Shown here one piece after another: positions 1 through 64,000 of a DNA stretch of 64,000 nt. Every line of letters starts with the position of its first letter. The first letter of the stretch is position 1. Source of the stretch: a bacterium HR15 (GTDB taxonomy: Bacteria; Armatimonadota; Fimbriimonadia; Fimbriimonadales; GBS-DC); the NCBI GenBank assembly GCA_002898555.1, contig BEHR01000001.1, positions 1-64,000 on the forward strand, written 5' to 3'. The translations under genes were made by a program, and so were the position numbers. The notes beneath the pieces are model-generated. The model was given only the letters and a program-made list of their open reading frames with translations, had not been told where the DNA came from and did no database searches.

Positions 1-897
1 ACCGATCAACGAATCGCGGAGTTGACCCTGGCAGTAGAGCGTCTCAGTGCCGAATTTGCAGAGTATCGGCGCACCACCGATCAACGAATCGCGGAGTTGA
101 CCCTGGCAGTAGAGCGTCTCAGTGCCGAATTTGCAGAGTATCGGCGCACCACCGATCAACGAATCGCGGAGTTGACCCTGGCAGTAGAGCGTCTCAGTGC
201 CGAATTTGCAGAGTATCGGCGCACCACCGACCAACGGATTGCCGAATTAGCGGAGGCGCAACGCCGCACCGAACAACAGGTGGCTGAGCTAACGCAGGTG
301 GTGGGGCAGCTCAGTGCCGAGTTTGCAGAGTATCGGCGCACCACCGATCAACGAATCGCGGAGTTGACCCTGGCAGTAGAGCGTCTCAGTGCCGAATTTG
401 CAGAGTATCGGCGCACCACCGACCAACGGATTGCCGAATTAGCGGAGGCGCAACGCCGCACCGAACAACAGGTGGCTGAGCTAACGCAGGTGGTGGGGCA
501 GCTCAGTGCCGAGTTTGCAGAGTATCGGCGCACCACCGATCAACGAATCGCGGAGTTGACCCTGGCAGTAGAGCGTCTCAGTGCCGAATTTGCAGAGTAT
601 CGGCGCACCACCGACCAACGGATTGCCGAATTAGCGGAGGCGCAACGCCGCACCGAACAACAGGTGGCTGAGCTAACGCAGGTGGTGGGGCAGCTCAGTG
701 CCGAGTTTGCAGAGTATCGGCGCACCACCGATCAACGAATCGCGGAGTTGACCCTGGCAGTAGAGCGTCTCAGTGCCGAATTTGCAGAGTATCGGCGCAC
801 CACCGATCAACGAATCGCGGAGTTGACCCTGGCAGTAGAGCGTCTCAGTGCCGAATTTGCAGAGTATCGGCGCACCACCGATCAACGGATTGCCGAA
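1..897 (+). repeat. 75-bp tandem repeats arranged in a 192-bp higher-order repeat
   Basis: Units of 75 bp encode the 25-residue coiled-coil block. An additional 42-bp block combines with two of them into a 192-bp higher-order unit that recurs at about 156, 348 and 540 with essentially no differences. The array starts before the window. The near identity points to recent expansion or homogenisation. Confidence 0.9.
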
Positions 898-1473
898 TTA
901 GCGGAGGCGCAACGCCGCACCGAGGAACAGGTCGCGCGACTCGCGGAAATCGTCGCGCAATTGTGCGATGAGGTTAAATCGTTGCGTGAATGGCAGCGTG
1001 GCGAGGCGGGGCGTCGTGAGGGTGAACGCTACGAACGCAACCTTGTCAAGCGCGCTGCCCTGCTGTTCATGGGCGGTCAAGGCGGTGCAACCGATAACCC
1101 TCTAGTTCAAGAGCGACTGGTTCGATGGCTGCGTCCGATTCTGGGCGAACGGATCCTATCGCCTGCCGAAGACCCATCCTTAGCCGATATCATCTGGTGG
1201 AAGGGCGACAAGGTGCTTATTGGCGAAGTCTCGCTTAAGATTGACCGGCACGATGTGTGGCGTGTGTTGCAGTGGGCACAACTGCTGCGGGACGCGGGTG
1301 TGGATGTTACACCCTTCGTCGCCGGCACAGAATGGGCAACTCCCGAAGCTCAGCAAATGGCGCAGGAAAACGGTGTCGAGTGGCTGATGGATAGCACACC
1401 CTCGCCGGGGCTCATCGCTTTCCGACGCCTGCCAGACCCTGCTACCGCGCTCGAACCGCCACCAGCGGACTGA
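1..1473 (+). CDS. Coiled-coil tandem-repeat protein with C-terminal PD-(D/E)XK-like domain (5' end outside window)
   Basis: The reading frame is open at the left edge, so the true start lies upstream; a TTG at 22 is only an internal codon of the repeat. Residues up to about 300 are tandem copies of a 25-residue unit (core LSAEFAEYRRTTDQRIAEL) mixed with a 14-residue unit AEAQRRTEQQVAEL, with heptad spacing typical of a long parallel coiled coil. The last ~150 residues are non-repetitive and contain ADIIWW followed by LIGEVSLKI. This acidic/E-x-x-x-K pattern resembles the DUF3782-type, PD-(D/E)XK nuclease-like tails known from cyanobacteria and other phyla. No signal peptide can be judged. Substrate is unknown. 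The stop overlaps the convergent lipoprotein gene by 32 bp. The repeats are almost identical at the DNA level, so the copy number is probably unstable. Confidence 0.8.
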   Translation, partial: TDQRIAELTLAVERLSAEFAEYRRTTDQRIAELTLAVERLSAEFAEYRRTTDQRIAELTLAVERLSAEFAEYRRTTDQRIAELAEAQRRTEQQVAELTQVVGQLSAEFAEYRRTTDQRIAELTLAVERLSAEFAEYRRTTDQRIAELAEAQRRTEQQVAELTQVVGQLSAEFAEYRRTTDQRIAELTLAVERLSAEFAEYRRTTDQRIAELAEAQRRTEQQVAELTQVVGQLSAEFAEYRRTTDQRIAELTLAVERLSAEFAEYRRTTDQRIAELTLAVERLSAEFAEYRRTTDQRIAELAEAQRRTEEQVARLAEIVAQLCDEVKSLREWQRGEAGRREGERYERNLVKRAALLFMGGQGGATDNPLVQERLVRWLRPILGERILSPAEDPSLADIIWWKGDKVLIGEVSLKIDRHDVWRVLQWAQLLRDAGVDVTPFVAGTEWATPEAQQMAQENGVEWLMDSTPSPGLIAFRRLPDPATALEPPPAD

Positions 1474-2797
1474 TAGCGCGCGTCGATTGATCGTTGCTGT
1501 ACGCCAGCACCACAAGATAGTAGATGCGTCCCGGCGTGAAGTTCGGTCCCGTATAAACCAAGCTCGTGTTTGGCGCGAACACCTTCGCCGCGCCCGGATT
1601 GTTTAGGTCGGACGGATAGAATGGCTGCACTCCATAGTCGGGCAAACGGTCATAAATCAGCACCAGATAATAGTCTGCGCGTTCCACCGCGGTCCAGGAG
1701 AGGATCAGCGAGCGCGAATCGACCAGAGCATCGGGGTGCGGTTCCACGAGCTGAACCGGCATGAAGGGACGCGCGATGGCGCGATTGCTGCGCCCCGATG
1801 AGGAACCAGGGAGGTCATCCAGATAATCGGTGTTGAGCGCGACCATCTCATAGTAATAGGTCACATTGGGCTGCAACGCAGGATCTAAATCAGCGAAGAA
1901 ATCGGCTAACGGGTCGCGTAGGAAAGCAATCGCGTTCGATTCCAGCTCCTGCAGCGTCGTGCCTCGGAAGATGCCGTAGCCCAGCAGGCTCGACTGCTGT
2001 TCGAACTCCCAGCTTAGATCGACCTCAATCCAGTAATCGCCCGCGGCACGGCTGGGCGGGCGCAGTGGGTGGTGGCGCAATCGCTCGTCGAAGAGGGCGC
2101 GGATAGCGTTATAGGCGCGTAGTTGGCGATAATTGCGGGTCGCCATCAGCTCGCGCGGCATCGTCCAAGCGGTTGCCGTCAGGTTCCGTGGCGCATTCAC
2201 AGGGCGATTGCTGGAATAGTTCAGCGTGAAGCTGATGAGGCTGGTCTCACGGGCGCGAATCGCCACAGTGTGACGGGTGTTCTCGTAGCCGGGCGCAGAG
2301 GCAACCAGTGGATACTCGAAGCCTGCAGGCAATCCATCGATGCGATAATAGCCGCGCTTGTCGGTAATCGCCAGAGCACTGCTTAATGCGCCGCCGGCGA
2401 ACACGCGAGCGCGCTCGATGCCACGCCCCAGCGGATCCATCACAAATCCCTCCACTGATCCCTGCAAGTCGGATGGAGCAACCATGATGTTGATGTTTTT
2501 GCTTTGCTCATTTGGGAATACCTGCGCTACTTGCCGACCCGTGTATTCACGGTTATTAATCCGTGCGCGCGCAAAGATAGTGGTGAAGCCCTCTGGCACA
2601 TTGGTCAGATAAAAAGAGCCGTTATGCAGAGTGCGCGTGGAGCTAACCGTGCTGCCCATGGCGGTTACCTCCGCGTTCGCCACGGGGTTGCCATCCACAT
2701 CCGTGACAGTGCCAGAGATGATGCCCATCTTCTGTTCCTTGCCGCAGCCTGCAAGCAGAATACTAAGCCCTATCAGCCAGCTAAGCAGTTGCTTCAT
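1442..2797 (-). CDS. Lipoprotein with carboxypeptidase-regulatory-like and fibronectin III-like domains
   Basis: The start at 2797 gives MKQLLSWLIGLSILLAGC, a textbook lipoprotein signal with lipobox LLAGC; an ATG two codons earlier (2803) is equally possible. Residues ~25-110 and ~115-200 are two carboxypeptidase-regulatory-like (transthyretin-like) beta sandwiches (GTVTDVDGNPVANAEV; GFVMDPLGRGIERARV). The remaining part looks like fibronectin III-type repeats (APRNLTATAW; LSWTAVERADYYLVLI). Such proteins sit on the cell envelope and bind or scaffold; no catalytic residues are seen. The gene is divergent from fliM and overlaps the end of the upstream coiled-coil gene tail to tail. Confidence 0.8.
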   Translation of the reverse strand: MKQLLSWLIGLSILLAGCGKEQKMGIISGTVTDVDGNPVANAEVTAMGSTVSSTRTLHNGSFYLTNVPEGFTTIFARARINNREYTGRQVAQVFPNEQSKNINIMVAPSDLQGSVEGFVMDPLGRGIERARVFAGGALSSALAITDKRGYYRIDGLPAGFEYPLVASAPGYENTRHTVAIRARETSLISFTLNYSSNRPVNAPRNLTATAWTMPRELMATRNYRQLRAYNAIRALFDERLRHHPLRPPSRAAGDYWIEVDLSWEFEQQSSLLGYGIFRGTTLQELESNAIAFLRDPLADFFADLDPALQPNVTYYYEMVALNTDYLDDLPGSSSGRSNRAIARPFMPVQLVEPHPDALVDSRSLILSWTAVERADYYLVLIYDRLPDYGVQPFYPSDLNNPGAAKVFAPNTSLVYTGPNFTPGRIYYLVVLAYSNDQSTRAISPLVAVRAR

Positions 2798-2944
2798 CGC
2801 CATGCAGTTGGACGATTCAATATTCCCACTGTTTCCCCTGCTTGCAGCCGCTATCGGTTGCCTGAAAAAGCCCCTTGTGCTTGCCGATAATCGGAGACAT
2901 GGGGGAAAAGGCTTGATAAAGCGCGTTCTCCCGTGCATCAAACG

Positions 2945-3949
2945 ATGAGCGAGATCCTATCGCAGGCAGAGATTGAGGCGTTGCTGGCAACGCTGGCATC
3001 CGATGCACCGGTTGGGGGGGCTGCCCCGGAGGAGGGTTCACCCAGCCCGTTTACAGCGCGCCAAAAGCGTTCGGTCGCCTATGAGGTGTACGATTTCCGT
3101 CGCCCCGACAAATTCTCGCGCGACCAGCTGCGTACCCTGCAAATGATTTTTGAGACCTTCGCCCGCCTGTGTGCCACGAACCTCGCCACCTACCTGCGTG
3201 TCCCCGTGCATATCGAACTCATTTCGTTGGAACAAATCCCGTTCGAGGATTACCTGCGCTCCTTGCGCCAGTCGGCGTTTATCATCTTCAGTGCGCCTCC
3301 GCTTTCGGGCGAGGCAGTGCTGGAGATGGAGTATTCGCTGGTGTTCACGCTGCTGGATCGCCTGCTCGGAGGTCCTGGACGCCCCGTAGAGCGCGCGGCG
3401 TTTACCGATATCGAACGCCCGCTCGTGCTGGCGCTGGCAGAGCGCATGATGCTTGCATTCAAGAGCGCGTGGGAGAGCATCTTGCAGATCGACCCGCACA
3501 TCGAGGGGATGGAGACCAGCGCGCAGTTCGTGCAGATTGCGCCACCCAGCGACATCGTGATTGCGGTGCTGATGGAGGCGCGCGTAAGCGATCGGCGCGA
3601 CGCGATGAGCCTGTGCGTGCCCCATATGGTCATCAAACCCATCACACCGCGCCTCAGCTCGCAGAACTGGGTCGCTTCATCTGGCAAGCGCACAACACCG
3701 CTCCTGCGCCAAGCGCTCACCCAGCACTTGTGCCACTCGCCACTTACATGCGTCGCCCGCTTGGGACGCACCACCATGCGCTTGCGTGAGCTACTCCAGC
3801 TCAAAGTGGGCGACCTCATTGTGCTGGATACCCCTGCCCACGGCGCGATTGACCTGCTGGTGGAAGGGCGCGGCAAGTTCCGGGGTAAACCCGCTATCCG
3901 CAATCGGAGGATTGTGTTGAGTATTACCGAAGTCATTCGGGAGGCATGA
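2945..3949 (+). CDS. fliM: Flagellar motor switch protein FliM
   Basis: 334 residues, the usual FliM length. It begins with MSEILSQAEIEALLATL, the conserved N-terminal CheY-P binding helix, followed by a CheC-like middle domain carrying the LLGGPGRP motif and a C-terminal SpoA (FliMN_C) domain (LLQLKVGDLIVLDTP). FliM forms the C-ring with FliG and FliN and sets the direction of rotation. The start at 2945 is chosen because the conserved motif begins there; an in-frame ATG four codons upstream lacks support. First gene of a tight fliM-fliY/N-fliO-fliP run; FliY/N starts 5 bp after the stop. Confidence 0.95.
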   Translation: MSEILSQAEIEALLATLASDAPVGGAAPEEGSPSPFTARQKRSVAYEVYDFRRPDKFSRDQLRTLQMIFETFARLCATNLATYLRVPVHIELISLEQIPFEDYLRSLRQSAFIIFSAPPLSGEAVLEMEYSLVFTLLDRLLGGPGRPVERAAFTDIERPLVLALAERMMLAFKSAWESILQIDPHIEGMETSAQFVQIAPPSDIVIAVLMEARVSDRRDAMSLCVPHMVIKPITPRLSSQNWVASSGKRTTPLLRQALTQHLCHSPLTCVARLGRTTMRLRELLQLKVGDLIVLDTPAHGAIDLLVEGRGKFRGKPAIRNRRIVLSITEVIREA

Positions 3950-3953
3950 CGGC

Positions 3954-4910
3954 ATGCACGAGGTCGCACCGGAGATCCTAACCAGCTTCGTTATTAAGCA
4001 GGGGCAAATCTGGCAGAGCGTAGCGCTCTACCTGTCTGAGCAGAGTGGGGCAGCTGTGGAGATCCCCATCCCCACGACCGAATCGACGCCAATCGGTGAG
4101 TTCAGCAGCCTGAGTGTTGACCCCGTGCTCCATGCGCAAGCGGGCTTTGCGGAGCTGGAGGGCGAACCCTGCCTTTTCGTTGTGGGCGAGCAACCGGCGG
4201 AACGAGAAGCTGCCGAGAAAGCCCTGTATGAGGCAGTATTAGGTAGCGCGCCGGACACACTGGACGACGCCGCGCTCGCTGCCCTGCGCGAGTTTTTCAC
4301 CCACCTGATGCAGGGGCTGGCAATCGCCTTTGGCAATCTGCGCAGCACCTCCTTCACCACATCAGAAATCGTTCTCAAACGCGATCCCGTCGTCTTTCCA
4401 CCGAACTTTTTGAGCGTGGACGAAGTAATTGCTGTGCGGCTAACGATCAATGTTCCGGAGCGCGAGCCGATCCCGCTTACATGGTTGCTCACGGGCGCGC
4501 TGGCTGCCCAGCTGCTCGGCATGCCCATCCAAACAACCGATCCGTTGTCCGCGCTCGCCTTTGATGAAGAACCTGCCATGCCACCCGCTGCTTCCCAACC
4601 TGCCTCGATGGGCTTCAACCCTTTCGGGGAGGTGGAAGAATCGACGCCGCGCAATCTGGATCTGCTGATGGACATCCCGCTGGAGGTGTCGGTGGAGCTG
4701 GGGCGCGTCACGCTGCTGGTCAGCGAACTATTGGAAATTGGCACCGGCTCCATCGTGGAACTCAAAAAAGTGGCTGGTGAGCCAGTGGAGGTGCTGGTGA
4801 ACGGGCGACTGATTGCACGCGGCGAGGTGGTCGTGGTGGAAGATAACTTCGCCGTGCGCATCACCGAGATTATCTCTCCGATGGAGCGCGTGCAAAGATT
4901 GGGGGCATGA
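3954..4910 (+). CDS. fliN: Flagellar motor switch protein FliY/FliN
   Basis: 318 residues, much longer than enterobacterial FliN. The last ~80 residues form the SpoA domain (MDIPLEVSVELGRVTLLV; VNGRLIARGEVVVVEDNFAV), diagnostic of FliN. The N-terminal ~200 residues resemble the CheC-like region of FliY, but CheC phosphatase signature residues cannot be pinpointed by eye, so phosphatase activity is uncertain. It is a C-ring component. It lies between fliM (5-bp gap) and fliO (4-bp gap), in a polycistronic arrangement. Confidence 0.9.
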   Translation: MHEVAPEILTSFVIKQGQIWQSVALYLSEQSGAAVEIPIPTTESTPIGEFSSLSVDPVLHAQAGFAELEGEPCLFVVGEQPAEREAAEKALYEAVLGSAPDTLDDAALAALREFFTHLMQGLAIAFGNLRSTSFTTSEIVLKRDPVVFPPNFLSVDEVIAVRLTINVPEREPIPLTWLLTGALAAQLLGMPIQTTDPLSALAFDEEPAMPPAASQPASMGFNPFGEVEESTPRNLDLLMDIPLEVSVELGRVTLLVSELLEIGTGSIVELKKVAGEPVEVLVNGRLIARGEVVVVEDNFAVRITEIISPMERVQRLGA

Positions 4911-4914
4911 AAAA

Positions 4915-5511
4915 ATGCGCATCTACAGCCTCTTATTGATTGGGTTGTTGGCGGTAAGCAGCTGGGCACAGGTCGATTCGGAGAAGCTGCCACCAGGTGC
5001 GTTGGGTACGCGGCGCAGCATGCCACTCCGCCCAACAGCGTCTTCAGGGAGCTATGCCTGGCTGCAAATGACCCTGGCGATGCTTCTCATGGCAATCGGG
5101 CTGCGGTATGGCTTACCTCGCCTGATTGGCTGGGCGGGCAAAGCAGGCATCGGCTCGCGCTTAGATGGTGAAATCCGCCTGCTGGAGAGCCGTGCCGTGC
5201 CAGGGGGCAGCCTCCTGATGGTCAAGGCACGCGACCGCTTACTCCTCATCGGTGCCACACCTCAAAGCATGCAACTGCTTGCCGATTTGACCGAGACGCC
5301 CCCCTCCCACGCGGTGGGGGAGAGGATGAGGGTAGGGGATGCCACCTTCGAACAGCTTCTCCACCACACCGCTTCGCAGAACATAGCCGCTCGCAGCATG
5401 GCGCACCCCATGACACCGCTCGACCTCCAGCAGGAAGTAGCAGATGAGCTTCAGACACACATGGAGCAGGCACGCGCCCGCCTGTTGCAGATGGCGCACC
5501 GGAGAGGATGA
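4915..5511 (+). CDS. fliO: Flagellar biosynthesis protein FliO
   Basis: 198 residues starting MRIYSLLLIGLLAVSSWAQ, a signal-like N-terminus, then a second hydrophobic segment at ~45-63 (LQMTLAMLLMAIGLRYGL) and a soluble domain with LLESRAVPGGSLLMVKARDRLLLIGAT, the typical FliO fold that helps assemble FliP into the export gate. Identification rests on this pattern plus the position immediately before fliP. Residues ~130-140 (ETPPSHAVGERMRVGDA) are encoded by a G/C palindrome that looks like an inserted repeat element, retained in frame. Confidence 0.85.
   Translation: MRIYSLLLIGLLAVSSWAQVDSEKLPPGALGTRRSMPLRPTASSGSYAWLQMTLAMLLMAIGLRYGLPRLIGWAGKAGIGSRLDGEIRLLESRAVPGGSLLMVKARDRLLLIGATPQSMQLLADLTETPPSHAVGERMRVGDATFEQLLHHTASQNIAARSMAHPMTPLDLQQEVADELQTHMEQARARLLQMAHRRG
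5299..5337 (+). repeat. Palindromic repeat element inside fliO
   Basis: A C-run, TCCCACGCGGTGGG, a G-run and then GAGGATGAGGG form an imperfect hairpin. It resembles the element near 45,650 and, in reverse, the one inside leuS near 37,500: C-rich arm, CCCACGC-like centre, G-rich arm, trailing GTGAGGG-like tail. It is translated in frame here. Confidence 0.55.
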
Positions 5512-5514
5512 GCC

Positions 5515-6333
5515 ATGCGAGGTATTGGGCAAGTAGCAAGTAGCAAATGGCAAGTAGCCCGTGGTGAGTGGCGCATGGTGAGCGCAGGGACTACTCGATG
5601 GGCGATGCTGGGGATATTGCTGCTAATTCCCGTCGCCCTCGTAGCGCAAGAAAGCATCCCTGTGCCGCGCATCACCGTGGGCGTAGACTCCGCACGCACC
5701 CCCCAGGAGGTCTCCACCTCACTGCAGATACTTGCCTTGCTCACCCTGTTGTCCGTCGCGCCCTCCATCCTGCTCATGATGACCGCCTTCACCCGCATCG
5801 TTATTGTGCTCTCGTTTCTGAAGAGCGCATTAGGCACACCCAACATTCCACCGACTCCTGTGCTGGTGGGGTTGAGCCTCTTTCTCACTTTCTATGTCAT
5901 GTCACCCACGCTGGAACAGATAAATCGAGAGGCACTACAGCCTTATATGAAGAAACAGATCTCTTTTGAGCAAGCGTTGGCGCGTGCCGAGAAACCCGTC
6001 CGTCAGTTTATGCTGCGCCAGACCTATACGGAGGACCTTAATCTCTTCCTGCGTATGCGCAAACAGCCTGCACCACGCACCCCAGACGAAGTGCCCCTCA
6101 CCATCCTAATTCCCGCTTTTATTCTGAGTGAACTCAAGACAGCATTCCTCATCGGCTTCTACATCTATATTCCGTTCCTCGTGATCGATCTGGTGGTGGC
6201 AAGTATTTTACTCTCGATGGGTATGATGATGCTGCCACCTGTGGTGGTCTCGATGCCTGCCAAGTTGCTGGTATTCACCCTTGCCAACGGCTGGAGCGTA
6301 TTAGCACAGGCACTGGTGCAAGGTTTTCGATAG
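5515..6333 (+). CDS. fliP: Flagellar type III export pore protein FliP
   Basis: Contains the conserved FliP core MTAFTRIVIVLSFLKSALG and NIPPTPVLVGLSLFLTFYVM, then a loop and two C-terminal membrane helices (FLIGFYIYIPFLVIDLVVAS; LSMGMMMLPPVVVSMPAKLL). FliP pentamers form the core of the flagellar export gate. The annotated ATG (5515) lies 3 nt after the fliO stop. A second ATG at 5575 starts MVSAGTTRWAMLGILLL, a normal cleavable signal; the 20 residues before it are encoded by a GCAAGTAGC-type repeat and are probably not original. No fliQ or fliR follows. Confidence 0.95.
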   Translation: MRGIGQVASSKWQVARGEWRMVSAGTTRWAMLGILLLIPVALVAQESIPVPRITVGVDSARTPQEVSTSLQILALLTLLSVAPSILLMMTAFTRIVIVLSFLKSALGTPNIPPTPVLVGLSLFLTFYVMSPTLEQINREALQPYMKKQISFEQALARAEKPVRQFMLRQTYTEDLNLFLRMRKQPAPRTPDEVPLTILIPAFILSELKTAFLIGFYIYIPFLVIDLVVASILLSMGMMMLPPVVVSMPAKLLVFTLANGWSVLAQALVQGFR

Positions 6334-6526
6334 GAGGGGCGTTTGCCTCACGCAGGGGGACCCCTTGAACGGCAGCTGTGTAGGGTATACTTACTGTAGT
6401 GTAGCCATCCATCGCGGACAGGTTCGGTGTGGAAGGTGAAACACAGGAGTAGGGCGGCACTTTGCTGATGGGCTATCAATACCCTGATGAGGGATTGCCA
6501 TCGGGTATAATGGAGATGCTCTCGGT
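6334..6526. other. Intergenic region fliP to tRNA-Ala
   Basis: No gene is supported here. The stretch holds a TATAAT at 6506-6511, about 15 bp before the tRNA, as a likely -10 box without a convincing -35 box. A purine-rich part around 6420-6450 looked RNA-like but matches no small RNA that I can recognise. Confidence 0.5.
6506..6511 (+). promoter_or_regulatory. -10 box of the tRNA-Ala promoter
   Basis: TATAAT preceded by a GG, 15 nt upstream of the mature tRNA 5' end. The 17-18 nt upstream position shows no TTGACA-like box. Confidence 0.5.
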
Positions 6527-6602
<76 letters not shown>

Positions 6603-6663
6603 AACTCAATTCCGCTGCAAAAGCAACCGAATCTACCCTCTGCCACTTGCACAACTTGTCATT

Positions 6664-7590
6664 TCACTGATTGCTTCGGGGCAACGCGAACGGCACACGG
6701 GCAGGCAGGACCTCGCAGTGCAGGTGGCTGGTGTAGAGCAGTTCGCCATCGACCGATACAGGTTCCACATCGGGTAGCCAGAGGCGCACATTGCGCGCCC
6801 GCCAGCTATGCACCGCCGGATGTCCGAGATGCTCGCCACGCAACGCTTTGGGGAACTGGCGCAGGAATTCCAAGCGCGGGATATATTCGATCAGGCACAC
6901 ATCGAAGCAGCCGTCGTCGAACTCGGCGAAGGGGGCGATACGGATGCCTCCCCCATAGCTGCGCCCGTTCGCGATGGCGACCAGCAGGGCTGCTTGCTCG
7001 ATGCGCTGCCCATCGATCTCCAGCTGCAGCGTCACAGGCTGATAGTACCAGAGCTGCTTCAGGATAGCGATGAGATAGGCAAGGCGCCCCCACCGCTGTT
7101 TGAGGCGTTCGCTGGTAGCGTCGTTCACGCGGGCATCGAAACCGACCCCCACCACATTGAAAAAGTAATGCTCGCGTCCATCGGGCAGCCGGATACGCCC
7201 TGCATCCAGTGTTTGGCAGATAGGGTGTGCCAGTCCGGGCAGTATCTGTTGCAGCCGTTTCGGCACGCCCAGCTCACGCGCGGCGTCGTTCGCGGTCCCC
7301 ACAGGCAAGCAGGCGATGCGCGTGGTGTCACCCACCTCCCCTGCTTCGAGAGCGCGGAGGTAGCCACCGACCACACTACTCAGCGTGCCGTCGCCACCTG
7401 CTGCGACGCAGACCGCACCCTCCCTGGCAAGCTTTGCCGAGACCGCAATCCCTTCTTCCAGCGAGCGGGTGCAGATCGTTTGCCACTGTTCCAGCGCGGT
7501 ACGCACGACGCGCAGCCGCTTCGTCGCGCGCCCTCCCCCCGCGCTGGGGTTCACAACCAGATACCCTCGCTGCACACTCTCTCGATTCAA
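6664..7590 (-). CDS. Diacylglycerol/lipid kinase family protein (DagK/YegS/BmrU-like)
   Basis: 308 residues from a TTG start at 7590 with an AGG-type ribosome site; a GTG at 7575 is the alternative. The N-terminal nucleotide-binding motifs are typical: YLVVNPSAGGG, then VAAGGDGTLSSVVGG and LPVGTANDAARELG. The C-terminal half carries the family's lipid-binding sandwich (FFNVVGVGFDARV; NGRSYGGGIRIAP; DGCFDVCLIEYI; VEPVSVDGELL). Members phosphorylate diacylglycerol or related lipids at the inner membrane. It is divergent from pyrH with a 160-bp spacer. The exact lipid cannot be assigned. Confidence 0.9.
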   Translation of the reverse strand: MNRESVQRGYLVVNPSAGGGRATKRLRVVRTALEQWQTICTRSLEEGIAVSAKLAREGAVCVAAGGDGTLSSVVGGYLRALEAGEVGDTTRIACLPVGTANDAARELGVPKRLQQILPGLAHPICQTLDAGRIRLPDGREHYFFNVVGVGFDARVNDATSERLKQRWGRLAYLIAILKQLWYYQPVTLQLEIDGQRIEQAALLVAIANGRSYGGGIRIAPFAEFDDGCFDVCLIEYIPRLEFLRQFPKALRGEHLGHPAVHSWRARNVRLWLPDVEPVSVDGELLYTSHLHCEVLPARVPFALPRSNQ

Positions 7591-7643
7591 GGATACCTGC
7601 CCGATTCCTGCTATCTGGAGGGTGAACCTCCCAGCGTGTAGGG

Positions 7644-7661
7644 GCAGACCTGCGTGTCTGC
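7644..7661. repeat. Small hairpin of a GGGGCAGACC-type repeat
   Basis: GCAGAC-6 nt-GTCTGC preceded by GTAGGG. It resembles the hairpin at 9110-9133 (GGGGCAAAC/GTTTGCCCC), suggesting a small dispersed intergenic repeat family. Confidence 0.45.
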
Positions 7662-7702
7662 TAAAAAACTCCAACTCGCCGAGAAGCCCCTCCTCAATGA
7701 AA

Positions 7703-7732
7703 TTGCCGCCCTCTGTGCGCACGGGGTATACT
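7703..7732 (+). promoter_or_regulatory. Sigma-70-like promoter of pyrH
   Basis: TTGCCG at 7703-7708 and TATACT at 7727-7732 with an 18-bp spacer, 17 bp upstream of the pyrH ATG. AGGAGA lies just before the start codon. Confidence 0.6.
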
Positions 7733-7749
7733 CCTGTACAGGAGAACCT

Positions 7750-8487
7750 ATGGAAAATAAGTCGTCTATCTCGCGGCGATGGCAGCGCGTGCTGGTTAAG
7801 CTCAGCGGCGAGGCGTTTGCAGGTGAGAAGGGTGTGGGGCTCGACCCCGACGCCATCAACTATCTGGCGCGGGAGCTGATTAGCGCGCACGAACTGGGCC
7901 TCCAGCTTGCGGTGGTGGTCGGTGGTGGCAACATCGTGCGTGGCAGCGCGTTCGCCAAGACAGGCATCGAGCATGCGACGGCTGATTATATGGGCATGCT
8001 CGCCACCGTGATTAACGCGCTTGCGCTCCAAGCCGCCATCGAACACTACGGGGTGGATACGCGCGTGCAGTCCGCGATCACGATGCAAGCCGTTGCGGAG
8101 CCGTTCATTCGGCGGCGTGCCATCCGCCACCTGGAGAAAGGGCGCATTGTGATTCTGGCGGCGGGCACGGGGAACCCCTTCTTCACCACCGATACCGCTG
8201 CCTCGCTACGCGCAGTGGAACTGAATGCCGACGCCCTGCTCAAAGCGACTAATGTGGATGGCGTCTATGACCGTGACCCACGCCAGCATGCGGATGCCGT
8301 AAAATTTGACAGCCTCTCCTTTGAGGAAGCGCTGCAGCGACAGCTACGCATTATGGATTTGACCGCCTTCACGCTCTGCATGGAGCGCAAGATGGAGGTG
8401 GTTGTGTTCAATATCTGGGAGCCGGGCAACCTGCGCCGTGTGTTGCAAGGGGAGCCGATCGGCACACTCGTCCATAACAACCCTTAG
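7750..8487 (+). CDS. pyrH: UMP kinase
   Basis: 245 residues, the normal size. It phosphorylates UMP to UDP with ATP in pyrimidine nucleotide synthesis. Seen: LVKLSGEAFAGEKGVGLD, VVVGGGNIVRG, ADYMGMLATVINALALQ, the acceptor region GTGNPFFTTDTAASLRAVEL and KATNVDGVYDRDP, all hallmarks of bacterial PyrH (amino-acid kinase fold). ATG 7750 is chosen because AGGAGA sits correctly upstream and the promoter lies just before it. Followed after 14 bp by frr, the usual pyrH-frr order. Confidence 0.98.
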   Translation: MENKSSISRRWQRVLVKLSGEAFAGEKGVGLDPDAINYLARELISAHELGLQLAVVVGGGNIVRGSAFAKTGIEHATADYMGMLATVINALALQAAIEHYGVDTRVQSAITMQAVAEPFIRRRAIRHLEKGRIVILAAGTGNPFFTTDTAASLRAVELNADALLKATNVDGVYDRDPRQHADAVKFDSLSFEEALQRQLRIMDLTAFTLCMERKMEVVVFNIWEPGNLRRVLQGEPIGTLVHNNP

Positions 8488-8501
8488 TGAGGAGGGAGAG
8501 C

Positions 8502-9092
8502 ATGTCCAAACGACACGAGGAGGAAACAACGCCCAATATCGACGCGATGTTCAAAGATGCAGAGCATCGCATGAAGCAAGCCATTGAACACCTGCGCCAG
8601 GATTTGGCAGGCTATCGCACAGGACGCGCAAACCCTGCGCTGGTGGAGCGGTTGCTGGTGGACTACTATGGCACGCCCACGCAGCTGCAACAGTTAGCAA
8701 GCATCACGGTGCCTGAGCCGCGCCAGTTGCTCATCCAGCCGTGGGACCCCTCCACCGTGTCCGCGATAGAGAAAGCCATCCAGAAGTCTGATCTCGGCGT
8801 GAACCCGGTCAGCGATGGGCGCACGCTGCGCATCACCCTGCCCCCACTGACGGAGGAGCGACGACGTGAACTCATCAAGCAGGTGCATAAGCGTGTGGAG
8901 GAGGGGCGCGTCGCCGTGCGGAATATCCGACGCGACCTGCTGGAACATCTGCGACGCCTGCAAAAAGAGAAACATCTCTCAGAGGACGAACTCAAACGCC
9001 ACGAACAGCAGGTGGAAAAACTCACCCATAGATACATCGAGGAGGCAGACCGCCTGCAAGCCGCGAAGGAAGCCGAACTGATGGAAGTGTGA
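8502..9092 (+). CDS. frr: Ribosome recycling factor
   Basis: 196 residues with the RRF hallmarks: YRTGRANPALVERLLVDYYG, LLIQPWDPSTVSAIEKAI, DGRTLRITLPPLTEERRREL and a C-terminal helix of the three-helix bundle. RRF and EF-G split post-termination ribosomes. Start at 8502 follows a GGAGGGAGAG ribosome site. Sits between pyrH and uppS, a common gene order, and is probably co-transcribed with both. Confidence 0.98.
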   Translation: MSKRHEEETTPNIDAMFKDAEHRMKQAIEHLRQDLAGYRTGRANPALVERLLVDYYGTPTQLQQLASITVPEPRQLLIQPWDPSTVSAIEKAIQKSDLGVNPVSDGRTLRITLPPLTEERRRELIKQVHKRVEEGRVAVRNIRRDLLEHLRRLQKEKHLSEDELKRHEQQVEKLTHRYIEEADRLQAAKEAELMEV

Positions 9093-9109
9093 GCCAGCAA
9101 GGCGATGGA

Positions 9110-9133
9110 GGGGCAAACACACAGGTTTGCCCC
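9110..9133. repeat. Hairpin between frr and uppS
   Basis: GGGGCAAAC-6 nt-GTTTGCCCC, 9-bp perfect arms, no T-tract. It resembles the element at 7644 and may be a dispersed repeat or a processing site in the frr-uppS transcript. Confidence 0.5.
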
Positions 9134-9164
9134 CACTCCATTGTCCCATACTGATAGGTCTGAC

Positions 9165-9950
9165 ATGTCAAACCTGTCCGAGCACAACCCGAACTGGCGT
9201 GCGCGAGCGGAATCGCTCGGCATCGATTTAAACCGGTTGCCGCGCCATATCGCGATGATTATGGACGGCAACGGACGCTGGGCGCAAGCGCGTGGATTGC
9301 CCCGCCTTATCGGGCACATCAACGGGCACCGCACCGTGCGTCGCATGGTCTATGGCTGTGCCGAGCTGGGCATCGAGGCGCTTTCGCTCTACACCTTCAG
9401 CACGGAGAACTGGCGACGCCCAGCGGAGGAGGTGCAGGGGCTGATGGCGATGCTCGCTCGGTCCACCCGTGAGGAGCTACCCATCATGGCACGCAACGGC
9501 GTGCGGATCCTCTTTAGCGGCAGGTTGCACGAGCTCAGCCCCGAACTTCAGTCCATCTTGCTGCGTGCGCAGGAGCTGACCGCCCGCAACCGGCGGATAA
9601 CACTCCATCTGGCGATCAACTACGGGGGACGCGCCGAGCTGGTCGATGCGGTACGCGCCATCGCCCGTAAGATCCAGCAGGGCAAACTGCAACCCGATGC
9701 GATTGATGAAGCCACGATTCAGGCACATCTCTATCAGCCCGACCTGCCCGACCCCGACCTGCTGATCCGTACGGCAGGCGAGCAGCGCGTGAGCAACTTC
9801 TTGCTGTGGCAAACCGCCTATACAGAACTCTATATCACGCCCGTTCTGTGGCCCGACTTCGACATGGAGCATCTGCTAACGGCGATTGCAGATTATCAGT
9901 CGCGCCAGCGCAAATTCGGCATGGTGCCCGAAGCCACGCCCGTTGGATGA
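9165..9950 (+). CDS. uppS: Isoprenyl transferase (undecaprenyl diphosphate synthase)
   Basis: 261 residues. Condenses isopentenyl diphosphate units to the cis-polyprenyl carrier for cell wall synthesis. Motifs: HIAMIMDGNGRWAQARG (catalytic Asp and structural Arg), GHINGHRTVRRM, LSLYTFSTENWRRP, LHLAINYGGRAELVDA and the C-terminal DLLIRTAGEQRVSNFLLWQ, all classical. The start at 9165 is the most convincing ATG before the conserved region; an upstream in-frame ATG at 9105 lies in the repeat hairpin. Last gene of the pyrH-frr-uppS set. Confidence 0.97.
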   Translation: MSNLSEHNPNWRARAESLGIDLNRLPRHIAMIMDGNGRWAQARGLPRLIGHINGHRTVRRMVYGCAELGIEALSLYTFSTENWRRPAEEVQGLMAMLARSTREELPIMARNGVRILFSGRLHELSPELQSILLRAQELTARNRRITLHLAINYGGRAELVDAVRAIARKIQQGKLQPDAIDEATIQAHLYQPDLPDPDLLIRTAGEQRVSNFLLWQTAYTELYITPVLWPDFDMEHLLTAIADYQSRQRKFGMVPEATPVG

Positions 9951-9986
9951 GCCACCCCGCAAAAATACCAGTTTTGCGCAGACCCC

Positions 9987-10015
9987 TTGCATTTCGCGTC
10001 GAGATGTGCTATAAT
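9987..10015 (+). promoter_or_regulatory. Strong promoter of the PEP-CTERM gene
   Basis: TTGCAT (9987-9992), 17-bp spacer, TATAAT (10010-10015), preceded by GAGATGTGC. The same GATGTG-n-TATAATAG context is found before other surface-protein genes in the window. Confidence 0.75.
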
Positions 10016-10065
10016 AGAGAAGAGGATCGCTCTGCCGCTGAATGTCTCTTATTTCGCCCTGTTTT

Positions 10066-10137
10066 ATCCCCCACGCTGGTGGGGGATTCGGCGAGAATTC
10101 GTATTCTCGCCCGTTGGGAACGAGTGATCTCGTTCCC
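10066..10137 (+). promoter_or_regulatory. Leader with three consecutive 9-bp hairpins
   Basis: Three perfect hairpins of identical geometry (9-bp stem, 4-nt loop, 22 nt each) follow one another: 10066-10087 (loop GCTG), 10090-10111 (loop TCGT) and 10116-10137 (loop TGAT), with gaps of 2 and 4 nt. Their stem sequences differ. They lie between the promoter and the ribosome site and would be transcribed. None has a T-tract. Confidence 0.8.
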
Positions 10138-10168
10138 GGCATACCCATAAGTAGGAGGAAATGAGGCG

Positions 10169-11101
10169 ATGAAGCAAGTGCTGAAATGGGGCTTTCTCAC
10201 GGGCATTGCCACTATGTGGAGTGTGGTTTTCGCACAGCCAACGATTGACGGCACGCGCGATGCCCTATACGGCAGCCCAATTGTCGTGCAAGACACGCAA
10301 ACGGGCTTTGGTGACAGCACCCTCGGACAGGTCGATTACGCTAACGGCTCCGAGTTGGACGCCGCCTACGCCTATGTGGATATGAACGCGCAGGTGCTCT
10401 ATCTATTCCTCGCGGGCAACCTGGAGTCGAACTTCAACAAGTTGGAAATCTTCTTCGACACGGGCCCGGGTGGTCAGAACCGCCTGCGCGGGGATAACTC
10501 CGGCGTGGACTTTGGTGGGTTGAACCGCATGGGTGATGACGGTAGCGGCAACGGACTGACCTTCGATTCGGGTTTCGAAGCCGACTACTGGATCGGCGTC
10601 ACAGGTGGCGGTTCGCCCTATGCGCTCTACGCCAACTGGGCGCAACTATTGACCGGCGGCGGTGGTCCTGGCGATTATCTGGGTTCGACGGGAGCGGCCT
10701 CTAACGGCATCCTGACCGGTGGGAACGACCATGGCATCCGCGTCACCATCAACAACAGCAACACCGGGGGTGTTGAGGGCGGCAGTGGGCTGGCGTCAGG
10801 CAACGGCGCGCTGGTAACCACCGGCGTGGAGCTTGCCATTCCCTTCGCGGCGATCGGCATCACAGGCACTGGCATCATCAAGGTCAGCGCGTTCATCAAC
10901 GGTGTCGGACACGATTACCTTTCCAATCAGGTGCTGGGTGGTATTGGCGGAGGTGGCAATCTGGGTGAGCCACGCAATGTGAACTTCGGCAATATCCCTG
11001 GCAACCAGTTCTTCTATGTTGTGGTGCCCGAACCGGCGTCACTGCTGGCACTGGGCATAGGGTTAACCAGTCTGCTGGCTCTGCGTCGCCGGAAGGCATA
11101 A
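10169..11101 (+). CDS. PEP-CTERM sorting-signal secreted protein
   Basis: 310 residues. Signal peptide at 1-22 (LTGIATMWSVVFAQ), a glycine- and asparagine-rich beta domain, and a C-terminal tripartite PEP-CTERM anchor: VVPEPASLLALGIG, hydrophobic helix, then LALRRRKA. In known systems this tail is processed by an exosortase, linking the protein to the outer surface or biofilm matrix; no exosortase is visible here. The beta domain (FLAGNLESNFNKLEIFFD) resembles PEP-CTERM proteins annotated as hypothetical. AGGAGGAAA ribosome site, strong promoter, three-hairpin leader and a strong terminator indicate a monocistronic, well-expressed gene. Confidence 0.9.
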   Translation: MKQVLKWGFLTGIATMWSVVFAQPTIDGTRDALYGSPIVVQDTQTGFGDSTLGQVDYANGSELDAAYAYVDMNAQVLYLFLAGNLESNFNKLEIFFDTGPGGQNRLRGDNSGVDFGGLNRMGDDGSGNGLTFDSGFEADYWIGVTGGGSPYALYANWAQLLTGGGGPGDYLGSTGAASNGILTGGNDHGIRVTINNSNTGGVEGGSGLASGNGALVTTGVELAIPFAAIGITGTGIIKVSAFINGVGHDYLSNQVLGGIGGGGNLGEPRNVNFGNIPGNQFFYVVVPEPASLLALGIGLTSLLALRRRKA

Positions 11102-11126
11102 TTTCCTTCCTACCCCCACTCCCAGC

Positions 11127-11160
11127 GCATCCCCCTTTCTCGGTTGAGGAAGGGGGATGC
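11127..11160 (+). terminator. Intrinsic terminator after the PEP-CTERM gene
   Basis: 15-bp stem with one G-U pair, 4-nt loop GGTT, followed by CCTATTTTA. Confidence 0.85.
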
Positions 11161-11249
11161 CCTATTTTAGCGGGAATGGATTATCAGACACCTGCCCCCG
11201 CCGAGCAGGGAATCTCAGCTCAGTCGTGAATCTGCTAACGGAGGACGCC

Positions 11250-12230
11250 ATGGTGAAAGTCGGCATCGTTGGTTTGGGTACGATGGGGCGCCAGCATGCG
11301 GAGGCGTATCGCCAGATGCCCGATGTGCAGCTGAGCGTGGTGTATGACCGCCACATGGATCGGGCAGAAGCGTTCGCGCAGGAGTTCGGGGCGACCGTCG
11401 CGCACGACTTGAGCGAGTTCCTGAAGGGATGCGAGATTGTGGACATCTGCACGCCGACCTATCGGCATACCGAGTACGCGCTGGCTGCCATTCAAGCGGG
11501 CAAGGCGGTCGTGTGTGAGAAGCCACTGGCACGCACGCTGCAGGAGTGCGAGCAGATTGTTGAGGCGGTGCACCGACATAACGCGCTGTTGATGCCTGCC
11601 CATGTGCTGCGCTTCTTTCCAGAATATCGCACGGCACACCAGTTGGTGAAAGCAGGCGCTTTGGGCACGGTCGCAGCGGTCCGTATGCGACGCGGAGGCG
11701 ATTTCCCCCGCACCAAAAGCGATTGGTATGCCGATTTCGAAAAGAGCGGCGGCATTATTATGGACCTCATTATTCACGACCTTGACTGGGTGCGCTGGAC
11801 CTTAGGCGAGGTGGAGCGCGTCTATGCCAAGTCGCTCACCTTTCGCCATCTGGAGCATCTGGACTACACACTGGTGACGCTCCGCCTGCGTAGCGGCACG
11901 ATTGCGCATATCGAGGGAACTTGGTGCGACCCTGGTGGGTTTCGCGTCTCCTTCGAGATTTGCGGTGATGCGGGCATGCTGGAGTACGATTCACAGCAGA
12001 TGGTTGCGTTGCGGGTGGCGCGCCGAGCCGAGGCGGGTCAGGCAGGTGGCGTCGAAGTGCCCGAAAGCCCCGCTGTCGAAAACCCTTACTATCGGGAACT
12101 GCGCCACTTTATTGATTGCTATCGCGCGGGTCAGTCGCCTGAAATCACCGTCGAAGACGGAATGGAAGCCGTGCGCCTGACGCTCGCCGCCATCGAGTCG
12201 GCACGCACGGGCAAAGTGGTCAAATTCTAA
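11250..12230 (+). CDS. Gfo/Idh/MocA family oxidoreductase
   Basis: 326 residues. N-terminal Rossmann fold with VGIVGLGTMGRQHAEAY, then CTPTYRHTEYALAAIQAG and the family signature CEKPLARTL (catalytic Lys of the EKP motif). C-terminal domain with GGIIMDLIIHDLDWVRW (conserved H-x-x-D region). Such enzymes oxidise or reduce sugars and inositols with NAD(P); the substrate cannot be inferred. Start at 11250 follows GGAGG. Its stop overlaps the start region of a second family member, so the two are likely co-expressed. Confidence 0.92.
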   Translation: MVKVGIVGLGTMGRQHAEAYRQMPDVQLSVVYDRHMDRAEAFAQEFGATVAHDLSEFLKGCEIVDICTPTYRHTEYALAAIQAGKAVVCEKPLARTLQECEQIVEAVHRHNALLMPAHVLRFFPEYRTAHQLVKAGALGTVAAVRMRRGGDFPRTKSDWYADFEKSGGIIMDLIIHDLDWVRWTLGEVERVYAKSLTFRHLEHLDYTLVTLRLRSGTIAHIEGTWCDPGGFRVSFEICGDAGMLEYDSQQMVALRVARRAEAGQAGGVEVPESPAVENPYYRELRHFIDCYRAGQSPEITVEDGMEAVRLTLAAIESARTGKVVKF

Positions 12231-12247
12231 TGGAGGGTTCGCAAGGG

Positions 12248-13231
12248 ATGAAAGTCAAAGTGGGCATGATGAGCTTTGCGCATCTGCATGCCGATAGCTA
12301 CGCGCACTGTCTACTGAACAACCCGCGAGCGGAGTTCGTGGGGATTGCCGATCACGACCTGCGCCGCGCCCAACAGAAGGCAGAACAGCACGGCGTACAA
12401 GCGTTTGACAGTTATGAATCGCTGCTTGCATCGGATGTGCAGGCGGTCATTATCTGCTCGGAGAATGTGAAGCACGCTCCTTTGGCACAGATGGCAGCGG
12501 CAGCGGGCAAGCACATCCTATGCGAGAAGCCCCTGATGACGCGCCTGGAGGATGGGCAAGCGATGCTGACCGCTGCACGCGGCGCCGGGGTGCAGCTTTT
12601 TACCGCGTTTCCATGCCGATTCAGCCCCGCCTTTCAGCAACTGCGGGCAATGGTGCAGGCAGGTGAGATTGGTGAGCTCCTTGCAATGCGCGGCACCAAT
12701 CGTGGCGTAAATCCCGGCGGCTGGTTCAACGACCCAGAGCTGGCAGGTGGCGGTGCGATGATGGATCACACGGTGCATGTTGCAGATCTCATGCGCCTGC
12801 TCACGGGGCAGGAGATCGTCGAAGTGTATGCTGAAACAAACAACTTGATGTACCATGGTAACTTCGATGATGTGGCGATGCTGACTCTGACCTTTGAGCA
12901 GGGCATTTTCGCCACGCTCGATTCGAGCTGGTCGCGTCCCCGCACTTTCCCCACATGGGGTGATGTGACCCTCACAGTGTACGGCACGCGCGGCGTCATC
13001 GAGATGGACATGTTCGCCCAATATCTGCGCCACTATGACGATCGCGCAGGGCGCATTCGGCAGGTGTTCTGGGGCGATAATATCGACGCCCTCATGATCG
13101 ATGAGTTCCTGCGAGCCGTTGCGGGCGAGCCTGCCACCACCCTGGCAACGGGTGAGGACGGCTACAAAGCCGCTGCCGTTGCAATAGCGGGCTACGAATC
13201 GATACGCCGCGGCGAGCCAGTAAAAGTATAA
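12248..13231 (+). CDS. Gfo/Idh/MocA family oxidoreductase
   Basis: 327 residues, paralogous in fold to the preceding gene but clearly divergent. Contains MSFAHLHADSYAHCL at the N-terminus, CEKPLMTRLEDG (EKP motif) and GGGAMMDHTVHVADLMRLL. The first ATG (12230) overlaps the previous TAA; the internal ATG at 12248 is preferred because GGAGGG lies ahead of it and homology starts there. Probably acts with its partner in sugar or polyol conversion. Confidence 0.9.
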   Translation: MKVKVGMMSFAHLHADSYAHCLLNNPRAEFVGIADHDLRRAQQKAEQHGVQAFDSYESLLASDVQAVIICSENVKHAPLAQMAAAAGKHILCEKPLMTRLEDGQAMLTAARGAGVQLFTAFPCRFSPAFQQLRAMVQAGEIGELLAMRGTNRGVNPGGWFNDPELAGGGAMMDHTVHVADLMRLLTGQEIVEVYAETNNLMYHGNFDDVAMLTLTFEQGIFATLDSSWSRPRTFPTWGDVTLTVYGTRGVIEMDMFAQYLRHYDDRAGRIRQVFWGDNIDALMIDEFLRAVAGEPATTLATGEDGYKAAAVAIAGYESIRRGEPVKV

Positions 13232-13249
13232 CCATAGCGGTTATGCCTC

Positions 13250-14470
13250 TTACCTATCTATCTCACCCAGCACGATATCGATGCTGCCGATGAGGGCGAC
13301 CAGATCGGCAATCAGGCGTCCGACAGCCATCTTTTCCAGTGCCTGCAAGTTCATGAAGCTGGGCGCGCGGGTGTGCATTCGATAGGGACGGTTCGTGCCG
13401 TCGCTCACGAAGTAGAAGCCCAGCTCTCCCTTGGGCGATTCGATGGGCACATACGCCTCGCCTACAGGAGGACGGAAACCCTCTGTGTGAATCTTGAACC
13501 AGTGAATGAGCGATTCCATCGAGTTATCGATGGCTTCGCGTGGCGGCGGCACAATTTTAGGGTCGTCCACGCGATAGGGACCCTCGGGCAGCCCATCGAT
13601 GGCTTGCTGCAAGATTTTGATGCTCTCCCGCATCTCCGCCATGCGCACCAGATAGCGGTCATAGACATCTCCATGCGTCCCGACAGGAATATTGAACTCG
13701 AACTGGTCATAGCCGCTGTAAGGGTTCGATTTGCGAATGTCCCAGGCGAAGCCAGTGGCGCGGATGGTCGGTCCGCTGACACCCAGCGCGAAACACTCTT
13801 CGGTGGTAATTGTGCCGATGCCCATCGTGCGTTCGCGCCAGATGGGGTTTTCGGTCAAAATCCCCTCGATCTCGTCCAGTGCGCTGGGCAGCTCTTTAAG
13901 GAACTGGCGCAGGCGTACCTCGAAACCGGGCGGCATATCACCGCGTAGCCCGCCCGGACAGATCCAGCTCGGCATCATGCGCACGCCCGACATCATCTCA
14001 AACAGGTCCAGAATCTTCTCGCGTTCGCGAAAGGCGTAAAAGAAGATGGTCATCGCGCCCAGGTCCATCGCGTGCGTGCCAATCCAGACCAGATGGCTGG
14101 CAAGGCGCGAGAGTTCTGCCAGAATCACGCGCAGATACTGCCCGCGCGGCGGGATTTCGATGCCCAAAATCTTTTCGATGGAAAGCGAAAAGGCGAGATT
14201 ATTGTTATTTGCCGAGAGATAGTCCATGCGGTCGGTCATCGGCAACGCTTTGTAGTAGGTGAGATACTCCGCCTCTTTCTCCATCCCCGTATGCAGGTAG
14301 CCAATCACGCACTCCGCTTTGACGATGCGTTCGCCCTCCAGCTCGCACACCACGCGCAGCACCCCATGCGTGCTGGGATGCTGGGGACCCATGTTGATAA
14401 TCATCGTGCCCTCTTCGGTGCGTTCCACCGTAGTGGCAACTGCCTGCGACGGAATGAACGGCTGACGCAT
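13250..14470 (-). CDS. nuoD: NADH-quinone oxidoreductase subunit D
   Basis: 406 residues, the usual size for the 49-kDa subunit. Motifs: MIINMGPQHPSTHGVLR, GYLHTGMEKEAEYLTYYKALPM, WICPGGLRGDMPPGF, SGPTIRATGFAWDIR and the C-terminal LIGSIDIVLGEIDR. It forms part of the quinone-binding pocket of complex I. No other nuo gene lies beside it, so the complex I genes are dispersed or this is a split locus. The divergent neighbour begins ~100 bp away. Confidence 0.97.
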   Translation of the reverse strand: MRQPFIPSQAVATTVERTEEGTMIINMGPQHPSTHGVLRVVCELEGERIVKAECVIGYLHTGMEKEAEYLTYYKALPMTDRMDYLSANNNNLAFSLSIEKILGIEIPPRGQYLRVILAELSRLASHLVWIGTHAMDLGAMTIFFYAFREREKILDLFEMMSGVRMMPSWICPGGLRGDMPPGFEVRLRQFLKELPSALDEIEGILTENPIWRERTMGIGTITTEECFALGVSGPTIRATGFAWDIRKSNPYSGYDQFEFNIPVGTHGDVYDRYLVRMAEMRESIKILQQAIDGLPEGPYRVDDPKIVPPPREAIDNSMESLIHWFKIHTEGFRPPVGEAYVPIESPKGELGFYFVSDGTNRPYRMHTRAPSFMNLQALEKMAVGRLIADLVALIGSIDIVLGEIDR

Positions 14471-14535
14471 AACATTGGGATTATACCCGTGTCGGGCTAA
14501 GCACAGAAGCCTGCCAAGCAGGATTTTCGGGTGGT

Positions 14536-14556
14536 GCACCGTATCTGATACGGTGC
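14536..14556 (+). promoter_or_regulatory. 8-bp hairpin directly before the ribosome site
   Basis: GCACCGTA-5 nt-TACGGTGC abuts AGGAGG at 14557-14562. A possible operator or translation-control hairpin for the downstream gene. Confidence 0.45.
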
Positions 14557-14573
14557 AGGAGGTGTCAGATGCA

Positions 14574-15863
14574 ATGCAAAGCACTGCGCGATCGCTGATG
14601 GGCATACTGTTCAGCATCTGGGTGGCACTGTTCACATGGGCGGACAGTGTGGATGTCGTGCTGGGACCGTTTACTGCTCCTGGACAAGGGATGTTCAGCC
14701 GTGTGGACCTGTTTCCCATCCCGCTCACGCCACCCTACTGGATCACCGGTTTCAGCGTGGAGATGGTGGATGAGAACGGCAACCCGCTGGGCCATGATAG
14801 CGTTCATCTGCACCATACGCTGGTGGGCAACATGGCGCGTTCATCTCTGCCCGGCTCGCTCTGGGGTTCGTTCTACGAGATCTTTATGGGTGCAGGGCAT
14901 GAGCAGGTGCCTGTCCAGTTCCCAACAGGCTATGGCTACTATGTGGCGCCGGGTGATGGGTTGGCGTATCAGGTGGAAATCATGAGCATGACGGGCAGCG
15001 ATGTATCCGGGGTGTATATCGTCTATCATATCGACTACACACGGCAGCCTCAGCGTCATATCCGCCCCTTCTGGATGAGCGCAGTGTCCGGCTTCGAGTA
15101 TGATGTGCCTCCGGGCGGTAATCGGGGTGGAGGCGAGGATATTCGTGCACGCCAGTGGACGGTGCCAGTCAGCGGGCGCATTTTCGGCTTGCTGCCCCAT
15201 CTGCACTGGGGCGGGCAATGGATCGAGTTGCTGCGCTCCTCCGGTGAGGTAATCTGGCATGCCGATGCCTTCTATCACGAGGAGCATCTCCATCTGACAT
15301 ACTGGTCGGACCCTGAGGGCGTGCCCGTCCAGCAAGGAGAGCGACTGACCGTGCGCGCCGGCTACTATAACCCCGGACCCGACTGGCTGAACGATGTCAT
15401 GGCGCTCATGATTGCCATGCTCCATGCACCTATCACGCTGCGAGGCACAGTCAGCCTTGACCACTATACGGGCAGCCCGTCGCAGGTCATGGTGACGGTG
15501 CAAACCCTGACGCTCGGCACAGACACGGTGGTGGAACAGTGGAGCGGGACGCTGGATTCCAATGGTGTCTTCACCTTCCAGCCATTACGACCAGGCACCT
15601 ATGATGTGGCGATCAAGGGAAGCCATTTCCTGCGCAAGATTGTACGCGGTATCCAGCTCAGTGACGGTCAGACCACCCAGGTGCAAGTCCTTCTCATCAA
15701 CGGTGATGTGGATGGCAACAATCGCGTGGATGATGCTGATCTACTCGCGGTGCTGTTCGCCTTCGGGGAAGGTTCCTCTCCAGCGGATATTACGGGCGAT
15801 GGGCGCGTGGATGATGCTGATCTGCTCACGGTGCTGTTTCGTTTCGGGCAGGTGGGCGAATGA
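14574..15863 (+). CDS. Secreted His-rich domain protein with C-terminal dockerin-like module
   Basis: 429 residues. Signal peptide ([16 protein letters not shown]), then a domain with [11 protein letters not shown] and [15 protein letters not shown], His pairs reminiscent of SURNod19 or copper type II monooxygenase-like folds (tentative). A beta domain follows, then the paired calcium-loop module: [19 protein letters not shown] and [17 protein letters not shown]. Unlike other dockerin-tailed proteins here it ends RFGQVGE without the terminal Cys. A GTG at 14562 is an alternative start. The stop overlaps the aroC ATG. Confidence 0.75.
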
Positions 15864-16942
15864 ACAGCTTCGGGTGCCTGTTTCGCATCACCACCTGGGG
15901 CGAGTCGCACGGAGGCGCGGTCGGTGTGGTGGTAGATGGCTGCCCGCCGCGCATCCCCATCACGCCGGAGGAGATTCAGCAGGAGTTGGACCGTCGCCGT
16001 CCCGCCCAGAGCAAGCTGGTTTCCCAGCGGCGCGAGCGCGATCGGGTGTATATTCTGTCGGGCGTGTTTGAGGGGCAGACGCTCGGCACCCCCATCCTGA
16101 TGCTTGTCTGGAACGAGGATGCCCGTCCCGAAGCGTATGAGCCGTTCAAGCACCTCTATCGCCCTTCCCATGCAGACTACACCTATCAGGTGAAATACGG
16201 CATCCGCGATTGGCGCGGCGGTGGACGCAGCAGCGCACGGGAGACCGTTGGGCGTGTGGCAGCAGGGGCACTCGCCAAAAAGGTGCTACGCTCCCTGTGG
16301 CAGGTGGAAATCCTCGGCTGGGTCGAGCAGATCCATACCTTGCGTGCGGACATAGCCCCCGACACAGTGACCCAAGAGCAGGTGGAGAGCAATCCTGTCC
16401 GCTGCCCCGACCCTTCCGTCGCGGCGCAGATGATGGAGCGTATCGAACAGGTGCGCAAGCAGGGCGATTCGGTGGGTGGGGTGGTTCGCTGCATCGCGCG
16501 GAATGTGCCGCCCGGCTGGGGTAGCCCCGTGTTCGATAAGCTGGAAGCGGACCTCGCCAAAGCCATGCTGAGCATCCCCGCCACCAAAGGGTTCGAAATT
16601 GGTTCTGGCTTTCGCGGTGTGGCAATGCTTGGCAGTGAGCATAATGACTCGTTCTATACCGACGAACAAGGGCGCATCCGTACTCGCACCAACTTCTCTG
16701 GGGGGGTGCAGGGCGGTATCACCAACGGCGAGTTGATCGACATTCGTGTCGCCTTCAAGCCAACCGCCACCATTTTTCAAGACCAGCATACGGTCGACGA
16801 GTGGGGCGAGCCAGCGGTTTTGAAAGCGCGAGGTCGGCACGACCCCTGCGTGGTGCCGCGCGCTGTGCCCATCGTGGAGGCGATGATGGCGCTGGTGCTG
16901 GTCGATCATGCACTGCGCCATCGGGGACAATGTGGTGGATAA
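15860..16942 (+). CDS. aroC: Chorismate synthase
   Basis: 360 residues. Converts EPSP to chorismate with reduced FMN, the last shikimate pathway step. Signatures: [60 protein letters not shown] and [41 protein letters not shown] near the C-terminus. ATG 15860 overlaps the previous TGA in an ATGA, suggesting translational coupling with an unrelated secreted protein, an unusual pairing. Confidence 0.97.
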
Positions 16943-17011
16943 GAACGTGGCGCGCCCTCTTAAAAATGCCAGATTTTGCGCCTTCCTCTGCAGAAAGCCT
17001 CTTCACGCGCC

Positions 17012-17017
17012 TATAAT
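17012..17017 (+). promoter_or_regulatory. -10 box before the HD-GYP gene
   Basis: TATAAT 42 bp upstream of the ATG; no clear -35 at the 17-bp position. GGAGGG precedes the start. Confidence 0.4.
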
Positions 17018-17059
17018 CCCCATCGGCGCACGGAGGCGCAGGACGGAGGGTACTTCACC

Positions 17060-18127
17060 ATGGAGGTCTATCAACTCTTTCCGAGCACAGGCGAAGCATC
17101 CGCCGCACCGCCACGACGGCGGGTGCTGATTGTAGACGACGATACTCTGGTGCGCGACACCCTGAGATTTGTGCTGGAGGACGCGGGTTACGATGTATGG
17201 GCGACGGCGCATGGGGCCGACGCACTCACTGTGCTGGAACGCCAGCCCATCGATATCGTGCTGAGCGACATCTTCATGCCCGGCATGAACGGCTTCGACC
17301 TGCTCAAGCAGATTCGCCAGCGTTGCCCCGATGTGCCTGTGATCCTCGTTACGGGTTTTGGTAACATCGAGATGGCGCGTCAGGCGCTCAAAGAGGGCGC
17401 GACCGACTTCATCACGAAGCCCTATAATGTGCATGAAATCCCGATCCTAATCGAGCGTAACCTCACGCGCTACACGCTGGAAAGCTCGCGCACGCGCGAC
17501 CTGCAAGAAGAGGTGCAACGCTCCTATCGGGCGACGCTGGAAGCGTTACTCGCCGCGCTGGACACACGCGACACCGAGACGGAGGGGCACTCGGAGCGCG
17601 TTGCCGCCTACACCATGCTGATAGCGCACCGCCTGGATCTGCCTGGCGAGGAGCTGCCCCACATCGAACGGGGCGCGTTGCTGCATGATATTGGCAAAAT
17701 CGGTGTGCCTGACCACATCCTGTACAAGCCTGGACCGCTCACACCCGATGAGTGGGAAATTATGAAGCAGCATCCTGTTATCGGCTACAGGATGTGTATG
17801 AAGGTAGAGATGTTGCGCCCTGCCGCCCCGATAGTGTTGCATCATCATGAGCGGTGGGACGGCAAGGGCTATCCACATGGGTTGAGCGGGGAAGAGATCC
17901 CGCTCGGTGCCCGCATCTTCGCTATCGCCGATACGCTGGACGCGATGACCTCGGATCGTCCCTACCGAAAAGCACTCTCTTTTGCACAGGCGCGCGAAGA
18001 GATCGAGCGCTGCGCCGGCACCCAGTTCGACCCCGAGCTGGTCAAGGTCTTCCTGAGCCTGCCAGAAGATGAGTTGCGCGCTATTCGGGAGTTGACCTTA
18101 TCGAATCGGGAGGCGCGTGCCGCCTAA
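17060..18127 (+). CDS. Response regulator with HD-GYP phosphodiesterase domain
   Basis: 355 residues. Residues ~20-140 are a receiver domain: VLIVDDDTLVRDTLRF, phospho-acceptor in DIVLSDIFMPGMNG, and KP in FITKPYNVHEI. The C-terminal part is HD-GYP: HSERVAAYTMLIA, LLHDIGKIGVPDHIL, VLHHHERWDGKGYPHGL. HD-GYP proteins hydrolyse cyclic di-GMP, and here could influence motility or attachment, though no target is shown. GGAGGG precedes ATG 17060. The stop overlaps the convergent anti-sigma gene by a few bases. Confidence 0.93.
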   Translation: MEVYQLFPSTGEASAAPPRRRVLIVDDDTLVRDTLRFVLEDAGYDVWATAHGADALTVLERQPIDIVLSDIFMPGMNGFDLLKQIRQRCPDVPVILVTGFGNIEMARQALKEGATDFITKPYNVHEIPILIERNLTRYTLESSRTRDLQEEVQRSYRATLEALLAALDTRDTETEGHSERVAAYTMLIAHRLDLPGEELPHIERGALLHDIGKIGVPDHILYKPGPLTPDEWEIMKQHPVIGYRMCMKVEMLRPAAPIVLHHHERWDGKGYPHGLSGEEIPLGARIFAIADTLDAMTSDRPYRKALSFAQAREEIERCAGTQFDPELVKVFLSLPEDELRAIRELTLSNREARAA

Positions 18128-18309
18128 GCGGACTGACGCTTCAACGCGAACACGCGCCGTAGCGCTTCGACAAGGCGCTGCAACTCCTCATAGTCTGCCC
18201 GGCAAGATGGACAGGTCTGCAGATGTCGCTCCAGCTGCTCGGCGAGCTTGGGATGCAGGTCGTTCATCAAGTGGGCTTCCATCGAAGCCCGTGCTCGCCG
18301 ACAGTTCAT
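18124..18309 (-). CDS. Small zinc-finger anti-sigma factor
   Basis: 61 residues. Contains an N-terminal CRRAR and ERHLQTCPSCRAD: C...H-x3-C-x2-C, the zf-HC2 (ZAS-type) anti-sigma zinc motif. There is no membrane segment, so it would be a soluble or truncated anti-sigma. It starts 3 bp after the sigma gene's stop and is thus co-transcribed with it; by analogy with other ZAS pairs it would sequester the sigma factor, a function inferred, not shown. Confidence 0.82.
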   Translation of the reverse strand: MNCRRARASMEAHLMNDLHPKLAEQLERHLQTCPSCRADYEELQRLVEALRRVFALKRQSA

Positions 18310-18312
18310 CGC

Positions 18313-18855
18313 TTATCCTGCCTCCTCGGTGATTGCTCGGACAATCGGATGGGCGCGTAGCTTGGCGAGAGCGCGGTTGATGCGTTTGCGCACCGCCTCG
18401 ACATTCATCTGCATCACTTTGGCGATTTCCTGATAGCGCATACCCTCGCCATACCGCATCTCGATCATCTGCCTGTCCTCTTCCGACAGCGTCTGCAACA
18501 CTTCCTGCAGCACCATGTAAAGCAGGGTATCATCTTCATGCGAGGTGTACGGCTCCGATTCGGTGTCGGCTTCCAACCCCAGTGAGCACATCTCCATTTC
18601 ATGGCGACGCTCGCGCAACCAGGTGAAGACCGTGTTGCGCACAAGCGCATGCAGCCACGGGTCTAACTTATCCGAATCGCGCAGGCTCTCCAGGCTGTTG
18701 TAGACCCGAATCAAACACTCCTGGGTCAGGTCCTCGACATCATCGTCGCCGCTGCGCACATAGTGGCGCACCATTCGCTCGATGCGGGGTCGCAGCGATG
18801 CAAAGAACTGCTGCTCCGCATACTCCGTCCCAAAGTACCTTTCTGTGTATTGCAT
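18313..18855 (-). CDS. ECF-type RNA polymerase sigma factor
   Basis: 180 residues. Region 2: DDVEDLTQECLIRVYNSL and LDPWLHALVRNTVFTWLRE; region 4: LSEEDRQMIEMRYGEGMRYQEIAKVMQ and AVRKRINRALAKLR, the usual helix-turn-helix. It would direct polymerase to an unknown regulon; a repeated GATGTG-TATAAT element in this window is a housekeeping-type, not an ECF-type, promoter. Followed directly by its anti-sigma gene. Upstream 18,856-19,130 has no gene. Confidence 0.92.
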   Translation of the reverse strand: MQYTERYFGTEYAEQQFFASLRPRIERMVRHYVRSGDDDVEDLTQECLIRVYNSLESLRDSDKLDPWLHALVRNTVFTWLRERRHEMEMCSLGLEADTESEPYTSHEDDTLLYMVLQEVLQTLSEEDRQMIEMRYGEGMRYQEIAKVMQMNVEAVRKRINRALAKLRAHPIVRAITEEAG

Positions 18856-19130
18856 GGTCGAGCCACCTTCCTTCCTTCCTGATCGAAGCCCTGTGAAGGC
18901 TTCACTTGTTAATGACTCAAAAAGCGGTCAAAACCGGACAACTCGAAGCGCGCATTTTGCCGATTTTGCCCGATTTCGAGCGCGGTTCAGGGGAATTTTT
19001 AGACGCGACGGTGTGTTTCCGTACTGGCAGGTCGCTTGAGAGGGACGGAGAGTAACCTTCCTCTCACAGCGTTGTCCAGCGTTGCCCCGTTCCGCCAATC
19101 CTATTATAACCCGTTTTACTGTGAAGTGGG

Positions 19131-20819
19131 TTATGACAGTGTCAACTGGGCACGCACGATGCCTGCCCGTTCATGGCGGGCTGTGATTTTCACAACGCCC
19201 TTGTTGGGGGCATGGATGATCCACTTGATTTTGGCGCGGTCTTCGGTCGGGTCAGCGTTCCAGCTGCTGATGGCGGAAGGCTTGTAGGCGCGTCCCTCGA
19301 GCTGTCCCAGCTCTTCGCGTGGTTTCCCGCTGCGCAGCGTCGCTCCTTCAGGCAACTCGATTTCGGCAATCACCCCACGCACCGCCTTCTTCTCCAATGC
19401 CTTCTTCGTGATATAGGTAGGCAACCAGCCTGTGTTCTGCACCACCAGTCGCACTTGATAAAGCCCCTCACCGAGCGGTAGTGCCTTCGCTTCATAAATC
19501 TCCAGTTTGGGTGAGATGAGCAAATGCCATACCAACCAGTCGGGGAAGAGGGCTACCTCCTTCTCCAGAAACGGGGGCGGCGGATTACGCCAAGCATACA
19601 TCACATCCCAGCCGCCTAACTCCACCTTACCCAGCTGTGGATGCTCAAACTCATACCAGTCCACATAGCCCCTGCCTCCCAGCACCTCATCGCTCCATTT
19701 CAGCAGTTTCAGGTCATCCTCCACAGGATGTTCGCGATACCAGTCGATAAATTTATAGTCGGTGATGCCTGCCTGCCGTTGTGGGCTCCAGATTTCCACC
19801 GTCCATGCGAACACACCCAGGTGATCGTACATCCAATCATCAAACACGCCCGAAATGTACTCTTTTGGGTGGTACTTGAAGTCGTGAAATACGCTAATGT
19901 TCGGGTAGCCCGTGATCTCGGTGCCTTTCGCCCCAATTTTCTGATAGGTCCAGAGGTCCTCGGCGGGGAATGCCTCATCGGGCTGATGGCTGTAGGGGCG
20001 TAGGAGCACACCACTCCATGTGTGGAAGGTGATCCCACCCGTGATGTTGGGATGTTTCACGATGAAATCCACGATGGCACGCACCTCTGGTTCGGAGGTA
20101 GGGTAGGGACCCGCGCCCGATTGCTCATACTCCTGCCGCCAGTGGGCAGGGAAGTTGCGGTTGAGGTCCAAGCCTTCCTTTTTCGGCTGGATGGTCAAGA
20201 TGGCGGGGTCGAACGGTTCGTCAAAGCGTCCCTCCGGTAGGATGCGATAATACTCCCCGCCTTCTTCGTCAGGGTCGCGTCGCACCATCAGGCGCGGCTC
20301 ATCGGGATGCTTTTTCCAGTTGCCGTTCGGGTCAGGAATGCGCATCATCAGCATGCGTCCGTCGCCATCGATATCTTCCATCACCAACCCGCCGATGGGG
20401 TCTTCATCATAGGGGTAAGGGCGCGTGCTGGAGCGAATAATCTTGGGTTTGTCTGCCAGTGCCAGTTCCGCGCCGTCCGGGTTCACCCGTGGGCAGATGT
20501 AAAACACACGGGTATCCAGGCAGCGCGTGATGGCAGGATGCGAACCATACTCTTGTACAAGGCGCTGAATCAGGTAGAGGCAGGCAGTGGAGGCGGAAAC
20601 CTCGCTCGCATGGATATTGCCATCCACCCAGAGTGCAGGCTTCTCGTGGTCATCGCCCGTGGCAAAGTTCGTAACGGTCAACAGCCAGATATCGCGCCCT
20701 TCATAGCTTTTGCCGATACTCTGAATGCGCACCTGCTGCGGATACTCCTCTGCATAGGCGTGCAAAATGCGTGTCAACTCGTCATAGCGATAGTAGGTGT
20801 CAAACCGTACTTCTGGCAT
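19131..20819 (-). CDS. M14 family zinc carboxypeptidase
   Basis: 562 residues from ATG 20819, preceded by GGAGGGAGACGG. Zinc and catalytic residues visible: H70 and E73 in DGNIHASEVSAS, substrate arginine in GLDLNRNFP (~218-224), H266 in GGITFHTWSG, and catalytic E342 in TVEIWSP. This is the M14 (carboxypeptidase A) layout. The ~220-residue C-terminal extension is a separate domain, probably beta-rich. No signal peptide is seen, so it may be cytoplasmic and process imported peptides. Confidence 0.92.
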   Translation of the reverse strand: MPEVRFDTYYRYDELTRILHAYAEEYPQQVRIQSIGKSYEGRDIWLLTVTNFATGDDHEKPALWVDGNIHASEVSASTACLYLIQRLVQEYGSHPAITRCLDTRVFYICPRVNPDGAELALADKPKIIRSSTRPYPYDEDPIGGLVMEDIDGDGRMLMMRIPDPNGNWKKHPDEPRLMVRRDPDEEGGEYYRILPEGRFDEPFDPAILTIQPKKEGLDLNRNFPAHWRQEYEQSGAGPYPTSEPEVRAIVDFIVKHPNITGGITFHTWSGVLLRPYSHQPDEAFPAEDLWTYQKIGAKGTEITGYPNISVFHDFKYHPKEYISGVFDDWMYDHLGVFAWTVEIWSPQRQAGITDYKFIDWYREHPVEDDLKLLKWSDEVLGGRGYVDWYEFEHPQLGKVELGGWDVMYAWRNPPPPFLEKEVALFPDWLVWHLLISPKLEIYEAKALPLGEGLYQVRLVVQNTGWLPTYITKKALEKKAVRGVIAEIELPEGATLRSGKPREELGQLEGRAYKPSAISSWNADPTEDRAKIKWIIHAPNKGVVKITARHERAGIVRAQLTLS

Positions 20820-20916
20820 CCGTCTCCCTCCTGTCGGCAAGGTTCGGCAGGGGATGCATTTATCCTGCTGCATAGAGAAGCGGGCGGGTATCCTATAGAA
20901 TGGGGGAAATCATCCC

Positions 20917-21243
20917 GTGCGATTATCCGAGTTCAAGCGATTGATCGAAGCAGAGTTCGGTCCGAATCTGCAGAACGCGACTCCCGCGAATGTGCGGGAG
21001 TTCCTGGACCGTTTGCAACAGGACGCCTATGCGGAACGCAAATCACCACGCTATGTGCTGGTGGAGGAGCAAGCACAGTCGTTCGAGGAGGTTGTGAAGG
21101 ACTTTTTCGCGCGCGTGCTGGATCTACCGGAGCATGAGGCAGCCATCCTGTTGTGGACGGTCGCTTTCGAGTTGGCATTCGCTGCCATAGAGCACCAGTA
21201 TGCCGAGCAGTTAGACCCCTTATTCCGCTCCTTTGAGGAATAG
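20917..21243 (+). CDS. Hypothetical protein of 108 residues
   Basis: GTG start at 20917 with a weak GGGGGAAA ribosome site. Predicted as a helical, acidic, soluble protein (FKRLIEAEFG; SFEEVVKDFFARVLDLP; EHEAAILLWTVAFELAFAAIE). No family recognised. It lies between the divergent M14 peptidase gene and a convergent PEP-CTERM gene; a 12-bp hairpin follows it. Coding potential is good from the third-position GC pattern, but the function is unknown. Confidence 0.6.
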   Translation: MRLSEFKRLIEAEFGPNLQNATPANVREFLDRLQQDAYAERKSPRYVLVEEQAQSFEEVVKDFFARVLDLPEHEAAILLWTVAFELAFAAIEHQYAEQLDPLFRSFEE

Positions 21244-21282
21244 CGGTGAACAGGTTCGCGCCGGGGCTTGATTAAAGGCGGC

Positions 21283-21314
21283 ACGGAGGGCGAGCGGAAC
21301 TTCTCGCCCTCCGT
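21283..21314. terminator. Bidirectional hairpin between convergent genes
   Basis: ACGGAGGGCGAG-8 nt-CTCGCCCTCCGT, 12-bp perfect stem, no T-tract. It sits between two convergent genes and may end both transcripts or be a repeat. Confidence 0.55.
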
Positions 21315-21345
21315 ACCGATGCCCATCAGTAAAGAGGTCGACGGG

Positions 21346-22278
21346 CTACGCGGCGTGTCGCTTCCGACGGAGCAGCAGACCAGCAAGTCCCACGCTCAGC
21401 GCCAGCATCGAGGCAGGTTCAGGCACGAAGGTGAAGTCGTTGAGTTGGATCGTGTTCCAGTTCCCAAAACCCGAATTGCCCAGCGCCTGCATGATTTTCT
21501 GCTTCTCCCGTGCTGGGTCGACTGCTCCTAACTTGGTGATAGTGTCCAGTGGATTGCCGCCATCCAGCCGCCACGAGAAGCCCGCCAGCTTCGCGAAGTT
21601 GCGCTGCCCCGGCGTGATCGTGTTGCTGCCGTGTCGAACCGCCACCAAGAAGGTCTTGAACAGCACATGCTCACCTGCCGGGATATTGGGTGCATCTTCA
21701 AAAGTGCTCCACTGTCCTTCTTGATGGACATCGCGCGAGTTCGTGTCGGGGTGGTTCCCAGAATATTGCCCGGAAAAGTTGGGAAACGCATAGGTATTCC
21801 CATCATCGTCGTTCTCATAGTAGGGCGAGTTATCTGCTCCTTCCCCAGGGTTTCGCTGGTTGCGCGTGCCGCCATTACGCACATGGTCAGGACCATACTG
21901 GTAGTCCCAGCCTCCAGCAGGCGGGTCTACAACAGGTAGATTGGGACGATTCCCATTCCAGGTAGGAAACCAGCGTTCAGGGTTACTGGCATCGTTAATA
22001 ATCTGGAACCAGCGGAAATCATATATAGGATCCAGAATATTGCCCCAGCCACCTTGGAATCGGAAAACCGCCGTCATGAAGTCGTTCGCTCCAACAGGTC
22101 TGTGGACAGTCCATGTCAGAGTCCCAATCTGCACAGGGTCTGCATGCCCTTGCATTCGTACCCGAATGGGTACCTGGGCATTTGCTACCGAGGCGTTCAG
22201 TAAGACCATCAACGCGCACGGCGCGAGCACGAGGCTCAAGCGCCTCAGCCACTTCCGCCACAACGCTGCATCACGCAT
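21346..22278 (-). CDS. PEP-CTERM secreted protein
   Basis: 310 residues. Signal peptide with LVLAPCALMVLLNASVANAQ, a mature region rich in Asn, Gly, Trp (NWNTIQLNDF; GQYSGNHPDTN), and the terminal tail FVPEPASMLALSVG-hydrophobic-LLLRRKRHAA. The tail is a PEP-CTERM exosortase signal. ATG 22278 is chosen because AGGAG lies upstream and the signal starts there. The promoter at 22361-22366 is in the recurring GAGATGTG context. Function of the mature region unknown. Confidence 0.88.
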   Translation of the reverse strand: MRDAALWRKWLRRLSLVLAPCALMVLLNASVANAQVPIRVRMQGHADPVQIGTLTWTVHRPVGANDFMTAVFRFQGGWGNILDPIYDFRWFQIINDASNPERWFPTWNGNRPNLPVVDPPAGGWDYQYGPDHVRNGGTRNQRNPGEGADNSPYYENDDDGNTYAFPNFSGQYSGNHPDTNSRDVHQEGQWSTFEDAPNIPAGEHVLFKTFLVAVRHGSNTITPGQRNFAKLAGFSWRLDGGNPLDTITKLGAVDPAREKQKIMQALGNSGFGNWNTIQLNDFTFVPEPASMLALSVGLAGLLLRRKRHAA

Positions 22279-22360
22279 CAGCGAATCTCCTTTCCCCTGC
22301 GGGGAGTGATTTAGAGGACACAAAAAGCAGACTAAACATCCATTTTTCGCGTCCCCTTCT

Positions 22361-22375
22361 ATTATACCACATCTC
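22361..22375 (-). promoter_or_regulatory. -10 box with GAGATGTGG context for the PEP-CTERM gene
   Basis: Read on the minus strand: GAGATGTGG then TATAAT. Same arrangement as at 10003-10015 and 45771-45783. No good -35 box at 17 bp. Confidence 0.55.
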
Positions 22376-22475
22376 GATACGCGATTCCTGCAATATGGCA
22401 AGGAATTTCCGATTTTTAGGACATGATTTTTCTTTGTGATGGCGCAGCTGCCATGGGGCAGGAAGAAATGGTTTC

Positions 22476-23504
22476 ATGGCGAACCCGGTTCCCACTATGC
22501 AGACACGCCGTTTGCCAGAGCCGAAAGCGGAGAAGCTGCCCCGATGGCGTGGGTTCAATCTGCAGAACAAGTTCCATCGGGACTGGCGCAACACGCGCTT
22601 CGACGAGATGGAATTCGAATGGATTGCCGAGCTGGGGTTCAATTTCGTGCGCCTGCCGATGGATTACCGCGTTTGGACCGCCCCCGACAATCCCTACCGC
22701 TTGCGCGAAGAGGTGCTGCGCGAGATCGATGAGGCGGTGCGCTGGGGCGAGAAATACGGTGTCCATGTGCAGCTCAATTTTCATCGGGCGCCGGGCTACA
22801 CCGTCGCCTCGCCCCCTGAGCCACTCAACCTCTGGCGGGACGAGGAGGCACAAAAGCTCTGTGCCCACCACTGGGCGCAGTTCGCCCACCGCTATAAGGG
22901 CATCCCCAATCGCCAGCTGAGTTTCAACCTGTTCAACGAGCCATCACTGGTCGATGCCAACAGCCACCGGCATGTGGTGGAGCGTGTGCTGGAAGCCATC
23001 CGCAAGGAGGATCCGAATCGGCTGGTGGTGTGCGACGGGCGCGACTGGGGCATCACACCCGCCGAGGAGCTGGTTGACCTGAAAGTGGCACAAGCGACGC
23101 GCGGCTATCAGCCCTTCCGCCTGACCCATTACAAAGCCAGCTGGGTCCAGGGCGCGGACAAGTGGGAACCTCCAACCGAATACCCGCTGCGCGAAGGGGA
23201 TACCCTTTGGGACAAACAACGGTTGTGGGAGACCTTCTATGCCCGCTGGAAACAGCTGGAAGGCAAAGGGGTGGGCGTGATGGTCGGCGAGTTCGGCGCA
23301 TATAACCAGACGCCTCACCGCGTGGTGCTGGCGTGGATGCGCGACCTGCTCGCCCTGTGGAAGCAAGCAGGCTGGGGCTGGGCGCTGTGGGAGTTTCGCG
23401 GCGCGTTCGGCATTTTAGATAGCGAACGCCCCGATGTCGCCTACGAATCGTGGCGAGGACATAAGTTAGACCGCGAGATGCTCAAGCTGCTTCAAGCAGG
23501 GTAA
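22476..23504 (+). CDS. Glycoside hydrolase family 5 (cellulase-like)
   Basis: 342 residues, TIM-barrel GH5. Acid/base E155 in FNLFNEP and nucleophile E272 in VMVGEFGAYNQTP, plus WRGFNLQNKF, LGFNFVRLPMDYRVW and WGWALWEFRGAFGILDSERPD. These enzymes cut beta-1,4-glucans or related linkages. No signal peptide, so the enzyme is probably intracellular. An alternative ATG at 22497 exists. It is followed by a weak hairpin and then an ABC ATPase gene. Confidence 0.9.
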   Translation: MANPVPTMQTRRLPEPKAEKLPRWRGFNLQNKFHRDWRNTRFDEMEFEWIAELGFNFVRLPMDYRVWTAPDNPYRLREEVLREIDEAVRWGEKYGVHVQLNFHRAPGYTVASPPEPLNLWRDEEAQKLCAHHWAQFAHRYKGIPNRQLSFNLFNEPSLVDANSHRHVVERVLEAIRKEDPNRLVVCDGRDWGITPAEELVDLKVAQATRGYQPFRLTHYKASWVQGADKWEPPTEYPLREGDTLWDKQRLWETFYARWKQLEGKGVGVMVGEFGAYNQTPHRVVLAWMRDLLALWKQAGWGWALWEFRGAFGILDSERPDVAYESWRGHKLDREMLKLLQAG

Positions 23505-23587
23505 AATTAATTAGTTGGGTTCCCTTGACAAAGGGGAACCAATCAAGGGGGATCAGAATCTGCCCCCCTATGGAGGCAATCGCAGCG

Positions 23588-24340
23588 ATGACAACGACCA
23601 ACGGTGCGAACGAGTATGTGGTGCGGGTGCGCGATCTGGTCAAAGAGTATCAAATGGGGAAATTGACCGTGCGCGCGCTGGACGGGGTGAACCTCGATAT
23701 TTATCGGGGCGAGTACCTCTCGATCATGGGACCTTCTGGCTCCGGCAAAAGCACGCTGTTCAACATGATTGGCGGATTGGACAAGCCGACCAGCGGCTCC
23801 GTGTTCATCGATGATGTGGATATGGCACAACTGGACCCGCAGGAACTGGCATTTCTGCGTTGTCATCGTATCGGCTATATCTTTCAGACTTTCAATCTCA
23901 TTCCTGTGATGACCGCGCTGGAGAATGTGACGCTGCCGATGATTTTTGCGGGCGTGCCGGCGGACGAAGCACGCGAGCGCGGCATCGAACTGCTCACGCT
24001 GGTCGGGCTGGGCAGTCGTTTGCAGCATAAGCCGACCGAACTCTCAGGCGGTCAACAGCAGCGCGTCGCGATAGCCCGCGCCCTCGCGAACAACCCCTCC
24101 ATCATCTTAGCGGATGAGCCGACGGGCAACCTCGACCTGCGCACGGGCAAGGAGATTATCGAACTGCTCAAACGGCTGAACGAGGAGCGCGGCGTGACGA
24201 TTATCTCCGCCACGCACGACCTGAAGATGCTGGACATCTCCGACCGCATCGTGTGGATCCGCGACGGTAAAATCGAGCGCATCGAGAAGCGCAGCGAACT
24301 GGAGCTGAAGGTCGGCGAAGTAGAAGGGGAGGCAGGCTGA
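23588..24340 (+). CDS. ABC transporter ATP-binding protein (LolD/MacB type)
   Basis: 250 residues. Walker A GPSGSGKSTLFNMI, Q-loop FQTFNLIPVMTALENV, signature LSGGQQQRVAIARALANN, Walker B IILADEPTGNLD, H-loop SATHD. The set places it with LolD/MacB/FtsE-like importers or exporters. No permease gene is adjacent. ATG 23588 is preferred over 23570 because GGAGG precedes it. The stop overlaps the ATG of the next gene (TGATG), implying coupling. Confidence 0.92.
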   Translation: MTTTNGANEYVVRVRDLVKEYQMGKLTVRALDGVNLDIYRGEYLSIMGPSGSGKSTLFNMIGGLDKPTSGSVFIDDVDMAQLDPQELAFLRCHRIGYIFQTFNLIPVMTALENVTLPMIFAGVPADEARERGIELLTLVGLGSRLQHKPTELSGGQQQRVAIARALANNPSIILADEPTGNLDLRTGKEIIELLKRLNEERGVTIISATHDLKMLDISDRIVWIRDGKIERIEKRSELELKVGEVEGEAG

Positions 24341-25329
24341 TGACATCACGCGAGCGGATTCAAGCAGCGATTGCGGGCGAGCCGACCGATCGGCTGCCCT
24401 TCTCTTTCTGGTATCACTTCCGCACCGAGCCATGGTTCCCCCCACAACTGCATCCCGATTACCACCCACCAGTGCATGAGGCAGTGATTCGAACCTATAT
24501 TGAGGGCATGAGCCGCGCCGAGTACGAGTTCTGGCATCGCTATCAGCCCGATTTGCTCAAGGTGATGCACGACATCCCGTACGAAATGACGCCCGATCTA
24601 CCGCGCATCAAGCAGCCCGACGATTGGCGACGCCTGCCCGCTCTGGAACCTCATCAAGGACACTTCGGTGCGCACCTGCAGATGCTGCAACGCCTGCGTG
24701 AGATGCTTCCGCCCGAGGTGCCCATCATCGAAACCGTGTTCAATCCCTTCTATTACGGGGTTCGCATCTCCGGGGGGCAACTCCTGTCCCATCTGGAGCA
24801 GGTGCCTGAAACGGTGCAGGTGGGGCTGCAAACCATCCATCAGAACCTCGTGGCATATGCCCAGGCAGCGCTCCGTATCTGCGATGGGATTTACTACGCG
24901 GTCAGTGGCGCGAGCCTCGACAGCGCGCCCCGCGAAGTGTATGAACGCTACTTCCTGCCGCTGGACCGCGAGCTGCTGACCGCCGTCGCGCATGCCCCCA
25001 TGAATGTGTTGCACCTGCACGGCTATGGCGAGATCTACGCGGACCTCTGGGAGGAGCCACCCGCAGCAATTGTGTGCTGGAGCGACCGCGCTTGCACGCT
25101 GAGCCTGGCACAGGGCAAGCAGCTGTTCAAGCGATGTGTGATGGGCGGGCTGAACGAGCGAGAACTTGCACACTATCGGCGCGAACAGGTGTTCCAGCAA
25201 GCGCATGACGCCATCGATCAAGTGGGGCGTACCGGCTTTATCCTCGCGCCCGGCTGCGCCTTGCCCACCGACATCCATCCGGCGCTCTTGCTTGCTATCC
25301 GCGAGTTTGCAGAGGGTCTCCGAACATAG
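24340..25329 (+). CDS. Uroporphyrinogen decarboxylase (URO-D) family protein
   Basis: 329 residues. N-terminus MTSRERIQAAIAGEPTDRLPFSFW matches the common URO-D/methyltransferase start; LHLHGYGEIYADLW and FILAPGCALPTDIHPALLLAIREF follow the C-terminal fold. The decarboxylase-critical motifs of true HemE are not obvious, and many homologues are corrinoid or methyltransferase-like, so the substrate is open. Directly follows the ABC ATPase with overlap. Confidence 0.8.
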   Translation: MTSRERIQAAIAGEPTDRLPFSFWYHFRTEPWFPPQLHPDYHPPVHEAVIRTYIEGMSRAEYEFWHRYQPDLLKVMHDIPYEMTPDLPRIKQPDDWRRLPALEPHQGHFGAHLQMLQRLREMLPPEVPIIETVFNPFYYGVRISGGQLLSHLEQVPETVQVGLQTIHQNLVAYAQAALRICDGIYYAVSGASLDSAPREVYERYFLPLDRELLTAVAHAPMNVLHLHGYGEIYADLWEEPPAAIVCWSDRACTLSLAQGKQLFKRCVMGGLNERELAHYRREQVFQQAHDAIDQVGRTGFILAPGCALPTDIHPALLLAIREFAEGLRT

Positions 25330-25374
25330 CGATCACAAAGGGTACTGCCTCCTTTTGTATCCACCGGGGAAGGT

Positions 25375-25704
25375 CTATCTAATTACTCGGTGGCGCAGTG
25401 CCCAAACCACCGCCTGCAGGGTGGTACGCACTCCTAACTTCTCTCGGATCACCTCCAACTCCCGCTTGAGCGTCGCCTCCGAACGAGGGATCGAACGCGC
25501 TGCTTGTTTCACCGAGCCATAATCCGCTATTCTTTGCAGCACATCCTGCTCCGTCCTGCTCAGCAGGCGATGCTCCATAAGGGTCGCGTCTGGCAGCAGC
25601 ATGCTCTCTACCACCTCGATTTCCTCGCAGCTGCTTAGCCGCTGTTCTAAAAAGGCTTTCAGCAGGGGGTCGCGCGTCACAATCACCACTTTTCGCTTCG
25701 GCAT
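25375..25704 (-). CDS. Small LuxR-type HTH regulator with a receiver-like N-terminus
   Basis: 109 residues from ATG 25704, GGAGGTG upstream. N-terminus KVVIVTRDPLLKAFLEQRL resembles the first beta-alpha of a receiver but lacks the acceptor Asp. C-terminal LLSRTEQDVLQRIADYGSVKQAARSIPRSEATLKRELEVI and REKLGVRTTLQAVVWALR is a GerE/LuxR helix-turn-helix with the usual third helix KLGVR-T. Its first ~40 codons and upstream region recur at 32,565-32,701. Confidence 0.8.
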   Translation of the reverse strand: MPKRKVVIVTRDPLLKAFLEQRLSSCEEIEVVESMLLPDATLMEHRLLSRTEQDVLQRIADYGSVKQAARSIPRSEATLKRELEVIREKLGVRTTLQAVVWALRHRVIR

Positions 25705-25739
25705 AAGCGCACCTCCAAATATTCCTTCGCCATGCAAGC
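25603..25739. repeat. 137-bp direct repeat, left copy (5' part of the regulator gene)
   Basis: Nearly identical (about 4 differences noted) to 32565-32701 and in the same orientation. Together they bound a 6.8-kb segment. Confidence 0.9.
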
Positions 25740-25791
25740 CGCCTCTTCCTGCTGAGCCAAAAGTCGGAGAAAAAAAATCACCCTTTTGGAC

Positions 25792-25822
25792 TTGACACAA
25801 GGGGAGAACTATCAGGTACACT
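25792..25822 (+). promoter_or_regulatory. Possible promoter of the island's first gene
   Basis: TTGACA at 25792-25797 and TACACT at 25817-25822, spacer 19 bp, 38 bp upstream of the ATG. Confidence 0.35.
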
Positions 25823-25859
25823 CTCAGCCAAGCCTCAATACACAGGGGGTGCCAAAGAA

Positions 25860-27944
25860 ATGTTGAGGTTCACCCGTATCTCGCAGACGAGACAAGGGCA
25901 AGTAGGGAAGAAGCGAGGGAGACAGGAGCCGATCCGAAGCGGGATAGGCAGCCTCCTTACACTGGCTACGCTCGCTCTGTTGTGGTGCCAGCCTCCTGAG
26001 CGGCTCCAGATAAACCTTCAGACCCACCTTGACCTCGTAGCAAGTGGGGATATTCCGGAGGGTGGGTTGGCTCCGTGCGGTATCTTTCGCTATGGTTGGG
26101 CAGCCTGCGACAGTAGGTCTTCGTGCTCGCTGGAATGGTTCGAGAGCTGTTTCGGGTTTTGGGCGCGTTGGGGAGGGGGTTCCGGCTATGCTTTCCATTC
26201 GACACTGGACATCACGCTGCCGCTTGCGTTCCGCTTTACTTCTCATCCACCCACGCTTTCCATAGAGGGTTATACCTATACGCCCAAACGAAGTCTCGGC
26301 TTCCTCTATTTCGTACAAGATGTGGGTGTCGCCTCGACCGATCTAATAGCGGCTGCCTCGTGTGGTCCGTACGAATCCCCGCCCCCGCCCTGTTGTGCGA
26401 CAGCCTCCAGTGAAGCTTTCTTTGAGGTAAGCGTGCAGACATCGCTTGCGCGAGCCAGCATCGCTGACGATTTTGGTGCCTCTTGCGCTTGTGGCGATGC
26501 AGCAAATTGTGCAGATTGTGGGCACGATTTGAATGAGCCTCCTTATCCGTATGACGGGTGGCACCAGGGGTATCGCTCTCACCAAGTCAGCTTTGCGGAT
26601 GGGATTACGGCAAAACATGAAGAGGATTTGCACGCGCACTTGCTGTTGCAGGCACAGGGCTCCTTATGTGCTGCTGCTGGTGGCAATGTGGGTGGGGGTG
26701 CAGGAGCAGGTTTGGTGGTGCAAAGTGCGCCGCATCCGTTGGGTGTGCCGGCGATAGGGGGGAATGAGTTTGTATGGAGCGGAGGTAGCCCGGCAACGCT
26801 GGTCATTCCTGCGCGGGCATTAGGGTATACTTGGGGCTGGGAACCTGACCTGAGCTGGATAGCGGAGGAGACGGTGTTTCGCGTAGAGCCTGAGATACCG
26901 AGCGACGATACGAAGCCGGGGGAGCGCACGGTGGCGCGTGGGCGCGAACTGGTGGCACAGAGTTTAGAGGGGCAGACCGGGGGGTATGTGGATGATTTGC
27001 TCTATCGGAGTAAACATCTGCCGCCGCACAACAGCGATTTTGGCAAGAAGCGGGTTGTGTTTGAGGTGGAGGACAAGGTGGACTATGCAGAGATCGAGGT
27101 GTTTTATCCTACGGATATGAAAAATCACCCACCAGGAGGACCAAGGGGGTATCTTATGCCCTCACTAATAGATCCATGCCAACCAATCCATGAGTTAAGC
27201 GAACCCTCTCCAAATTGGTTCTATTACTACTGGGATGCCTATGGGCGTCATGAAGATGTATACTTCGCAAAGGAAAACACAAATAACCCAAGGGTATTTG
27301 GGCGACTCTGCGAGACATATGCGGCAGGGTGCACGATTGCAAGTATTAAAATTTATATTTTCGACACCGTATCTCCATGCTCAGGATATGTCCATGTGTT
27401 ACCGCTTTTTCGCTTGGAATATAGATATCTTGAACCAGATGAATGCAGGGATGTGTATTCGAGCGCATTCATTACTCGTTCAGATGAAGAACTATATGTA
27501 TATGGTATTCACGGATATATTGAGACACTTGAACATGAGTTAGCCCATAAACGGCATTTTATAGATGGAATTTTGTGCTTCAGAACAGATCGCAATCGTG
27601 TAGACAATGATTGGGATGGATTGGATGATAGGTGGGAGATTCGTCACGGGCTGCATCCCTGTTACTACCGATCTGTAGATCCGGACCTCCCTGATTATGA
27701 AGTTATCGCATATATTGAAGGATACGGAAACCTTCTTAGCGCAAAGGAAATGTGGAAACACGACTGGGCTGATGATTGCGGCTACGATCCATGCAATACC
27801 AATCCTCAAAATCATTACCGTTATGGGGGCATCCAGAAAGCGTGTCCACCTTCCCCCTTCCCGTGGAGGTATGTCCGTGATCATCGCATAGCTGCTACAC
27901 CCTTTTATAATGATCTGCTCACCAAAATCCCTGAATCCCCATAG
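25860..27944 (+). CDS. Secreted HExxH metallopeptidase-like protein, mosaic C-terminus
   Basis: 694 residues. A hydrophobic stretch at ~27-43 (GSLLTLATLALLWCQ) suggests a signal or anchor. Residues ~290-415 lie in the segment shared with the gene at 29,009. The last ~270 residues contain LEHELAHKRH (HExxH at 559-563) and a TSP3-like calcium motif DNDWDGLDDRWE, then PPSPFPW. The DNA is GC-rich up to ~27,100 and clearly more AT-rich after it. Known family: zinc peptidases with HExxH; activity here is inferred. Ends 18 bp before the helical-repeat gene. Confidence 0.65.
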   Translation: MLRFTRISQTRQGQVGKKRGRQEPIRSGIGSLLTLATLALLWCQPPERLQINLQTHLDLVASGDIPEGGLAPCGIFRYGWAACDSRSSCSLEWFESCFGFWARWGGGSGYAFHSTLDITLPLAFRFTSHPPTLSIEGYTYTPKRSLGFLYFVQDVGVASTDLIAAASCGPYESPPPPCCATASSEAFFEVSVQTSLARASIADDFGASCACGDAANCADCGHDLNEPPYPYDGWHQGYRSHQVSFADGITAKHEEDLHAHLLLQAQGSLCAAAGGNVGGGAGAGLVVQSAPHPLGVPAIGGNEFVWSGGSPATLVIPARALGYTWGWEPDLSWIAEETVFRVEPEIPSDDTKPGERTVARGRELVAQSLEGQTGGYVDDLLYRSKHLPPHNSDFGKKRVVFEVEDKVDYAEIEVFYPTDMKNHPPGGPRGYLMPSLIDPCQPIHELSEPSPNWFYYYWDAYGRHEDVYFAKENTNNPRVFGRLCETYAAGCTIASIKIYIFDTVSPCSGYVHVLPLFRLEYRYLEPDECRDVYSSAFITRSDEELYVYGIHGYIETLEHELAHKRHFIDGILCFRTDRNRVDNDWDGLDDRWEIRHGLHPCYYRSVDPDLPDYEVIAYIEGYGNLLSAKEMWKHDWADDCGYDPCNTNPQNHYRYGGIQKACPPSPFPWRYVRDHRIAATPFYNDLLTKIPESP
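26732..27109 (+). repeat. 378-bp duplicated segment, copy 1
   Basis: Matches 29002-29379 with only two differences that I can see (near 26760 and 27095). Divergence begins abruptly downstream. Confidence 0.92.
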
Positions 27945-27962
27945 AAACAGGAGGTGTCTCTC

Positions 27963-28976
27963 ATGCAGGGATTGAGAAAACCATGCTTGATAGGAATTTG
28001 GATAGGCATTAGCACAGGGTTCCTGTATGGTCAAGCGATAACAAAAAGCGAGCCGAAACGCACCGAAGACTTGACCTATGAATCTCAGCGGCTCCGTTGC
28101 AACTTGAAGATGGCAAAGGCGCGTCAAATTGGGCTGCAACAGGATCGGACACAGGCCCAGTTCCTTCTGGAAATCCTGACCGGCCCTGCTTGCATGATCG
28201 AGAGTGGAGATACTGGCTTCGGGTTCGTGGCACCGCGAGCGTTTCACATAGAGGTGGCTGCACTGACCGCACTGGGCAGGCTGGGAGATGAGCGGCTCCT
28301 GCCTCAAATGCGATCGCTGGGTGAAAAAGGCTGGCGAGAGGTTCCATTTTATCGAGCCAACCTCGCGCGCTTACAGGTGGAAAGTCGTTATCCTGCTCCT
28401 GCTTCCTTCGAGAAGCTGCGGGAAAAAGTTCAAATGTACTATGAATTGGTGGGGCTTTCCAAAGTCCATATAGTGAACTATCTGCGGTCAGAAGCTGAGC
28501 AACAAACCCCGCTCTTTCCGCCCACACTGGAGCGCATCGCGCTCAGGCATATCACGGAGATAGTAGCGAATGCCTATTCAGGGGGTGTTTCAAACGCCTT
28601 TCAGCTTCTCAATGACCTGGATTATGCCAAAGATCCGCCCAGTGCTTTACGGGTTCAGCTGGCACAAGTGCCACCCCACCGTCGAGCGAAGTGGCTAATA
28701 GCGCGTATCTGTCAGCGTAAAGTGTTTGATGTGTATGCGGACTATGAGGCGCAGGCGCTGATTGATTGTGGAGCGGACGCCATACCACAAATAATGGAAG
28801 CCCTTCGAGCAACAGGAACCCCTCACCGCATGCTATTGGAAGCATTATGTGCGATAGAGTTCTCCAAGGGGTGTCCCACCTTGTGTCAGTTAGCCGAGGG
28901 CGATGATACGGCTCTTGCGCAGCAAGCAAAGAATTTGCTCAGGTTTCCCGTCGTGGTGCGTGCATCGGACTGGTGA
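27963..28976 (+). CDS. Secreted helical-repeat protein (paralogue 1)
   Basis: 337 residues from ATG 27963 with AGGAGG upstream. Signal peptide (IGIWIGISTGFLYGQ). The mature part has HEAT/ARM-like helical repeats: FHIEVAALTALGRLGDERLL, then RANLARLQVESRYPAPASFEKLREKV and VGLSKVHIV. No catalytic motif. Two further paralogues are at 30,178 and 31,434. Its position right after a peptidase-like gene suggests a partner or protective role. Confidence 0.65.
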   Translation: MQGLRKPCLIGIWIGISTGFLYGQAITKSEPKRTEDLTYESQRLRCNLKMAKARQIGLQQDRTQAQFLLEILTGPACMIESGDTGFGFVAPRAFHIEVAALTALGRLGDERLLPQMRSLGEKGWREVPFYRANLARLQVESRYPAPASFEKLREKVQMYYELVGLSKVHIVNYLRSEAEQQTPLFPPTLERIALRHITEIVANAYSGGVSNAFQLLNDLDYAKDPPSALRVQLAQVPPHRRAKWLIARICQRKVFDVYADYEAQALIDCGADAIPQIMEALRATGTPHRMLLEALCAIEFSKGCPTLCQLAEGDDTALAQQAKNLLRFPVVVRASDW

Positions 28977-29001
28977 ACCCTGACTGATTTGCTTGCGCCG
29001 A

Positions 29002-29379
29002 GCATCCGTTGGGTGTGCCGGCGATAGGGGAGAATGAGTTTGTATGGAGCGGAGGTAGCCCGGCAACGCTGGTCATTCCTGCGCGGGCATTAGGGTATAC
29101 TTGGGGCTGGGAACCTGACCTGAGCTGGATAGCGGAGGAGACGGTGTTTCGCGTAGAGCCTGAGATACCGAGCGACGATACGAAGCCGGGGGAGCGCACG
29201 GTGGCGCGTGGGCGCGAACTGGTGGCACAGAGTTTAGAGGGGCAGACCGGGGGGTATGTGGATGATTTGCTCTATCGGAGTAAACATCTGCCGCCGCACA
29301 ACAGCGATTTTGGCAAGAAGCGGGTTGTGTTTGAGGTGGAGGACAAGGTGGACTATGCAGAGATAGAGGTGTTTTATCC
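29002..29379 (+). repeat. 378-bp duplicated segment, copy 2
   Basis: Copy of 26732-27109. It begins 25 nt after the stop of the preceding gene, with no start codon or ribosome site of its own. Confidence 0.92.
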
Positions 29380-30157
29380 GGCGGAGGCAAGCAATCACCC
29401 GCCTGGAGGACGTGGCTGTAGTGGTCGGTTCCTGATAGATATAAATACTTTCCGTTTGATAGCCTGCGAATGCAATGCACATGTTGAGCCTGAAAATTGG
29501 TTTTATTACTACTCTCAGGTATATGGTGCCTCGGATGTTTGGTATGCGAAGGGGGAGACAACCCCTTATATGCTTGGGCTGACTTGCATGGGCACCAGAC
29601 CTGGTACGGGAGAGCGTGTAGCTCAAATCTATATACTGCCGTCTACCAGTCCTTGCCGAGTGGCTCTACCAGGCTTAGAGGAGGCTCATTCCACACACTT
29701 GCTAATACCTATCTTTAGATGTCAAAACAGAACTATCGAATTCACAAGACGCTTTTTGTGCGTGGCAGGAATTCACAAATTTATCGCGGTAGTAGAGCAT
29801 GAAAGAGTTCACAAGAAAATGTATGATGAAGGCAATCTCTATCCATCAGATGATTCATGTCCTGATAGAGATAACGACGGTCTTTGTGATAGGTGGGAGG
29901 ACGAAAACGGGATTGATTCAACGACGCCCCAAACGGTTCCTCCCTTCCCCGATTCTGAGCTGGTGGCGTACATTATTTCATATGGAAAGGTACTCGACGC
30001 CAAAGAAAAGTGGAAAGAAGATTGGGCAACTTGTGGGCTTCAGTTCGGCATTCCTCCATCCCCCTTCCCCTGGGCTTATACCGATATCAATGCAGGAAAC
30101 CGTTCAATTAGCCCACCACAGGGTAATATATTGAAAGCCTTACCAGCATGTAGATAG
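29009..30157 (+). CDS. Truncated HExxH metallopeptidase-like cassette without a proper start
   Basis: The frame opens at 28988 and runs for ~385 codons; TTG 29009 is only the first possible start. It lacks the ~290-residue N-terminal part and signal peptide of the paralogue at 25,860. The first ~120 residues are almost identical to that protein; the rest is homologous but diverged: VVEHERVHKK (HExxH at ~264), DRDNDGLCDRWEDENG, PPSPFPW. Looks like an orphan C-terminal cassette. The next helical-repeat gene starts 20 bp later. Confidence 0.55.
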   Translation: MGVPAIGENEFVWSGGSPATLVIPARALGYTWGWEPDLSWIAEETVFRVEPEIPSDDTKPGERTVARGRELVAQSLEGQTGGYVDDLLYRSKHLPPHNSDFGKKRVVFEVEDKVDYAEIEVFYPAEASNHPPGGRGCSGRFLIDINTFRLIACECNAHVEPENWFYYYSQVYGASDVWYAKGETTPYMLGLTCMGTRPGTGERVAQIYILPSTSPCRVALPGLEEAHSTHLLIPIFRCQNRTIEFTRRFLCVAGIHKFIAVVEHERVHKKMYDEGNLYPSDDSCPDRDNDGLCDRWEDENGIDSTTPQTVPPFPDSELVAYIISYGKVLDAKEKWKEDWATCGLQFGIPPSPFPWAYTDINAGNRSISPPQGNILKALPACR

Positions 30158-30177
30158 GGTTAACGGAGGAGACAGCG

Positions 30178-31182
30178 ATGAGAGCGAGTCGAAGATGGGA
30201 TTTGAACCGATGGCGTATCCTTTGGGGAGTGACCCTCTTGTGCAGCGCCCCGAATGCACCTGCTCAGATTCCCTCCGATGAGGTGAACATGGATTCACTG
30301 GTATGTCAGCTGCGTACTATTCGCGAGGCAGGGCGACTGCGCGACCAATCTCAGGTAACACGACTACTTGATAACCTCACAAATCCTCGGGCCGGCGCTT
30401 TTACGATAATAAAGGTCGATTTCGGCTACATTGCCCCCTTTGCCTATCATCTACAGGTTGCCTCGCTCGTTGCATTAGCCCGAATTGCCGATGCCTCGTC
30501 TCTTCCTGCCCTGGAAAAACTGCGGGAAGAGCAGTGCTGTAAAAGCTTACCACATCTGGAACCCACCATCGCTCGCATCAGAGCGGAGCTTGCATATCCC
30601 ACCCCGAAGAAACAAGAAGAATGGCGCGAGAAGGTTCAACGATTTATAGACCTATCTGGGGTGTCTTTAGATGAGTTGATACGAGGCACTTCACCACAAG
30701 CAAGGGTCTGCCTGCAATATATAGCTGAGATGGCTGCTGTCGCCTATGAGCAGGGTTATCATCAAGCCTTTGCCGATCTGGTAAGTCAGGGGATTCGGCT
30801 GGAAGCAGATTTTCGAGCAAACCTGATCTTGCATCTGACTTATCGCACACCGAAACAGCGGGTTGAGTGGCTTATGAGCCAGCTGAAGGCGTCCAATGCC
30901 ACCACTCACCATACATACTATGTTATTCAAGCATTGGCTGATTGCGGTGATTCTGGACTGAAGGCAATTCTTGAATGGTTCGAAGAACTACGACAAACTG
31001 CGGGTGTGGAAACACACTCTTTTGACAAAGTTTCTCTACGCCATTGTCTGCTTGCTCTGTGCGCGTTTGATAAACCGGAAGCCAAAAGGGCGGTTAAGGA
31101 TGTGCTTAGCCAGCAAGTCATATCCGATGTTTCGAATGTAGCCCGGGTCGACTGTCCCTATGTTTTCGTTTCTGACTTCTAA
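30178..31182 (+). CDS. Secreted helical-repeat protein (paralogue 2)
   Basis: 334 residues. Signal peptide MRASRRW...LLCSAPNAPAQ, then repeats with YHLQVASLVALARIADASSLP, TIARIRAELAYPTPKK, EWREKVQRFIDLSGVSLDE matching paralogues 1 and 3. GGAGGAGAC precedes the ATG. No enzyme motif. Clearly diverged from paralogue 1 in protein sequence, in parallel with the diverged peptidase C-termini, which fits co-variation. Confidence 0.65.
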   Translation: MRASRRWDLNRWRILWGVTLLCSAPNAPAQIPSDEVNMDSLVCQLRTIREAGRLRDQSQVTRLLDNLTNPRAGAFTIIKVDFGYIAPFAYHLQVASLVALARIADASSLPALEKLREEQCCKSLPHLEPTIARIRAELAYPTPKKQEEWREKVQRFIDLSGVSLDELIRGTSPQARVCLQYIAEMAAVAYEQGYHQAFADLVSQGIRLEADFRANLILHLTYRTPKQRVEWLMSQLKASNATTHHTYYVIQALADCGDSGLKAILEWFEELRQTAGVETHSFDKVSLRHCLLALCAFDKPEAKRAVKDVLSQQVISDVSNVARVDCPYVFVSDF

Positions 31183-31202
31183 GAAACTGTGTGAGAAGGG
31201 AG

Positions 31203-31427
31203 ATGGAGTATAATCACGGTATGAGGTCCCAACCAATCTATCCCTCTGACCCAACACCCCAAGAGTGGGGCGGGATAAAACCCGTCCTCAAAGGCGCCCT
31301 CTATGGACGCAAACGCAAGTCCATCGGCGCACCCTGCCAATACAGCCTCTACAACCTGTTGCAAGGAATGCTGCTTAAACAGCTGCTTATAGTCCATGCC
31401 AGTGCCCATAAAATTCAGGAGGTATAA
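31203..31427 (+). pseudogene. N-terminal remnant of an IS5-type transposase
   Basis: The frame reads YPSDPTPQEWGGIKPVL, then YGRKRKSIGAPCQYSLYNLLQGMLLKQLL, close to the common IS5-family N-terminus (YPSDLTDAEWALIEPLL ... GRKRK ... NAILYLLRTGCQWRML). It stops after ~70 residues without the DDE domain. It lies in the spacer between paralogues 2 and 3. No terminal repeats could be seen. Confidence 0.5.
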
Positions 31428-31433
31428 CAGGCG

Positions 31434-32558
31434 ATGCAGACTTTCACCTGGATCTCTGTGGCTGTCTTAATGGGGTTTCTCCCATCCGCTCATGGAGGGC
31501 TACCAGCAATGAACCCTGTGCAAGAACCTGCTGCTGCCACGCCACAGAAAACACTCGAGAGCCTTACTACGCATCTTCGCAAAGCAGACCAGCACACGAG
31601 ATTGAACGCCTCAGATTACGATGCGCTTATCTGGCAAGTACGCCAAATCGGATTGCAGCGGGAGCGTCAGCGATGGACATCCCTGCTCAATACACTCCAC
31701 CCAAAGGTTTTGGAGGCAGTGGATACCACTTCGGCAACCAGACGGGGACGGTTCCACTTACAAGCGGCGGTCTTGATGGCTTTGGGGCGATTAGGCAACC
31801 CTGAATCGATAGCCCCCTTAGAACATCTGAAAAAGCATCTTGACCCCTACTTCCGCCGCGAGATGCTCCCTGTAGTGATTGCTCGCATCCACGCGGAGAG
31901 CCAGGTGCCTACCCCTGCAAGCGCCGCTGCATGGCAAGAGAAAGCCTCTTTGTTCCTATCGAAGGCAGGTCTCTCGCTCAATGAGGCAATTGCGGCTCTG
32001 GAAATCTATGGGGAGCGTAGCCGCACGTGGCCGCCTGACAATCTGCTGGAGGCGCCGCGCGGAGTCATTGCCTTACGGATGCTGGCAGAGATGGCAGGCG
32101 AAGCTTTCGCAAATGGAGTACCTAATGCCTTTCAGTTGCTTGAGGGGTTGGGGAAAGACCTGGTGGAAAAAGACTCCATTCTCTGGCTTCGGATACAGCT
32201 GGGGAAAAGAACTTCTGCCGAGCGCATTCCGTGGCTTATCAATTACTTGTTGCAAGATGGGGTTCAAACGATTGAAGATAGGTTCTTGCAGCAGGTGTTG
32301 GTGGACTGCGGGGAACAAGCGGTTCCTGCACTGGTGGCAAAGATTGAAGTGCTGGAGCAGGGTGAACAAGTATCCTCAACCTATCGGCTTCACCTTGATC
32401 TCCTATTGGAGACGCTGTCCGTTTTCGACTCGCCGAAGGTTTTCCAAATCTTGGAGCGATTATGTCGACATCCTGACAGCTATATATCCGATGCTGCGCG
32501 GACATATCTTGCACGGAAACAGCGAGGTGAAAAGCCGACCTTTGTAAGTTGGCTATAA
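31434..32558 (+). CDS. Secreted helical-repeat protein (paralogue 3)
   Basis: 374 residues with signal peptide (MQTFTWISVAVLMGFLPSAHGG). Same repeat family as the two preceding paralogues: FHLQAAVLMALGRLGNPES, VVIARIHAESQVPTPASAAAWQEKA, GLSLNEAIAAL. It lacks an adjacent peptidase gene; an IS5-type remnant lies in front of it, so the partner may have been lost. AGGAGG lies upstream. Ends just before the right-hand direct repeat. Confidence 0.65.
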   Translation: MQTFTWISVAVLMGFLPSAHGGLPAMNPVQEPAAATPQKTLESLTTHLRKADQHTRLNASDYDALIWQVRQIGLQRERQRWTSLLNTLHPKVLEAVDTTSATRRGRFHLQAAVLMALGRLGNPESIAPLEHLKKHLDPYFRREMLPVVIARIHAESQVPTPASAAAWQEKASLFLSKAGLSLNEAIAALEIYGERSRTWPPDNLLEAPRGVIALRMLAEMAGEAFANGVPNAFQLLEGLGKDLVEKDSILWLRIQLGKRTSAERIPWLINYLLQDGVQTIEDRFLQQVLVDCGEQAVPALVAKIEVLEQGEQVSSTYRLHLDLLLETLSVFDSPKVFQILERLCRHPDSYISDAARTYLARKQRGEKPTFVSWL

Positions 32559-32666
32559 CGGGACGCTCTCAGCCACCTCGATTTCCTCGCAGCTGCTTAG
32601 CCGCTGTTCTAAAAAGGCTTTCAGCAGGGGGTCGCGCGTCACAATCACCACTTTTCGCTTCGACAT
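32553..32666 (-). pseudogene. 5' fragment of the LuxR-type regulator
   Basis: Encodes MSKRKVVIVTRDPLLKAFLE and ~18 further residues almost identical to the gene at 25,375 and then runs out at VPL; the helix-turn-helix is missing. Confidence 0.85.
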
Positions 32667-32701
32667 AAGCGCACCTCGAAATATTCCTTCGCCATGCAAG
32701 C
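32565..32701. repeat. 137-bp direct repeat, right copy
   Basis: Counterpart of 25603-25739, same orientation. Confidence 0.9.
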
Positions 32702-32751
32702 AGCTCTCCACAGCGTGCGCATGGAGGTATACTCCAAAGTGGGTAAGCCAC

Positions 32752-33951
32752 ATGGCGAAGCAGGAGCTATATACAAAGATGAGCGCGTACCAGCCGCGCC
32801 TGCCGTCGATGAACGCCTACGACTATTACACCGCTGCGGGGCGGAAACTGGAAAGTCCAGTCAATATGACAAGCAACCAGCCCCCATTGCGCGAAGAGGT
32901 GCTCTGGGTAAAGAGCAATCAGAGCGCATTTAACCTCCTGCAACAGGGCTACAGCAAATCCTATTGGTGGCCCTTTTCTAAGCTTGACAAAACCTTCGGC
33001 TTTGATGAGCTGGCGCGCTGGCGCAACCTGGCGCGACTCATTAATGCTCGCATCCGCTGGGCAATTGCCACCCAAGACGGAATGGATGCTGTATGCGACT
33101 GGCGGATCGGCTTCAAGATGGCGCGCGATATTCAAGGCGATTGGATCATCCTTTATCTTGTCGGTGTAGCCATCGAAGGACTGGTCCACGCGCCCATCAT
33201 TCGCGAGCTGGACTTTTTCTCGGCGCGTGAATGCCGCGAGCTGGCGCGCACGCTTATCGACAGTGAGTGCACCCCTGATCGCATGGGAACCCTGGTTGAG
33301 AATGAGATGGCGTCGGCGCTACAGATTATCGACCAGCTCCTGCCCGAATGGAAGGCGTATGCACCCGATTTCGCGGCACTGGATGAATATCTGGACGGTC
33401 AGGAGTTAGAGCCAGCGATGCAGCAGAACAGGGCGAGCCTGAAGAGGCAAGTGCAGCAATTGCAGAAAAATCCCACCGCCTATCGGCAGTTGCGGCATGA
33501 GGTGCGGCGCGAGATCTGCCGCCTTTTTCAAACCTTTGCAGACGCGCTCGCCCTTCAAGGCGGGCGCTATCGCCCGATGCCTACTAAAGAATATGACCCT
33601 AACACCGTGTTCGGCAATCTGCTGGGGGTGACACCGCCCGCACTCCCCCAGATAGCGGAGCTTTATTGGCGGACGCGCACCCGCCGACGGCTGATGATAG
33701 CGCACTTGCTGCTGCGCGAGTACCGACTGCGTGAGGGACGCTACCCAGCATCGATAGAGGCGCTAAACCTGAAGGAACTTACTATCGACCCCTTCAGCGG
33801 GCGTCCCTTTGTCTATCGGCTGACAGGGGAGCGCTATCTCCTTTATAGTGTGGGCGTGGATGGTAAGGACGATGGGGGACATAACCCCGCGCGTCAACCC
33901 CATTCAGAGCCACCACGCGACCTGTTTCTCATCGAAAGCGGATGGCGATAA
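32752..33951 (+). CDS. Uncharacterised protein with a GspG-like C-terminal motif, probably N-truncated
   Basis: 399 residues. Near the N-terminus it has MNAYDYYTAAGRKL, and the C-terminus reads TIDPFSGRPFVYRLTG, LLYSVGVDGKDDGG. Proteins with both parts are frequent in Planctomycetes and Armatimonadota; they usually begin with a transmembrane helix, which is missing here. The missing N-terminus coincides with the right repeat junction at 32,701. Alternative ATG at 32779. Function unknown. Confidence 0.65.
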   Translation: MAKQELYTKMSAYQPRLPSMNAYDYYTAAGRKLESPVNMTSNQPPLREEVLWVKSNQSAFNLLQQGYSKSYWWPFSKLDKTFGFDELARWRNLARLINARIRWAIATQDGMDAVCDWRIGFKMARDIQGDWIILYLVGVAIEGLVHAPIIRELDFFSARECRELARTLIDSECTPDRMGTLVENEMASALQIIDQLLPEWKAYAPDFAALDEYLDGQELEPAMQQNRASLKRQVQQLQKNPTAYRQLRHEVRREICRLFQTFADALALQGGRYRPMPTKEYDPNTVFGNLLGVTPPALPQIAELYWRTRTRRRLMIAHLLLREYRLREGRYPASIEALNLKELTIDPFSGRPFVYRLTGERYLLYSVGVDGKDDGGHNPARQPHSEPPRDLFLIESGWR

Positions 33952-34039
33952 CGCCCTGAATGCGCGGTACAGCGACAACAGCGCTGTGCTGACTGGCGCC
34001 ACGAGATAATCCGCGAGGCTGAACCGTGTAAAAGTGTGA

Positions 34040-34045
34040 TATAAT
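34040..34045 (+). promoter_or_regulatory. -10 box before the dockerin-tailed gene
   Basis: TATAAT preceded by AAGTGTGA, similar to the recurring GATGTG context; 38 bp upstream of the ATG. Confidence 0.45.
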
Positions 34046-34082
34046 AGGGCATGGAATGAAACTATCAGAGGAGGTGTGACCG

Positions 34083-35141
34083 ATGCGTACCTTAGAACAC
34101 TTTAGGGATGGCACGATGAGTGCCCTGAAGAAAGGATGCGTTCGCGTTCTGAGTGTCGCGTTGTTGTATGCTGGACTGTCTCTGCCCAGCCACGCCCAAA
34201 TCTGGGGCGTCAAAGCACCTGATACTGCGTGGTACACCCCGCGACGCTGGTTGCTTTTCTGGTTCCATGAGGATGGTTCCGGGATTACCTTCGTGGGCGA
34301 TATACAGGGAGCGACTAAGATAGACGGGCTTGCCCTGTCGCCCCAGCACGGGCTGCTGGCGTTTCAGAACGACGGGGATCTGTATCAGTTCAGGGGCAAC
34401 AACTCGCGTTTGGTGCGGATTGACCCAGCGACGGCTCAGGTGACTGTGATTGGCAGTTGGCTTGCTGGGCGTTCCATTCACGGCGCCGCATTTGACCTAC
34501 AAGGTCGTTTGTGGGCAGTGGATGTGCTTCAAGGCGAGTTGCTGCAGATTGACCCGACGAATGGCAATATCATTACAAGCGTACCGCTCAGTTATCAAGG
34601 CAATCGGATCTATCCATCCGTTGCCACAGATATCGCCTTTGACCGCGATGGCGTCGCCTACTTGTGCGATTACATTCCTTCGCCGCCTTATGGGGTGAAA
34701 TATTATCGGGTTGATATGCAGACGGGTGTGCTGACCTTGTTGCACACGGATACACAGGCGGTGCCAGGAGGTTTAGGACCAGGAGTCGTCGGGTTGGCAT
34801 TTTCGTTGCGTGCGCCTGCGGATCGGCTGTTCATATTCGACGGTAACGGCGACGATGATATCTGGTATTATGATATGAACAGTGGCTGGCCGCGCGTTTA
34901 CATGTATGATGTATTGAGCGATAGCTACAATGGCGGCCCTGGTGACTTAGCCAGCGTCATGCAGTGCGCTTCTGCGGACGGCGATGTGGATAACGACGGC
35001 TGCGTGGACGATGCCGACCTGTTGCAGGTTCTATTCGCGTTTGGGGCTTCGGGTCCTAATGACGCGGATGTGAGCTGCGATGGTGTGGTGAATGATGCCG
35101 ACCTCCTGATTGTGCTGTTCCACTTTGGCAACGGTTGTTGA
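34083..35141 (+). CDS. Secreted beta-propeller-like protein with dockerin-like tail
   Basis: 352 residues. Signal peptide (VLSVALLYAGLSLPSHAQ). Mature part reads like an NHL/SMP-30-type propeller: LVRIDPATAQVTVIG, IHGAAFDLQGRLWAVD, LLQIDPTNGNIITSVP, DIAFDRDGVAYLCD. C-terminus: GDVDNDGCVDDADLLQVLF and SCDGVVNDADLLIVLFHFGNGC, two calcium-loop repeats ending in Cys. AGGAGGTG upstream of the ATG. Probably extracellular. Confidence 0.8.
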   Translation: MRTLEHFRDGTMSALKKGCVRVLSVALLYAGLSLPSHAQIWGVKAPDTAWYTPRRWLLFWFHEDGSGITFVGDIQGATKIDGLALSPQHGLLAFQNDGDLYQFRGNNSRLVRIDPATAQVTVIGSWLAGRSIHGAAFDLQGRLWAVDVLQGELLQIDPTNGNIITSVPLSYQGNRIYPSVATDIAFDRDGVAYLCDYIPSPPYGVKYYRVDMQTGVLTLLHTDTQAVPGGLGPGVVGLAFSLRAPADRLFIFDGNGDDDIWYYDMNSGWPRVYMYDVLSDSYNGGPGDLASVMQCASADGDVDNDGCVDDADLLQVLFAFGASGPNDADVSCDGVVNDADLLIVLFHFGNGC

Positions 35142-35262
35142 GGTTGGTGTTTGTATCGGTGCGGGGGCGGGCACTGCGCTCGTCCCTGCACGGGGTGAGG
35201 TGGCGGATACTTAATCAGTTTCCCCCACCTCCTTCGGAGCATTGGGGTACAATCTTCGTACT

Positions 35263-35496
35263 ATGAGGCGCGAGGAGTTGCTGGCGCGTATCACGGTGGA
35301 TCCGAACATCTGTTTTGGGAAGCCGTGTATTCGGGGACATCGGATATGGGTTTCGCTCATACTGGACTTGCTGGCGAGTGGGATGAGCGTTGAAGATCTC
35401 TTGCGCGAATATCCCCAACTGGAAGAAGCGGATATCCGCGCCTGCATTGCGTACGGTGCCGAAATGGTTCGTGAACGAATCGTGGCAGTGGGCTGA
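35263..35496 (+). CDS. DUF433 family antitoxin-like protein
   Basis: 77 residues. ITVDPNICFGKPCIRGHRIWVSLIL is the DUF433 signature and ASGMSVEDLLREYPQLEEADIRACI its helical part. DUF433 proteins are commonly encoded just before DUF5615 proteins and are regarded as antitoxin-like DNA-binding partners. The next gene starts 1-3 bp after the stop. No experimental evidence for activity here. Confidence 0.85.
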   Translation: MRREELLARITVDPNICFGKPCIRGHRIWVSLILDLLASGMSVEDLLREYPQLEEADIRACIAYGAEMVRERIVAVG

Positions 35497-35499
35497 GTG

Positions 35500-35874
35500 A
35501 TGCGCATCAAATTGGATGAGAATCTTGGCGAAAGCATCGCACAGATGTTCCGCGTTGCTGGGCATGAAGTGGAGACCGTAGCCTCTGAAAACCTCTGGGG
35601 CATTCCTGACCGTGATCTTATCTCTGTGTGCCAACGGGAGGAACGCTGCTTAGTGACTTTGGATATGGATTTTGCAAATCCGTTAGTGTTCAGACCATCG
35701 GACTATTTCGGGATTGCCGTATTGCGCTTACCTGCTCAGGCAACTTTGGAGGACATCAAGGCTCTGGTGCAAACGCTCATTGATGGGCTTTCTCAAGCAC
35801 CGATTAAGGGCAATCTGTGGATTGTGCAAAAGAAGCGCATCCGGGTATATCAGCCAGAGCCTGAGTCACCCTAA
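35500..35874 (+). CDS. DUF5615 PIN-like toxin partner
   Basis: 124 residues. IKLDENLGESIAQMFRVAGHEVETV, then VTLDMDFANPLVF, with the acidic residues (D in KLDENL and TLDMDF) of the PIN-like family. Expected to be an RNase-type toxin by family analogy. A GTG at 35497 gives one additional residue. Co-transcribed with the DUF433 gene. Positioned convergent to leuS. Confidence 0.85.
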   Translation: MRIKLDENLGESIAQMFRVAGHEVETVASENLWGIPDRDLISVCQREERCLVTLDMDFANPLVFRPSDYFGIAVLRLPAQATLEDIKALVQTLIDGLSQAPIKGNLWIVQKKRIRVYQPEPESP

Positions 35875-35981
35875 CATTCTCCTCGTCGCACAGAGTCGTA
35901 CTTCTACCCTTGAGCGTGATGAGGGACTGCAAAACGCTCTTAGGTTTCCTCTAACCATTCAGTTATGCGAAGATTCTATTC

Positions 35982-38636
35982 TCACACCACCACATTTACC
36001 AACTTGCCCGGCACGACGATTACTTTGCGCGGGGTTTTGCCCTGCAGGTGCGCCTGCACGCGCGGGCTTGCCAACGCCAAGCGCTCCATCGCCTCGCGCG
36101 AGATGTCCGCAGGCACTGTTATCTTGTCTCGAACCTTGCCGTTTACCTGCACCACCATTTCGAACATCTCGGCGCGGGCGAGGTTCTCGTCGTAGTCAGG
36201 GAAGCGCTGCTGCAAAGTGAAGCCTTCAAAGCCGAATGCCTCCCACAACTCGTCGGCGATGTGCGGCGCGAAGGGCGACAGCGCCACGATGAAACACTCC
36301 ACCGCCTCGCTGACCACCGCCATACAGTCCGCACAGCACATCCCTGTGTTCGCCTTGCGCCAATAGTCTTCCAAGTCGTTGAGCCATTCTATCAGCGTGG
36401 CGACCGCCGTGTTGAACTTGAAGTCGGGGATGTCGCTGTGCAGTTTCTTCAGGCTGGCGTGGGTGCGCTGACGCATCTGGCGCGAGGCGTCGTCGAGCCG
36501 TGCATGCGTTTCAGGGGTCAATATTTCGCGCCAGTCCCGAAGGAAGCATGCCCGCACCTCACGCATCAGTCGCCAGAGACGATTTAGGAAGCGGTGCATC
36601 CCTTTCACGCCCTGCTCCTCCCATTGGATAGCGGTATCGAAGGGGGCGACGAACATCTCATATAGGCGCAGCGTGTCCGCGCTATACCGCTCCACAATCT
36701 CGTCGGGTGTGACGACATTGTATTTGGATTTAGACATCTTTTCCCAGACCCAGATCAGCTGCTCGCGTTCGGCTTCGCTCATCTGCTCCAGTTGGTCGCG
36801 GCGTACCAAGATGCCGATCTCGCCTGCACTCAGGATCTCGTCTTCGCGGGGCGGGCGATAGGGCGTCAGCGCCAGCACCATCCCCTGATTGCGCAGGCGA
36901 TAGAACGGTTCCTGCACTGGCGAGATCCCGGCATCATAGGCGACCTTTGTCCAAAAGCGGGCATAGAGCAGGTGCATCACCGCATGCTCTGCACCACCGA
37001 CATAGTAGTCCACCGGCATCCAGTAGCGCACTTTTTCCTGGCTGAACGGCTCCTTGTCGTTGTGTGGGTCGCAAAAGCGGAAGAAGTACCAGCTGCTGCA
37101 GGCGAAGCCGCCCATCGTGTCGGTTTCGCGTCTGGCAGGCTGTCCGCACTGGGGGCAAGAGGTATTCACGAACTCTGGAATGCGGGCAAGGGGCGACTCG
37201 CCGGTGCCCGACGGCTGATACTGCTCCACATCGGGCAGCAGCACGGGCAGCTGTTCTTCGGGCACGGGCACTTCGCCGCAATGCTCGCAGTACACTATCG
37301 GGATTGGTGCGCCCCAGTAGCGTTGACGGCTGATTAGCCAATCGCGCAGGCGATACTGCACCTTGCGCTGTCCGATGCCACGCGCCTCGAACCAGTCGGC
37401 GAGCCGTTCCATCCCCTCGCGGTTCGGCAGCCCGCTGAACTCACCGGAGTTGACCATGATGCCATCGCCTGTGTAGCAGGGAGGGATGCCCTCACCTCCT
37501 GACCCCCCCTGCCACGCTGCGGGAGCGGGGGAAGCTCCTTCGGGCACGATAACCACTTTAATCGGCAGCCCATATTTCAGGGCAAAATCGTAGTCGCGTT
37601 CGTCGTGGGCGGGCACTGCCATAATCGCGCCCGTGCCGTAGGTCATCAGCACATAGTCGGCGACATAGATGGGTACGGGTTCGCCGTTCACGGGGTTGAT
37701 GGCGTACGCGCCGGTGAAGACGCCTGTGCGCTCGCGTTCTGCCGCCAGACGCGTGCGCTCGTCCAGGCGACGCGCTGCCTCGCGATAGGCGTTGATCTCA
37801 TGGCGATGCTCAGGCGTGGTTATTTCATCCACCAGCGGATGTTCGGGCGCCAGCACGGCGAAGGTCATGCCGAACACGGTGTCGATGCGCGTGGTGAAGA
37901 CGCGGAACTTCAGGTCGGGGTGTCCCTGGATCTGCATTTCGAACTCCACGCCTTCGCTGCGCCCGATCCAGTGGCGTTGCATCTGTTTGATGCCTTCGGG
38001 CCAATCCAGCGCGTCGAGGTCATAGAGCAGGCGGTCGGCATATTCGGTAATCTTGAAGAACCACTGGGGCATTTCGCGTTTCTCGACGAGTGTGGCGCAT
38101 CGCCAGCACTTGCCCCCCTCTACCTCCTCGTTCGCCAGCACCGTCTTACAGGATGGACACCAGTTGACGAGGGCGTTCGCCCGATAGGCTAACCCTCGCT
38201 TATAAAGCAGCAGGAACCACCACTGCGTCCAGCGATAATATTCGGGCGTGCTGGAGTTGATTTCGCGCTCCCAATCATAGGACAGCCCGATGAGATTCAT
38301 CTGCCGCTTGTAATTGGCGATATAGCGGGGAACGGTGTATTTGGGATGCAAACCTTTGTTGATGGCTTCATTCTCAGCGGGTTGTCCGAAGGCGTCCCAG
38401 CCCATCGGGTGCAGCACATTGTAGCCGCGCATGCGCATATAGCGGGCGAGCGTGTCGGCGGGGATGTAGTTGCGGCAGTGTCCCACACTCAGCCCGTCGC
38501 CTGAGGGATAGGGGAAGAATTCCAGCACATAGCACTTGGGCTTGCTGGGATCTTCCTCGGTCCGAAAAAGTTTTGCCTCACGCCACCGCTGCTGCCACTT
38601 CGGTTCGATTTGTTTGGGCTCGTAGTGTTCCTGCAT
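35982..38636 (-). CDS. leuS: Leucyl-tRNA synthetase
   Basis: 884 residues. Class I synthetase charging tRNA-Leu. Contains YPSGDGLSVGHCRNYIPAD (HIGH box variant), the zinc-type ALVNWCPSC...CWRC, editing-domain TRIDTVFGMTF and GTGAIMAVPAHDERDYDFA, and KMSKSKYN. An unusual insertion EGASPAPAAWQGGSGGEG in the region before YTGDGIMVNSG is encoded by a palindromic repeat like that in fliO. The start is near-leaderless: TACAAT ends 10 bp before the ATG. The first ~26 codons plus promoter recur upstream twice. Confidence 0.97.
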   Translation of the reverse strand: MQEHYEPKQIEPKWQQRWREAKLFRTEEDPSKPKCYVLEFFPYPSGDGLSVGHCRNYIPADTLARYMRMRGYNVLHPMGWDAFGQPAENEAINKGLHPKYTVPRYIANYKRQMNLIGLSYDWEREINSSTPEYYRWTQWWFLLLYKRGLAYRANALVNWCPSCKTVLANEEVEGGKCWRCATLVEKREMPQWFFKITEYADRLLYDLDALDWPEGIKQMQRHWIGRSEGVEFEMQIQGHPDLKFRVFTTRIDTVFGMTFAVLAPEHPLVDEITTPEHRHEINAYREAARRLDERTRLAAERERTGVFTGAYAINPVNGEPVPIYVADYVLMTYGTGAIMAVPAHDERDYDFALKYGLPIKVVIVPEGASPAPAAWQGGSGGEGIPPCYTGDGIMVNSGEFSGLPNREGMERLADWFEARGIGQRKVQYRLRDWLISRQRYWGAPIPIVYCEHCGEVPVPEEQLPVLLPDVEQYQPSGTGESPLARIPEFVNTSCPQCGQPARRETDTMGGFACSSWYFFRFCDPHNDKEPFSQEKVRYWMPVDYYVGGAEHAVMHLLYARFWTKVAYDAGISPVQEPFYRLRNQGMVLALTPYRPPREDEILSAGEIGILVRRDQLEQMSEAEREQLIWVWEKMSKSKYNVVTPDEIVERYSADTLRLYEMFVAPFDTAIQWEEQGVKGMHRFLNRLWRLMREVRACFLRDWREILTPETHARLDDASRQMRQRTHASLKKLHSDIPDFKFNTAVATLIEWLNDLEDYWRKANTGMCCADCMAVVSEAVECFIVALSPFAPHIADELWEAFGFEGFTLQQRFPDYDENLARAEMFEMVVQVNGKVRDKITVPADISREAMERLALASPRVQAHLQGKTPRKVIVVPGKLVNVVV
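37487..37531 (-). repeat. Palindromic repeat element inside leuS
   Basis: On the minus strand: C-run, GCTCCCGCAGCGTGGCAG, G-run, TCAGGAGGTGAGGGCAT. Same architecture as the elements in fliO (5299) and near 45650. It is translated in frame. Confidence 0.6.
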
Positions 38637-38658
38637 AGCGGGGAATATTGTACCATGC
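38561..38658 (-). repeat. leuS promoter/5' copy A (native)
   Basis: 98 bp covering the -10 box (38647-38652), the ATG (38634-38636) and the first ~25 codons. Copies B and C below are nearly identical. Confidence 0.9.
38647..38652 (-). promoter_or_regulatory. leuS -10 box (TACAAT), near-leaderless start
   Basis: TACAAT on the minus strand ends 10 nt before the ATG, so the transcript should begin a few bases ahead of the start codon. The box is conserved in both duplicated copies. Confidence 0.5.
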
Positions 38659-38725
38659 GCACCCGCAAGTGCGTCGGGGCTACACCGTCATCAACGCTCA
38701 TGCTACCAGCCCATCAGAAGCGCGT

Positions 38726-39547
38726 TCATACTCGTTCATCCTCCGCCATAGACTTTAGCTGCTTCAAGGTGACCCGCCAATCGTAGTACTGCTTCTCACT
38801 TGTTTGGAGCAGTTCCAGAGCCAGTTTCTCAACAAGTAGCGGATACTGTGGAGAAAATACAACGAAACCGTTATCAAGCCAACGCTGTAGCTTGCTGGAG
38901 CAGAAGTAGAAGAGTTCTGCCTTCTCACGAGTATGAGCCGTTCTGGAATGGAACATACTGTGGTACCAATCCTTCGCGGATCTCAAAGTGTAAGGAATTT
39001 CTAGGCTCAAACGACCTGCATGCTGTTGGGCAAAGCGTCTCCGAAGTCGTGATTCGCTCCTATAGGTCTCCTTCTTTATTTGGATAATAACTTGTTGCCC
39101 GTTCAGGTTGACTAATGCGTCCACGCCTTGAATGTCGAGTTCTGGGGATGCTTCCAGAGGCGATTTGCAGTAAGACTTCCATAAATAGCAAAAGTGAAGC
39201 TGCGTCCAGACAGAAACGATTGTACGATAGATACGAGCTTTGAAACCTAAGTAAACAAAATCGCGTGAGCAACCCCAAAAGAATTTTGCAATAAATTCGT
39301 CTAGAGGCTCCAGATGGCTTTTCCACCACTCGCTGAAAAGTTCTTCATATCCAGGAAATTGAGCATCTTCTTCAGTCCAGTAGTGTTTGTATATATCCGG
39401 CAATGGATTTAGGCGCCTTGGTAAATCTTGCTCTACCGTCTTAATCGACATAAGCTCTTGCCTGTACTTTTCGATAGGAACTTCCGATAAAAATCGCTCG
39501 AAGTCCATAGCTTTCCGATATGCATGTGAGTTTTTGGGGCGAATCAT
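38726..39547 (-). CDS. TaqI-type type II restriction endonuclease (predicted TCGA)
   Basis: 273 residues, the size of TaqI (263). Similar features: YRQELMSIKTVEQDLPRRLNPLPD near the N-terminus and the catalytic PD-(D/E)XK-like core LDIQGVDALVNLNGQQVIIQIKKE (D138, D143, K158/K159). Together with the adjacent M.TaqI homologue it predicts cleavage at T^CGA; this follows from homology, not from the sequence alone. Starts with ATGA overlap after the methyltransferase. Confidence 0.88.
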   Translation of the reverse strand: MIRPKNSHAYRKAMDFERFLSEVPIEKYRQELMSIKTVEQDLPRRLNPLPDIYKHYWTEEDAQFPGYEELFSEWWKSHLEPLDEFIAKFFWGCSRDFVYLGFKARIYRTIVSVWTQLHFCYLWKSYCKSPLEASPELDIQGVDALVNLNGQQVIIQIKKETYRSESRLRRRFAQQHAGRLSLEIPYTLRSAKDWYHSMFHSRTAHTREKAELFYFCSSKLQRWLDNGFVVFSPQYPLLVEKLALELLQTSEKQYYDWRVTLKQLKSMAEDERV

Positions 39548-40902
39548 ATTAATCCTCCTCCAAACAGGTTTGTTCTGGAGTCTAAAAATACTCCTGATGG
39601 CACAGGAACGACTTCAAGCATTGCCTTGGTCAAATGAGGCGTAAAGTCTCGATACACTGCTTGTAGGTACTCCTGTATCCGCTCACTGTTCAGGTATCTT
39701 TCCAAAGCGAGCCAGTCAACCCGAACACCTTCCAAAGGTAGCAGGTGGTATTCCTCGCGCCAGGGATAGCACTGCCAATCTACCGCACATACTAAGCGAG
39801 TACCCTTAGTATGTCCCACTACAAGGTGCGGAACACCGTAAAATGAACGCAGATTCGGAGCATCTTCACGACGCATCCACCAGCCACTGTAGCAAGTCTC
39901 ATAGTCTATGTGTCCAGCTGATAAATTGCGCCCTGTCAGTACGGGCACATCGCCTGCTTGAGGCGCGGTGCGAATCAATCCGCTTTTACGAAACTCAGGA
40001 CTCCGCGCTGCGAAGCGGATATGCATGAGTTTTCCCAGAGGAACGCCTGATTCTTCAAAAGCGGTCCACTCGTTCGTCGCGAATCGTATAAGCCCTCCAA
40101 AGTAGTTTGGATCTTTCACATGCAGATGCCTGTGAATGAGCGAATCGCCGGTGCACGATTCCCAAGTGCCTCCCGACATATCGTATAGTGATAAACCGCG
40201 ATCATTGAGGGTGAATCGTAGGATGACCACTGAAACATTCACTTTAGGAAAAACTCTACCGACATAGAATACCTCAAGTCGCCCCCGTTCCGCAAGAAAT
40301 CGTCGCAGTAAGGCGAAATCATCCAAGATTAGCCATGTAGTAGGTACAACGAATACCAACCTACCGCCCGGACGCAGAAGGAGCACTGCTTTTTCAATGA
40401 ACGCTCCGTACAGATTGTATTTACCTTTCCAAGTAGTGAAGGACTGCTTGTATTCTGCTTTGCGTTCTTTCAGAAGATGTATTGGGTAATGTGAAGCATC
40501 TCCTACAATTCCGTAAGGTGGATTTCCAATCACAATATCGAATCTTTCATGGGTGTTCCACAGTAGGAAGTCCGCATGAATTAACTGAATGTAGTCTGGC
40601 AATGTATGCTTGGCCCAGGCAATAGTTGCCTCATTGATTTCAACGCCCACCAAGTGATGATAGGTTCCATAGTGTCGAGCGAAGCTGCTGAGGAATCGCG
40701 CGTCACCACACGCCGGCTCAAGCACTTTAGAAGGTTCTTGTCCTTCTGGCTTCGCAAGCTGTACCATGAAGTCCACCAGCGCTGCTGGAGTTGAAACGAA
40801 TCCGAGTGCTCGCTGGATATCCGAAGTTGTAAGCTGCAGGTCCGACGCTTCGTGTGCAATTAGTTCAAGCTGATTAGGCTCCAAAAATTGTAGGCGATTC
40901 AT
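39544..40902 (-). CDS. TaqI-type N6-adenine DNA methyltransferase (predicted TCGA)
   Basis: 452 residues. Motif I LEPACGDARFL (61-71), acceptor motif IV GNPPYGIVGDASHYPIH (NPPY 127-130), WKGKYNLYGAFIEKAV, FVVPTTWLILDDFALL and C-terminal target-recognition HIRFAARSPEF, VPVLTGRNL, YPWREEYHLLPLEGVR, all strikingly like M.TaqI. It protects TCGA by methylating the adenine. ATG 40902 lies 5 nt after the stop of the leuS-derived leader ORF (copy B); AAGAG may be a weak ribosome site. Confidence 0.93.
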   Translation of the reverse strand: MNRLQFLEPNQLELIAHEASDLQLTTSDIQRALGFVSTPAALVDFMVQLAKPEGQEPSKVLEPACGDARFLSSFARHYGTYHHLVGVEINEATIAWAKHTLPDYIQLIHADFLLWNTHERFDIVIGNPPYGIVGDASHYPIHLLKERKAEYKQSFTTWKGKYNLYGAFIEKAVLLLRPGGRLVFVVPTTWLILDDFALLRRFLAERGRLEVFYVGRVFPKVNVSVVILRFTLNDRGLSLYDMSGGTWESCTGDSLIHRHLHVKDPNYFGGLIRFATNEWTAFEESGVPLGKLMHIRFAARSPEFRKSGLIRTAPQAGDVPVLTGRNLSAGHIDYETCYSGWWMRREDAPNLRSFYGVPHLVVGHTKGTRLVCAVDWQCYPWREEYHLLPLEGVRVDWLALERYLNSERIQEYLQAVYRDFTPHLTKAMLEVVPVPSGVFLDSRTNLFGGGLI

Positions 40903-40907
40903 CTCTT

Positions 40908-41099
40908 CTACACCCCCATCAACTCCTCCTTGAGATACCGTTCGTGTTGCTGCTGCGGCAGGGTGCGCCAGATGAGGAACTGCTTGCACAGGATATTCAA
41001 GAAGCGGTGATTGACGCGCTCTGTCCGAAAAAGTTTTGCCTCACGCCACCGCTGCTGCCACTTGGGTTCAATTTGTTTGGGTTCGTAGTGTTCCTGCAT
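40908..41099 (-). CDS. leuS-derived leader ORF (copy B), truncated LeuRS N-terminus
   Basis: 63 residues: the first ~26 match LeuRS (MQEHYEPKQIEPKWQQRW), then the frame continues as unrelated sequence (RVNHRFLNILCKQ; LPQQQHERYLKEE) and stops at 40908, 5 nt before the methyltransferase ATG. Unlikely to be functional as a synthetase; likely a translated leader. Confidence 0.6.
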   Translation of the reverse strand: MQEHYEPKQIEPKWQQRWREAKLFRTERVNHRFLNILCKQFLIWRTLPQQQHERYLKEELMGV

Positions 41100-41121
41100 A
41101 GCGGGGAATATTGTACCATGC
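41024..41121 (-). repeat. leuS promoter/5' copy B
   Basis: 98 bp; contains the -10 box at 41110-41115 and ATG at 41097-41099. It abuts the stop codon of the second methyltransferase and precedes the TaqI-type cassette. Confidence 0.92.
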
Positions 41122-42896
41122 TACGGTTTTTGGAGGAGCAGAGCGGTCTCATAGTAGGCGTCGAGGGAACGCGGGCGTGCAACCGAGTTCTGTTTGTGCA
41201 GTTCCACATGAATGGGTTCGACTAACTGTAGTTTGGCTTGTTGGGCAAGTTGAGCAGTAATATCGGCGCTTTCGACAACGCGTACGATTTCGCGGGAGCG
41301 ATAGCGGTAGAACACATGGCGTCGAGCCACAACATAAGCACATTTGCCGCCTGGTTTCAGGACGCGCTGGATTTCGCGCAGCGATTCGCGGAGGTCGGCG
41401 AAATAGCTGGCAGTGGCGGCGGCTTTAACGCAGCGTGTGGGATCGTTCTGCATCCACATCACGACTTCCTGTGCAAGTGGAGGCAGGTCAGCAATTGTAT
41501 CAGCGCGTTGTACGGAGCCGATTTGCCCGGCTTCAAGCGTGTCTACAGCGTCGGGCGTAATCAAGCCAAGAGCGATCATCGCATAGGCTTTGCTTTTGAG
41601 GTAGCTTTCTCGCCCTGACGAAGCGGGCATGTAAGGTGGACTGGTTACGACGCATTCCACGCTTGCGTCCTTCAGGGGCAGTTGGCGGGCGTCTCCTTGC
41701 AATACGGTGATGGGCGCAGGCACGACGCCTGTGTGCGCGCGGAGCCACTGCCAAGCAGTTATCGCGCATGAGAGGTACTGCAGATTCTCGAGAAACATCT
41801 GGCGCACACTGCGCGGCTGAATGGTGAGGGAAAATCTTCCGTAGCCCAATCCCAGAAAACGGAATTTGAACTTGCGTGAAAGGGCGTCGCTAAGAGCGAT
41901 GTGCAGCGGGCTGCACGGGGGAAGCCAACGCAGGGCGCTTAAAATATTGGCGACATCGGTCTCTACCTCGCGTAATATCGGTTCAGGCAAGCGATGGCGT
42001 ATAAATGCAGGTGTTAGGTTGTACGATGCTGGCGTTTCAGCTATCTCGAACAGACTGCCTTGCCCCTTTTCGGAAGCGTCCAAGCGTGTTAGTACAGTGG
42101 CGACAGCGTCTGCAATAGCGCCTGTGTCTGACAAAAGTTGCGCTTTCGCCCTCGCAATTGCAACCGAGAGCGGGTCGATATCGACGCCTATGGCAGGCAG
42201 CCCCATCACCGCGGCTTCCACCAGCGCCGTTCCACTGCCTGCGAAGGGATCCAGCACTGTTGCCCCGCCACAGAGGTTCAAGAATGCGCGCGCCATTCTT
42301 GGAAAAAACTTTGCCTTATACACATGCAGCCCGTGAAAGAGATGTCCGGTGGTCTGCTTCGCTTGCAGAAGAGTGCGTGCGCTTTGGGGGAGTTCACTGG
42401 GAACCTCGGCAACAATTGCTGCCCGAAGATACTCCAGCGTAGCGCCCACCTCTTTGGGAGCCTTTGCCCGCCGCGCAATTACATCAGACCACTCCGCCAT
42501 CGCATTGAAGGGTACAAACATAAATGCAAGCCTCTGATTCACTTGACGCACACGCACTAAGGAGCTTGGCAGCAGCGCGAGCGCGCTTCGTGCAGCAACA
42601 TCATCCTCCACGATGCCGAACACCTGTTCGCAAAACGAAAGTCGCCAAAAGAGTCTGAGCAAGTCTACAGACTCGGCTTGACCCAGATAGCCCACTACAC
42701 CTTGCCGATGAAGTGCAATATCTTTGGGCAGCAACCATCCCGCTTGCTGCCAGGAGTAAAGAAATTCAGCCCCGCGCGGTTCGAGAGTACACTGAATTAA
42801 GGCAATCAGCTCTCGCCTTGCGAGGTCTAAATCGCCATCCAGCTCGATATTGTTGCGCAACTTAAAAAAAAGCGTCCAGCGGGCGTTGGAAATCAT
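41121..42896 (-). CDS. DNA amino-methyltransferase of the second R-M system
   Basis: 591 residues. Motif I VLDPFAGSGTALVEAAV (216-223 core) precedes the catalytic motif IV ECVVTSPPYMPASSGRESY (TSPPY 418-422), so the order is FGG before SPPY. This order and the long N-terminal region are unlike the TaqI-type enzyme. The base (N4-C or N6-A) cannot be decided, nor the site. The ATG overlaps the endonuclease ORF's stop by ATGA; the gene ends exactly at copy B. Confidence 0.85.
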   Translation of the reverse strand: MISNARWTLFFKLRNNIELDGDLDLARRELIALIQCTLEPRGAEFLYSWQQAGWLLPKDIALHRQGVVGYLGQAESVDLLRLFWRLSFCEQVFGIVEDDVAARSALALLPSSLVRVRQVNQRLAFMFVPFNAMAEWSDVIARRAKAPKEVGATLEYLRAAIVAEVPSELPQSARTLLQAKQTTGHLFHGLHVYKAKFFPRMARAFLNLCGGATVLDPFAGSGTALVEAAVMGLPAIGVDIDPLSVAIARAKAQLLSDTGAIADAVATVLTRLDASEKGQGSLFEIAETPASYNLTPAFIRHRLPEPILREVETDVANILSALRWLPPCSPLHIALSDALSRKFKFRFLGLGYGRFSLTIQPRSVRQMFLENLQYLSCAITAWQWLRAHTGVVPAPITVLQGDARQLPLKDASVECVVTSPPYMPASSGRESYLKSKAYAMIALGLITPDAVDTLEAGQIGSVQRADTIADLPPLAQEVVMWMQNDPTRCVKAAATASYFADLRESLREIQRVLKPGGKCAYVVARRHVFYRYRSREIVRVVESADITAQLAQQAKLQLVEPIHVELHKQNSVARPRSLDAYYETALLLQKP

Positions 42897-43639
42897 CGTC
42901 GCCTACCTCCTAAGGCTGAATAAAGCCGCTCCAGGCTGAAAGCGCGCTTTAGCGTCTCACATCGGATCCACGATTTGGTCAAGGAAAACAACATATCATA
43001 GAAGGGCGACAAATCGCTCGCGCGAACGCGCCTCCACTCTGGGTCGGATTGGTCTTCAGCGAGCTTGGCTTCGTGTGTCCACAAGGCGTCTTCAAAGCCC
43101 TCAAGATATTGGGTGTAGTGAACGACGGGATGAATGTTAGAGAGCAGAGCCACGCGGATACGCCCCTGGGCACATCGCGTCCGATATTCCTCCGTGAGCT
43201 TGAGTGATTGATAAAGACCTTTTTTGATATCGTCTGTTCGATCTAACCCTGGAGCGTCTTTTGAGTCGTCAACTCCACTGCCACAGCCAAAGGTAAACCA
43301 GCGGAGATGTCCTTCCTTGCTCCAGCGGCTTTCGTAACCCACGAACATCTGTCTCCAGACCTCGATCACTGCCTTTATATCTTCTATCATTTGGTCTTGT
43401 TTCCTGCCGAGCAATGACGGGATCAGAGAAACCCTGCCGTTGCGAACAGTAGCATGCAGCGGGAAAGTTTTACCACTACCAAGCAGATAGAGGTGCAGAG
43501 GTTGTGTTTTCCATGTAGGCACATCGGTCGCTTTGTGGGTAATAACCTCCTGTGGTTCTCCATCTACCTCTGTGGTGAGAGGTTCCTCATAAAAACACAT
43601 ATCGGAAATGCCGTGAGTGGGGATGCCTTCAGTTCGCAT
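42893..43639 (-). CDS. C-terminal fragment of the second restriction endonuclease (frameshifted)
   Basis: Open frame for the C-terminal part (EEPLTTEVDGEPQEVITHKATDVP, then QPLHLYLLGSG...). It overlaps the N-terminal fragment by ~75 bp in another frame. The first codons up to ~43590 are an out-of-frame continuation of the other fragment; the true product would join at the A5/T5 run at 43591-43595. Its stop overlaps the methyltransferase ATG. Function as nuclease C-domain is inference. Confidence 0.6.
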   Translation of the reverse strand: MRTEGIPTHGISDMCFYEEPLTTEVDGEPQEVITHKATDVPTWKTQPLHLYLLGSGKTFPLHATVRNGRVSLIPSLLGRKQDQMIEDIKAVIEVWRQMFVGYESRWSKEGHLRWFTFGCGSGVDDSKDAPGLDRTDDIKKGLYQSLKLTEEYRTRCAQGRIRVALLSNIHPVVHYTQYLEGFEDALWTHEAKLAEDQSDPEWRRVRASDLSPFYDMLFSLTKSWIRCETLKRAFSLERLYSALGGRRR

Positions 43640-44184
43640 AGGACAGCATGTTCGGCATTGAACAGTATCATATCAATCTCGCCGCGTCCAGACGCCAAAA
43701 GACGAACATTCCACCCTGTGCGGGTTCGCTGACAAAGCTCTGCTAAAATTGCAGCCAGACAGAGGGATGCGTACCTGCCGATGCTATCTGAGGCAGGTTT
43801 ATGTGCCACAGTAGGCAAATCGTCTGTCCGCCCACAGCGTGGGCAGCTCCGCATATAAGGGTAGAAACTCGCTATAGGCTCCTGTGGGCAATACAGCCAC
43901 TGAGTGTGGGTACATCTCTCTGCGTACAAGAGGCTCATACAGAGGTCAAAAACCGCGCCTAACGCGATGCCCAGCGCTTCGGGACTCGGGATTGTCTGGC
44001 GCTGCACTAAGACCTTTAGACAGTCGAAGATTCTGGATACAAGCAGAGTGAGGTCAGGTCTGAGCGCTTCGGCAGAGGTGGATGCCTCATGAATGCGCCT
44101 TAGCTCAGGAGCAACCAAGCAGCCACACTCCCCTGAAAAACATATAGGGAGTGAGTTCGGCTGCATACGAGGAACCTGTTTCAT
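43564..44184 (-). CDS. N-terminal fragment of the second restriction endonuclease (frameshifted)
   Basis: Starts at ATG 44184, whose bases overlap the TGA of the leuS leader ORF (ATGA). Carries CPQEP...SCPRCG (a zinc-ribbon-like Cys set) and the nuclease core GRGEIDMILFN...AVLCELKASPL (E-I-D ... E-x-K), a PD-(D/E)XK signature common in type II enzymes. After ASPLTAFPICVF the frame leads to a stop, while the other frame continues with EEPLTTEVDG; one extra base at the T5 run would restore it. Confidence 0.65.
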   Translation of the reverse strand: MKQVPRMQPNSLPICFSGECGCLVAPELRRIHEASTSAEALRPDLTLLVSRIFDCLKVLVQRQTIPSPEALGIALGAVFDLCMSLLYAERCTHTQWLYCPQEPIASFYPYMRSCPRCGRTDDLPTVAHKPASDSIGRYASLCLAAILAELCQRTRTGWNVRLLASGRGEIDMILFNAEHAVLCELKASPLTAFPICVFMRNLSPQR

Positions 44185-44258
44185 TGAAATCTGCACCTTG
44201 CTTGCCACCGCTGCTGCCACTTGGGTTCAATTTGTTTGGGTTCGTAGTGTTCCTGCAT
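44181..44258 (-). CDS. leuS-derived leader ORF (copy C)
   Basis: 25 codons: MQEHYEPKQIEPKWQQRW followed by QARCRFQ and TGA. The TGA overlaps the ATG of the endonuclease gene (ATGA), a typical arrangement for translational coupling. Confidence 0.65.
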   Translation of the reverse strand: MQEHYEPKQIEPKWQQRWQARCRFQ

Positions 44259-44276
44259 AGCGGGAATATTGTACCA
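44204..44276 (-). repeat. leuS promoter/5' copy C
   Basis: 73 bp, nearly identical to copies A and B (closer to B), with one base lost in the G-run. -10 box at 44268-44273, ATG at 44256-44258. Confidence 0.92.
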
Positions 44277-44296
44277 CAACGCCCGAGAAAGCTTCG

Positions 44297-45454
44297 CTAA
44301 CCCATTCTCAGCAGCACCTGCGCCGCAAGCATTTGCCAAAAGCGCGTCCGCTTTTTCATTTCGTCTGTGGAGTGACGATGATGCTCTTTGTACCAGCACC
44401 AGTCTCCCAAACGCCGCGGGTCATTCTTGTCCATTTCTGCCCAAGTGCCCCAGCGGTCTCGGGGAAGTGAGTAATATAACTCCTCGAGTTGTTCAGCGAT
44501 TCGCCGGATGTGTGGTCTAACATGATAATGTAACTCCTCGAGTAGTTCAGCGATTTGCCGGGTGATTCGTCTAAAATGATAAAGGTAGTACCAAAACTCG
44601 CCGTAAGACTCGAAATACCGTTCGCTTCCACCAATCGGCGGCCATGCGTAGAGTCGATTGGCCAACAGGTAGCCTTGGTACTCCGCTGGCTGGGTAGTGA
44701 TAAGCCGTTGCACATGGCGCGCCTCGATGCCGCTGAACTGCGAAAAGGCGATAAAGTTCGCGAAGCTCTCTTCGATCACGCGCCCCCACGCGGTATCGTA
44801 CACAGACTCACTGGGTGCATCCTCCGTGTCCATATAGGCGTGTCCCAGCTCGTGGTAGAGGACTTTGTCGAAGACGAGGTTCGGCTCCACACCCATGCGG
44901 TTTGCCCAGTCTATCACGCGCTCTGGGCAGATGAAGATGAGCGGCGTGTTCGCTGACCGATAGGCATCAACGGCGTCAGGTGCGGGTTGCGGTGTTCCCT
45001 GTGAGTTTATTTTAGACCACTGAGGTTTCGCGCTATGCCGCCCCAAATAAAGCCCAACGGGTGTAAATCGTATCCAGTAGGCGAAGGGGCTTGGCTCCTG
45101 CATGTCTGTAACCTCACCGCGCTGGATATCATCCCAAGCGCGCTCTATGGGGCTGATTTCTTCTTCTCTGCGGCGTTCGCGGTCGCGTTGCACCTCTTCC
45201 TGCTCCAGCGCGTCACGCAGTCGGCGTTGGACTGCGTTTTTGTTCAATCCGCGTTGCAGGGCAGGTGGGGCAACAGCGTCGATTTGCGCTTCGTTCACCA
45301 GAAACACGGGGATTTTCAGCGCCAGTTCCGCAATGCGGTCTTCCATGCGGGTATAGAGCGCTTCACGCGCGAGGTCTATCTGCTGCGCGGCGGCGGAGCC
45401 AAGGTTGTGAAACGCTATCGGTAGCGAACCCTTAATCTGTTTGCGTCGTGCCAT
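44297..45454 (-). CDS. HExxH metallopeptidase-like protein with tandem helical duplication
   Basis: 385 residues from ATG 45454 (AGGAGA upstream). HELGH at 201-205 (VLYHELGHAYMDTE) and, 23 residues on, VIEESFANF, a gluzincin-like E-E-x-x-A; this is a plausible zinc site. A long acidic/basic coiled region precedes it, and a ~60-bp duplication encodes RQIAELLEELHYH / RRIAEQLEELYYS near the C-terminus. No signal peptide. Substrate unknown. Its 3' end lies near copy C. Confidence 0.7.
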   Translation of the reverse strand: MARRKQIKGSLPIAFHNLGSAAAQQIDLAREALYTRMEDRIAELALKIPVFLVNEAQIDAVAPPALQRGLNKNAVQRRLRDALEQEEVQRDRERRREEEISPIERAWDDIQRGEVTDMQEPSPFAYWIRFTPVGLYLGRHSAKPQWSKINSQGTPQPAPDAVDAYRSANTPLIFICPERVIDWANRMGVEPNLVFDKVLYHELGHAYMDTEDAPSESVYDTAWGRVIEESFANFIAFSQFSGIEARHVQRLITTQPAEYQGYLLANRLYAWPPIGGSERYFESYGEFWYYLYHFRRITRQIAELLEELHYHVRPHIRRIAEQLEELYYSLPRDRWGTWAEMDKNDPRRLGDWCWYKEHHRHSTDEMKKRTRFWQMLAAQVLLRMG

Positions 45455-45729
45455 CGTTGACTCTCCTCTGCTCAGTGAACGGAGTATACCCAGAAGTGTT
45501 GGCAAAAGTCAAGAGGGTTTGAGGCTGTTCGAAAATTCACGCGGCTCGCTGGAGGGCGAGGCTCCCGCCGAGCCGTTAAAGAATATTGGCAGAGGTTTTT
45601 TGGGACAGGCACGGAGGTCTACCCCTACACGCCAGTAGGCTCGCCCTCCACTCCCCTCGCCCTCTGGGAGAGGGGCTGGGGGTGAGGGTTCGGCTCGCCA
45701 GGAGGCTCGCCCTCCAAATGCTTGGTGGA

Positions 45730-45765
45730 TTTTTCGAACACCCTCCACCTCCCTTGACAAATGCC
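45730..45765. repeat. 36-bp inverted repeat, left copy
   Basis: TTTTTCGAACACCCTCC...CTTGACAAATGCC; matches the reverse complement of 63771-63806 at about 33 of 36 positions. Confidence 0.8.
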
Positions 45766-45783
45766 CTCTCGATGTGCTATAAT
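45754..45783 (+). promoter_or_regulatory. Consensus promoter at the head of the surface-protein cluster
   Basis: TTGACA, 18-bp spacer ending in GATGTGC, TATAAT, then AGAG. Best promoter match in the window. Confidence 0.75.
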
Positions 45784-46012
45784 AGAGTCGGTGTTGGGGA
45801 GAAACTTGCCTTGACCGCCCGAATCCCCAACAAAATGGGTTATAATAGGGTGTAGGAACGGGAAATCTCCCTTGCCCTTTTGACAAACATTGTTGAGAGG
45901 AAACAGGGGAAAACTCCCTGAACCCTAAAAAGTCGCGGAAGAGAAACGAGCATCCGGGGAATCTGACTGCCCGTCTACCAATCAGCTTGCTTGGGCAAGG
46001 GGGATGAACCGT

Positions 46013-46873
46013 ATGGCGATCTGGCACTGTTGGGACAACGGAGTCGTACTGACCCGAGAGGAGAGCCTGCGCCTCTACCGATGGGGCGAGCCACGCCCCA
46101 TATGGACGCGCGCCTTCAAAGGCGATATTGCTGCTTTGGCGGCGACCGAGAGCGCGGTCTATGTCGCCACGGCTACGCGCCTCCACCGTTTGCCTCGTCG
46201 TGCTGCCGACCCGCCTCAAACCTTTGACCTCCCGACCCTGCGTGGACGCGCCACAGGGATGCTGGCGTCTGAGCGAGGGGGGACGACCTTTGTGCTGGTG
46301 CTGACGGAGCAGGGGGTGTTGTGGGGGGCGCACCTGCCTGAAGCGCGTTGGCAGGAGGTGCGGCTCAGTCGTTCGGCGTTGCAGCGAGGGGCGTTGTATC
46401 AGCAGCAGGTGGCGGTTTCGGACGCTGATGGCGCGGTGTTTTGTGTGGATGTGGAGCGTTTGGAGGTGCGTCGGCGTTGGTCGGGGGGGCTGGGCGGCGT
46501 TTTAGACTATGCGTGGCATCCGCAGGGGCGTTGGGTGGCAGGCGCGTGTGCGGATGGGTTGGTGAAGGTGTGGTCGCCTGAGACGGGTCAGTGTTTGCAG
46601 GCATTTGCGGCGCATCGGCTGTTTCCGTCGTGTGTGGCGTGTCATCCAGATGGGAGCCAGTTGGTGTCGTATGGGGGTGATGGTTTGCTGTTTCTGTACG
46701 ATTTAGGTTTGGGGCGTGCGTTGTTGGATCGTCCGTTGGTGGTGCCACGAGAGGTAGCGCAGGGATTAGGTTTGCGTTGGGCGTTGCCCACGCAGTTGTG
46801 GTTGTTCACAGGGAGCGCGTTTGTGGGGTGCCAGTTGCCCGCAGGGCGTTGGCGCACGCAGGCGTTGCAATAG
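46013..46873 (+). CDS. WD40/beta-propeller protein, cytoplasmic
   Basis: 286 residues; ATG 46013 fits better with GGGGG upstream than ATG 46004. Repeats of the WD type: AHRLFPSCVACHPDGSQLVS, YGGDGLLFLYDLG, AWHPQGRWVAGACADGLVKVWS. No signal peptide. WD40-type propellers serve as protein scaffolds. Base use changes sharply toward G+T on the coding strand from ~46,300. It precedes the giant interrupted propeller gene. Confidence 0.75.
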   Translation: MAIWHCWDNGVVLTREESLRLYRWGEPRPIWTRAFKGDIAALAATESAVYVATATRLHRLPRRAADPPQTFDLPTLRGRATGMLASERGGTTFVLVLTEQGVLWGAHLPEARWQEVRLSRSALQRGALYQQQVAVSDADGAVFCVDVERLEVRRRWSGGLGGVLDYAWHPQGRWVAGACADGLVKVWSPETGQCLQAFAAHRLFPSCVACHPDGSQLVSYGGDGLLFLYDLGLGRALLDRPLVVPREVAQGLGLRWALPTQLWLFTGSAFVGCQLPAGRWRTQALQ

Positions 46874-46896
46874 ACGATCGAAGGAGGCAGATGATG

Positions 46897-48576
46897 ATGA
46901 GGAATAGGCAGAGTTGGTTAGAGCGTTTAGGGCTGATAGGGTTCAGCCTGTGGCTGCTGTGGAGCGTGTGCGGGGCACAGAACCCGCCGTATCGTCCGAA
47001 CCTGATGTGGCACATTGCTGCGGGCTATGGACAGTATCCGACCTCGTTTACCGAAGATGGCGAATATCTGCTGACGCAGCAGGTGAACGCTTCGTATGGA
47101 CTGGTACAAGTGTATCAGGTGTCGGCGTTGTTGAACCCGAGTACGCCGCTTGGGCACGCATTGGTCAGCTATGACTATAGTACCTTTCATACTTCTTTTA
47201 CCGACCGCGACGAGACGGGGAAGGAGTATGTCGTCGGGTTTTCTGGGAGCACGGTTCGAATGTGGCGTTGGGTGCGTGACCCGTTGGCGTTTCGGGGCGG
47301 GTATCTGGAAGCGCCCAAACAGTGGGGTATCTCGGGTTGGGTCTCTACCTTTACCCAACGTATTAATGTTTATCCCGTCGCGATGGTGTTGCGTGGAGAA
47401 CGAACGGATCGGCGTTATAATCGCTTGGCGGTTTCGGGCGATGGGAACGGCAACCTGCGGATTGTGTTGTTGGACTACAACGCGACGGTTCAGACCCCGG
47501 TGGTGGTTTCTGGGGCGCACGGTGGTGCGATTACCGCGTTGACCTATGACCCGCAAAATCGTCTGTTGATTACGGGCGGTCGGGATGGCTTGATACGCGT
47601 GTGGCAGGTGGCGTTAGCAGCGGACGGCACGCCGAGTCTGACGCCTGTACAGACGATAGCAGCGCACTGGTCGGATGTGGTGTCGTTGGCGTTGGCACAG
47701 GTGGGGAACACGCGCTACTTGGTCTCGATGTCGCTGAACCAGGAGTTAGCGGGATGGAGTTGGCCGAACCCTTCGCCAACCCCCCTCTGGCATCGGGTGG
47801 TTGAATCGGGCGGTGCGTGGGGCGATGTCGGTGAGGTTCGCCAATTTCTCCACAACGGAACACCCTATGGCGACTGGGAGTGGGTCATTTTGGAGTGGCT
47901 TAGACCGATTTACTTTGACGCTGCAGGCTTATCGGGCACGATATGGCTCATTGATCCCGCCACAGGGAAGGATGTTTATCGGTATATCGGGGTCGGCATT
48001 AACTATGCCCGATTCTATCGTGCGATGATTGTTTCGCCTCCCATCAGCGGGGTGCGGTATCTGGTAGGAATGATTAACCAAAGCTGGTCTGATAGAGGTG
48101 TAGCCGCGCCTGGTTCAGGTGGTCTCTGGCGTATTCAGAACTTGGCACGGGTGCAGCAGATGGCGACCGCGTCTGCTTCAGTGACGGCGATGGACAGCCT
48201 CTCCAGCGGAGGCGTGCGCTACTTAGCCGTCGGCTATGCCAACGGCGAGCTGCGTGTGTACCGCAACACGGGCAGCGGCTGGAACCCGTGGGACAGTTCC
48301 ACCACGCTGCATCCCAACAAGCAGATTGTGGGCGTGCGTTTGATCAGCCAAAGCGGCGGCATCTTTACCCTCTCGGCAGATGTAGAGGGGGCTTTGGCGG
48401 TGGCGCAGCACACGGGCAGCGTGACGCCGAAGCTCAGCACAAGTTCGGGGCTGACGGCGGCTCAGGCATTAGCGTTGGGTTCGGATTCGACCAGCGCGTT
48501 GGTGGCGGTGGCGGGTCAGAAGGATGGCGTGCCGCGGGTGGAGGTGCTGCGCCTAGTGGCACAACGCCGAGCCTGA
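46897..48576 (+). CDS. N-terminal fragment of an interrupted giant propeller protein
   Basis: Signal peptide (LGLIGFSLWLLWSVCGAQ) and WD40-like repeats (HGGAITALTYDPQNRLLITGGRDGLIRVW; AHWSDVVSLALAQ). AGGAGGCAG lies 9 nt before ATG 46897 (ATGs at 46891 and 46894 are alternatives). The frame ends QRRA-stop at 48576, but a neighbouring frame continues with the same protein: frame 2 gives APSGTTPSLSGLAGFDVSG. A single indel near 48,545-48,565 would join them. Confidence 0.75.
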   Translation: MRNRQSWLERLGLIGFSLWLLWSVCGAQNPPYRPNLMWHIAAGYGQYPTSFTEDGEYLLTQQVNASYGLVQVYQVSALLNPSTPLGHALVSYDYSTFHTSFTDRDETGKEYVVGFSGSTVRMWRWVRDPLAFRGGYLEAPKQWGISGWVSTFTQRINVYPVAMVLRGERTDRRYNRLAVSGDGNGNLRIVLLDYNATVQTPVVVSGAHGGAITALTYDPQNRLLITGGRDGLIRVWQVALAADGTPSLTPVQTIAAHWSDVVSLALAQVGNTRYLVSMSLNQELAGWSWPNPSPTPLWHRVVESGGAWGDVGEVRQFLHNGTPYGDWEWVILEWLRPIYFDAAGLSGTIWLIDPATGKDVYRYIGVGINYARFYRAMIVSPPISGVRYLVGMINQSWSDRGVAAPGSGGLWRIQNLARVQQMATASASVTAMDSLSSGGVRYLAVGYANGELRVYRNTGSGWNPWDSSTTLHPNKQIVGVRLISQSGGIFTLSADVEGALAVAQHTGSVTPKLSTSSGLTAAQALALGSDSTSALVAVAGQKDGVPRVEVLRLVAQRRA

Positions 48577-48899
48577 GCGGGTTGGCAGGGTTTGATGTGT
48601 CGGGCGAGGTGGGGCCTGCGGTGGATGTGGCGTTTGTGCAGGCGGGCAGCGCCGATGTGGTGGTGAGCACGGGCACGCGCGTCTCGCGCTGGAACTTTGC
48701 CAGCAACGCTTACTCGCGCGCCCTCAACTTCGGAGGCAGTTCCCCACTCCGATACGCCTCTATCCGCGTGGCAGGGAACGCACTGTGGTAGGGCACTGAC
48801 AGTCTGTTTGGTCCCCGTGCGGACGATGTCAACACCGGCAGCGGGCTTTGGGGCGCAACAGATGACATCTACGATTCTGCCGCGCTTCCAGTACTGGCG
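48577..48899 (+). pseudogene. Middle fragment with internal amber stop
   Basis: The second frame runs from the indel to TAG at 48789-48791 (...RVAGNALW-stop) and then continues in the same frame (GTDSLFGPRADDVNT...) into the fragment at 48900. TGG to TAG would explain the stop. Confidence 0.7.
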
Positions 48900-50534
48900 T
48901 TGAGTAGCGACCAAGCGGTGTGGGGGCTGGCGTATCGGAGCTACAGTCAGGATGATTCCTACTGGCTGGCGCGTGGACGCGGGCTGACCCGTCCGTCGGT
49001 CGCCTCGAATGTGGTGGGCGAAGGATGGCAGGTTGCCCTGCCCGAAGCAGCGAGCGCGATTGCCCGCGACCCTGCCAATCCCGACCTGTTCTATGTGGGC
49101 TGTTTGGACGGCTCGGTGCAACAAGTGTTGCTGCCCGACTTCACACCGATGGTGTTGATGGGGCATGCGGGGCTCAGCGGCACGCTGTTTGAAGTAGTGC
49201 AGAACCGCATCGCGACCTTTTTGACGAGCTATGGACCGGCGTTTCGCTGGTTCTATGATAGCGGCGTGGGTATTCGGCGTGCCGCGGTTGTGAACTTGAG
49301 CAACGGGCAAGTGGCGTCCAGCGCGATCCAGTGTAATGCGGATGGGTCCACAGGGTGCAATCCGTATGATGTGGGTATCAACGCGCTGATGCGTTTGTCG
49401 CCCTCGGGGAATGTGCTGTACGGCTATGAGGTGGGGAACAATCGCCTCACAGGCTGGAACGGCACGACGATGGCGCCGCTGTTCAACACCACGAGTTTCG
49501 GCTTGCACTGGTGGCCGGTCGGGTTGGATGATACACGCGTGGCGTTGCTGTATAACGAGGCGCGTGGCTCGTATCAGTTGGGGAGCCCGCCCGTGACCTA
49601 CTATCGGTATCGTCCTGTGATACGAGTCATCAAGTGGACGCCGACGCTGACGACGGAGGCGGTGCGTCCGCTGGATGAGAACACCGAGATGGGGTTCATT
49701 ATGCAGGATCCCAACCAGCATCCGAACTATCTTCAGGGGATGCGTTGGGATATGAACGCGACGCGTCGGGTAGCGGCGGTTTATGGAGCGCACTTTTACG
49801 ACCCGAACACGCCGAACGCCTATGAGCGGCGCATCTTGATTTTGCATCGCCCGAACCCGAATGATTGGAGCACTTGGGTGGTGCGCGAGGTGCTGCGTCA
49901 GGGCGTCGATTTTCCAGGTCTGGTCTATCCCACTATGGTCGTTTTTCACCCAAATGCGCCTGGGGTGCTGTATGTGGGCTTGAGCAACGGGCGGTTGCGG
50001 ATTTATCGTTTAGACGCGAACGGCAACTTGCTCAATCGGACGAACCCCGACGAGTTAGTGCCGACGCTGGGCACTTTAGGTCCTGTGTCGGCGATGGATG
50101 TGGGCAACTATGTGCTGAACGGGCTGAACTACACGGCGATTGTGTTTGGCGGTCCGGAGGGCTTATCGGTCTGGGTGGGCTTTGTGTGCCAGCCGGGCTG
50201 GCTGAACGAGGTGCATTTTTACAAGACCGATATTGCCTTTTTCCCGTCGGCAGGGATGGGGTATGTGCAAGTGGAGCAGCCCGATCCGAGCCAGCCGCCG
50301 TTTCTGGTGTACAGTAATGGGCTGGTGATGTCGGCGGCGCGCTTGGACAACCTGCCTGAGTTGCCCTGTCCGGAGGATGTGAACCGAGATGGTGTGGTCG
50401 ACGACGCGGATGTTTTGGAGGTGCTGTTTGCGTTTGGCGGGGAGGGGTATCGCCCTGCTGATGTGAACTGCGACGGTGTCGTGGACGATGCGGACCTGTT
50501 GCAGGTGCTGTTTGCCTTTGGGCAGCAGTGTTAG
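48900..50534 (+). CDS. C-terminal fragment of the interrupted giant propeller protein with dockerin-like tail
   Basis: 544 residues starting at a TTG inside the former reading frame. Propeller-like (RLSPSGNVLYGYEVG; GNGRL...). The C-terminus carries the dockerin-like pair VNRDGVVDDADVLEVLF and VNCDGVVDDADLLQVLFAFGQQC. Together with the N-terminal and middle fragments it would be about 1,210 residues, close to the paralogue at 50,611. Confidence 0.75.
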   Translation: MSSDQAVWGLAYRSYSQDDSYWLARGRGLTRPSVASNVVGEGWQVALPEAASAIARDPANPDLFYVGCLDGSVQQVLLPDFTPMVLMGHAGLSGTLFEVVQNRIATFLTSYGPAFRWFYDSGVGIRRAAVVNLSNGQVASSAIQCNADGSTGCNPYDVGINALMRLSPSGNVLYGYEVGNNRLTGWNGTTMAPLFNTTSFGLHWWPVGLDDTRVALLYNEARGSYQLGSPPVTYYRYRPVIRVIKWTPTLTTEAVRPLDENTEMGFIMQDPNQHPNYLQGMRWDMNATRRVAAVYGAHFYDPNTPNAYERRILILHRPNPNDWSTWVVREVLRQGVDFPGLVYPTMVVFHPNAPGVLYVGLSNGRLRIYRLDANGNLLNRTNPDELVPTLGTLGPVSAMDVGNYVLNGLNYTAIVFGGPEGLSVWVGFVCQPGWLNEVHFYKTDIAFFPSAGMGYVQVEQPDPSQPPFLVYSNGLVMSAARLDNLPELPCPEDVNRDGVVDDADVLEVLFAFGGEGYRPADVNCDGVVDDADLLQVLFAFGQQC

Positions 50535-50541
50535 TGTGATT

Positions 50542-50578
50542 GCGGAGCGGCGGGTGTTTTTTGCCCGTTCCGCTCCGC
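50542..50578 (+). terminator. Hairpin terminator after the broken gene
   Basis: GCGGAGCGG ... CCGCTCCGC, 9-bp stem with an inner CGGG/CCCG pair and a T-rich loop. Confidence 0.6.
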
Positions 50579-50610
50579 GAGAACTTTCATCATAGAGGAG
50601 GCAGATGACG

Positions 50611-53600
50611 ATGAAACGGCTGAGTTGGCTGATAGGGGTAAGCATAGGCGCGCTGATGAACATATGGGCGCAGAGTGATGTTTCGCTGCGCGGGCGTATC
50701 GTGTCGAACCTGACGCATCAGAGGGTGTCAGGCTATTGCGGCGTTGAGTTCGGTTTGGCGCCTGCACCGGGGGCTGACCCGCAGGTTGTGGTGTGCTTTG
50801 GGGAGCAGGGCGGCGCCAGTTTTTATGCGTATGTGCCTGGCAGTGGCACGGTGTCTCGGATCGGTCGGCTGCAATTAGGCGTGAATATTGTGGATGTGGA
50901 TGTGGCGTCGGGTGCGTCCAATCAGGAGGCGTACTTGGCGTGGACACGCAGCGATGGCGGTGTGTATTTGGTGCGTTATACGCACGGGAGCAGCGCGTCG
51001 GCGGTGGTGGCGCCGTATGGGTTGGCGTCGTTGAGCGCTTCACGGACGCAGATAGAGCGTTTAGCGTCTGGGAGCTATTTGGTGGTGGTGGGCACATCGG
51101 CGGGTCGTTTGCGTGCGTATGTATGGACGCCGGGGTCGCCTGCTGCGGAGCCGAATAGTTCGCTGAGTTTAGGCACGGCTGCGGTGGATGTGCCGCTGTT
51201 TTCTGGGGCGGTGCGCGCGGTGCGTGCGTGGACGGTGTCGGGCGTGACCTATGTGGCAGCGGGCGGATACGATGGGATAGTGTATCTGCTGCGCTGGGAT
51301 GGCACGGGTCTGGTGCAGGTGGGGAAAGCGATGTACCATCCTGCGCCGATAGCGGAGATAGTGGTGAACGGCTCGCGTTTGGTGGTGGGCTGCACGAATG
51401 GTCAAGTATATGTGTGGAACTACACGAGCAGTAGTGTGGTGCATCATTTGACGCTGAAGGAGCCGTGGTCGCCGTTGGATGCCCACAGTTTGTGTGCGTT
51501 GCCAAATGATCGGGTCGCGGTGGCGACTGCGTTTGTGCGGGTGTATTCGCTGGCGAACGGTGCGCAGGTCGGCGAATACGGCGGCGCACTCTGGGGCGCT
51601 TTCCTAAACGATTTCTATTGGTATGGTTGGCAATTCTCGGCTTATCTGTGGCAGCCCTACTTTTATCGTTTAGAGCGTGTGCGGGTGCTGCCTGCACTGA
51701 GTTCCAATCAGGATTACTTCGTGATGACCGCTTTACAGAGTGGAGGCAGTGGCAGTATCTCTACCCAGCCGCGCACGGCGTTTTTGCAGCCGCCGAGCGG
51801 GTTGAGTTATCAGGTGGTTTCGGGCACGCATCCGGTGTACGCGCTGACCTATGCTGGCAACGGCGTGGTGTCGGGTCGGGCGAACGGGGCATTACAGGCG
51901 CCGTGGGGCAGTCGTACCGTGAACGAGCCTGTGTTTGCTCTGGAGAGCTTCACTTCGGGCACGACCAGTTGGGTGCTGGGCAGTTATGGCGTGGGGCGTC
52001 TGTTCGCGTGGTCGAGTGCTGGCGCGTTTGTGGCGGATGTGTTGCCTGCGCCGAGCAGCCCGCGGATTGTGTATCAAGTGCGGGTGGTGTCGGTGTCGGG
52101 CGGTCAGGTGACCTTTGTGACGAGCGGCGGCGACGGTTCGGTGGAGTTGTGGCAGTGGACGATTGGCAGCACGACGCCTGCCACGCGCCTGTCCAATCAG
52201 AGTGTTCCGCGTCCGCTGCATTCGTTGTCGGTGAACGCGGATCGTTCGGAGGTTGCGGTCGCCTCGTCGCTTCTTCATGCAGGCGGCGCGTGGCGTTTGT
52301 CGCTGGGCGGGACGAGTTTAGGCGCGCCCGCCGCTTTTCCGAGCAGCATTCCTGGCTGGAATTCCAGTATTGCTCCATTCTTTGCGAACTATGTGGCGTA
52401 CCATCCAACCGACCCGAACCTGCTGGCGTGGAGTGCGCAGTATGGTCATATTTGGCTCTACAATCGCGCGACCAACATCTATCGCCTCGTTCAAGGAGGG
52501 CAGATCGGGCGATGGTGGACCTATTACGGGTACCAGTTAGCAGAGCCTCTGCTTTTGGCGTGGCGGGGTTCGGATACGCTGGTGGGCGCGTATGCTCATA
52601 ACGGTTATGTGGGAGTCTGGTGGACAGGCGCGGACACCGTGACGAACTCCAAAGCGCCCGATGGCACCACCGACAACCCCATTCGGGGTGGCTTTGACCG
52701 CGCGTTTCAAGATGTGTACGAGCCGCATCGGGATCGGGTTTACGCGCTGCTGGTCGCGCCGAACGGGGATTTCGTGTCGGGTAGCGCGGACGGGCGTGTG
52801 GTGCGCTGGAGTCGTTCGGGGCAGCCTGTGGCAACCACTTACCACCTGAGTTATTTGAGTTCGGTGGACTTTTCACCGTTGACGGGTCAGCTGGTGCATC
52901 CCAGCCGAGTATTTCTGACCGATACGCAGCACGCGCTGTTGTGGAGCAACTTGCTTGGCAGTGCTGCGGTATTGGCGTTGAATGTGCCGGGTGGCTCCAG
53001 CACGATACAGGCGCGGACGCTGAGCGCAACGACGGCGGATGTCACCAGTAGCGATGTCGCAATCCGATATCTCGTTGGTGGTCAAGATCCTGATTACCCC
53101 CTATACAATTCTGACCCAAGCATCTATGTTCGTTTTGAAGCTTCGGAGGATGGGAGTTGGGTGATGCTGAACTGGCCGACCATTCGTGTTCAGATTAGTT
53201 CCAACCCCCCTCAGTACGAGCGTCGTGCGCGGGTTCATCTGATCCCCCACACCCGCCTGTCGCAGTTGGCGACTGCCAGCGCGGACTTTTACAGAGTGGT
53301 GTTTCCCGACAGCACAGCCGCTGCCTACACGAACCACGCGCTCTCACCGGGCGGGGTGCGCGTAGCCATTTGCGATGTGGGGCAGCCGATACGAGTGTAC
53401 GACCGTTCGGGGAGCAGTTGGAACCTCAGCACGCCGACCAGCACCATCGCCGTGACCTTACCGCAGGTCGCCTATCTGAAGTTTTTGGCGGACGATGTGT
53501 TGGCGGTGGCGTACCCGGCGGGAACCCCCTCCCAGTTGCGGATAGATGTGTACCAGTTATCGGGTACGACTTGGACGCTGCGCCAGACGCTGGACACGAA

Positions 53601-53898
53601 CCTCCCGCGCTCGTTTGGATCTCTTGTTTGGCGTTACTACATGGATGCAGTGGCGGTTGGTACGAATGTGCGTGTGGCGGTGGCGTGCGACACGGGGCTG
53701 GTGTTTTATCGGATGAGCCGTTCGGGTGGCGTGGTGAGCTTGACGGAGGTCGGGCGTTCCACTTGGAGCGCGAACGGTTTCTTGGATGTTGCCGGGCACT
53801 ACTGGGTGCGCTTCTCGCGTTATAATCCGAACCTGCTTGGTGTGGCTAACGGTGCGCAAGCGGTGGTGTTTGACCTGACAGGGCAGTTCAGTTGGTAG
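50611..53898 (+). CDS. Giant secreted WD40/beta-propeller protein
   Basis: 1095 residues; signal peptide MKRLSWLIGVSIGALMNIWAQ (ATG 50605 is an alternative). The whole mature protein is propeller-like, with GRLRAYVW, DGIVYLLRWDGTGLVQVGK and NGQVYVWNY, and SGSADGRVVRWSRSG. No dockerin tail, unlike the broken paralogue. The codons are G+T-rich on the coding strand. Function: extracellular binding or display, inferred. Confidence 0.8.
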   Translation: MKRLSWLIGVSIGALMNIWAQSDVSLRGRIVSNLTHQRVSGYCGVEFGLAPAPGADPQVVVCFGEQGGASFYAYVPGSGTVSRIGRLQLGVNIVDVDVASGASNQEAYLAWTRSDGGVYLVRYTHGSSASAVVAPYGLASLSASRTQIERLASGSYLVVVGTSAGRLRAYVWTPGSPAAEPNSSLSLGTAAVDVPLFSGAVRAVRAWTVSGVTYVAAGGYDGIVYLLRWDGTGLVQVGKAMYHPAPIAEIVVNGSRLVVGCTNGQVYVWNYTSSSVVHHLTLKEPWSPLDAHSLCALPNDRVAVATAFVRVYSLANGAQVGEYGGALWGAFLNDFYWYGWQFSAYLWQPYFYRLERVRVLPALSSNQDYFVMTALQSGGSGSISTQPRTAFLQPPSGLSYQVVSGTHPVYALTYAGNGVVSGRANGALQAPWGSRTVNEPVFALESFTSGTTSWVLGSYGVGRLFAWSSAGAFVADVLPAPSSPRIVYQVRVVSVSGGQVTFVTSGGDGSVELWQWTIGSTTPATRLSNQSVPRPLHSLSVNADRSEVAVASSLLHAGGAWRLSLGGTSLGAPAAFPSSIPGWNSSIAPFFANYVAYHPTDPNLLAWSAQYGHIWLYNRATNIYRLVQGGQIGRWWTYYGYQLAEPLLLAWRGSDTLVGAYAHNGYVGVWWTGADTVTNSKAPDGTTDNPIRGGFDRAFQDVYEPHRDRVYALLVAPNGDFVSGSADGRVVRWSRSGQPVATTYHLSYLSSVDFSPLTGQLVHPSRVFLTDTQHALLWSNLLGSAAVLALNVPGGSSTIQARTLSATTADVTSSDVAIRYLVGGQDPDYPLYNSDPSIYVRFEASEDGSWVMLNWPTIRVQISSNPPQYERRARVHLIPHTRLSQLATASADFYRVVFPDSTAAAYTNHALSPGGVRVAICDVGQPIRVYDRSGSSWNLSTPTSTIAVTLPQVAYLKFLADDVLAVAYPAGTPSQLRIDVYQLSGTTWTLRQTLDTNLPRSFGSLVWRYYMDAVAVGTNVRVAVACDTGLVFYRMSRSGGVVSLTEVGRSTWSANGFLDVAGHYWVRFSRYNPNLLGVANGAQAVVFDLTGQFSW

Positions 53899-53906
53899 CA
53901 TGTTGT

Positions 53907-53934
53907 GCGGGGCTGCTCCAACCAGCAGCCCCGC
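53907..53934 (+). terminator. Hairpin terminator
   Basis: GCGGGGCTGCT-6 nt-AGCAGCCCCGC, 11-bp perfect stem followed by TCAAAA. Confidence 0.7.
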
Positions 53935-53962
53935 TCAAAATACTCAAAATGGAGGCGAAACG

Positions 53963-55174
53963 ATGCGACGTGACATTTATCAGCGCGTGTGGATGAAGGG
54001 CGTTATTGGACTGCTGACGCTTTTGAGCGTGGCGAGCAGTTGGTCTCAGTGGCAGGTGATCAACCTGCATCCTTCGGGCTGGCAATCCTCGGAGGCGAAC
54101 GCGATAGAAAACGGCGTGGCAGCAGGCGGTGGCACCTTAGCTGATGGAAGCCAGAGCGCCGTGTTATGGACGAGCTTGAACGCGAGCAGCGCAAGCCTGT
54201 TGAACCAGTCTACGGCTGGCTCGTGGGGCTGGGCGATGTCGAGCGGCGTGGTGGTGGGTCCTGCGTGGAACGGCACGGTTCACGCCGCGGCTTGGAGCGG
54301 TGGCGCGTTCTATGACCTGAACCCGCCTTTTACAGCGTGGTCCAATGCGTTTGCCGTCAAGCATGTAGGTGCTAATCCTGTGACGGTCGGGATAGCATTG
54401 CATGGGAGTGTATTTCATGCGACCGCATGGCAGGGCTACAACGCCAACAGCCCGATAGACTTGCACCCGAGCGGCGCGGGGCAATCGTTCGCCTACGGGA
54501 TTAATAGCAACGGCGCCGTCGTGGGCATAGTGGATGGGCAAGCAGCGTACTGGGGCAACTATAACAATCCTGCCAGCTATGTTAACCTGCATCCTTCTGG
54601 GATGGCGGCTTCGTATGCGCTGGGAATCGCGGAGAATGGGCAGGTTGGCGGCTTTGTGGTAGCGAATGGACAGGAACGCGCCTGCGTTTGGGATCCCAGC
54701 ACTGGCAGCTGGACGGATATTCATCCCACAACGGCAACTGGCGATTCCGAAGTGTTGGGCATTGGCTCCATGCCTGGGGCTGCGTCAGCGGTGGCCGTCG
54801 GGTTCGCCGTGTTCAATGGGGAGCAGCACGCGGTCGTCTGGCGTTGTCTGGATGGCGGCTCAGGCTGGGTGGATTTGCATACCGTGTTGCCGCCGGGCTA
54901 TACGCTGTCGTGGGCGCGCGGCGTCTGGAGTGCTCCCGACGGCACGCTCTATGTCTCGGGTGCGGCGGGAGACGCGAACCATTCGGAAGCGATGGTTTGG
55001 GTACTGACGCCGGGCGATGTCAACGGCGACGGGTGCATCGATGATGCGGACCTGCTGTCCGTCTTGTTCGATTTTGGCAATTCGGGGTGCAGCCTGACGG
55101 ATGTGAACGGTGATGGCGTGGTCGATGACGCCGACCTGCTTATCATCCTGTTCGGATTTGGCAACGGCTGTTAG
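53963..55174 (+). CDS. Secreted HAF-like repeat protein with dockerin-like tail
   Basis: 403 residues; ATG 53963 with GGAGG. Signal peptide (IGLLTLLSVASSWSQ). Repeats such as GQSFAYGINSNGAVVG and AASYALGIAENGQVGG, relatives of HAF repeats. Ends DVNGDGCIDDADLLSVLFDFG...VNGDGVVDDADLLIILFGFGNGC. Extracellular; function unknown. Confidence 0.85.
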   Translation: MRRDIYQRVWMKGVIGLLTLLSVASSWSQWQVINLHPSGWQSSEANAIENGVAAGGGTLADGSQSAVLWTSLNASSASLLNQSTAGSWGWAMSSGVVVGPAWNGTVHAAAWSGGAFYDLNPPFTAWSNAFAVKHVGANPVTVGIALHGSVFHATAWQGYNANSPIDLHPSGAGQSFAYGINSNGAVVGIVDGQAAYWGNYNNPASYVNLHPSGMAASYALGIAENGQVGGFVVANGQERACVWDPSTGSWTDIHPTTATGDSEVLGIGSMPGAASAVAVGFAVFNGEQHAVVWRCLDGGSGWVDLHTVLPPGYTLSWARGVWSAPDGTLYVSGAAGDANHSEAMVWVLTPGDVNGDGCIDDADLLSVLFDFGNSGCSLTDVNGDGVVDDADLLIILFGFGNGC

Positions 55175-55190
55175 CCCATGTGCCTAAAAC

Positions 55191-55216
55191 GGGCTGGCGT
55201 ATATACGCGCCAGCCC
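55191..55216 (+). terminator. Hairpin between genes
   Basis: GGGCTGGCG-8 nt-CGCCAGCCC; 9-bp stem, no T-tract, 17 bp downstream of the stop. Confidence 0.5.
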
Positions 55217-55237
55217 ATCGAAACAGGAGGTTCCAAT

Positions 55238-56422
55238 ATGACATACTATACTACACATCGGCTTTGGCATGTACTAACGAGCGCGTCATTGTTGATGTTT
55301 GGCGCGACCGCGATCTGGTCGCAGTCGCTGACTTGGCTTGGGACACTGGGCGGCGACGAAAGCGAAGCCTATAGCGTCTCTACCAACGGTATCGTAGTGG
55401 GGCGATCGCGCAATGCGGATGGGTACTGGCGTGCTTTCCGCTGGACACCTTCAGAGGGCATGCAGGATTTGGGTACTCTTGGAGGGAATGAAAGTGGAGC
55501 GTACGGTATTTCAGGCGATGGCTCCGTGATTGTCGGTGAAGCCACCCTTCCTGATGGACACTGGCGTGCCTTTCGTTGGACACAGACGAGCCGCGGGCTG
55601 ATCAATCTTGGGGTGCTTCCAGGCACTTTTAACAGTTATGCTATGGGTGTTTCGGGAGATGGTTCCGTGATCGTCGGTTCGAGTAGTCGCGCTTTCCGTT
55701 GGACGAGTGTAGGCATGCAAGATCTTGGCACACTTGGCGGCGATGTGAGTCATGCTTATAGCGCTTCTGGGAATGGCTCCGTTGTCGTGGGGGGGTCTTG
55801 GACGGCTGTGAACCAATATCACGCGTTTCGCTGGGATCAGGCGAGCGGAATGCGGGATCTCGGCACGCTTGGCGGGAGTGGGAGCGGGGCGTATGCTGTC
55901 TCCGCCGACGGTTCCGTCATCGCTGGATGGGCACATAGTGCTACAGATTTGGCGCGGGCGGTTCGTTGGACAGTCGCAGGCGGTATACAGGATTTGGGCA
56001 CTCCCCACGGCACTTCCAGCGTCGCCTACGGTGTCTCCCAAGACGGCTCCGTTATCGTAGGCTATTTTGGGACTCCTCAAGAGAATCACGCATTCCGCTG
56101 GACATCGAATGGGATTGAGGATCTTAATGTCGTGTACGCCGATCTACTACCGAATGGCTCGTTTCTGGAGTTAGCGCGGGCTATCTCTCCTGATGGGCGA
56201 TACATTGTTGGAATCGGCTATAATGCGGCAGCGGGGCGCACAGAAGGCTTTCTTTTGGACACCGTCCCAGAACCTATGAGCAGTCTTGTTCTGCTAACAG
56301 GGCTAACCTATCTGATACGGTTTCGCCGTGGTAAAGGCATAAGATTTGGCACGGCTTGTGCTGTTGCCAACCGATGTGAGCGTCACCACGGACGTTCACA
56401 AATCCACATCATAGGAGGTTAA
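55238..56422 (+). CDS. HAF-repeat protein with PEP-CTERM anchor and readthrough extension
   Basis: 394 residues; signal peptide, then six or more HAF repeats (GMQDLGTLGGNESGAYGIS; DGSVIVGEATLPDGHWRAFRW). The C-terminus has VPEPMSSLVLLTGL-hydrophobic-IRFRRGK, a PEP-CTERM tail, but continues ~30 residues (GIRFGTACAVANRC...) to a stop inside the next gene's ribosome site. A one-base shift at GGTAAAGGCATAA would end it at RRGKA-stop, as in normal PEP-CTERM genes. Confidence 0.85.
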   Translation: MTYYTTHRLWHVLTSASLLMFGATAIWSQSLTWLGTLGGDESEAYSVSTNGIVVGRSRNADGYWRAFRWTPSEGMQDLGTLGGNESGAYGISGDGSVIVGEATLPDGHWRAFRWTQTSRGLINLGVLPGTFNSYAMGVSGDGSVIVGSSSRAFRWTSVGMQDLGTLGGDVSHAYSASGNGSVVVGGSWTAVNQYHAFRWDQASGMRDLGTLGGSGSGAYAVSADGSVIAGWAHSATDLARAVRWTVAGGIQDLGTPHGTSSVAYGVSQDGSVIVGYFGTPQENHAFRWTSNGIEDLNVVYADLLPNGSFLELARAISPDGRYIVGIGYNAAAGRTEGFLLDTVPEPMSSLVLLTGLTYLIRFRRGKGIRFGTACAVANRCERHHGRSQIHIIGG

Positions 56423-56424
56423 TG

Positions 56425-57570
56425 ATGATACAACACATGCATCTGATTGAGCGAAGCGGGAAAGGACGACCGCTTAATGGGCAACACCCTGCCCTTTGGC
56501 GAAGGTTCAGGAGGAACTTTCTCGGTCTCTGTGCTGGTTGTCTGGGTTTACTGGTGCCCGTCTGGTCCCAGGTCAATACCTACTACGGGGTCAACGCGAG
56601 TTTATGGGCGCAGCCGAATGGCAACATGAAGATGGACTACGATCATGTGCGCCAGCGGTTTGTGATCCAGTACCAATATGGTAGCAGCCCTGCTCGGTAC
56701 GCAACGCTTGACCTCAACACGGCGACTTATACCCATTTTGTGACGGCGCCCGAGGGCAGCTTCCAGGAAACCTTGCTGACGGTCATGCCGACCAACTGGG
56801 GCAGTTATGCTCAGGGTACGACCTTCGTTGGAAGGGCTTCTGGCGGCAAAATCTTTGCGATCGATCCTAATGGCACGGTTTCCACCTTTGCGAGCGGCTT
56901 GCCTTCAGGCGGCAGCGGCGACCTCTACACCACAGTTCGCTGGGACGCTTTCGGCGTTGCCAATCATGACCTGTTCTACGCCAATGCAGGAACCGGCGAT
57001 GTCGTGCGTCTTGACCAAAACGGGAATGTGGTTTGGCAGACGACCCTTTTGGATACGCGCTATCAGCGAACTGCCGCACCTGAGCCGATGATTGTGTTAG
57101 GTAGCAATCCGCGTTGGGGACCTTTCCAAAACAAGCTGCTGGTTGGTCAGAACAGTATTTCAGATACCTTCTTTGTGATTAATCCAGCAACGGGTGCCGT
57201 TGAAGCGTCGCCCCAATCCTCTATTGGCGGGTCATTAGAGTCGTTCCGAATCTTTCCCTTCACTGGGAATAACTGGGCGCTCTATGTCTCTATCTATGGG
57301 GGCGGCGTTTATCGGTTGACTGACCTTACCAACATTCCTAACCTGCAGCCTGGCGACCTATTCGTGGCGCGGGAGCTGGTCGGCGGCGGGGAAGTATGGC
57401 ATGTCTACTGGGACAGCGCCTCCAACAGCTTTATCACCCAGAAGATTGCCGATTTCAGCAATGGTTTTCTGGAGGACATGGTATTCGCGCCCGTTCCAGA
57501 ACCAGGATCGGCAGCGATCTTGCTGGGCTTGGCAGGCATCGGCATGTGGGTTCGCCGTCGAAGACATTAA
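56425..57570 (+). CDS. PEP-CTERM secreted propeller-like protein
   Basis: 381 residues; TAGGAGG precedes ATG 56425 (ATG 56422 also possible). Signal peptide ending LLVPVWSQ. Repeats read KIFAIDPNGTVSTFASGLP and DVVRLDQNGNVVWQTTLLD, so propeller-like. C-terminal tail PVPEPGSAAILLGLAGIG-MWVRRRRH is a regular PEP-CTERM signal. Confidence 0.88.
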   Translation: MIQHMHLIERSGKGRPLNGQHPALWRRFRRNFLGLCAGCLGLLVPVWSQVNTYYGVNASLWAQPNGNMKMDYDHVRQRFVIQYQYGSSPARYATLDLNTATYTHFVTAPEGSFQETLLTVMPTNWGSYAQGTTFVGRASGGKIFAIDPNGTVSTFASGLPSGGSGDLYTTVRWDAFGVANHDLFYANAGTGDVVRLDQNGNVVWQTTLLDTRYQRTAAPEPMIVLGSNPRWGPFQNKLLVGQNSISDTFFVINPATGAVEASPQSSIGGSLESFRIFPFTGNNWALYVSIYGGGVYRLTDLTNIPNLQPGDLFVARELVGGGEVWHVYWDSASNSFITQKIADFSNGFLEDMVFAPVPEPGSAAILLGLAGIGMWVRRRRH

Positions 57571-57573
57571 TCC

Positions 57574-57600
57574 GTTGGGGAGGCGCAAAGCCTCCCCAAC
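57574..57600 (+). terminator. Intrinsic terminator
   Basis: GTTGGGGAGGC-GCAAA-GCCTCCCCAAC, 11-bp stem followed by TTTTC. Confidence 0.9.
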
Positions 57601-57630
57601 TTTTCACCTTCAAGGACAAGGAGAACAGCA

Positions 57631-58848
57631 ATGTATATGCGTTTGAGCGGATTGACAGTGCTAAGCCTCTGGCTTGTTTCTCTACAAGCGCAGAGCCTGA
57701 CCTGGTTGGGTGTACTCCCGGGCGGCTCTACAAGCAAAGCTTATGCGGTTTCTTCTGCGGGCACGGTGGCTGGGAGCGCATGGACTGCTCAAGGGTTGGA
57801 ACACGCCTTTGTGTGGAGTGCTATTCAGGGAATGACCGATTTAGGTGTCTTGCCAGGGGGCACTCGGAGCCGCGCTTTAGCCATCTCTGCAGATGGACGC
57901 ACCGTTGTTGGCGTTGCTCAGAACGCGGAAGGGCGCGATCGAGCGTTTCGTTGGACCAGCGCGTCGGGAATGCTGGAACTCGGCACCTTAGGCGGGCTAC
58001 GAAGCAGCGCGACGGGCATCAGCGCAGATGGTTCCTATATTGTGGGCTGGGCGCTTACCACTGCAAACGCGACCCACGCTTTCCGATGGAGCAGTAGTAC
58101 CGGCATGCAGGATCTGGGAACCCTTGGGGGTAGTGCCAGCTTAGCCTACGGCGTTTCTGCTGATGGCTCCGCCATCGTGGGCGTCTCGAATCTGACTCAG
58201 GGATTTGAACGCGCATTTCTTTGGACAACCGCAGGCATGCAAAATCTGAATACGCTTGGCGGTACGAAAAGTCGAGCGTGGGCGATTTCTGCGGATGGGC
58301 AAGTCGTTGTAGGCGGCTCGTACCGAGATCAGACCCAGACTTGGAACGCTTTCCGCTGGAGCGCGAGCACAGGAATGACTGCGCTGCCGTTCCTTAGCGG
58401 GTATTTGGGAAGTGAAGCCTTAGCCGTCTCATGCGATGGCACGGTGATTGTAGGACGCGCCTATAACCCTGGCGATGAACCGACAGCCGTTCGCTGGATA
58501 AGTGGCGTCGGGATACAAAACCTGAACAGTGTTTACGCGGGACTGCTAACTGCTGGCTCAATTCTTTATGAAGCGACAGGCGTTTCGCCTAATGGACGCT
58601 ATATTGTCGGTACAGGCTTTAATGCCCAAACCAATCGTGCCGAAGCCTTCTTGTTAGACACGGGGTGCGCTTTGTCTAACGGTGACATTAATCAAGATGG
58701 CTGCGTGGACGATACGGATCTGCTCAATTTGCTCTTTGCTTTTGGGCAAACCGGGTGTGAAGCCAGAGCCTACGACGCGAACTGTGATGGAATTGTAGAT
58801 GACGCCGATCTGTTGATTGTCCTGTTTCATTTTGGCGAAAATTGTTAA
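57631..58848 (+). CDS. HAF-repeat protein with dockerin-like tail
   Basis: 405 residues with signal peptide (LTVLSLWLVSLQAQ). HAF-type repeats: GMLELGTLGGLRSSATGIS, DGSYIVGWALTTANATHAFRW and GMQDLGTLGGSASLAYGVS. C-terminus NGDINQDGCVDDTDLLNLLF and NCDGIVDDADLLIVLFHFGENC. The repeats form beta structures outside the cell; role unknown. AAGGAGA upstream of ATG 57631; ATG 57637 is an alternative. Confidence 0.85.
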   Translation: MYMRLSGLTVLSLWLVSLQAQSLTWLGVLPGGSTSKAYAVSSAGTVAGSAWTAQGLEHAFVWSAIQGMTDLGVLPGGTRSRALAISADGRTVVGVAQNAEGRDRAFRWTSASGMLELGTLGGLRSSATGISADGSYIVGWALTTANATHAFRWSSSTGMQDLGTLGGSASLAYGVSADGSAIVGVSNLTQGFERAFLWTTAGMQNLNTLGGTKSRAWAISADGQVVVGGSYRDQTQTWNAFRWSASTGMTALPFLSGYLGSEALAVSCDGTVIVGRAYNPGDEPTAVRWISGVGIQNLNSVYAGLLTAGSILYEATGVSPNGRYIVGTGFNAQTNRAEAFLLDTGCALSNGDINQDGCVDDTDLLNLLFAFGQTGCEARAYDANCDGIVDDADLLIVLFHFGENC

Positions 58849-58862
58849 TTCGGAGGGAACCG

Positions 58863-61175
58863 ATGCGGAATATTCGTGCTTGCCTGATGCACTGGCTATG
58901 TTGTGGAATGGCTTGGGTACTGCTCAGCCCTGCACTCTGGGCAGTGCCTTTGCCCCAAAATCACCCTTATCAGGTGACCCTGCGCAACTATATGGCTTCG
59001 CTAACCGAAAGCGATTTTGAACTTCCTTTGAATCCGCTGAGCTATGATGCGAACTACTTCCAATCAGAGGATAATCTTTACCGTACTTGGTTGATCACAG
59101 GGTTTTATTCGACGCCTCGTTTGGAGGGGCTTCGCTATCCCGCATCGCAGTTCACTCTGCAAACGATAGAAGGCAATGCCAATCGTGTGCTCATCCCCCA
59201 TGTCTGGCCCCATGAAATCGCTTGGTGGGCGCAGTGGAACTATCCGGGCAATCCCTATTATGGGAACCGTGCGATCAAGTTACGTGCGTTTGTATCCGCT
59301 GCCGTGGATATGATTATGCTGGATGACGCTCACGAGCGTGGTTTGTACCGTCGGTCGGACTTTTTGGGAGGCACGCTCATCTGGCTTGCCTATGCTTACG
59401 GGGTAGCCAAAGACGTTTTGCCTGCGGAGGTGCAAGCCGCTTACGAGGTTGGTTTGAGAAAGTTTTTTGAGCGCATCGAGCAGTGGGGACCTACCGGCGC
59501 CTTTGGCGATATGGACTCGATGGCACTGGTCAGCATGTATTACACGGCGCAGGCGATAGGCGACCCCGATCTGGCAGGACGCGCCTATATCTATGCAGGA
59601 CGTGTGATCAATCTGCACTTTCAAAATGGAATAGAGCGGCACCAAGGAGGTTATGACGCCTCTTATAACGGAATTGCCATTTTCTTCTTAACCTGGGCGG
59701 CTTTGTTGACCGATTGGGATATTGTGGTCGATGTCGTGGATCGATTACATGAGGTCAAATCACACCTTACCTTACCAGAGCCAGGCAACACCTTCTACGG
59801 ACCGAGCCATTTCAGCTCTAACACTTCTGCGGATGTAGCGAATGATCAGTGGAGTGGTTCTCCGCCGCGGGATATTGGTGCAGCTATGGTTACGGATAAA
59901 GCGCTCTATCTGGCGTTTGGTGGGCGGAGTGGACGCACTTGGGCGTGGGCAGTGCCCACGGTCGCGGCGATGACCCAAGCGGTTCAACGCTGGATCAACG
60001 GTATCAATGCTGCGCTAACTCCCTTATCGGCGTCTCCTTCCGTCTGGGGCGAACGGCACTGGATCCGCTCCGAAAGTAGTACCTATGCTGGGGATTATTA
60101 TCGCCCTGGCACCTACGCGCGTTTGCAGCAGCTGCTACAGAGCCAATCGCCTCTCATACTACCACTCTTCACCCGTTCGCAAATCTTTATTAACCATTTA
60201 TTTGACCGCAAAGTCTTTTTGTCTATCAGGTTCCCCTTCTACGGTGCTATATTTTACACAGGGGAACTGTCGCCTCAGGTGAGCCCCATTGCCGGATTTG
60301 GCGGCGGCAATCTTTCCGCGTTCTGGACACCTTCAACAGGGTCAGTGATTTTGGGGCGTCGTCGCGGCTTTCAGGGTTCAAATATTGACCGTTGGGAAGA
60401 ATGGCGCACTTGGCCTGTCAACGCGATGAGCGGCGCTGTGCCCGATGGGCGAGCCTTTACGACCGCTGGATATAGACCCTCCACGAACGATAGGGATTAT
60501 TGGGTGCAGCCCGACATGGCAACAGTGGAGCTGCGCGGGCGCATCGGCGATGCTTACACCTCCCAAAACGGGGCGATACGCGGGCAAATAATCTTCCGTA
60601 GGCGATTCACAGCAGATCCGCGTGGCGTTACGGTAGACGCAATACTGCTTTCGGATGGAGTGGACATCGTATCGGAACTGTATGAAGCGATCCCGCTGTT
60701 TCTGTATGACAGTGTACGCCAGCGCAATGTGCCTCATAGAGTTTGGTTCCTGATCAACGAGGAATGGACACAGATCACTACTGAAGATCTTTACACGGAT
60801 GTTCAGCAAGTCAAGGTGGAGCGATTCAACGGGGCAGTGCGGATTGTGTTTGAAACACCTCAGTGGGTCAAACTGGGTACCCAGTGGGTAGATGGTTTTC
60901 AGTCAGGCGCAACCTGCCGCAACTTGCTCCTTGACCTGCTGCGCAATAATGGGCAGCCCGTCAATCTGCCTGCCGAAGCGAGGGCGTGGTATCGGATAGT
61001 CCCGGTACTACCTGGCGATGTAGATGGTAACGGCTGCGTGGATGATGCCGATTTGCTAATGGTTTTACTCGCTTTCGGTAGGTCGGGCTATCTCCTGGCG
61101 GACGCAAATGGCGATGGACAAGTGGACGACGCGGATCTACTGCTTGTGCTGAATAATTTCGGCACAGGGTGCTAA
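58863..61175 (+). CDS. Large secreted protein with alpha-toroid-like domain and dockerin-like tail
   Basis: 770 residues; CGGAGGG upstream. Signal peptide (CCGMAWVLLSPALWA). Helical part with GRAYIYAGRVINLHFQNG, HQGGYDASYNGIAIFFLTW and LTLPEPGNTFYGPSHFSS recalls alpha/alpha-toroid polysaccharide lyases (heparinase or alginate-lyase type), and the second half is beta-rich; this is a fold guess, no catalytic residues could be identified. Ends DGNGCVDDADLLMVLL and NGDGQVDDADLLLVLNNFGTGC. Confidence 0.75.
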   Translation: MRNIRACLMHWLCCGMAWVLLSPALWAVPLPQNHPYQVTLRNYMASLTESDFELPLNPLSYDANYFQSEDNLYRTWLITGFYSTPRLEGLRYPASQFTLQTIEGNANRVLIPHVWPHEIAWWAQWNYPGNPYYGNRAIKLRAFVSAAVDMIMLDDAHERGLYRRSDFLGGTLIWLAYAYGVAKDVLPAEVQAAYEVGLRKFFERIEQWGPTGAFGDMDSMALVSMYYTAQAIGDPDLAGRAYIYAGRVINLHFQNGIERHQGGYDASYNGIAIFFLTWAALLTDWDIVVDVVDRLHEVKSHLTLPEPGNTFYGPSHFSSNTSADVANDQWSGSPPRDIGAAMVTDKALYLAFGGRSGRTWAWAVPTVAAMTQAVQRWINGINAALTPLSASPSVWGERHWIRSESSTYAGDYYRPGTYARLQQLLQSQSPLILPLFTRSQIFINHLFDRKVFLSIRFPFYGAIFYTGELSPQVSPIAGFGGGNLSAFWTPSTGSVILGRRRGFQGSNIDRWEEWRTWPVNAMSGAVPDGRAFTTAGYRPSTNDRDYWVQPDMATVELRGRIGDAYTSQNGAIRGQIIFRRRFTADPRGVTVDAILLSDGVDIVSELYEAIPLFLYDSVRQRNVPHRVWFLINEEWTQITTEDLYTDVQQVKVERFNGAVRIVFETPQWVKLGTQWVDGFQSGATCRNLLLDLLRNNGQPVNLPAEARAWYRIVPVLPGDVDGNGCVDDADLLMVLLAFGRSGYLLADANGDGQVDDADLLLVLNNFGTGC

Positions 61176-61202
61176 ACACACTACAAAGAACGGAGGTAAA
61201 TT

Positions 61203-62453
61203 ATGCACACTCTCTGGAATCTACGGGCATGCTTGACTACAGCCCTGCTGAGCGGGGCGTTTGCAACGATAGGAACTGCCCAAACCCTGACTTGGTTAGG
61301 CAATCTGGGCGGCTACCCCAATAGTGGTGCGCGAGATGTTTCTCCCTACGGACCGAATGGTATCTCAGATGGTCCGACGGTAGTAGGATGGGCTAGTAGT
61401 ACAGTCTTCTATGACCACGCTTTTCGTTGGACCTCTGCAGGCGGTATGCAAGACCTGGGAACTTTTGGCGGTAACTGGAGTTCTGCCTATGGCATCTCCG
61501 CCGATGGAACGACGGTTGTAGGAGAAGCGTATCAAGGAAGTATCCCATTGGCTTTTCGATGGACAAACTCTGGAGGACTGCAGAACTTGGGAACTTTAGG
61601 CGGTCCATATTCTGTTGCCTATGATACATCTTCTAATGGGACTATCGTAGTGGGCGCGGCTCAGGACCCCAGTGGCAATTGGCTTGCTTTTCGATGGGAT
61701 GCTTCTACCAATACCATGGTGGCATTGGGCACTTTGGGCGGGAACAGTAGTGTTGCCTATGATATTTCTGCGAACGGCAATGTAATCGTAGGCGCGTCCA
61801 CCGATTCCAGCAACGCTTTACAAGGGTTTGCTTGGATATCGGGAACGATGATCAATCTCGGTTCCCTTGGCACGCCTGCCCGTAGCGCTGCTTTGGGAGT
61901 CTCAGGGAATGGCAACATCGTCGTCGGCTGGTCTGAAAACGCTACAGGAGTGCGCCGCGCCCGACGAGTCGATCTCACAACCAGCACTGCCCTTAATCTG
62001 GGGCATCTTGGTGGCAACTGGGCAGAAGCACTTGCTACGAACTGGGATGGTTCCATTGTGGTAGGCTGGTCTAAGGATGCTTCAGGGAACTTACGCGCCT
62101 TTCGCTGGACAAGCGCGGGGATTGAAGACCTGAATGTGACCTATGCCTCCTTACTGAGCGGAGGCTCTTTCTTGCTTAAGGCGGAAGGAATCTCTCCAGG
62201 AGGGCGCTATATTGTTGGGCAGGGGTACGATGCGCGTACCGGCAGCTATGAATCCGCCTTTTTGCTGGATACTTGCGTGGTACACAACGGCGATGTGGAT
62301 GAGAACGGGTGCGTCGATGACGCCGACCTGCTATCGGTGTTATTCGCCTTCGGAATGGAGGGTGAATTGGGGCGGGTGGATGTCAACTGCGACGGGGTGG
62401 TAGACGACGCCGACCTGCTGATTGTTCTGTTCAACTTCGGAACGGGCTGCTAA
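61203..62453 (+). CDS. HAF-repeat protein with dockerin-like tail
   Basis: 416 residues; GGAGG before ATG 61203. Signal peptide (ALLSGAFATIGTAQ). Repeats: GMQDLGTFGGNWSSAYGIS, LQNLGTLGGPYSVAYDTS, DGTTVVGEAYQGSIPLAFRW. Ends ENGCVDDADLLSVLFAFG... NCDGVVDDADLLIVLFNFGTGC. Paralogous to the genes at 55,238 and 57,631; the three flank each other in the same orientation. Confidence 0.87.
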   Translation: MHTLWNLRACLTTALLSGAFATIGTAQTLTWLGNLGGYPNSGARDVSPYGPNGISDGPTVVGWASSTVFYDHAFRWTSAGGMQDLGTFGGNWSSAYGISADGTTVVGEAYQGSIPLAFRWTNSGGLQNLGTLGGPYSVAYDTSSNGTIVVGAAQDPSGNWLAFRWDASTNTMVALGTLGGNSSVAYDISANGNVIVGASTDSSNALQGFAWISGTMINLGSLGTPARSAALGVSGNGNIVVGWSENATGVRRARRVDLTTSTALNLGHLGGNWAEALATNWDGSIVVGWSKDASGNLRAFRWTSAGIEDLNVTYASLLSGGSFLLKAEGISPGGRYIVGQGYDARTGSYESAFLLDTCVVHNGDVDENGCVDDADLLSVLFAFGMEGELGRVDVNCDGVVDDADLLIVLFNFGTGC

Positions 62454-62527
62454 AAACCGCTGGCGAACGGCTGGACATTGTCACCATGGGTAACACCAAA
62501 GAGGCAGTAACTGTACTTTCAGTGAAG

Positions 62528-62553
62528 AGCGCTGGGAATAGAACCCCAGCGCT
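62528..62553. terminator. Bidirectional terminator between convergent genes
   Basis: AGCGCTGGG-8 nt-CCCAGCGCT followed by CCTTTGA, between the ends of the + and - strand genes. Confidence 0.7.
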
Positions 62554-62563
62554 CCTTTGATTG

Positions 62564-63646
62564 TCAGCGGCACGAAGTCCCAAAGGCAAACAGAACCGCC
62601 AAAAGGTCGGCATCGTCTACGATACCGTCGCCATTAATATCCTCAGGACACCGACGCGCCGCACAGCTGAAGCGTGGACCTATCTCCAAAGCCAGTCCTA
62701 CTTTGGGATATGAAAAGGATGTTAACTTTGTGGTATCAACGAGACGGATATTGGGGTAGTTCTGGGCGGAATAGGTCAGCAACAGCCCTGTGGTGTATTC
62801 TGTGACATAGATATATTGCCGATCTGGAGAAACCGCCAATCCAAAGAAGGTGCCGGAATAGGGACCACTCGGCGCTTGGGTGGCAAGATACCCTAAAGAA
62901 TTGCCGTTTTCATCCAACCGCCAAATAGCACCGTTACCTGTGTAGCAACAGTTGGTCGTGAGCGCTACCAGCACATCCCTACCATAGAAGTCAATTTCGT
63001 GGTAATATCCTCCGTAGTTGGGATCGGTTTTTGGTCCCCAGATCAGGGTTCCGCCCTGACTGAACTTGTACACGCCTGCCCGAGTGCCCAGCGCGCTCAC
63101 ATAGCATACGAAGTAACAGATTTGAGGGTCGTCACACTCCTGACGCCACCGCAGGGCATAACTATACGCCCCATCCGGCAGAGTAGCAAAAGTACTCCAT
63201 GTATTACTCCCCGGATCATACCGATGAATGGTTTGAGCACCCGCGACATAGACGGCGTAGGTGGAACTGGAACCACGAGGGGGCGGCCCGATAGCAATAC
63301 CATGGGGGCTAATCGGAGCAGGCACCGTGCCCAGGTGGGCTCCTGTGGTCGCGTCAAATTGTTCAAGAGAATTACCCAACACATTGCCTGCCCACAGGAT
63401 GCCATCCGGTGCGAAGGCGAGTCCGTAGCAGAAGTCGTAAGTGCCCCAATTAAAGTTAGGGTCCGAGAACTGGGTGATAACTGGCCAGGTAAATGGGTGA
63501 GAAGCTAGGTTCGTGATGCCTGGATACGCATAGACAATGCCGCGTTCCATATCACGGTCGCCGATATAAAGCCCGTAATCTTGGGCTTGCACACAATTTA
63601 TCCCGATGCTGGCTGCAATCGCCAGATAGACCATCGTTCTTCGCAT
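62564..63646 (-). CDS. Secreted propeller-like protein with a single dockerin-like repeat
   Basis: 360 residues; AGGAGG before ATG 63646. Signal peptide (LAIAASIGINCVQAQ). Propeller-like repeats: GLAFAPDGILWAGNVLG, SLEQFDATTGAHLG, FGLAVSPDRQYIYVTEY. Tail [28 protein letters not shown] is one calcium-loop unit instead of two, with the terminal Cys displaced by one residue. Confidence 0.82.
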   Translation of the reverse strand: MRRTMVYLAIAASIGINCVQAQDYGLYIGDRDMERGIVYAYPGITNLASHPFTWPVITQFSDPNFNWGTYDFCYGLAFAPDGILWAGNVLGNSLEQFDATTGAHLGTVPAPISPHGIAIGPPPRGSSSTYAVYVAGAQTIHRYDPGSNTWSTFATLPDGAYSYALRWRQECDDPQICYFVCYVSALGTRAGVYKFSQGGTLIWGPKTDPNYGGYYHEIDFYGRDVLVALTTNCCYTGNGAIWRLDENGNSLGYLATQAPSGPYSGTFFGLAVSPDRQYIYVTEYTTGLLLTYSAQNYPNIRLVDTTKLTSFSYPKVGLALEIGPRFSCAARRCPEDINGDGIVDDADLLAVLFAFGTSCR

Positions 63647-63679
63647 GGCTGATACCTCCTCTCAAGGGTTAGTACTCCT

Positions 63680-63685
63680 ATTATA
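63680..63685 (-). promoter_or_regulatory. -10 box for the propeller-like gene
   Basis: TATAAT on the minus strand, 34 bp upstream of the ATG. The nearest TTGACA lies 24 bp away, too far for a normal -35 box. Confidence 0.4.
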
Positions 63686-63770
63686 CCCCATTTGGGGGTT
63701 TGGGGCATTTGTCAATGGGTGTAGAGGATCAAGCGAGTGGCGATTTCTCCCCATTGCTTGGAGCGTTTGG

Positions 63771-63806
63771 GGCATTTGTCAAGGGGGTGGGAGGGTGTTC
63801 GAAAAA
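63771..63806. repeat. 36-bp inverted repeat, right copy
   Basis: Reverse complement of 45730-45765 at about 33 of 36 positions; contains TTGACAAATGCC on the minus strand. Confidence 0.8.
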
Positions 63807-64000
63807 GCCGCATTAGCACCTTCACCCAGACCCAACACACAAAATCATCCCCACCCAACACCCGAACCAAACCCACCATGTTCCATAACACAAACAGCCT
63901 CCACACCCACAACCGAGCACTCACCCACCAACGCGAACGCCATACGCTCCCATACGCACACTTCACTCCCCCAAACACAAAATTTTCTTTTCCGGGGCAC

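What the first reader, a model, noticed from the sequence alone, without database searches (positions are those of the whole stretch)
38561..44276. Two R-M cassettes each installed behind a duplicated leuS promoter and start
Copies B (41024-41121) and C (44204-44276) reproduce the leuS -10 box, ATG and first codons of copy A almost exactly. Each copy precedes a type II R-M cassette in leuS orientation, and the second methyltransferase ends exactly at copy B. This suggests repeated cassette insertion at the leuS 5' end, regenerating an intact leuS each time. Insertion with long target duplication is established for some R-M genes in other bacteria; a housekeeping synthetase start used as a landing pad and donated promoter is, as far as I know, not described.
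Basis: partly seen in the sequence, partly recalled or inferred. Interest (0 to 1): 0.85.

Follow-up and report, generated by a model that had tools for sequence, protein, structure and literature searches.

The report
Restriction cassettes behind duplicated leuS starts
In a hot-spring bacterium, two DNA-cutting defence cassettes sit one after the other in front of an essential gene; each lies between short copies of that gene's start, so the gene stayed intact while the cassettes probably borrowed its on-switch.

Summary
The repeats are real: three direct copies of the leuS start (C 73 bp, B/A 103 bp; 95-99% identical) flank two type II R-M cassettes and occur nowhere else in this Fimbriimonadales (Armatimonadota) genome. 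KatS3mg016 (G011) has only the outer cassette, with matching junctions and two copies: the intermediate expected if insertions duplicated their target. In both genomes the copies match their own leuS better than their counterparts in the other genome (10 diagnostic sites against 0), so gene conversion keeps them alike. Best reading: the known 'insertion with long target duplication' of R-M units, here stacked twice on an essential gene, survivors limited to duplications that rebuild leuS. Two refinements: each duplicated start opens a short frame ending at the cassette's first gene (ATGA overlap; TAG-5 nt-ATG), suggesting borrowed promoter and translational coupling; and the TaqI cassette carries 36 codons of the 3' end of another host gene (M28 peptidase-FtsX), whose stop codon is directly followed by R-M systems of three kinds in four relatives. 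A relative's CRISPR array holds the outer cassette attached to 104 foreign leuS codons. A non-R-M 7-kb cluster in this window shows the same architecture. No empty site was found for the first insertion; expression is untested.

The parts
35982..38636 (-). leuS, leucyl-tRNA synthetase, 884 aa, intact
   Evidence: PF13603 1.2e-64, PF00133 6e-40
38556..38658 (-). copy A: leuS's own promoter-start unit (extended -10 TGGTACAAT, 10-nt gap, ATG, 27 codons)
38726..39547 (-). cassette 1: R.TaqI-type restriction endonuclease, 273 aa; no relative in 113 genomes of the order
   Evidence: PF09573 2.9e-61; PADLOC REase_II 3e-76
39544..40902 (-). cassette 1: M.TaqI-like adenine methyltransferase (start ATG 40902)
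   Evidence: PF07669, PF12950; PADLOC MTase_II 6.9e-157
40908..41099 (-). leader reading frame from copy B: 27 leuS codons fused in frame to the last 36 codons of a M28-FtsX gene, stop TAG 5 nt before M.TaqI ATG
40911..41018 (-). remnant of the 3' end of the M28 peptidase-FtsX gene (82% nt to the G011 gene over 113 nt, 86% to this genome's own gene at C63 over 73 nt)
41019..41121 (-). copy B of the leuS 5' end, starting on the last base of the M2 stop codon
41121..42896 (-). cassette 2: type II DNA methyltransferase M2, 591 aa
   Evidence: PF01555 1.8e-9; PADLOC MTase_II 7e-23
42893..44184 (-). cassette 2: restriction endonuclease R2 (GEID...CELK motif), split here by a 1-nt frameshift near 43600; intact in G011 and G004
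44181..44258 (-). leader reading frame from copy C: 18 leuS codons + 7 codons; its stop overlaps the R2 start as ATGA, conserved in G011
44204..44276 (-). copy C of the leuS 5' end (promoter, ATG, 18 codons)
44297..45445 (-). upstream neighbour, putative metallopeptidase-like gene, also upstream of cassette 2 in G011

Best explanation
Two type II R-M cassettes entered the 5' end of leuS in separate events, each by insertion with long target duplication (first about 73 bp, then 103 bp). Because leuS is essential, only insertions whose duplication spanned the promoter, start codon and first codons could survive; each rebuilt an intact leuS on the right and left a truncated start on the left. The left copy most likely became the cassette's expression signal: a -10 box close to the ATG starts a short leader frame that ends on or just before the first cassette gene, so that gene can be translated by coupling. 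The repeats then recombined with each other, so gene conversion keeps them alike within a genome. Shown: copies, junctions, intermediate state, concerted evolution, leader frames, and the remnant of a second host gene at the cassette-1 end. Inferred: target duplication as the mechanism, order of insertions, expression from the copies.
For: Copies and junctions. G011 at the same locus has cassette 2 only, with two copies and the same left (TGGCAAGYAAGGTGCAGATTTCAATGAAACA) and right (CAAAAACCGTAGCATGGTACAAT) junctions. No TaqI REase elsewhere in 113 genomes of the order, so cassette 1 is the later arrival on parsimony. Concerted evolution: 10 sites where both G011 copies agree against all three window copies, none supporting position-wise orthology; window B and C are identical in the coding part while A differs at 3 sites. 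Copy C lies between genes of dS 0.3-0.5 but diverges like leuS (dS 0.83), as conversion from leuS predicts. Leader frames end at ATGA (both genomes) and TAG-5 nt-ATG. TA[CT]AAT boxes are enriched 6-12 nt before ATGs in this genome (22 of 53 in a 70-nt stretch), so (near-)leaderless starts are a real class. Only R and M genes, no integrase, transposase or inverted repeats of 30 nt or more. Same architecture in other inserts: 140-bp 5'-end duplication around a 6.8-kb cluster (25603-32704) and 167 bp around homologous genes in G003.
Against: No genome with the upstream neighbour next to leuS and a single leuS start was found, so the first duplication is not seen against an empty site. G011 could also be a post-excision state (recombination between B and A deletes cassette 1). 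dS differs along the locus (about 0.26-0.5 for flanking genes against a background of about 1.2-1.5), so the block has probably moved horizontally between genera and is not simply vertical. The B-cassette 1-A part is seen in a single assembly. No expression data.
Confidence: 0.7

Rival explanations
1. Homology-driven integration: cassettes travel linked to a donor's leuS 5' end (linear or circular DNA) and enter leuS by RecA recombination, leaving one donor and one recipient copy.
For: G004 holds cassette 2 attached to 104 leuS codons that are not its own (91% nt to G010/G016, 83% to its own leuS). Low dS of the block between genera suggests horizontal exchange.
Against: Cassette 1 carries the 3' end of another host gene (M28-FtsX) at its left edge and no leuS sequence beyond the duplication. 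Copies within a genome lack a donor/recipient split, unless conversion erased it.
Confidence: 0.15
2. Tandem duplication of the leuS 5' region came first, then the material between the copies was replaced by R-M DNA (promoter capture by rearrangement).
For: Short direct repeats have recombined in this genome; other local duplications are common, very roughly one per 50-60 kb.
Against: Needs two steps per cassette. No intermediate with bare tandem leuS starts in 18 family genomes.
Confidence: 0.1
3. Assembly artefact: chimeric joins at the repeated leuS start.
For: The window genome is a 72-contig draft; contig C63 ends inside the own M28-FtsX gene; the REase is frameshifted.
Against: The C-cassette 2-leuS part is confirmed independently in G011. 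The M28-FtsX remnant is 14% diverged from the own gene end, so it is not a mis-join of that gene. The repeats differ from each other.
Confidence: 0.05

Closest known systems
Insertion of R-M systems with long target duplication (Nobusato et al. 2000; described in PMC3874152 and PMC3031569)
   Same: R-M unit alone, no recombinase, flanked by long and variable direct repeats on the order of 100 bp
   Different: Here the target is the 5' end of an essential synthetase gene, hit twice in series; the duplicated piece is promoter plus start codon, opens a leader frame into the cassette, and is homogenised by gene conversion
Integrative elements that enter a gene's 5' end and regenerate it (e.g. SXT in prfC; own knowledge)
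   Same: Host gene is rebuilt by element-borne or duplicated sequence, and a new promoter can be involved
   Different: No integrase, no defined att core, cassette holds only R and M genes
TaqI type II R-M system of Thermus
   Same: R domain PF09573 and M with TaqI_C specificity domain
   Different: Located at leuS; carries 36 codons of a Fimbriimonadales M28-FtsX gene in front of M
IS-linked R-M movement (PMC3031569)
   Same: R-M gene pairs move and settle next to host genes; direct repeats allow amplification or loss
   Different: No IS element; host-gene termini (leuS start, M28-FtsX stop) are the junctions

Membership tests
R-M insertion with long target duplication | R-M genes flanked by direct repeats of target sequence on the order of 100 bp | tested here: met
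   73 and 103 bp copies, 94-99% identical
R-M insertion with long target duplication | Related genome with one copy and no cassette at the same site | tested here: inconclusive
   For cassette 1: G011 has a single copy where B-cassette 1-A lies (excision not excluded). For cassette 2: no genome keeps the upstream neighbour next to leuS without it
R-M insertion with long target duplication | Variable duplication length | tested here: met
   73, 103 (R-M) and 140, 167 bp (other clusters)
R-M insertion with long target duplication | No transposase or integrase, no terminal inverted repeats | tested here: met
   Only R and M genes between copies; no inverted repeats of 30 nt or more; shorter ones not examined
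Site-specific integrative element at gene 5' end | Element encodes a tyrosine or serine recombinase | tested here: not met
   No such gene between C and A
TaqI-type II R-M | R with RE_TaqI domain, M with TaqI_C domain, adjacent | tested here: met
TaqI-type II R-M | Cleaves and methylates TCGA | not testable with these tools
   needs assay or methylome
Type II R-M (cassette 2) | MTase plus PD-(D/E)XK-like REase | tested here: met
   PADLOC REase_II 2.5e-37 and MTase_II; fold matches weak, all E > 0.2, the top ones to PD-(D/E)XK nucleases; R frame broken in the window

The most novel reading that the evidence does not exclude
In thermophilic Fimbriimonadales, type II R-M cassettes lack promoters of their own and spread by docking at host-gene termini (leuS start, M28-FtsX stop). 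They carry away a piece of each host gene, are translated by coupling to a native or duplicated stub, and use the duplicated stub as a homologous arm for conversion, loss and transfer between genera.
Probability: 0.3. Interest if true: 0.75.

Novelty: new variant of a known kind. Interest (0 to 1): 0.55.

Why it matters
How small R-M units without recombinases move and get expressed in a new host is a long-standing question. This locus gives a probable before/after pair, two stacked events at one essential gene, repeats that convert, and a traceable former docking site, so the process can be tested by transcript mapping and long-read population data.

Tried and rejected
Empty site: upstream regions of leuS in eight relatives share nothing with this contig, and the upstream metallopeptidase-like gene occurs only in G000, G011, G009 (contig ends after it) and distantly in G008. 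Furuta 2010 is not held. R2 fold: model pLDDT 68, Foldseek matches all E > 0.2, used only as weak support. R.TaqI not found in plasmids or viral contigs. A 26-bp leuS-promoter-like match in G009 is probably just the promoter style of the group, not a fourth copy. Literature search for leuS together with R-M insertion returned nothing.

Full report
Observation. The three copies exist at the stated places and strand. A (38556-38658) is leuS's own start; B (41019-41121) is 96% identical over the same 103 bp; C (44204-44276) covers only the -10 box to codon 18. The genome has no further copy. Cassette 1 (B to A) is a TaqI-type pair; cassette 2 (C to B) is another type II pair whose REase is recognised by PADLOC in G011. 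The M2 stop codon touches copy B. The R2 frame is broken by one base in the window but intact in two relatives.

Relatives. In G011 (Fimbriimonadales bacterium KatS3mg016, BPGO01000002) the same metallopeptidase-like gene, copy C, R2, M2 and then leuS follow each other; cassette 1 is absent. Both junctions of cassette 2 match those in the window. This is the expected intermediate, although it could also arise by loss of cassette 1 through recombination between B and A. R.TaqI has no relative in the 113 genomes of the order, which favours a later arrival of cassette 1. The G011 assembly has apparent indel errors in leuS and the metallopeptidase-like gene, so its leuS was compared piecewise.

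Concerted evolution. Over the 73-bp core the window copies are 96-100% alike and the two G011 copies 92%, but copies compared between the two genomes are only 76-84% alike. At ten sites both G011 copies differ from all three window copies in the same way; no site groups the copies by position. In G011 the coding part differs at one site while the stretch between -10 and ATG differs at five, so the likeness is not a matter of promoter constraint. dS between the two genomes is about 1.2-1.5 at other single-copy loci where it could be measured, but 0.3-0.5 for cassette 2 and the metallopeptidase-like gene, 0.26 for a gene downstream of leuS and 0.83 for leuS (only about a dozen genes could be compared). 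The neighbourhood has therefore probably been exchanged between genera, and copy C, lying between low-dS genes, has leuS-like divergence. Conversion from leuS to C explains this.

Expression. The -10 box TACAAT, preceded by TG in window A, B, C and in G011 A, ends 9-10 nt before the ATG. TA[CT]AAT boxes are enriched 6-12 nt before ATGs in about 600 kb of this genome, so (near-)leaderless starts are a genuine class here, though Shine-Dalgarno starts dominate. The leader frame from C is 25 codons and its stop overlaps the R2 start as ATGA in both genomes. The leader from B is 63 codons and stops 5 nt before M.TaqI. Promoter donation and coupling are inferred, not measured.

A former docking site. 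The last 36 codons of the B leader match the C-terminus of a roughly 1530-aa M28 peptidase-FtsX protein found across the family. In G011 and G010 (HNH-like protein plus MTase; same kind), G004 (REase_II plus D12 MTase) and G008 (R.HaeII, PF09554 1.7e-110, plus MTase) an R-M system follows the stop codon of this gene directly; the HNH label rests on my reading of the cysteine/histidine pattern, since no profile confirmed it. G003, G001, G005 and G002 have none, and I saw none by eye in the loci from outside the family (those were not scanned with profiles). Cassette 1 thus probably sat at such a site before reaching leuS and brought the gene end along. The remnant is 14% diverged from this genome's own gene over 73 nt, so it is not a simple mis-join. 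What follows the own gene is unknown because contig C63 ends there.

Transport with leuS. In G004 a cassette-2 homologue is followed by 104 codons of a leuS start closest to G010/G016 (91% nt), not to G004's own leuS (83%). The piece lies between perfect CRISPR repeats.

Generality. In the same window a 140-bp duplication of a LuxR-type gene's 5' end (25603-25742, 32565-32704) flanks a 6.8-kb cluster of HEAT-like and unknown genes; relatives of these genes in G003 are flanked by a 167-bp duplication of a gene's 3' end. Long duplications at insertion points are therefore not special to R-M or to leuS in this group.

Verdict. The anatomy fits insertion with long target duplication, known for R-M units (PMC3874152, PMC3031569), with new features: an essential gene start as target, twice; conversion between copies; leader fusion; and a trace of a second host-gene terminus. 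It works like that process; membership is met on repeat length, variability and absence of recombinase, and inconclusive on the empty site. The missing empty site for cassette 2 and missing expression data keep confidence at 0.7.

Noticed in passing
L139/L140 (G004:C16:96149-105542): CRISPR array with 36-bp perfect repeats in which ordinary spacers (32-43 nt) alternate with segments of 1290, 3882 and 3785 bp; the third holds the cassette-2 R-M pair plus a foreign leuS start cut exactly at the repeat. Assembly artefact, recombination between repeats, or long-fragment acquisition are all open. Repeat absent from the other 17 family genomes.
   Followed up: partly
window 25603-25742 and 32565-32704: 140-bp direct duplication (96%) of the 5' end of a LuxR/GerE-type gene flanking a 6.8-kb cluster of HEAT-like and unknown genes; similar cluster in G003 flanked by a 167-bp duplication of a gene 3' end.
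   Followed up: partly
L203, L204, L205, L207: The stop codon of the M28 peptidase-FtsX gene is directly followed by R-M systems of three kinds in four family genomes.
   Followed up: yes
window 43600 region: One-base shortening of a T run breaks the cassette-2 REase frame; could be phase variation, decay or sequencing error.
   Followed up: partly
G003:C1:200630-207777 (L183): 7-kb element with a tyrosine-recombinase-like gene between two 169-bp direct repeats containing a tRNA gene, apparently an ordinary integrative element.
   Followed up: no
window 34083-35141, 48900-50534 and many other loci: Many proteins end in a shared dockerin-like C-terminus (DADLLxVLFAFG), repeated through the genome.
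   Followed up: no

What the first reader, a model, noticed from the sequence alone, without database searches (positions are those of the whole stretch)
40908..44258. Truncated leuS leader ORFs may couple translation to the R-M genes
In copy C the LeuRS-derived 25-codon ORF ends with a TGA that overlaps the endonuclease ATG (ATGA). In copy B the ORF ends 5 nt before the methyltransferase ATG. Both keep the leuS near-leaderless start. Ribosomes loaded by the leuS start could hand over to the R-M genes, tying R-M expression to leuS-type initiation.
Basis: partly seen in the sequence, partly recalled or inferred. Interest (0 to 1): 0.7.

Follow-up and report, generated by a model that had tools for sequence, protein, structure and literature searches.

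The report
Defence genes stacked behind leuS starts
Two DNA-cutting defence systems have been inserted one after the other at the start of an essential gene (leuS), each leaving behind a short copy of that gene's promoter and first codons, which probably drives the defence genes; the proposed ribosome hand-over is plausible for one of the two systems and not needed for the other.

Summary
Behind each of two truncated leuS copies (B, C) sits a Type II R-M operon: a TaqI-type M-R pair (38726-40902) and an unrelated R-M pair (41121-44184). Both leader ORFs are chimeras. C is 18 leuS codons plus 7 from the R-M side, ending in ATGA at the endonuclease start. B is 26 leuS codons plus the last 37 codons of a permease gene, ending 5 nt before the methylase ATG.

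Best explanation: insertion of R-M units at the 5' end of leuS with long target duplication (about 74 and 103 nt), a known kind of R-M mobility. A relative (G011, KatS3mg016) has the same C anatomy and is the empty site for the TaqI insertion. A third genome (G004) carries the second R-M pair with 104 leuS codons attached, away from its own leuS. Copies track their host's leuS (10 sites group by genome, 0 by copy), suggesting gene conversion.

Coupling: the methylase behind B has a strong ribosome site of its own, so the claim fails there. The endonuclease behind C has only a weak one, and 3 of 6 homologues away from leuS have a near-leaderless promoter there; a leuS'-driven start is plausible but untested, and that endonuclease is frameshifted here.

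The parts
35982..38636 (-). leuS, intact, 884 aa; its start is copy A
   Evidence: TIGR00396 score 1053.6; ORF
38556..38658 (-). copy A: leuS core promoter (TGGTACAAT) and first codons, the repeat unit
   Evidence: direct repeat family D4; genome match list
38726..39547 (-). TaqI-type restriction endonuclease, 273 aa, own strong SD (-11.7)
   Evidence: PF09573 2.9e-61; SD
39544..40902 (-). TaqI-type adenine methyltransferase, 452 aa; own strong SD GGGGGTG (-12.3); its stop overlaps the endonuclease ATG by 4 nt
   Evidence: M.TaqI 2ibs 1.9e-138; TaqI_C domain; SD
40908..41018 (-). permease remnant: last 37 codons of an ABC-permease-like gene, in frame with the leuS' start
   Evidence: tblastn in the correct frame: 73-81% aa identity in six genomes of the family; blastn to the end of G000:C63 86% over 73 nt
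41019..41121 (-). copy B: leuS promoter and 26 codons (103-nt repeat, 96% to A)
40908..41099 (-). leader ORF B, 63 codons (26 leuS + 37 permease), stop 5 nt before the methylase ATG
41121..42896 (-). second methyltransferase (M2), 591 aa, strong SD (-11.6); stop codon abuts copy B
   Evidence: PADLOC MTase_II 7.1e-23
42893..43639 (-). second endonuclease (R2), C-terminal part, in another frame
   Evidence: PADLOC PDLC03413 positions 281-425; 86% to G011
43564..44184 (-). second endonuclease (R2), N-terminal part; one-base frameshift in a short T run relative to the intact G011 homologue
   Evidence: PADLOC PDLC03413 positions 75-208
44181..44258 (-). leader ORF C, 25 codons (18 leuS + 7), TGA overlapping the R2 ATG
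44204..44276 (-). copy C: leuS promoter and 18 codons
   Evidence: 95% to copy A; aligned with the other copies
44297..45505 (-). upstream flanking gene, weakly metallopeptidase-like (DUF4344, below cut-off); a homologous gene sits in front of copy C in G011

Best explanation
Two Type II R-M units entered the 5' end of leuS in succession, each by insertion with long target duplication. First R2-M2 entered (about 74 nt of leuS duplicated, shared with the relative G011); later the TaqI-type M-R pair entered with a piece of the permease gene that had lain before it (about 103 nt duplicated, G000 only). Each insertion left an intact leuS downstream and, upstream of the R-M genes, a stub with the leuS core promoter, its near-leaderless ATG and 18 or 26 codons. 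Inferred: the stubs promote the R-M operons, so these are transcribed from copies of a housekeeping promoter. Inferred, and likely only behind copy C: ribosomes that start at the leuS' ATG end at the overlapping TGA and restart on the R2 ATG. The methylase behind copy B recruits ribosomes itself.
For: Repeats that bracket each R-M unit and start at the -10 element. G011 is the empty site for the TaqI unit: its M2 stop is followed directly by the leuS promoter, with the same bases (CCGTAGCATGGTACAAT) as at M2/copy B in G000. G011 repeats the C anatomy: same junctions, same 3159-nt unit length and a homologous gene upstream. G004 carries R2-M2 followed by 104 leuS codons away from its own leuS; that fragment is nearer to leuS of G010 and G016 (4-fold sites 36/44 and 37/44 the same) than to G004's own leuS (23/42). 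The permease piece before the TaqI methylase shows that this unit came from another place. SD strengths: methylase behind B -12.3, TaqI endonuclease -11.7, M2 -11.6, R2 -6.3. Passages of two papers state that R-M systems can insert with long, variable target duplications, of the order of 100 bp (PMC3874152; PMC3031569).
Against: No empty site for the R2-M2 insertion was found: no relative examined has the upstream flanking gene next to a single leuS. Copies B and C agree with each other at 3 sites where A differs, which a simple order of events does not predict without later exchange. No -35 consensus and no scan hit at the leuS copies, and -10-like motifs near starts are only modestly enriched in this genome (11 of 146 genes against 5 of 146 controls), so promoter activity is inferred. 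The chance of the ATGA phase is 1 in 3. R2 is frameshifted in G000, so any coupling serves a gene that may make no active enzyme here.
Confidence: 0.77

Rival explanations
1. The leader ORFs were kept because they couple translation: both R-M operons depend on ribosomes loaded at the leuS-type start.
For: ATGA at C and a 5-nt gap at B; ATGA kept in G011; R2 has only a weak SD. In other R-M systems the leaderless C gene overlaps the R gene, and coupling is reported for Esp1396I (passages of PMC2997769).
Against: The methylase behind B has a strong SD at good spacing. In the similar PvuII case stop codons placed in the upstream gene had no detectable effect (PMC2997769). Junction phases are 1 in 3 each. 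The leuS part is held in frame anyway if it is converted from leuS.
Confidence: 0.2
2. Inert scars: the stubs are leftovers without a role, and the R-M genes are read from upstream or internal promoters by their own ribosome sites.
For: Strong SDs before three of the four R-M genes; long target duplications need no function; no promoter consensus at the stubs.
Against: The scan found no other promoter in front of either operon on this strand apart from one upstream of the flanking gene at 45512-45483. The stubs retain the -10 and ATG in two genomes.
Confidence: 0.25
3. The stubs are homology arms: R-M circles or fragments carrying a leuS 5' piece integrate into and leave leuS by ordinary homologous recombination, so the R-M unit moves without its own recombinase.
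For: An R2-M2 plus leuS fragment of foreign type sits in G004. Copies group by genome, 10 sites against 0. The predicted unit is 3159 bp in both genomes.
Against: The G004 copy lies among CRISPR-like repeats, not at leuS. Gene conversion alone explains the site pattern. No circle has been seen.
Confidence: 0.25
4. Independent insertions of R2-M2 at the same leuS position in G000 and G011, rather than one insertion followed by gene conversion.
For: Each copy C matches its own genome's leuS.
Against: Both junctions fall at the same base and a homologous gene lies upstream in both genomes; leuS places G000 with G011 (support 87/91).
Confidence: 0.12

Closest known systems
R-M insertion with long target duplication (Nobusato et al. 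2000; Furuta et al. 2010; both known here only through citing papers)
   Same: An R-M unit flanked by direct repeats of the order of 100 bp of target DNA, no recombinase gene, repeat length variable, target gene left whole on one side.
   Different: Two successive insertions at one target; the repeated piece is an essential gene's near-leaderless promoter and start, which places that start in front of each R-M operon; copies appear homogenised with leuS.
C-protein R-M operons with a leaderless C gene overlapping the endonuclease gene (PvuII, Esp1396I; passages of PMC2997769 and PMC4824078)
   Same: A short ORF started near the 5' end of the transcript, its stop overlapping or next to the endonuclease start.
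   Different: The short ORF here is a stub of leuS, not a DNA-binding regulator, so no feedback control is implied.
TaqI R-M system
   Same: Same endonuclease family (PF09573) and methylase family (M.TaqI).
   Different: Sits behind a leuS stub and a permease remnant.
Termination-reinitiation at ATGA overlaps (abstract and two further passages of PMC6728339)
   Same: ATGA overlap at copy C, between R2 and M2, and between the TaqI methylase and endonuclease.
   Different: The upstream ORF at C is a gene remnant rather than a functional partner gene.

Membership tests
R-M insertion with long target duplication | R-M unit bracketed by direct repeats of about 100 bp | tested here: met
   103 nt (96%) around the TaqI pair; 73-74 nt around R2-M2
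[quoted passage not shown]
   G011 has the M2 stop followed directly by the leuS promoter
R-M insertion with long target duplication | empty site for the R2-M2 insertion | tested here: inconclusive
   28 of 30 leuS loci examined show no repeat of the leuS start upstream; G011 shows the 74-nt copy and L046 a weak 20-nt match. None has the flanking gene beside a single leuS. Upstream sequence was short in several
R-M insertion with long target duplication | no transposase or integrase in the insert | tested here: met
   Only R-M genes and remnants between the repeats
C-protein-type leader gene | leader ORF encodes a helix-turn-helix regulator | tested here: not met
   Leader B has no Pfam match and is leuS plus permease; leader C was not scanned, its translation is leuS codons plus 7
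C-protein-type leader gene | translation of the endonuclease depends on the leader | not testable with these tools
   needs reporters or ribosome profiling
TaqI R-M system | RE_TaqI endonuclease domain over the curated cut-off | tested here: met
   207.2 bits, cut-off 26.1
TaqI R-M system | M.TaqI-like methylase with the TaqI specificity domain | tested here: met
   2ibs 1.9e-138, PF12950 6.3e-17
TaqI R-M system | recognises TCGA | not testable with these tools
   TCGA is only mildly scarce on this contig: 840 against 973 expected, which does not decide it

The most novel reading that the evidence does not exclude
The leuS stub is a working part of a mobile R-M unit: it serves both as homology arm, by which host recombination carries the unit into and out of the leuS start of related cells without a recombinase, and as a ready-made near-leaderless promoter and start that drives the endonuclease by reinitiation. 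Gene conversion keeps it matched to each new host's leuS, so restriction is set by the host's own leucyl-tRNA synthetase promoter.
Probability: 0.15. Interest if true: 0.75.

Novelty: new variant of a known kind. Interest (0 to 1): 0.45.

Why it matters
Insertion with long target duplication is usually read as a scar of R-M mobility. Here the duplicated piece is a minimal promoter and start codon of an essential gene, so the same event that inserts the R-M genes may also supply their expression while sparing the target. It suggests why a near-leaderless gene start, whose control fits into some 20 bp, is a tolerant landing place, and it gives a testable case of an upstream ORF made by insertion.

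Tried and rejected
One search covered the permease remnant in the wrong reading frame; its hits were still the right gene because the DNA is conserved, and one search repeated the comparison in the leuS frame. Direct repeats were sought around nine R2-M2 relatives away from leuS (L091-L099): no long repeat flanking the R-M genes was found, only internal or short weak ones. RNA folding of the leaders gave no clear masking of the R2 start. Rfam found nothing in 35000-46000, so no T-box or riboswitch match at leuS. The scan of genome contigs with M2 found only the G011 and G004 records. No solved structure matched the TaqI-type endonuclease or R2. Plasmid records hold only distant methylases. In the test of R2 starts 6 loci away from leuS were read; L091, L093, L098 and L099 were dropped because R2 was partial or absent there. 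In one search a 20-nt match in L046 was not counted as a leuS stub. Paper searches showed in their listings no paper on leuS stubs before R-M genes; only the PMC library was searched, and Furuta 2010 is not held.
Full report
What is there. On the - strand, in order of transcription: a flanking gene (44297-45505); leuS copy C; endonuclease R2 in two frames (43564-44184 and 42893-43639); methyltransferase M2 (41121-42896); leuS copy B; a TaqI-type methylase (39544-40902) and endonuclease (38726-39547); and intact leuS, 884 aa, starting at 38636 as copy A. The TaqI pair is clear: PF09573 at 2.9e-61 and M.TaqI at 1.9e-138. R2 and M2 match PADLOC Type II models; the two R2 ORFs match successive parts of one model, and G011 has the gene in one frame, so R2 is frameshifted here by one base in a short T run. 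Whether this is a mutation or an assembly error cannot be told.

The copies. The repeat starts at the -10 element, (T)GGTACAAT, and runs into leuS: 18 codons in C, 26 in B. The whole genome has only these three. There are 9-10 nt between -10 and ATG, so a transcript would start some 3-5 nt before the ATG (inference from usual promoter geometry). Upstream of the repeat the three copies differ, so a shared -35 is absent, and the promoter scan finds none. Across 146 genes of contig C1 such a -10 close to a start is seen in 11 (5 of 146 in internal controls), an SD motif in 53 (11 in controls): near-leaderless starts look like a minority habit here, with weak statistical support.

The leader ORFs are chimeras. 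C: MQEHYEPKQIEPKWQQRW from leuS, then QARCRFQ, stop TGA inside ATGA of R2. B: 26 leuS codons, then 37 codons that match the C-terminus of a 538-aa ABC-permease-like protein in six genomes of the family (73-81% identity; the permease name is by eye, no family scan was run) and the end of contig C63 of the same genome (86% over 73 nt). So the TaqI unit arrived with the 3' end of a gene that had stood before it, and the stop-to-start spacing before the methylase belongs to that gene, not to leuS.

Relatives. It lacks the TaqI unit and so shows the empty site for it. Its leuS and flanking gene show frameshifts, perhaps assembly errors. Nine further loci (in G003, G004, G007, G008, G013, G123, G128, G142, G153) carry M2 relatives at E of 1e-97 or better, and none of the nine stretches read has leuS in it. 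Of 30 leuS loci read upstream, G011 alone shows a clear stub; L046 has a weak 20-nt match; upstream sequence was short in several. TaqI-type endonucleases occur in 9 of 201 genomes searched, G000 included; in the 7 of the 8 other genomes whose loci were read (L100-L106) no leuS lies beside them.

Copies follow their host. In 55 coding nt shared by copies A and C in both genomes, 10 sites group by genome and none by copy. Since junctions and upstream gene are shared, one insertion followed by exchange between stub and leuS is the simplest reading; independent insertions at the same base are the rival. B and C of G000 are identical in these 55 nt and differ from A at 3. R2-M2 and the flanking gene are somewhat more alike between G000 and G011 (4-fold sites 70-78% the same) than leuS (64%) or the permease (56%), so recombination of the block between lineages is possible. 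The leuS tree joins G000 with G011 at 87/91, short of the star; the M2 tree joins them at 100/100 with G004's leuS-linked copy next (99/98).

Coupling. SD energies with the standard anti-SD: TaqI methylase -12.3, TaqI endonuclease -11.7, M2 -11.6, R2 -6.3, leuS A and B -2.9, leuS C -4.1; ATGs in general mean -3.6, sd 3.1 (1500 of 3163 ATGs sampled, one strand). The methylase behind B therefore needs no leader. R2 is the only R-M gene here without a strong site. Of 6 R2 homologues read away from leuS, 3 (L044, L092, L094) have GGTA(C/A)AAT 8-10 nt before a likely start, 2 have a moderate SD (L095, L097) and 1 neither (L096). So in some relatives R2 seems to be near-leaderless itself, and at leuS it stands behind a borrowed near-leaderless start with an ATGA overlap. 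That favours a role of leader C, but each junction had a 1 in 3 chance of the phase seen, folding shows no strong masking, and R2 is broken in this genome.

Known precedents. Passages of PMC3874152 and PMC3031569 state that R-M systems insert with long, variable target duplications. Passages of PMC2997769 report leaderless C-gene transcripts, C/R overlaps, coupling in Esp1396I and its absence in PvuII; passages of PMC4824078 say that leaderless transcripts are common for C genes. The abstract and two further passages of PMC6728339 treat ATGA overlaps and reinitiation.

Verdict. The sequence observation is right. The underlying event is R-M insertion at the leuS start with long target duplication, twice. 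Promoter capture is likely, coupling plausible at C and unneeded at B.

Noticed in passing
L044 3539-7543 (G004:C16:101538-105542): The R2-M2 plus leuS fragment lies between CRISPR-like 36-37-nt repeats; the leuS fragment ends where a repeat begins. The repeat occurs 8 times on this contig in four pairs, with 1.3 to 3.9 kb of other DNA between pairs.
   Followed up: partly
window 42893-44184: Endonuclease R2 is split by a one-base frameshift in a short T run; an intact homologue exists in G011.
   Followed up: partly
window 26762-27094 and 29032-29364: Identical stretch of about 330 nt shared by two neighbouring genes (25860-27944 and 29009-30157), suggesting recent exchange or partial duplication.
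   Followed up: partly
window 25603-25742 and 32565-32704: A 140-nt repeat (96%) between genes, 7 kb apart, containing what looks like the start of a reading frame on the other strand.
   Followed up: no
window 34978-35140, 50371-50533, 55011-55173, 58679-58847, 61012-61174, 62287-62452: Paired 67-75-nt repeats at the ends of many genes, with the look of a repeated calcium-binding (dockerin-like) C-terminal domain (the name is a guess from recall).
   Followed up: no
L095 about 4860-4993 (G007): An R2 homologue starts 4 nt after the stop of what looks like an ABC transporter ATPase gene, another case of an R-M operon placed directly behind a gene's stop (gene name by eye).
   Followed up: no
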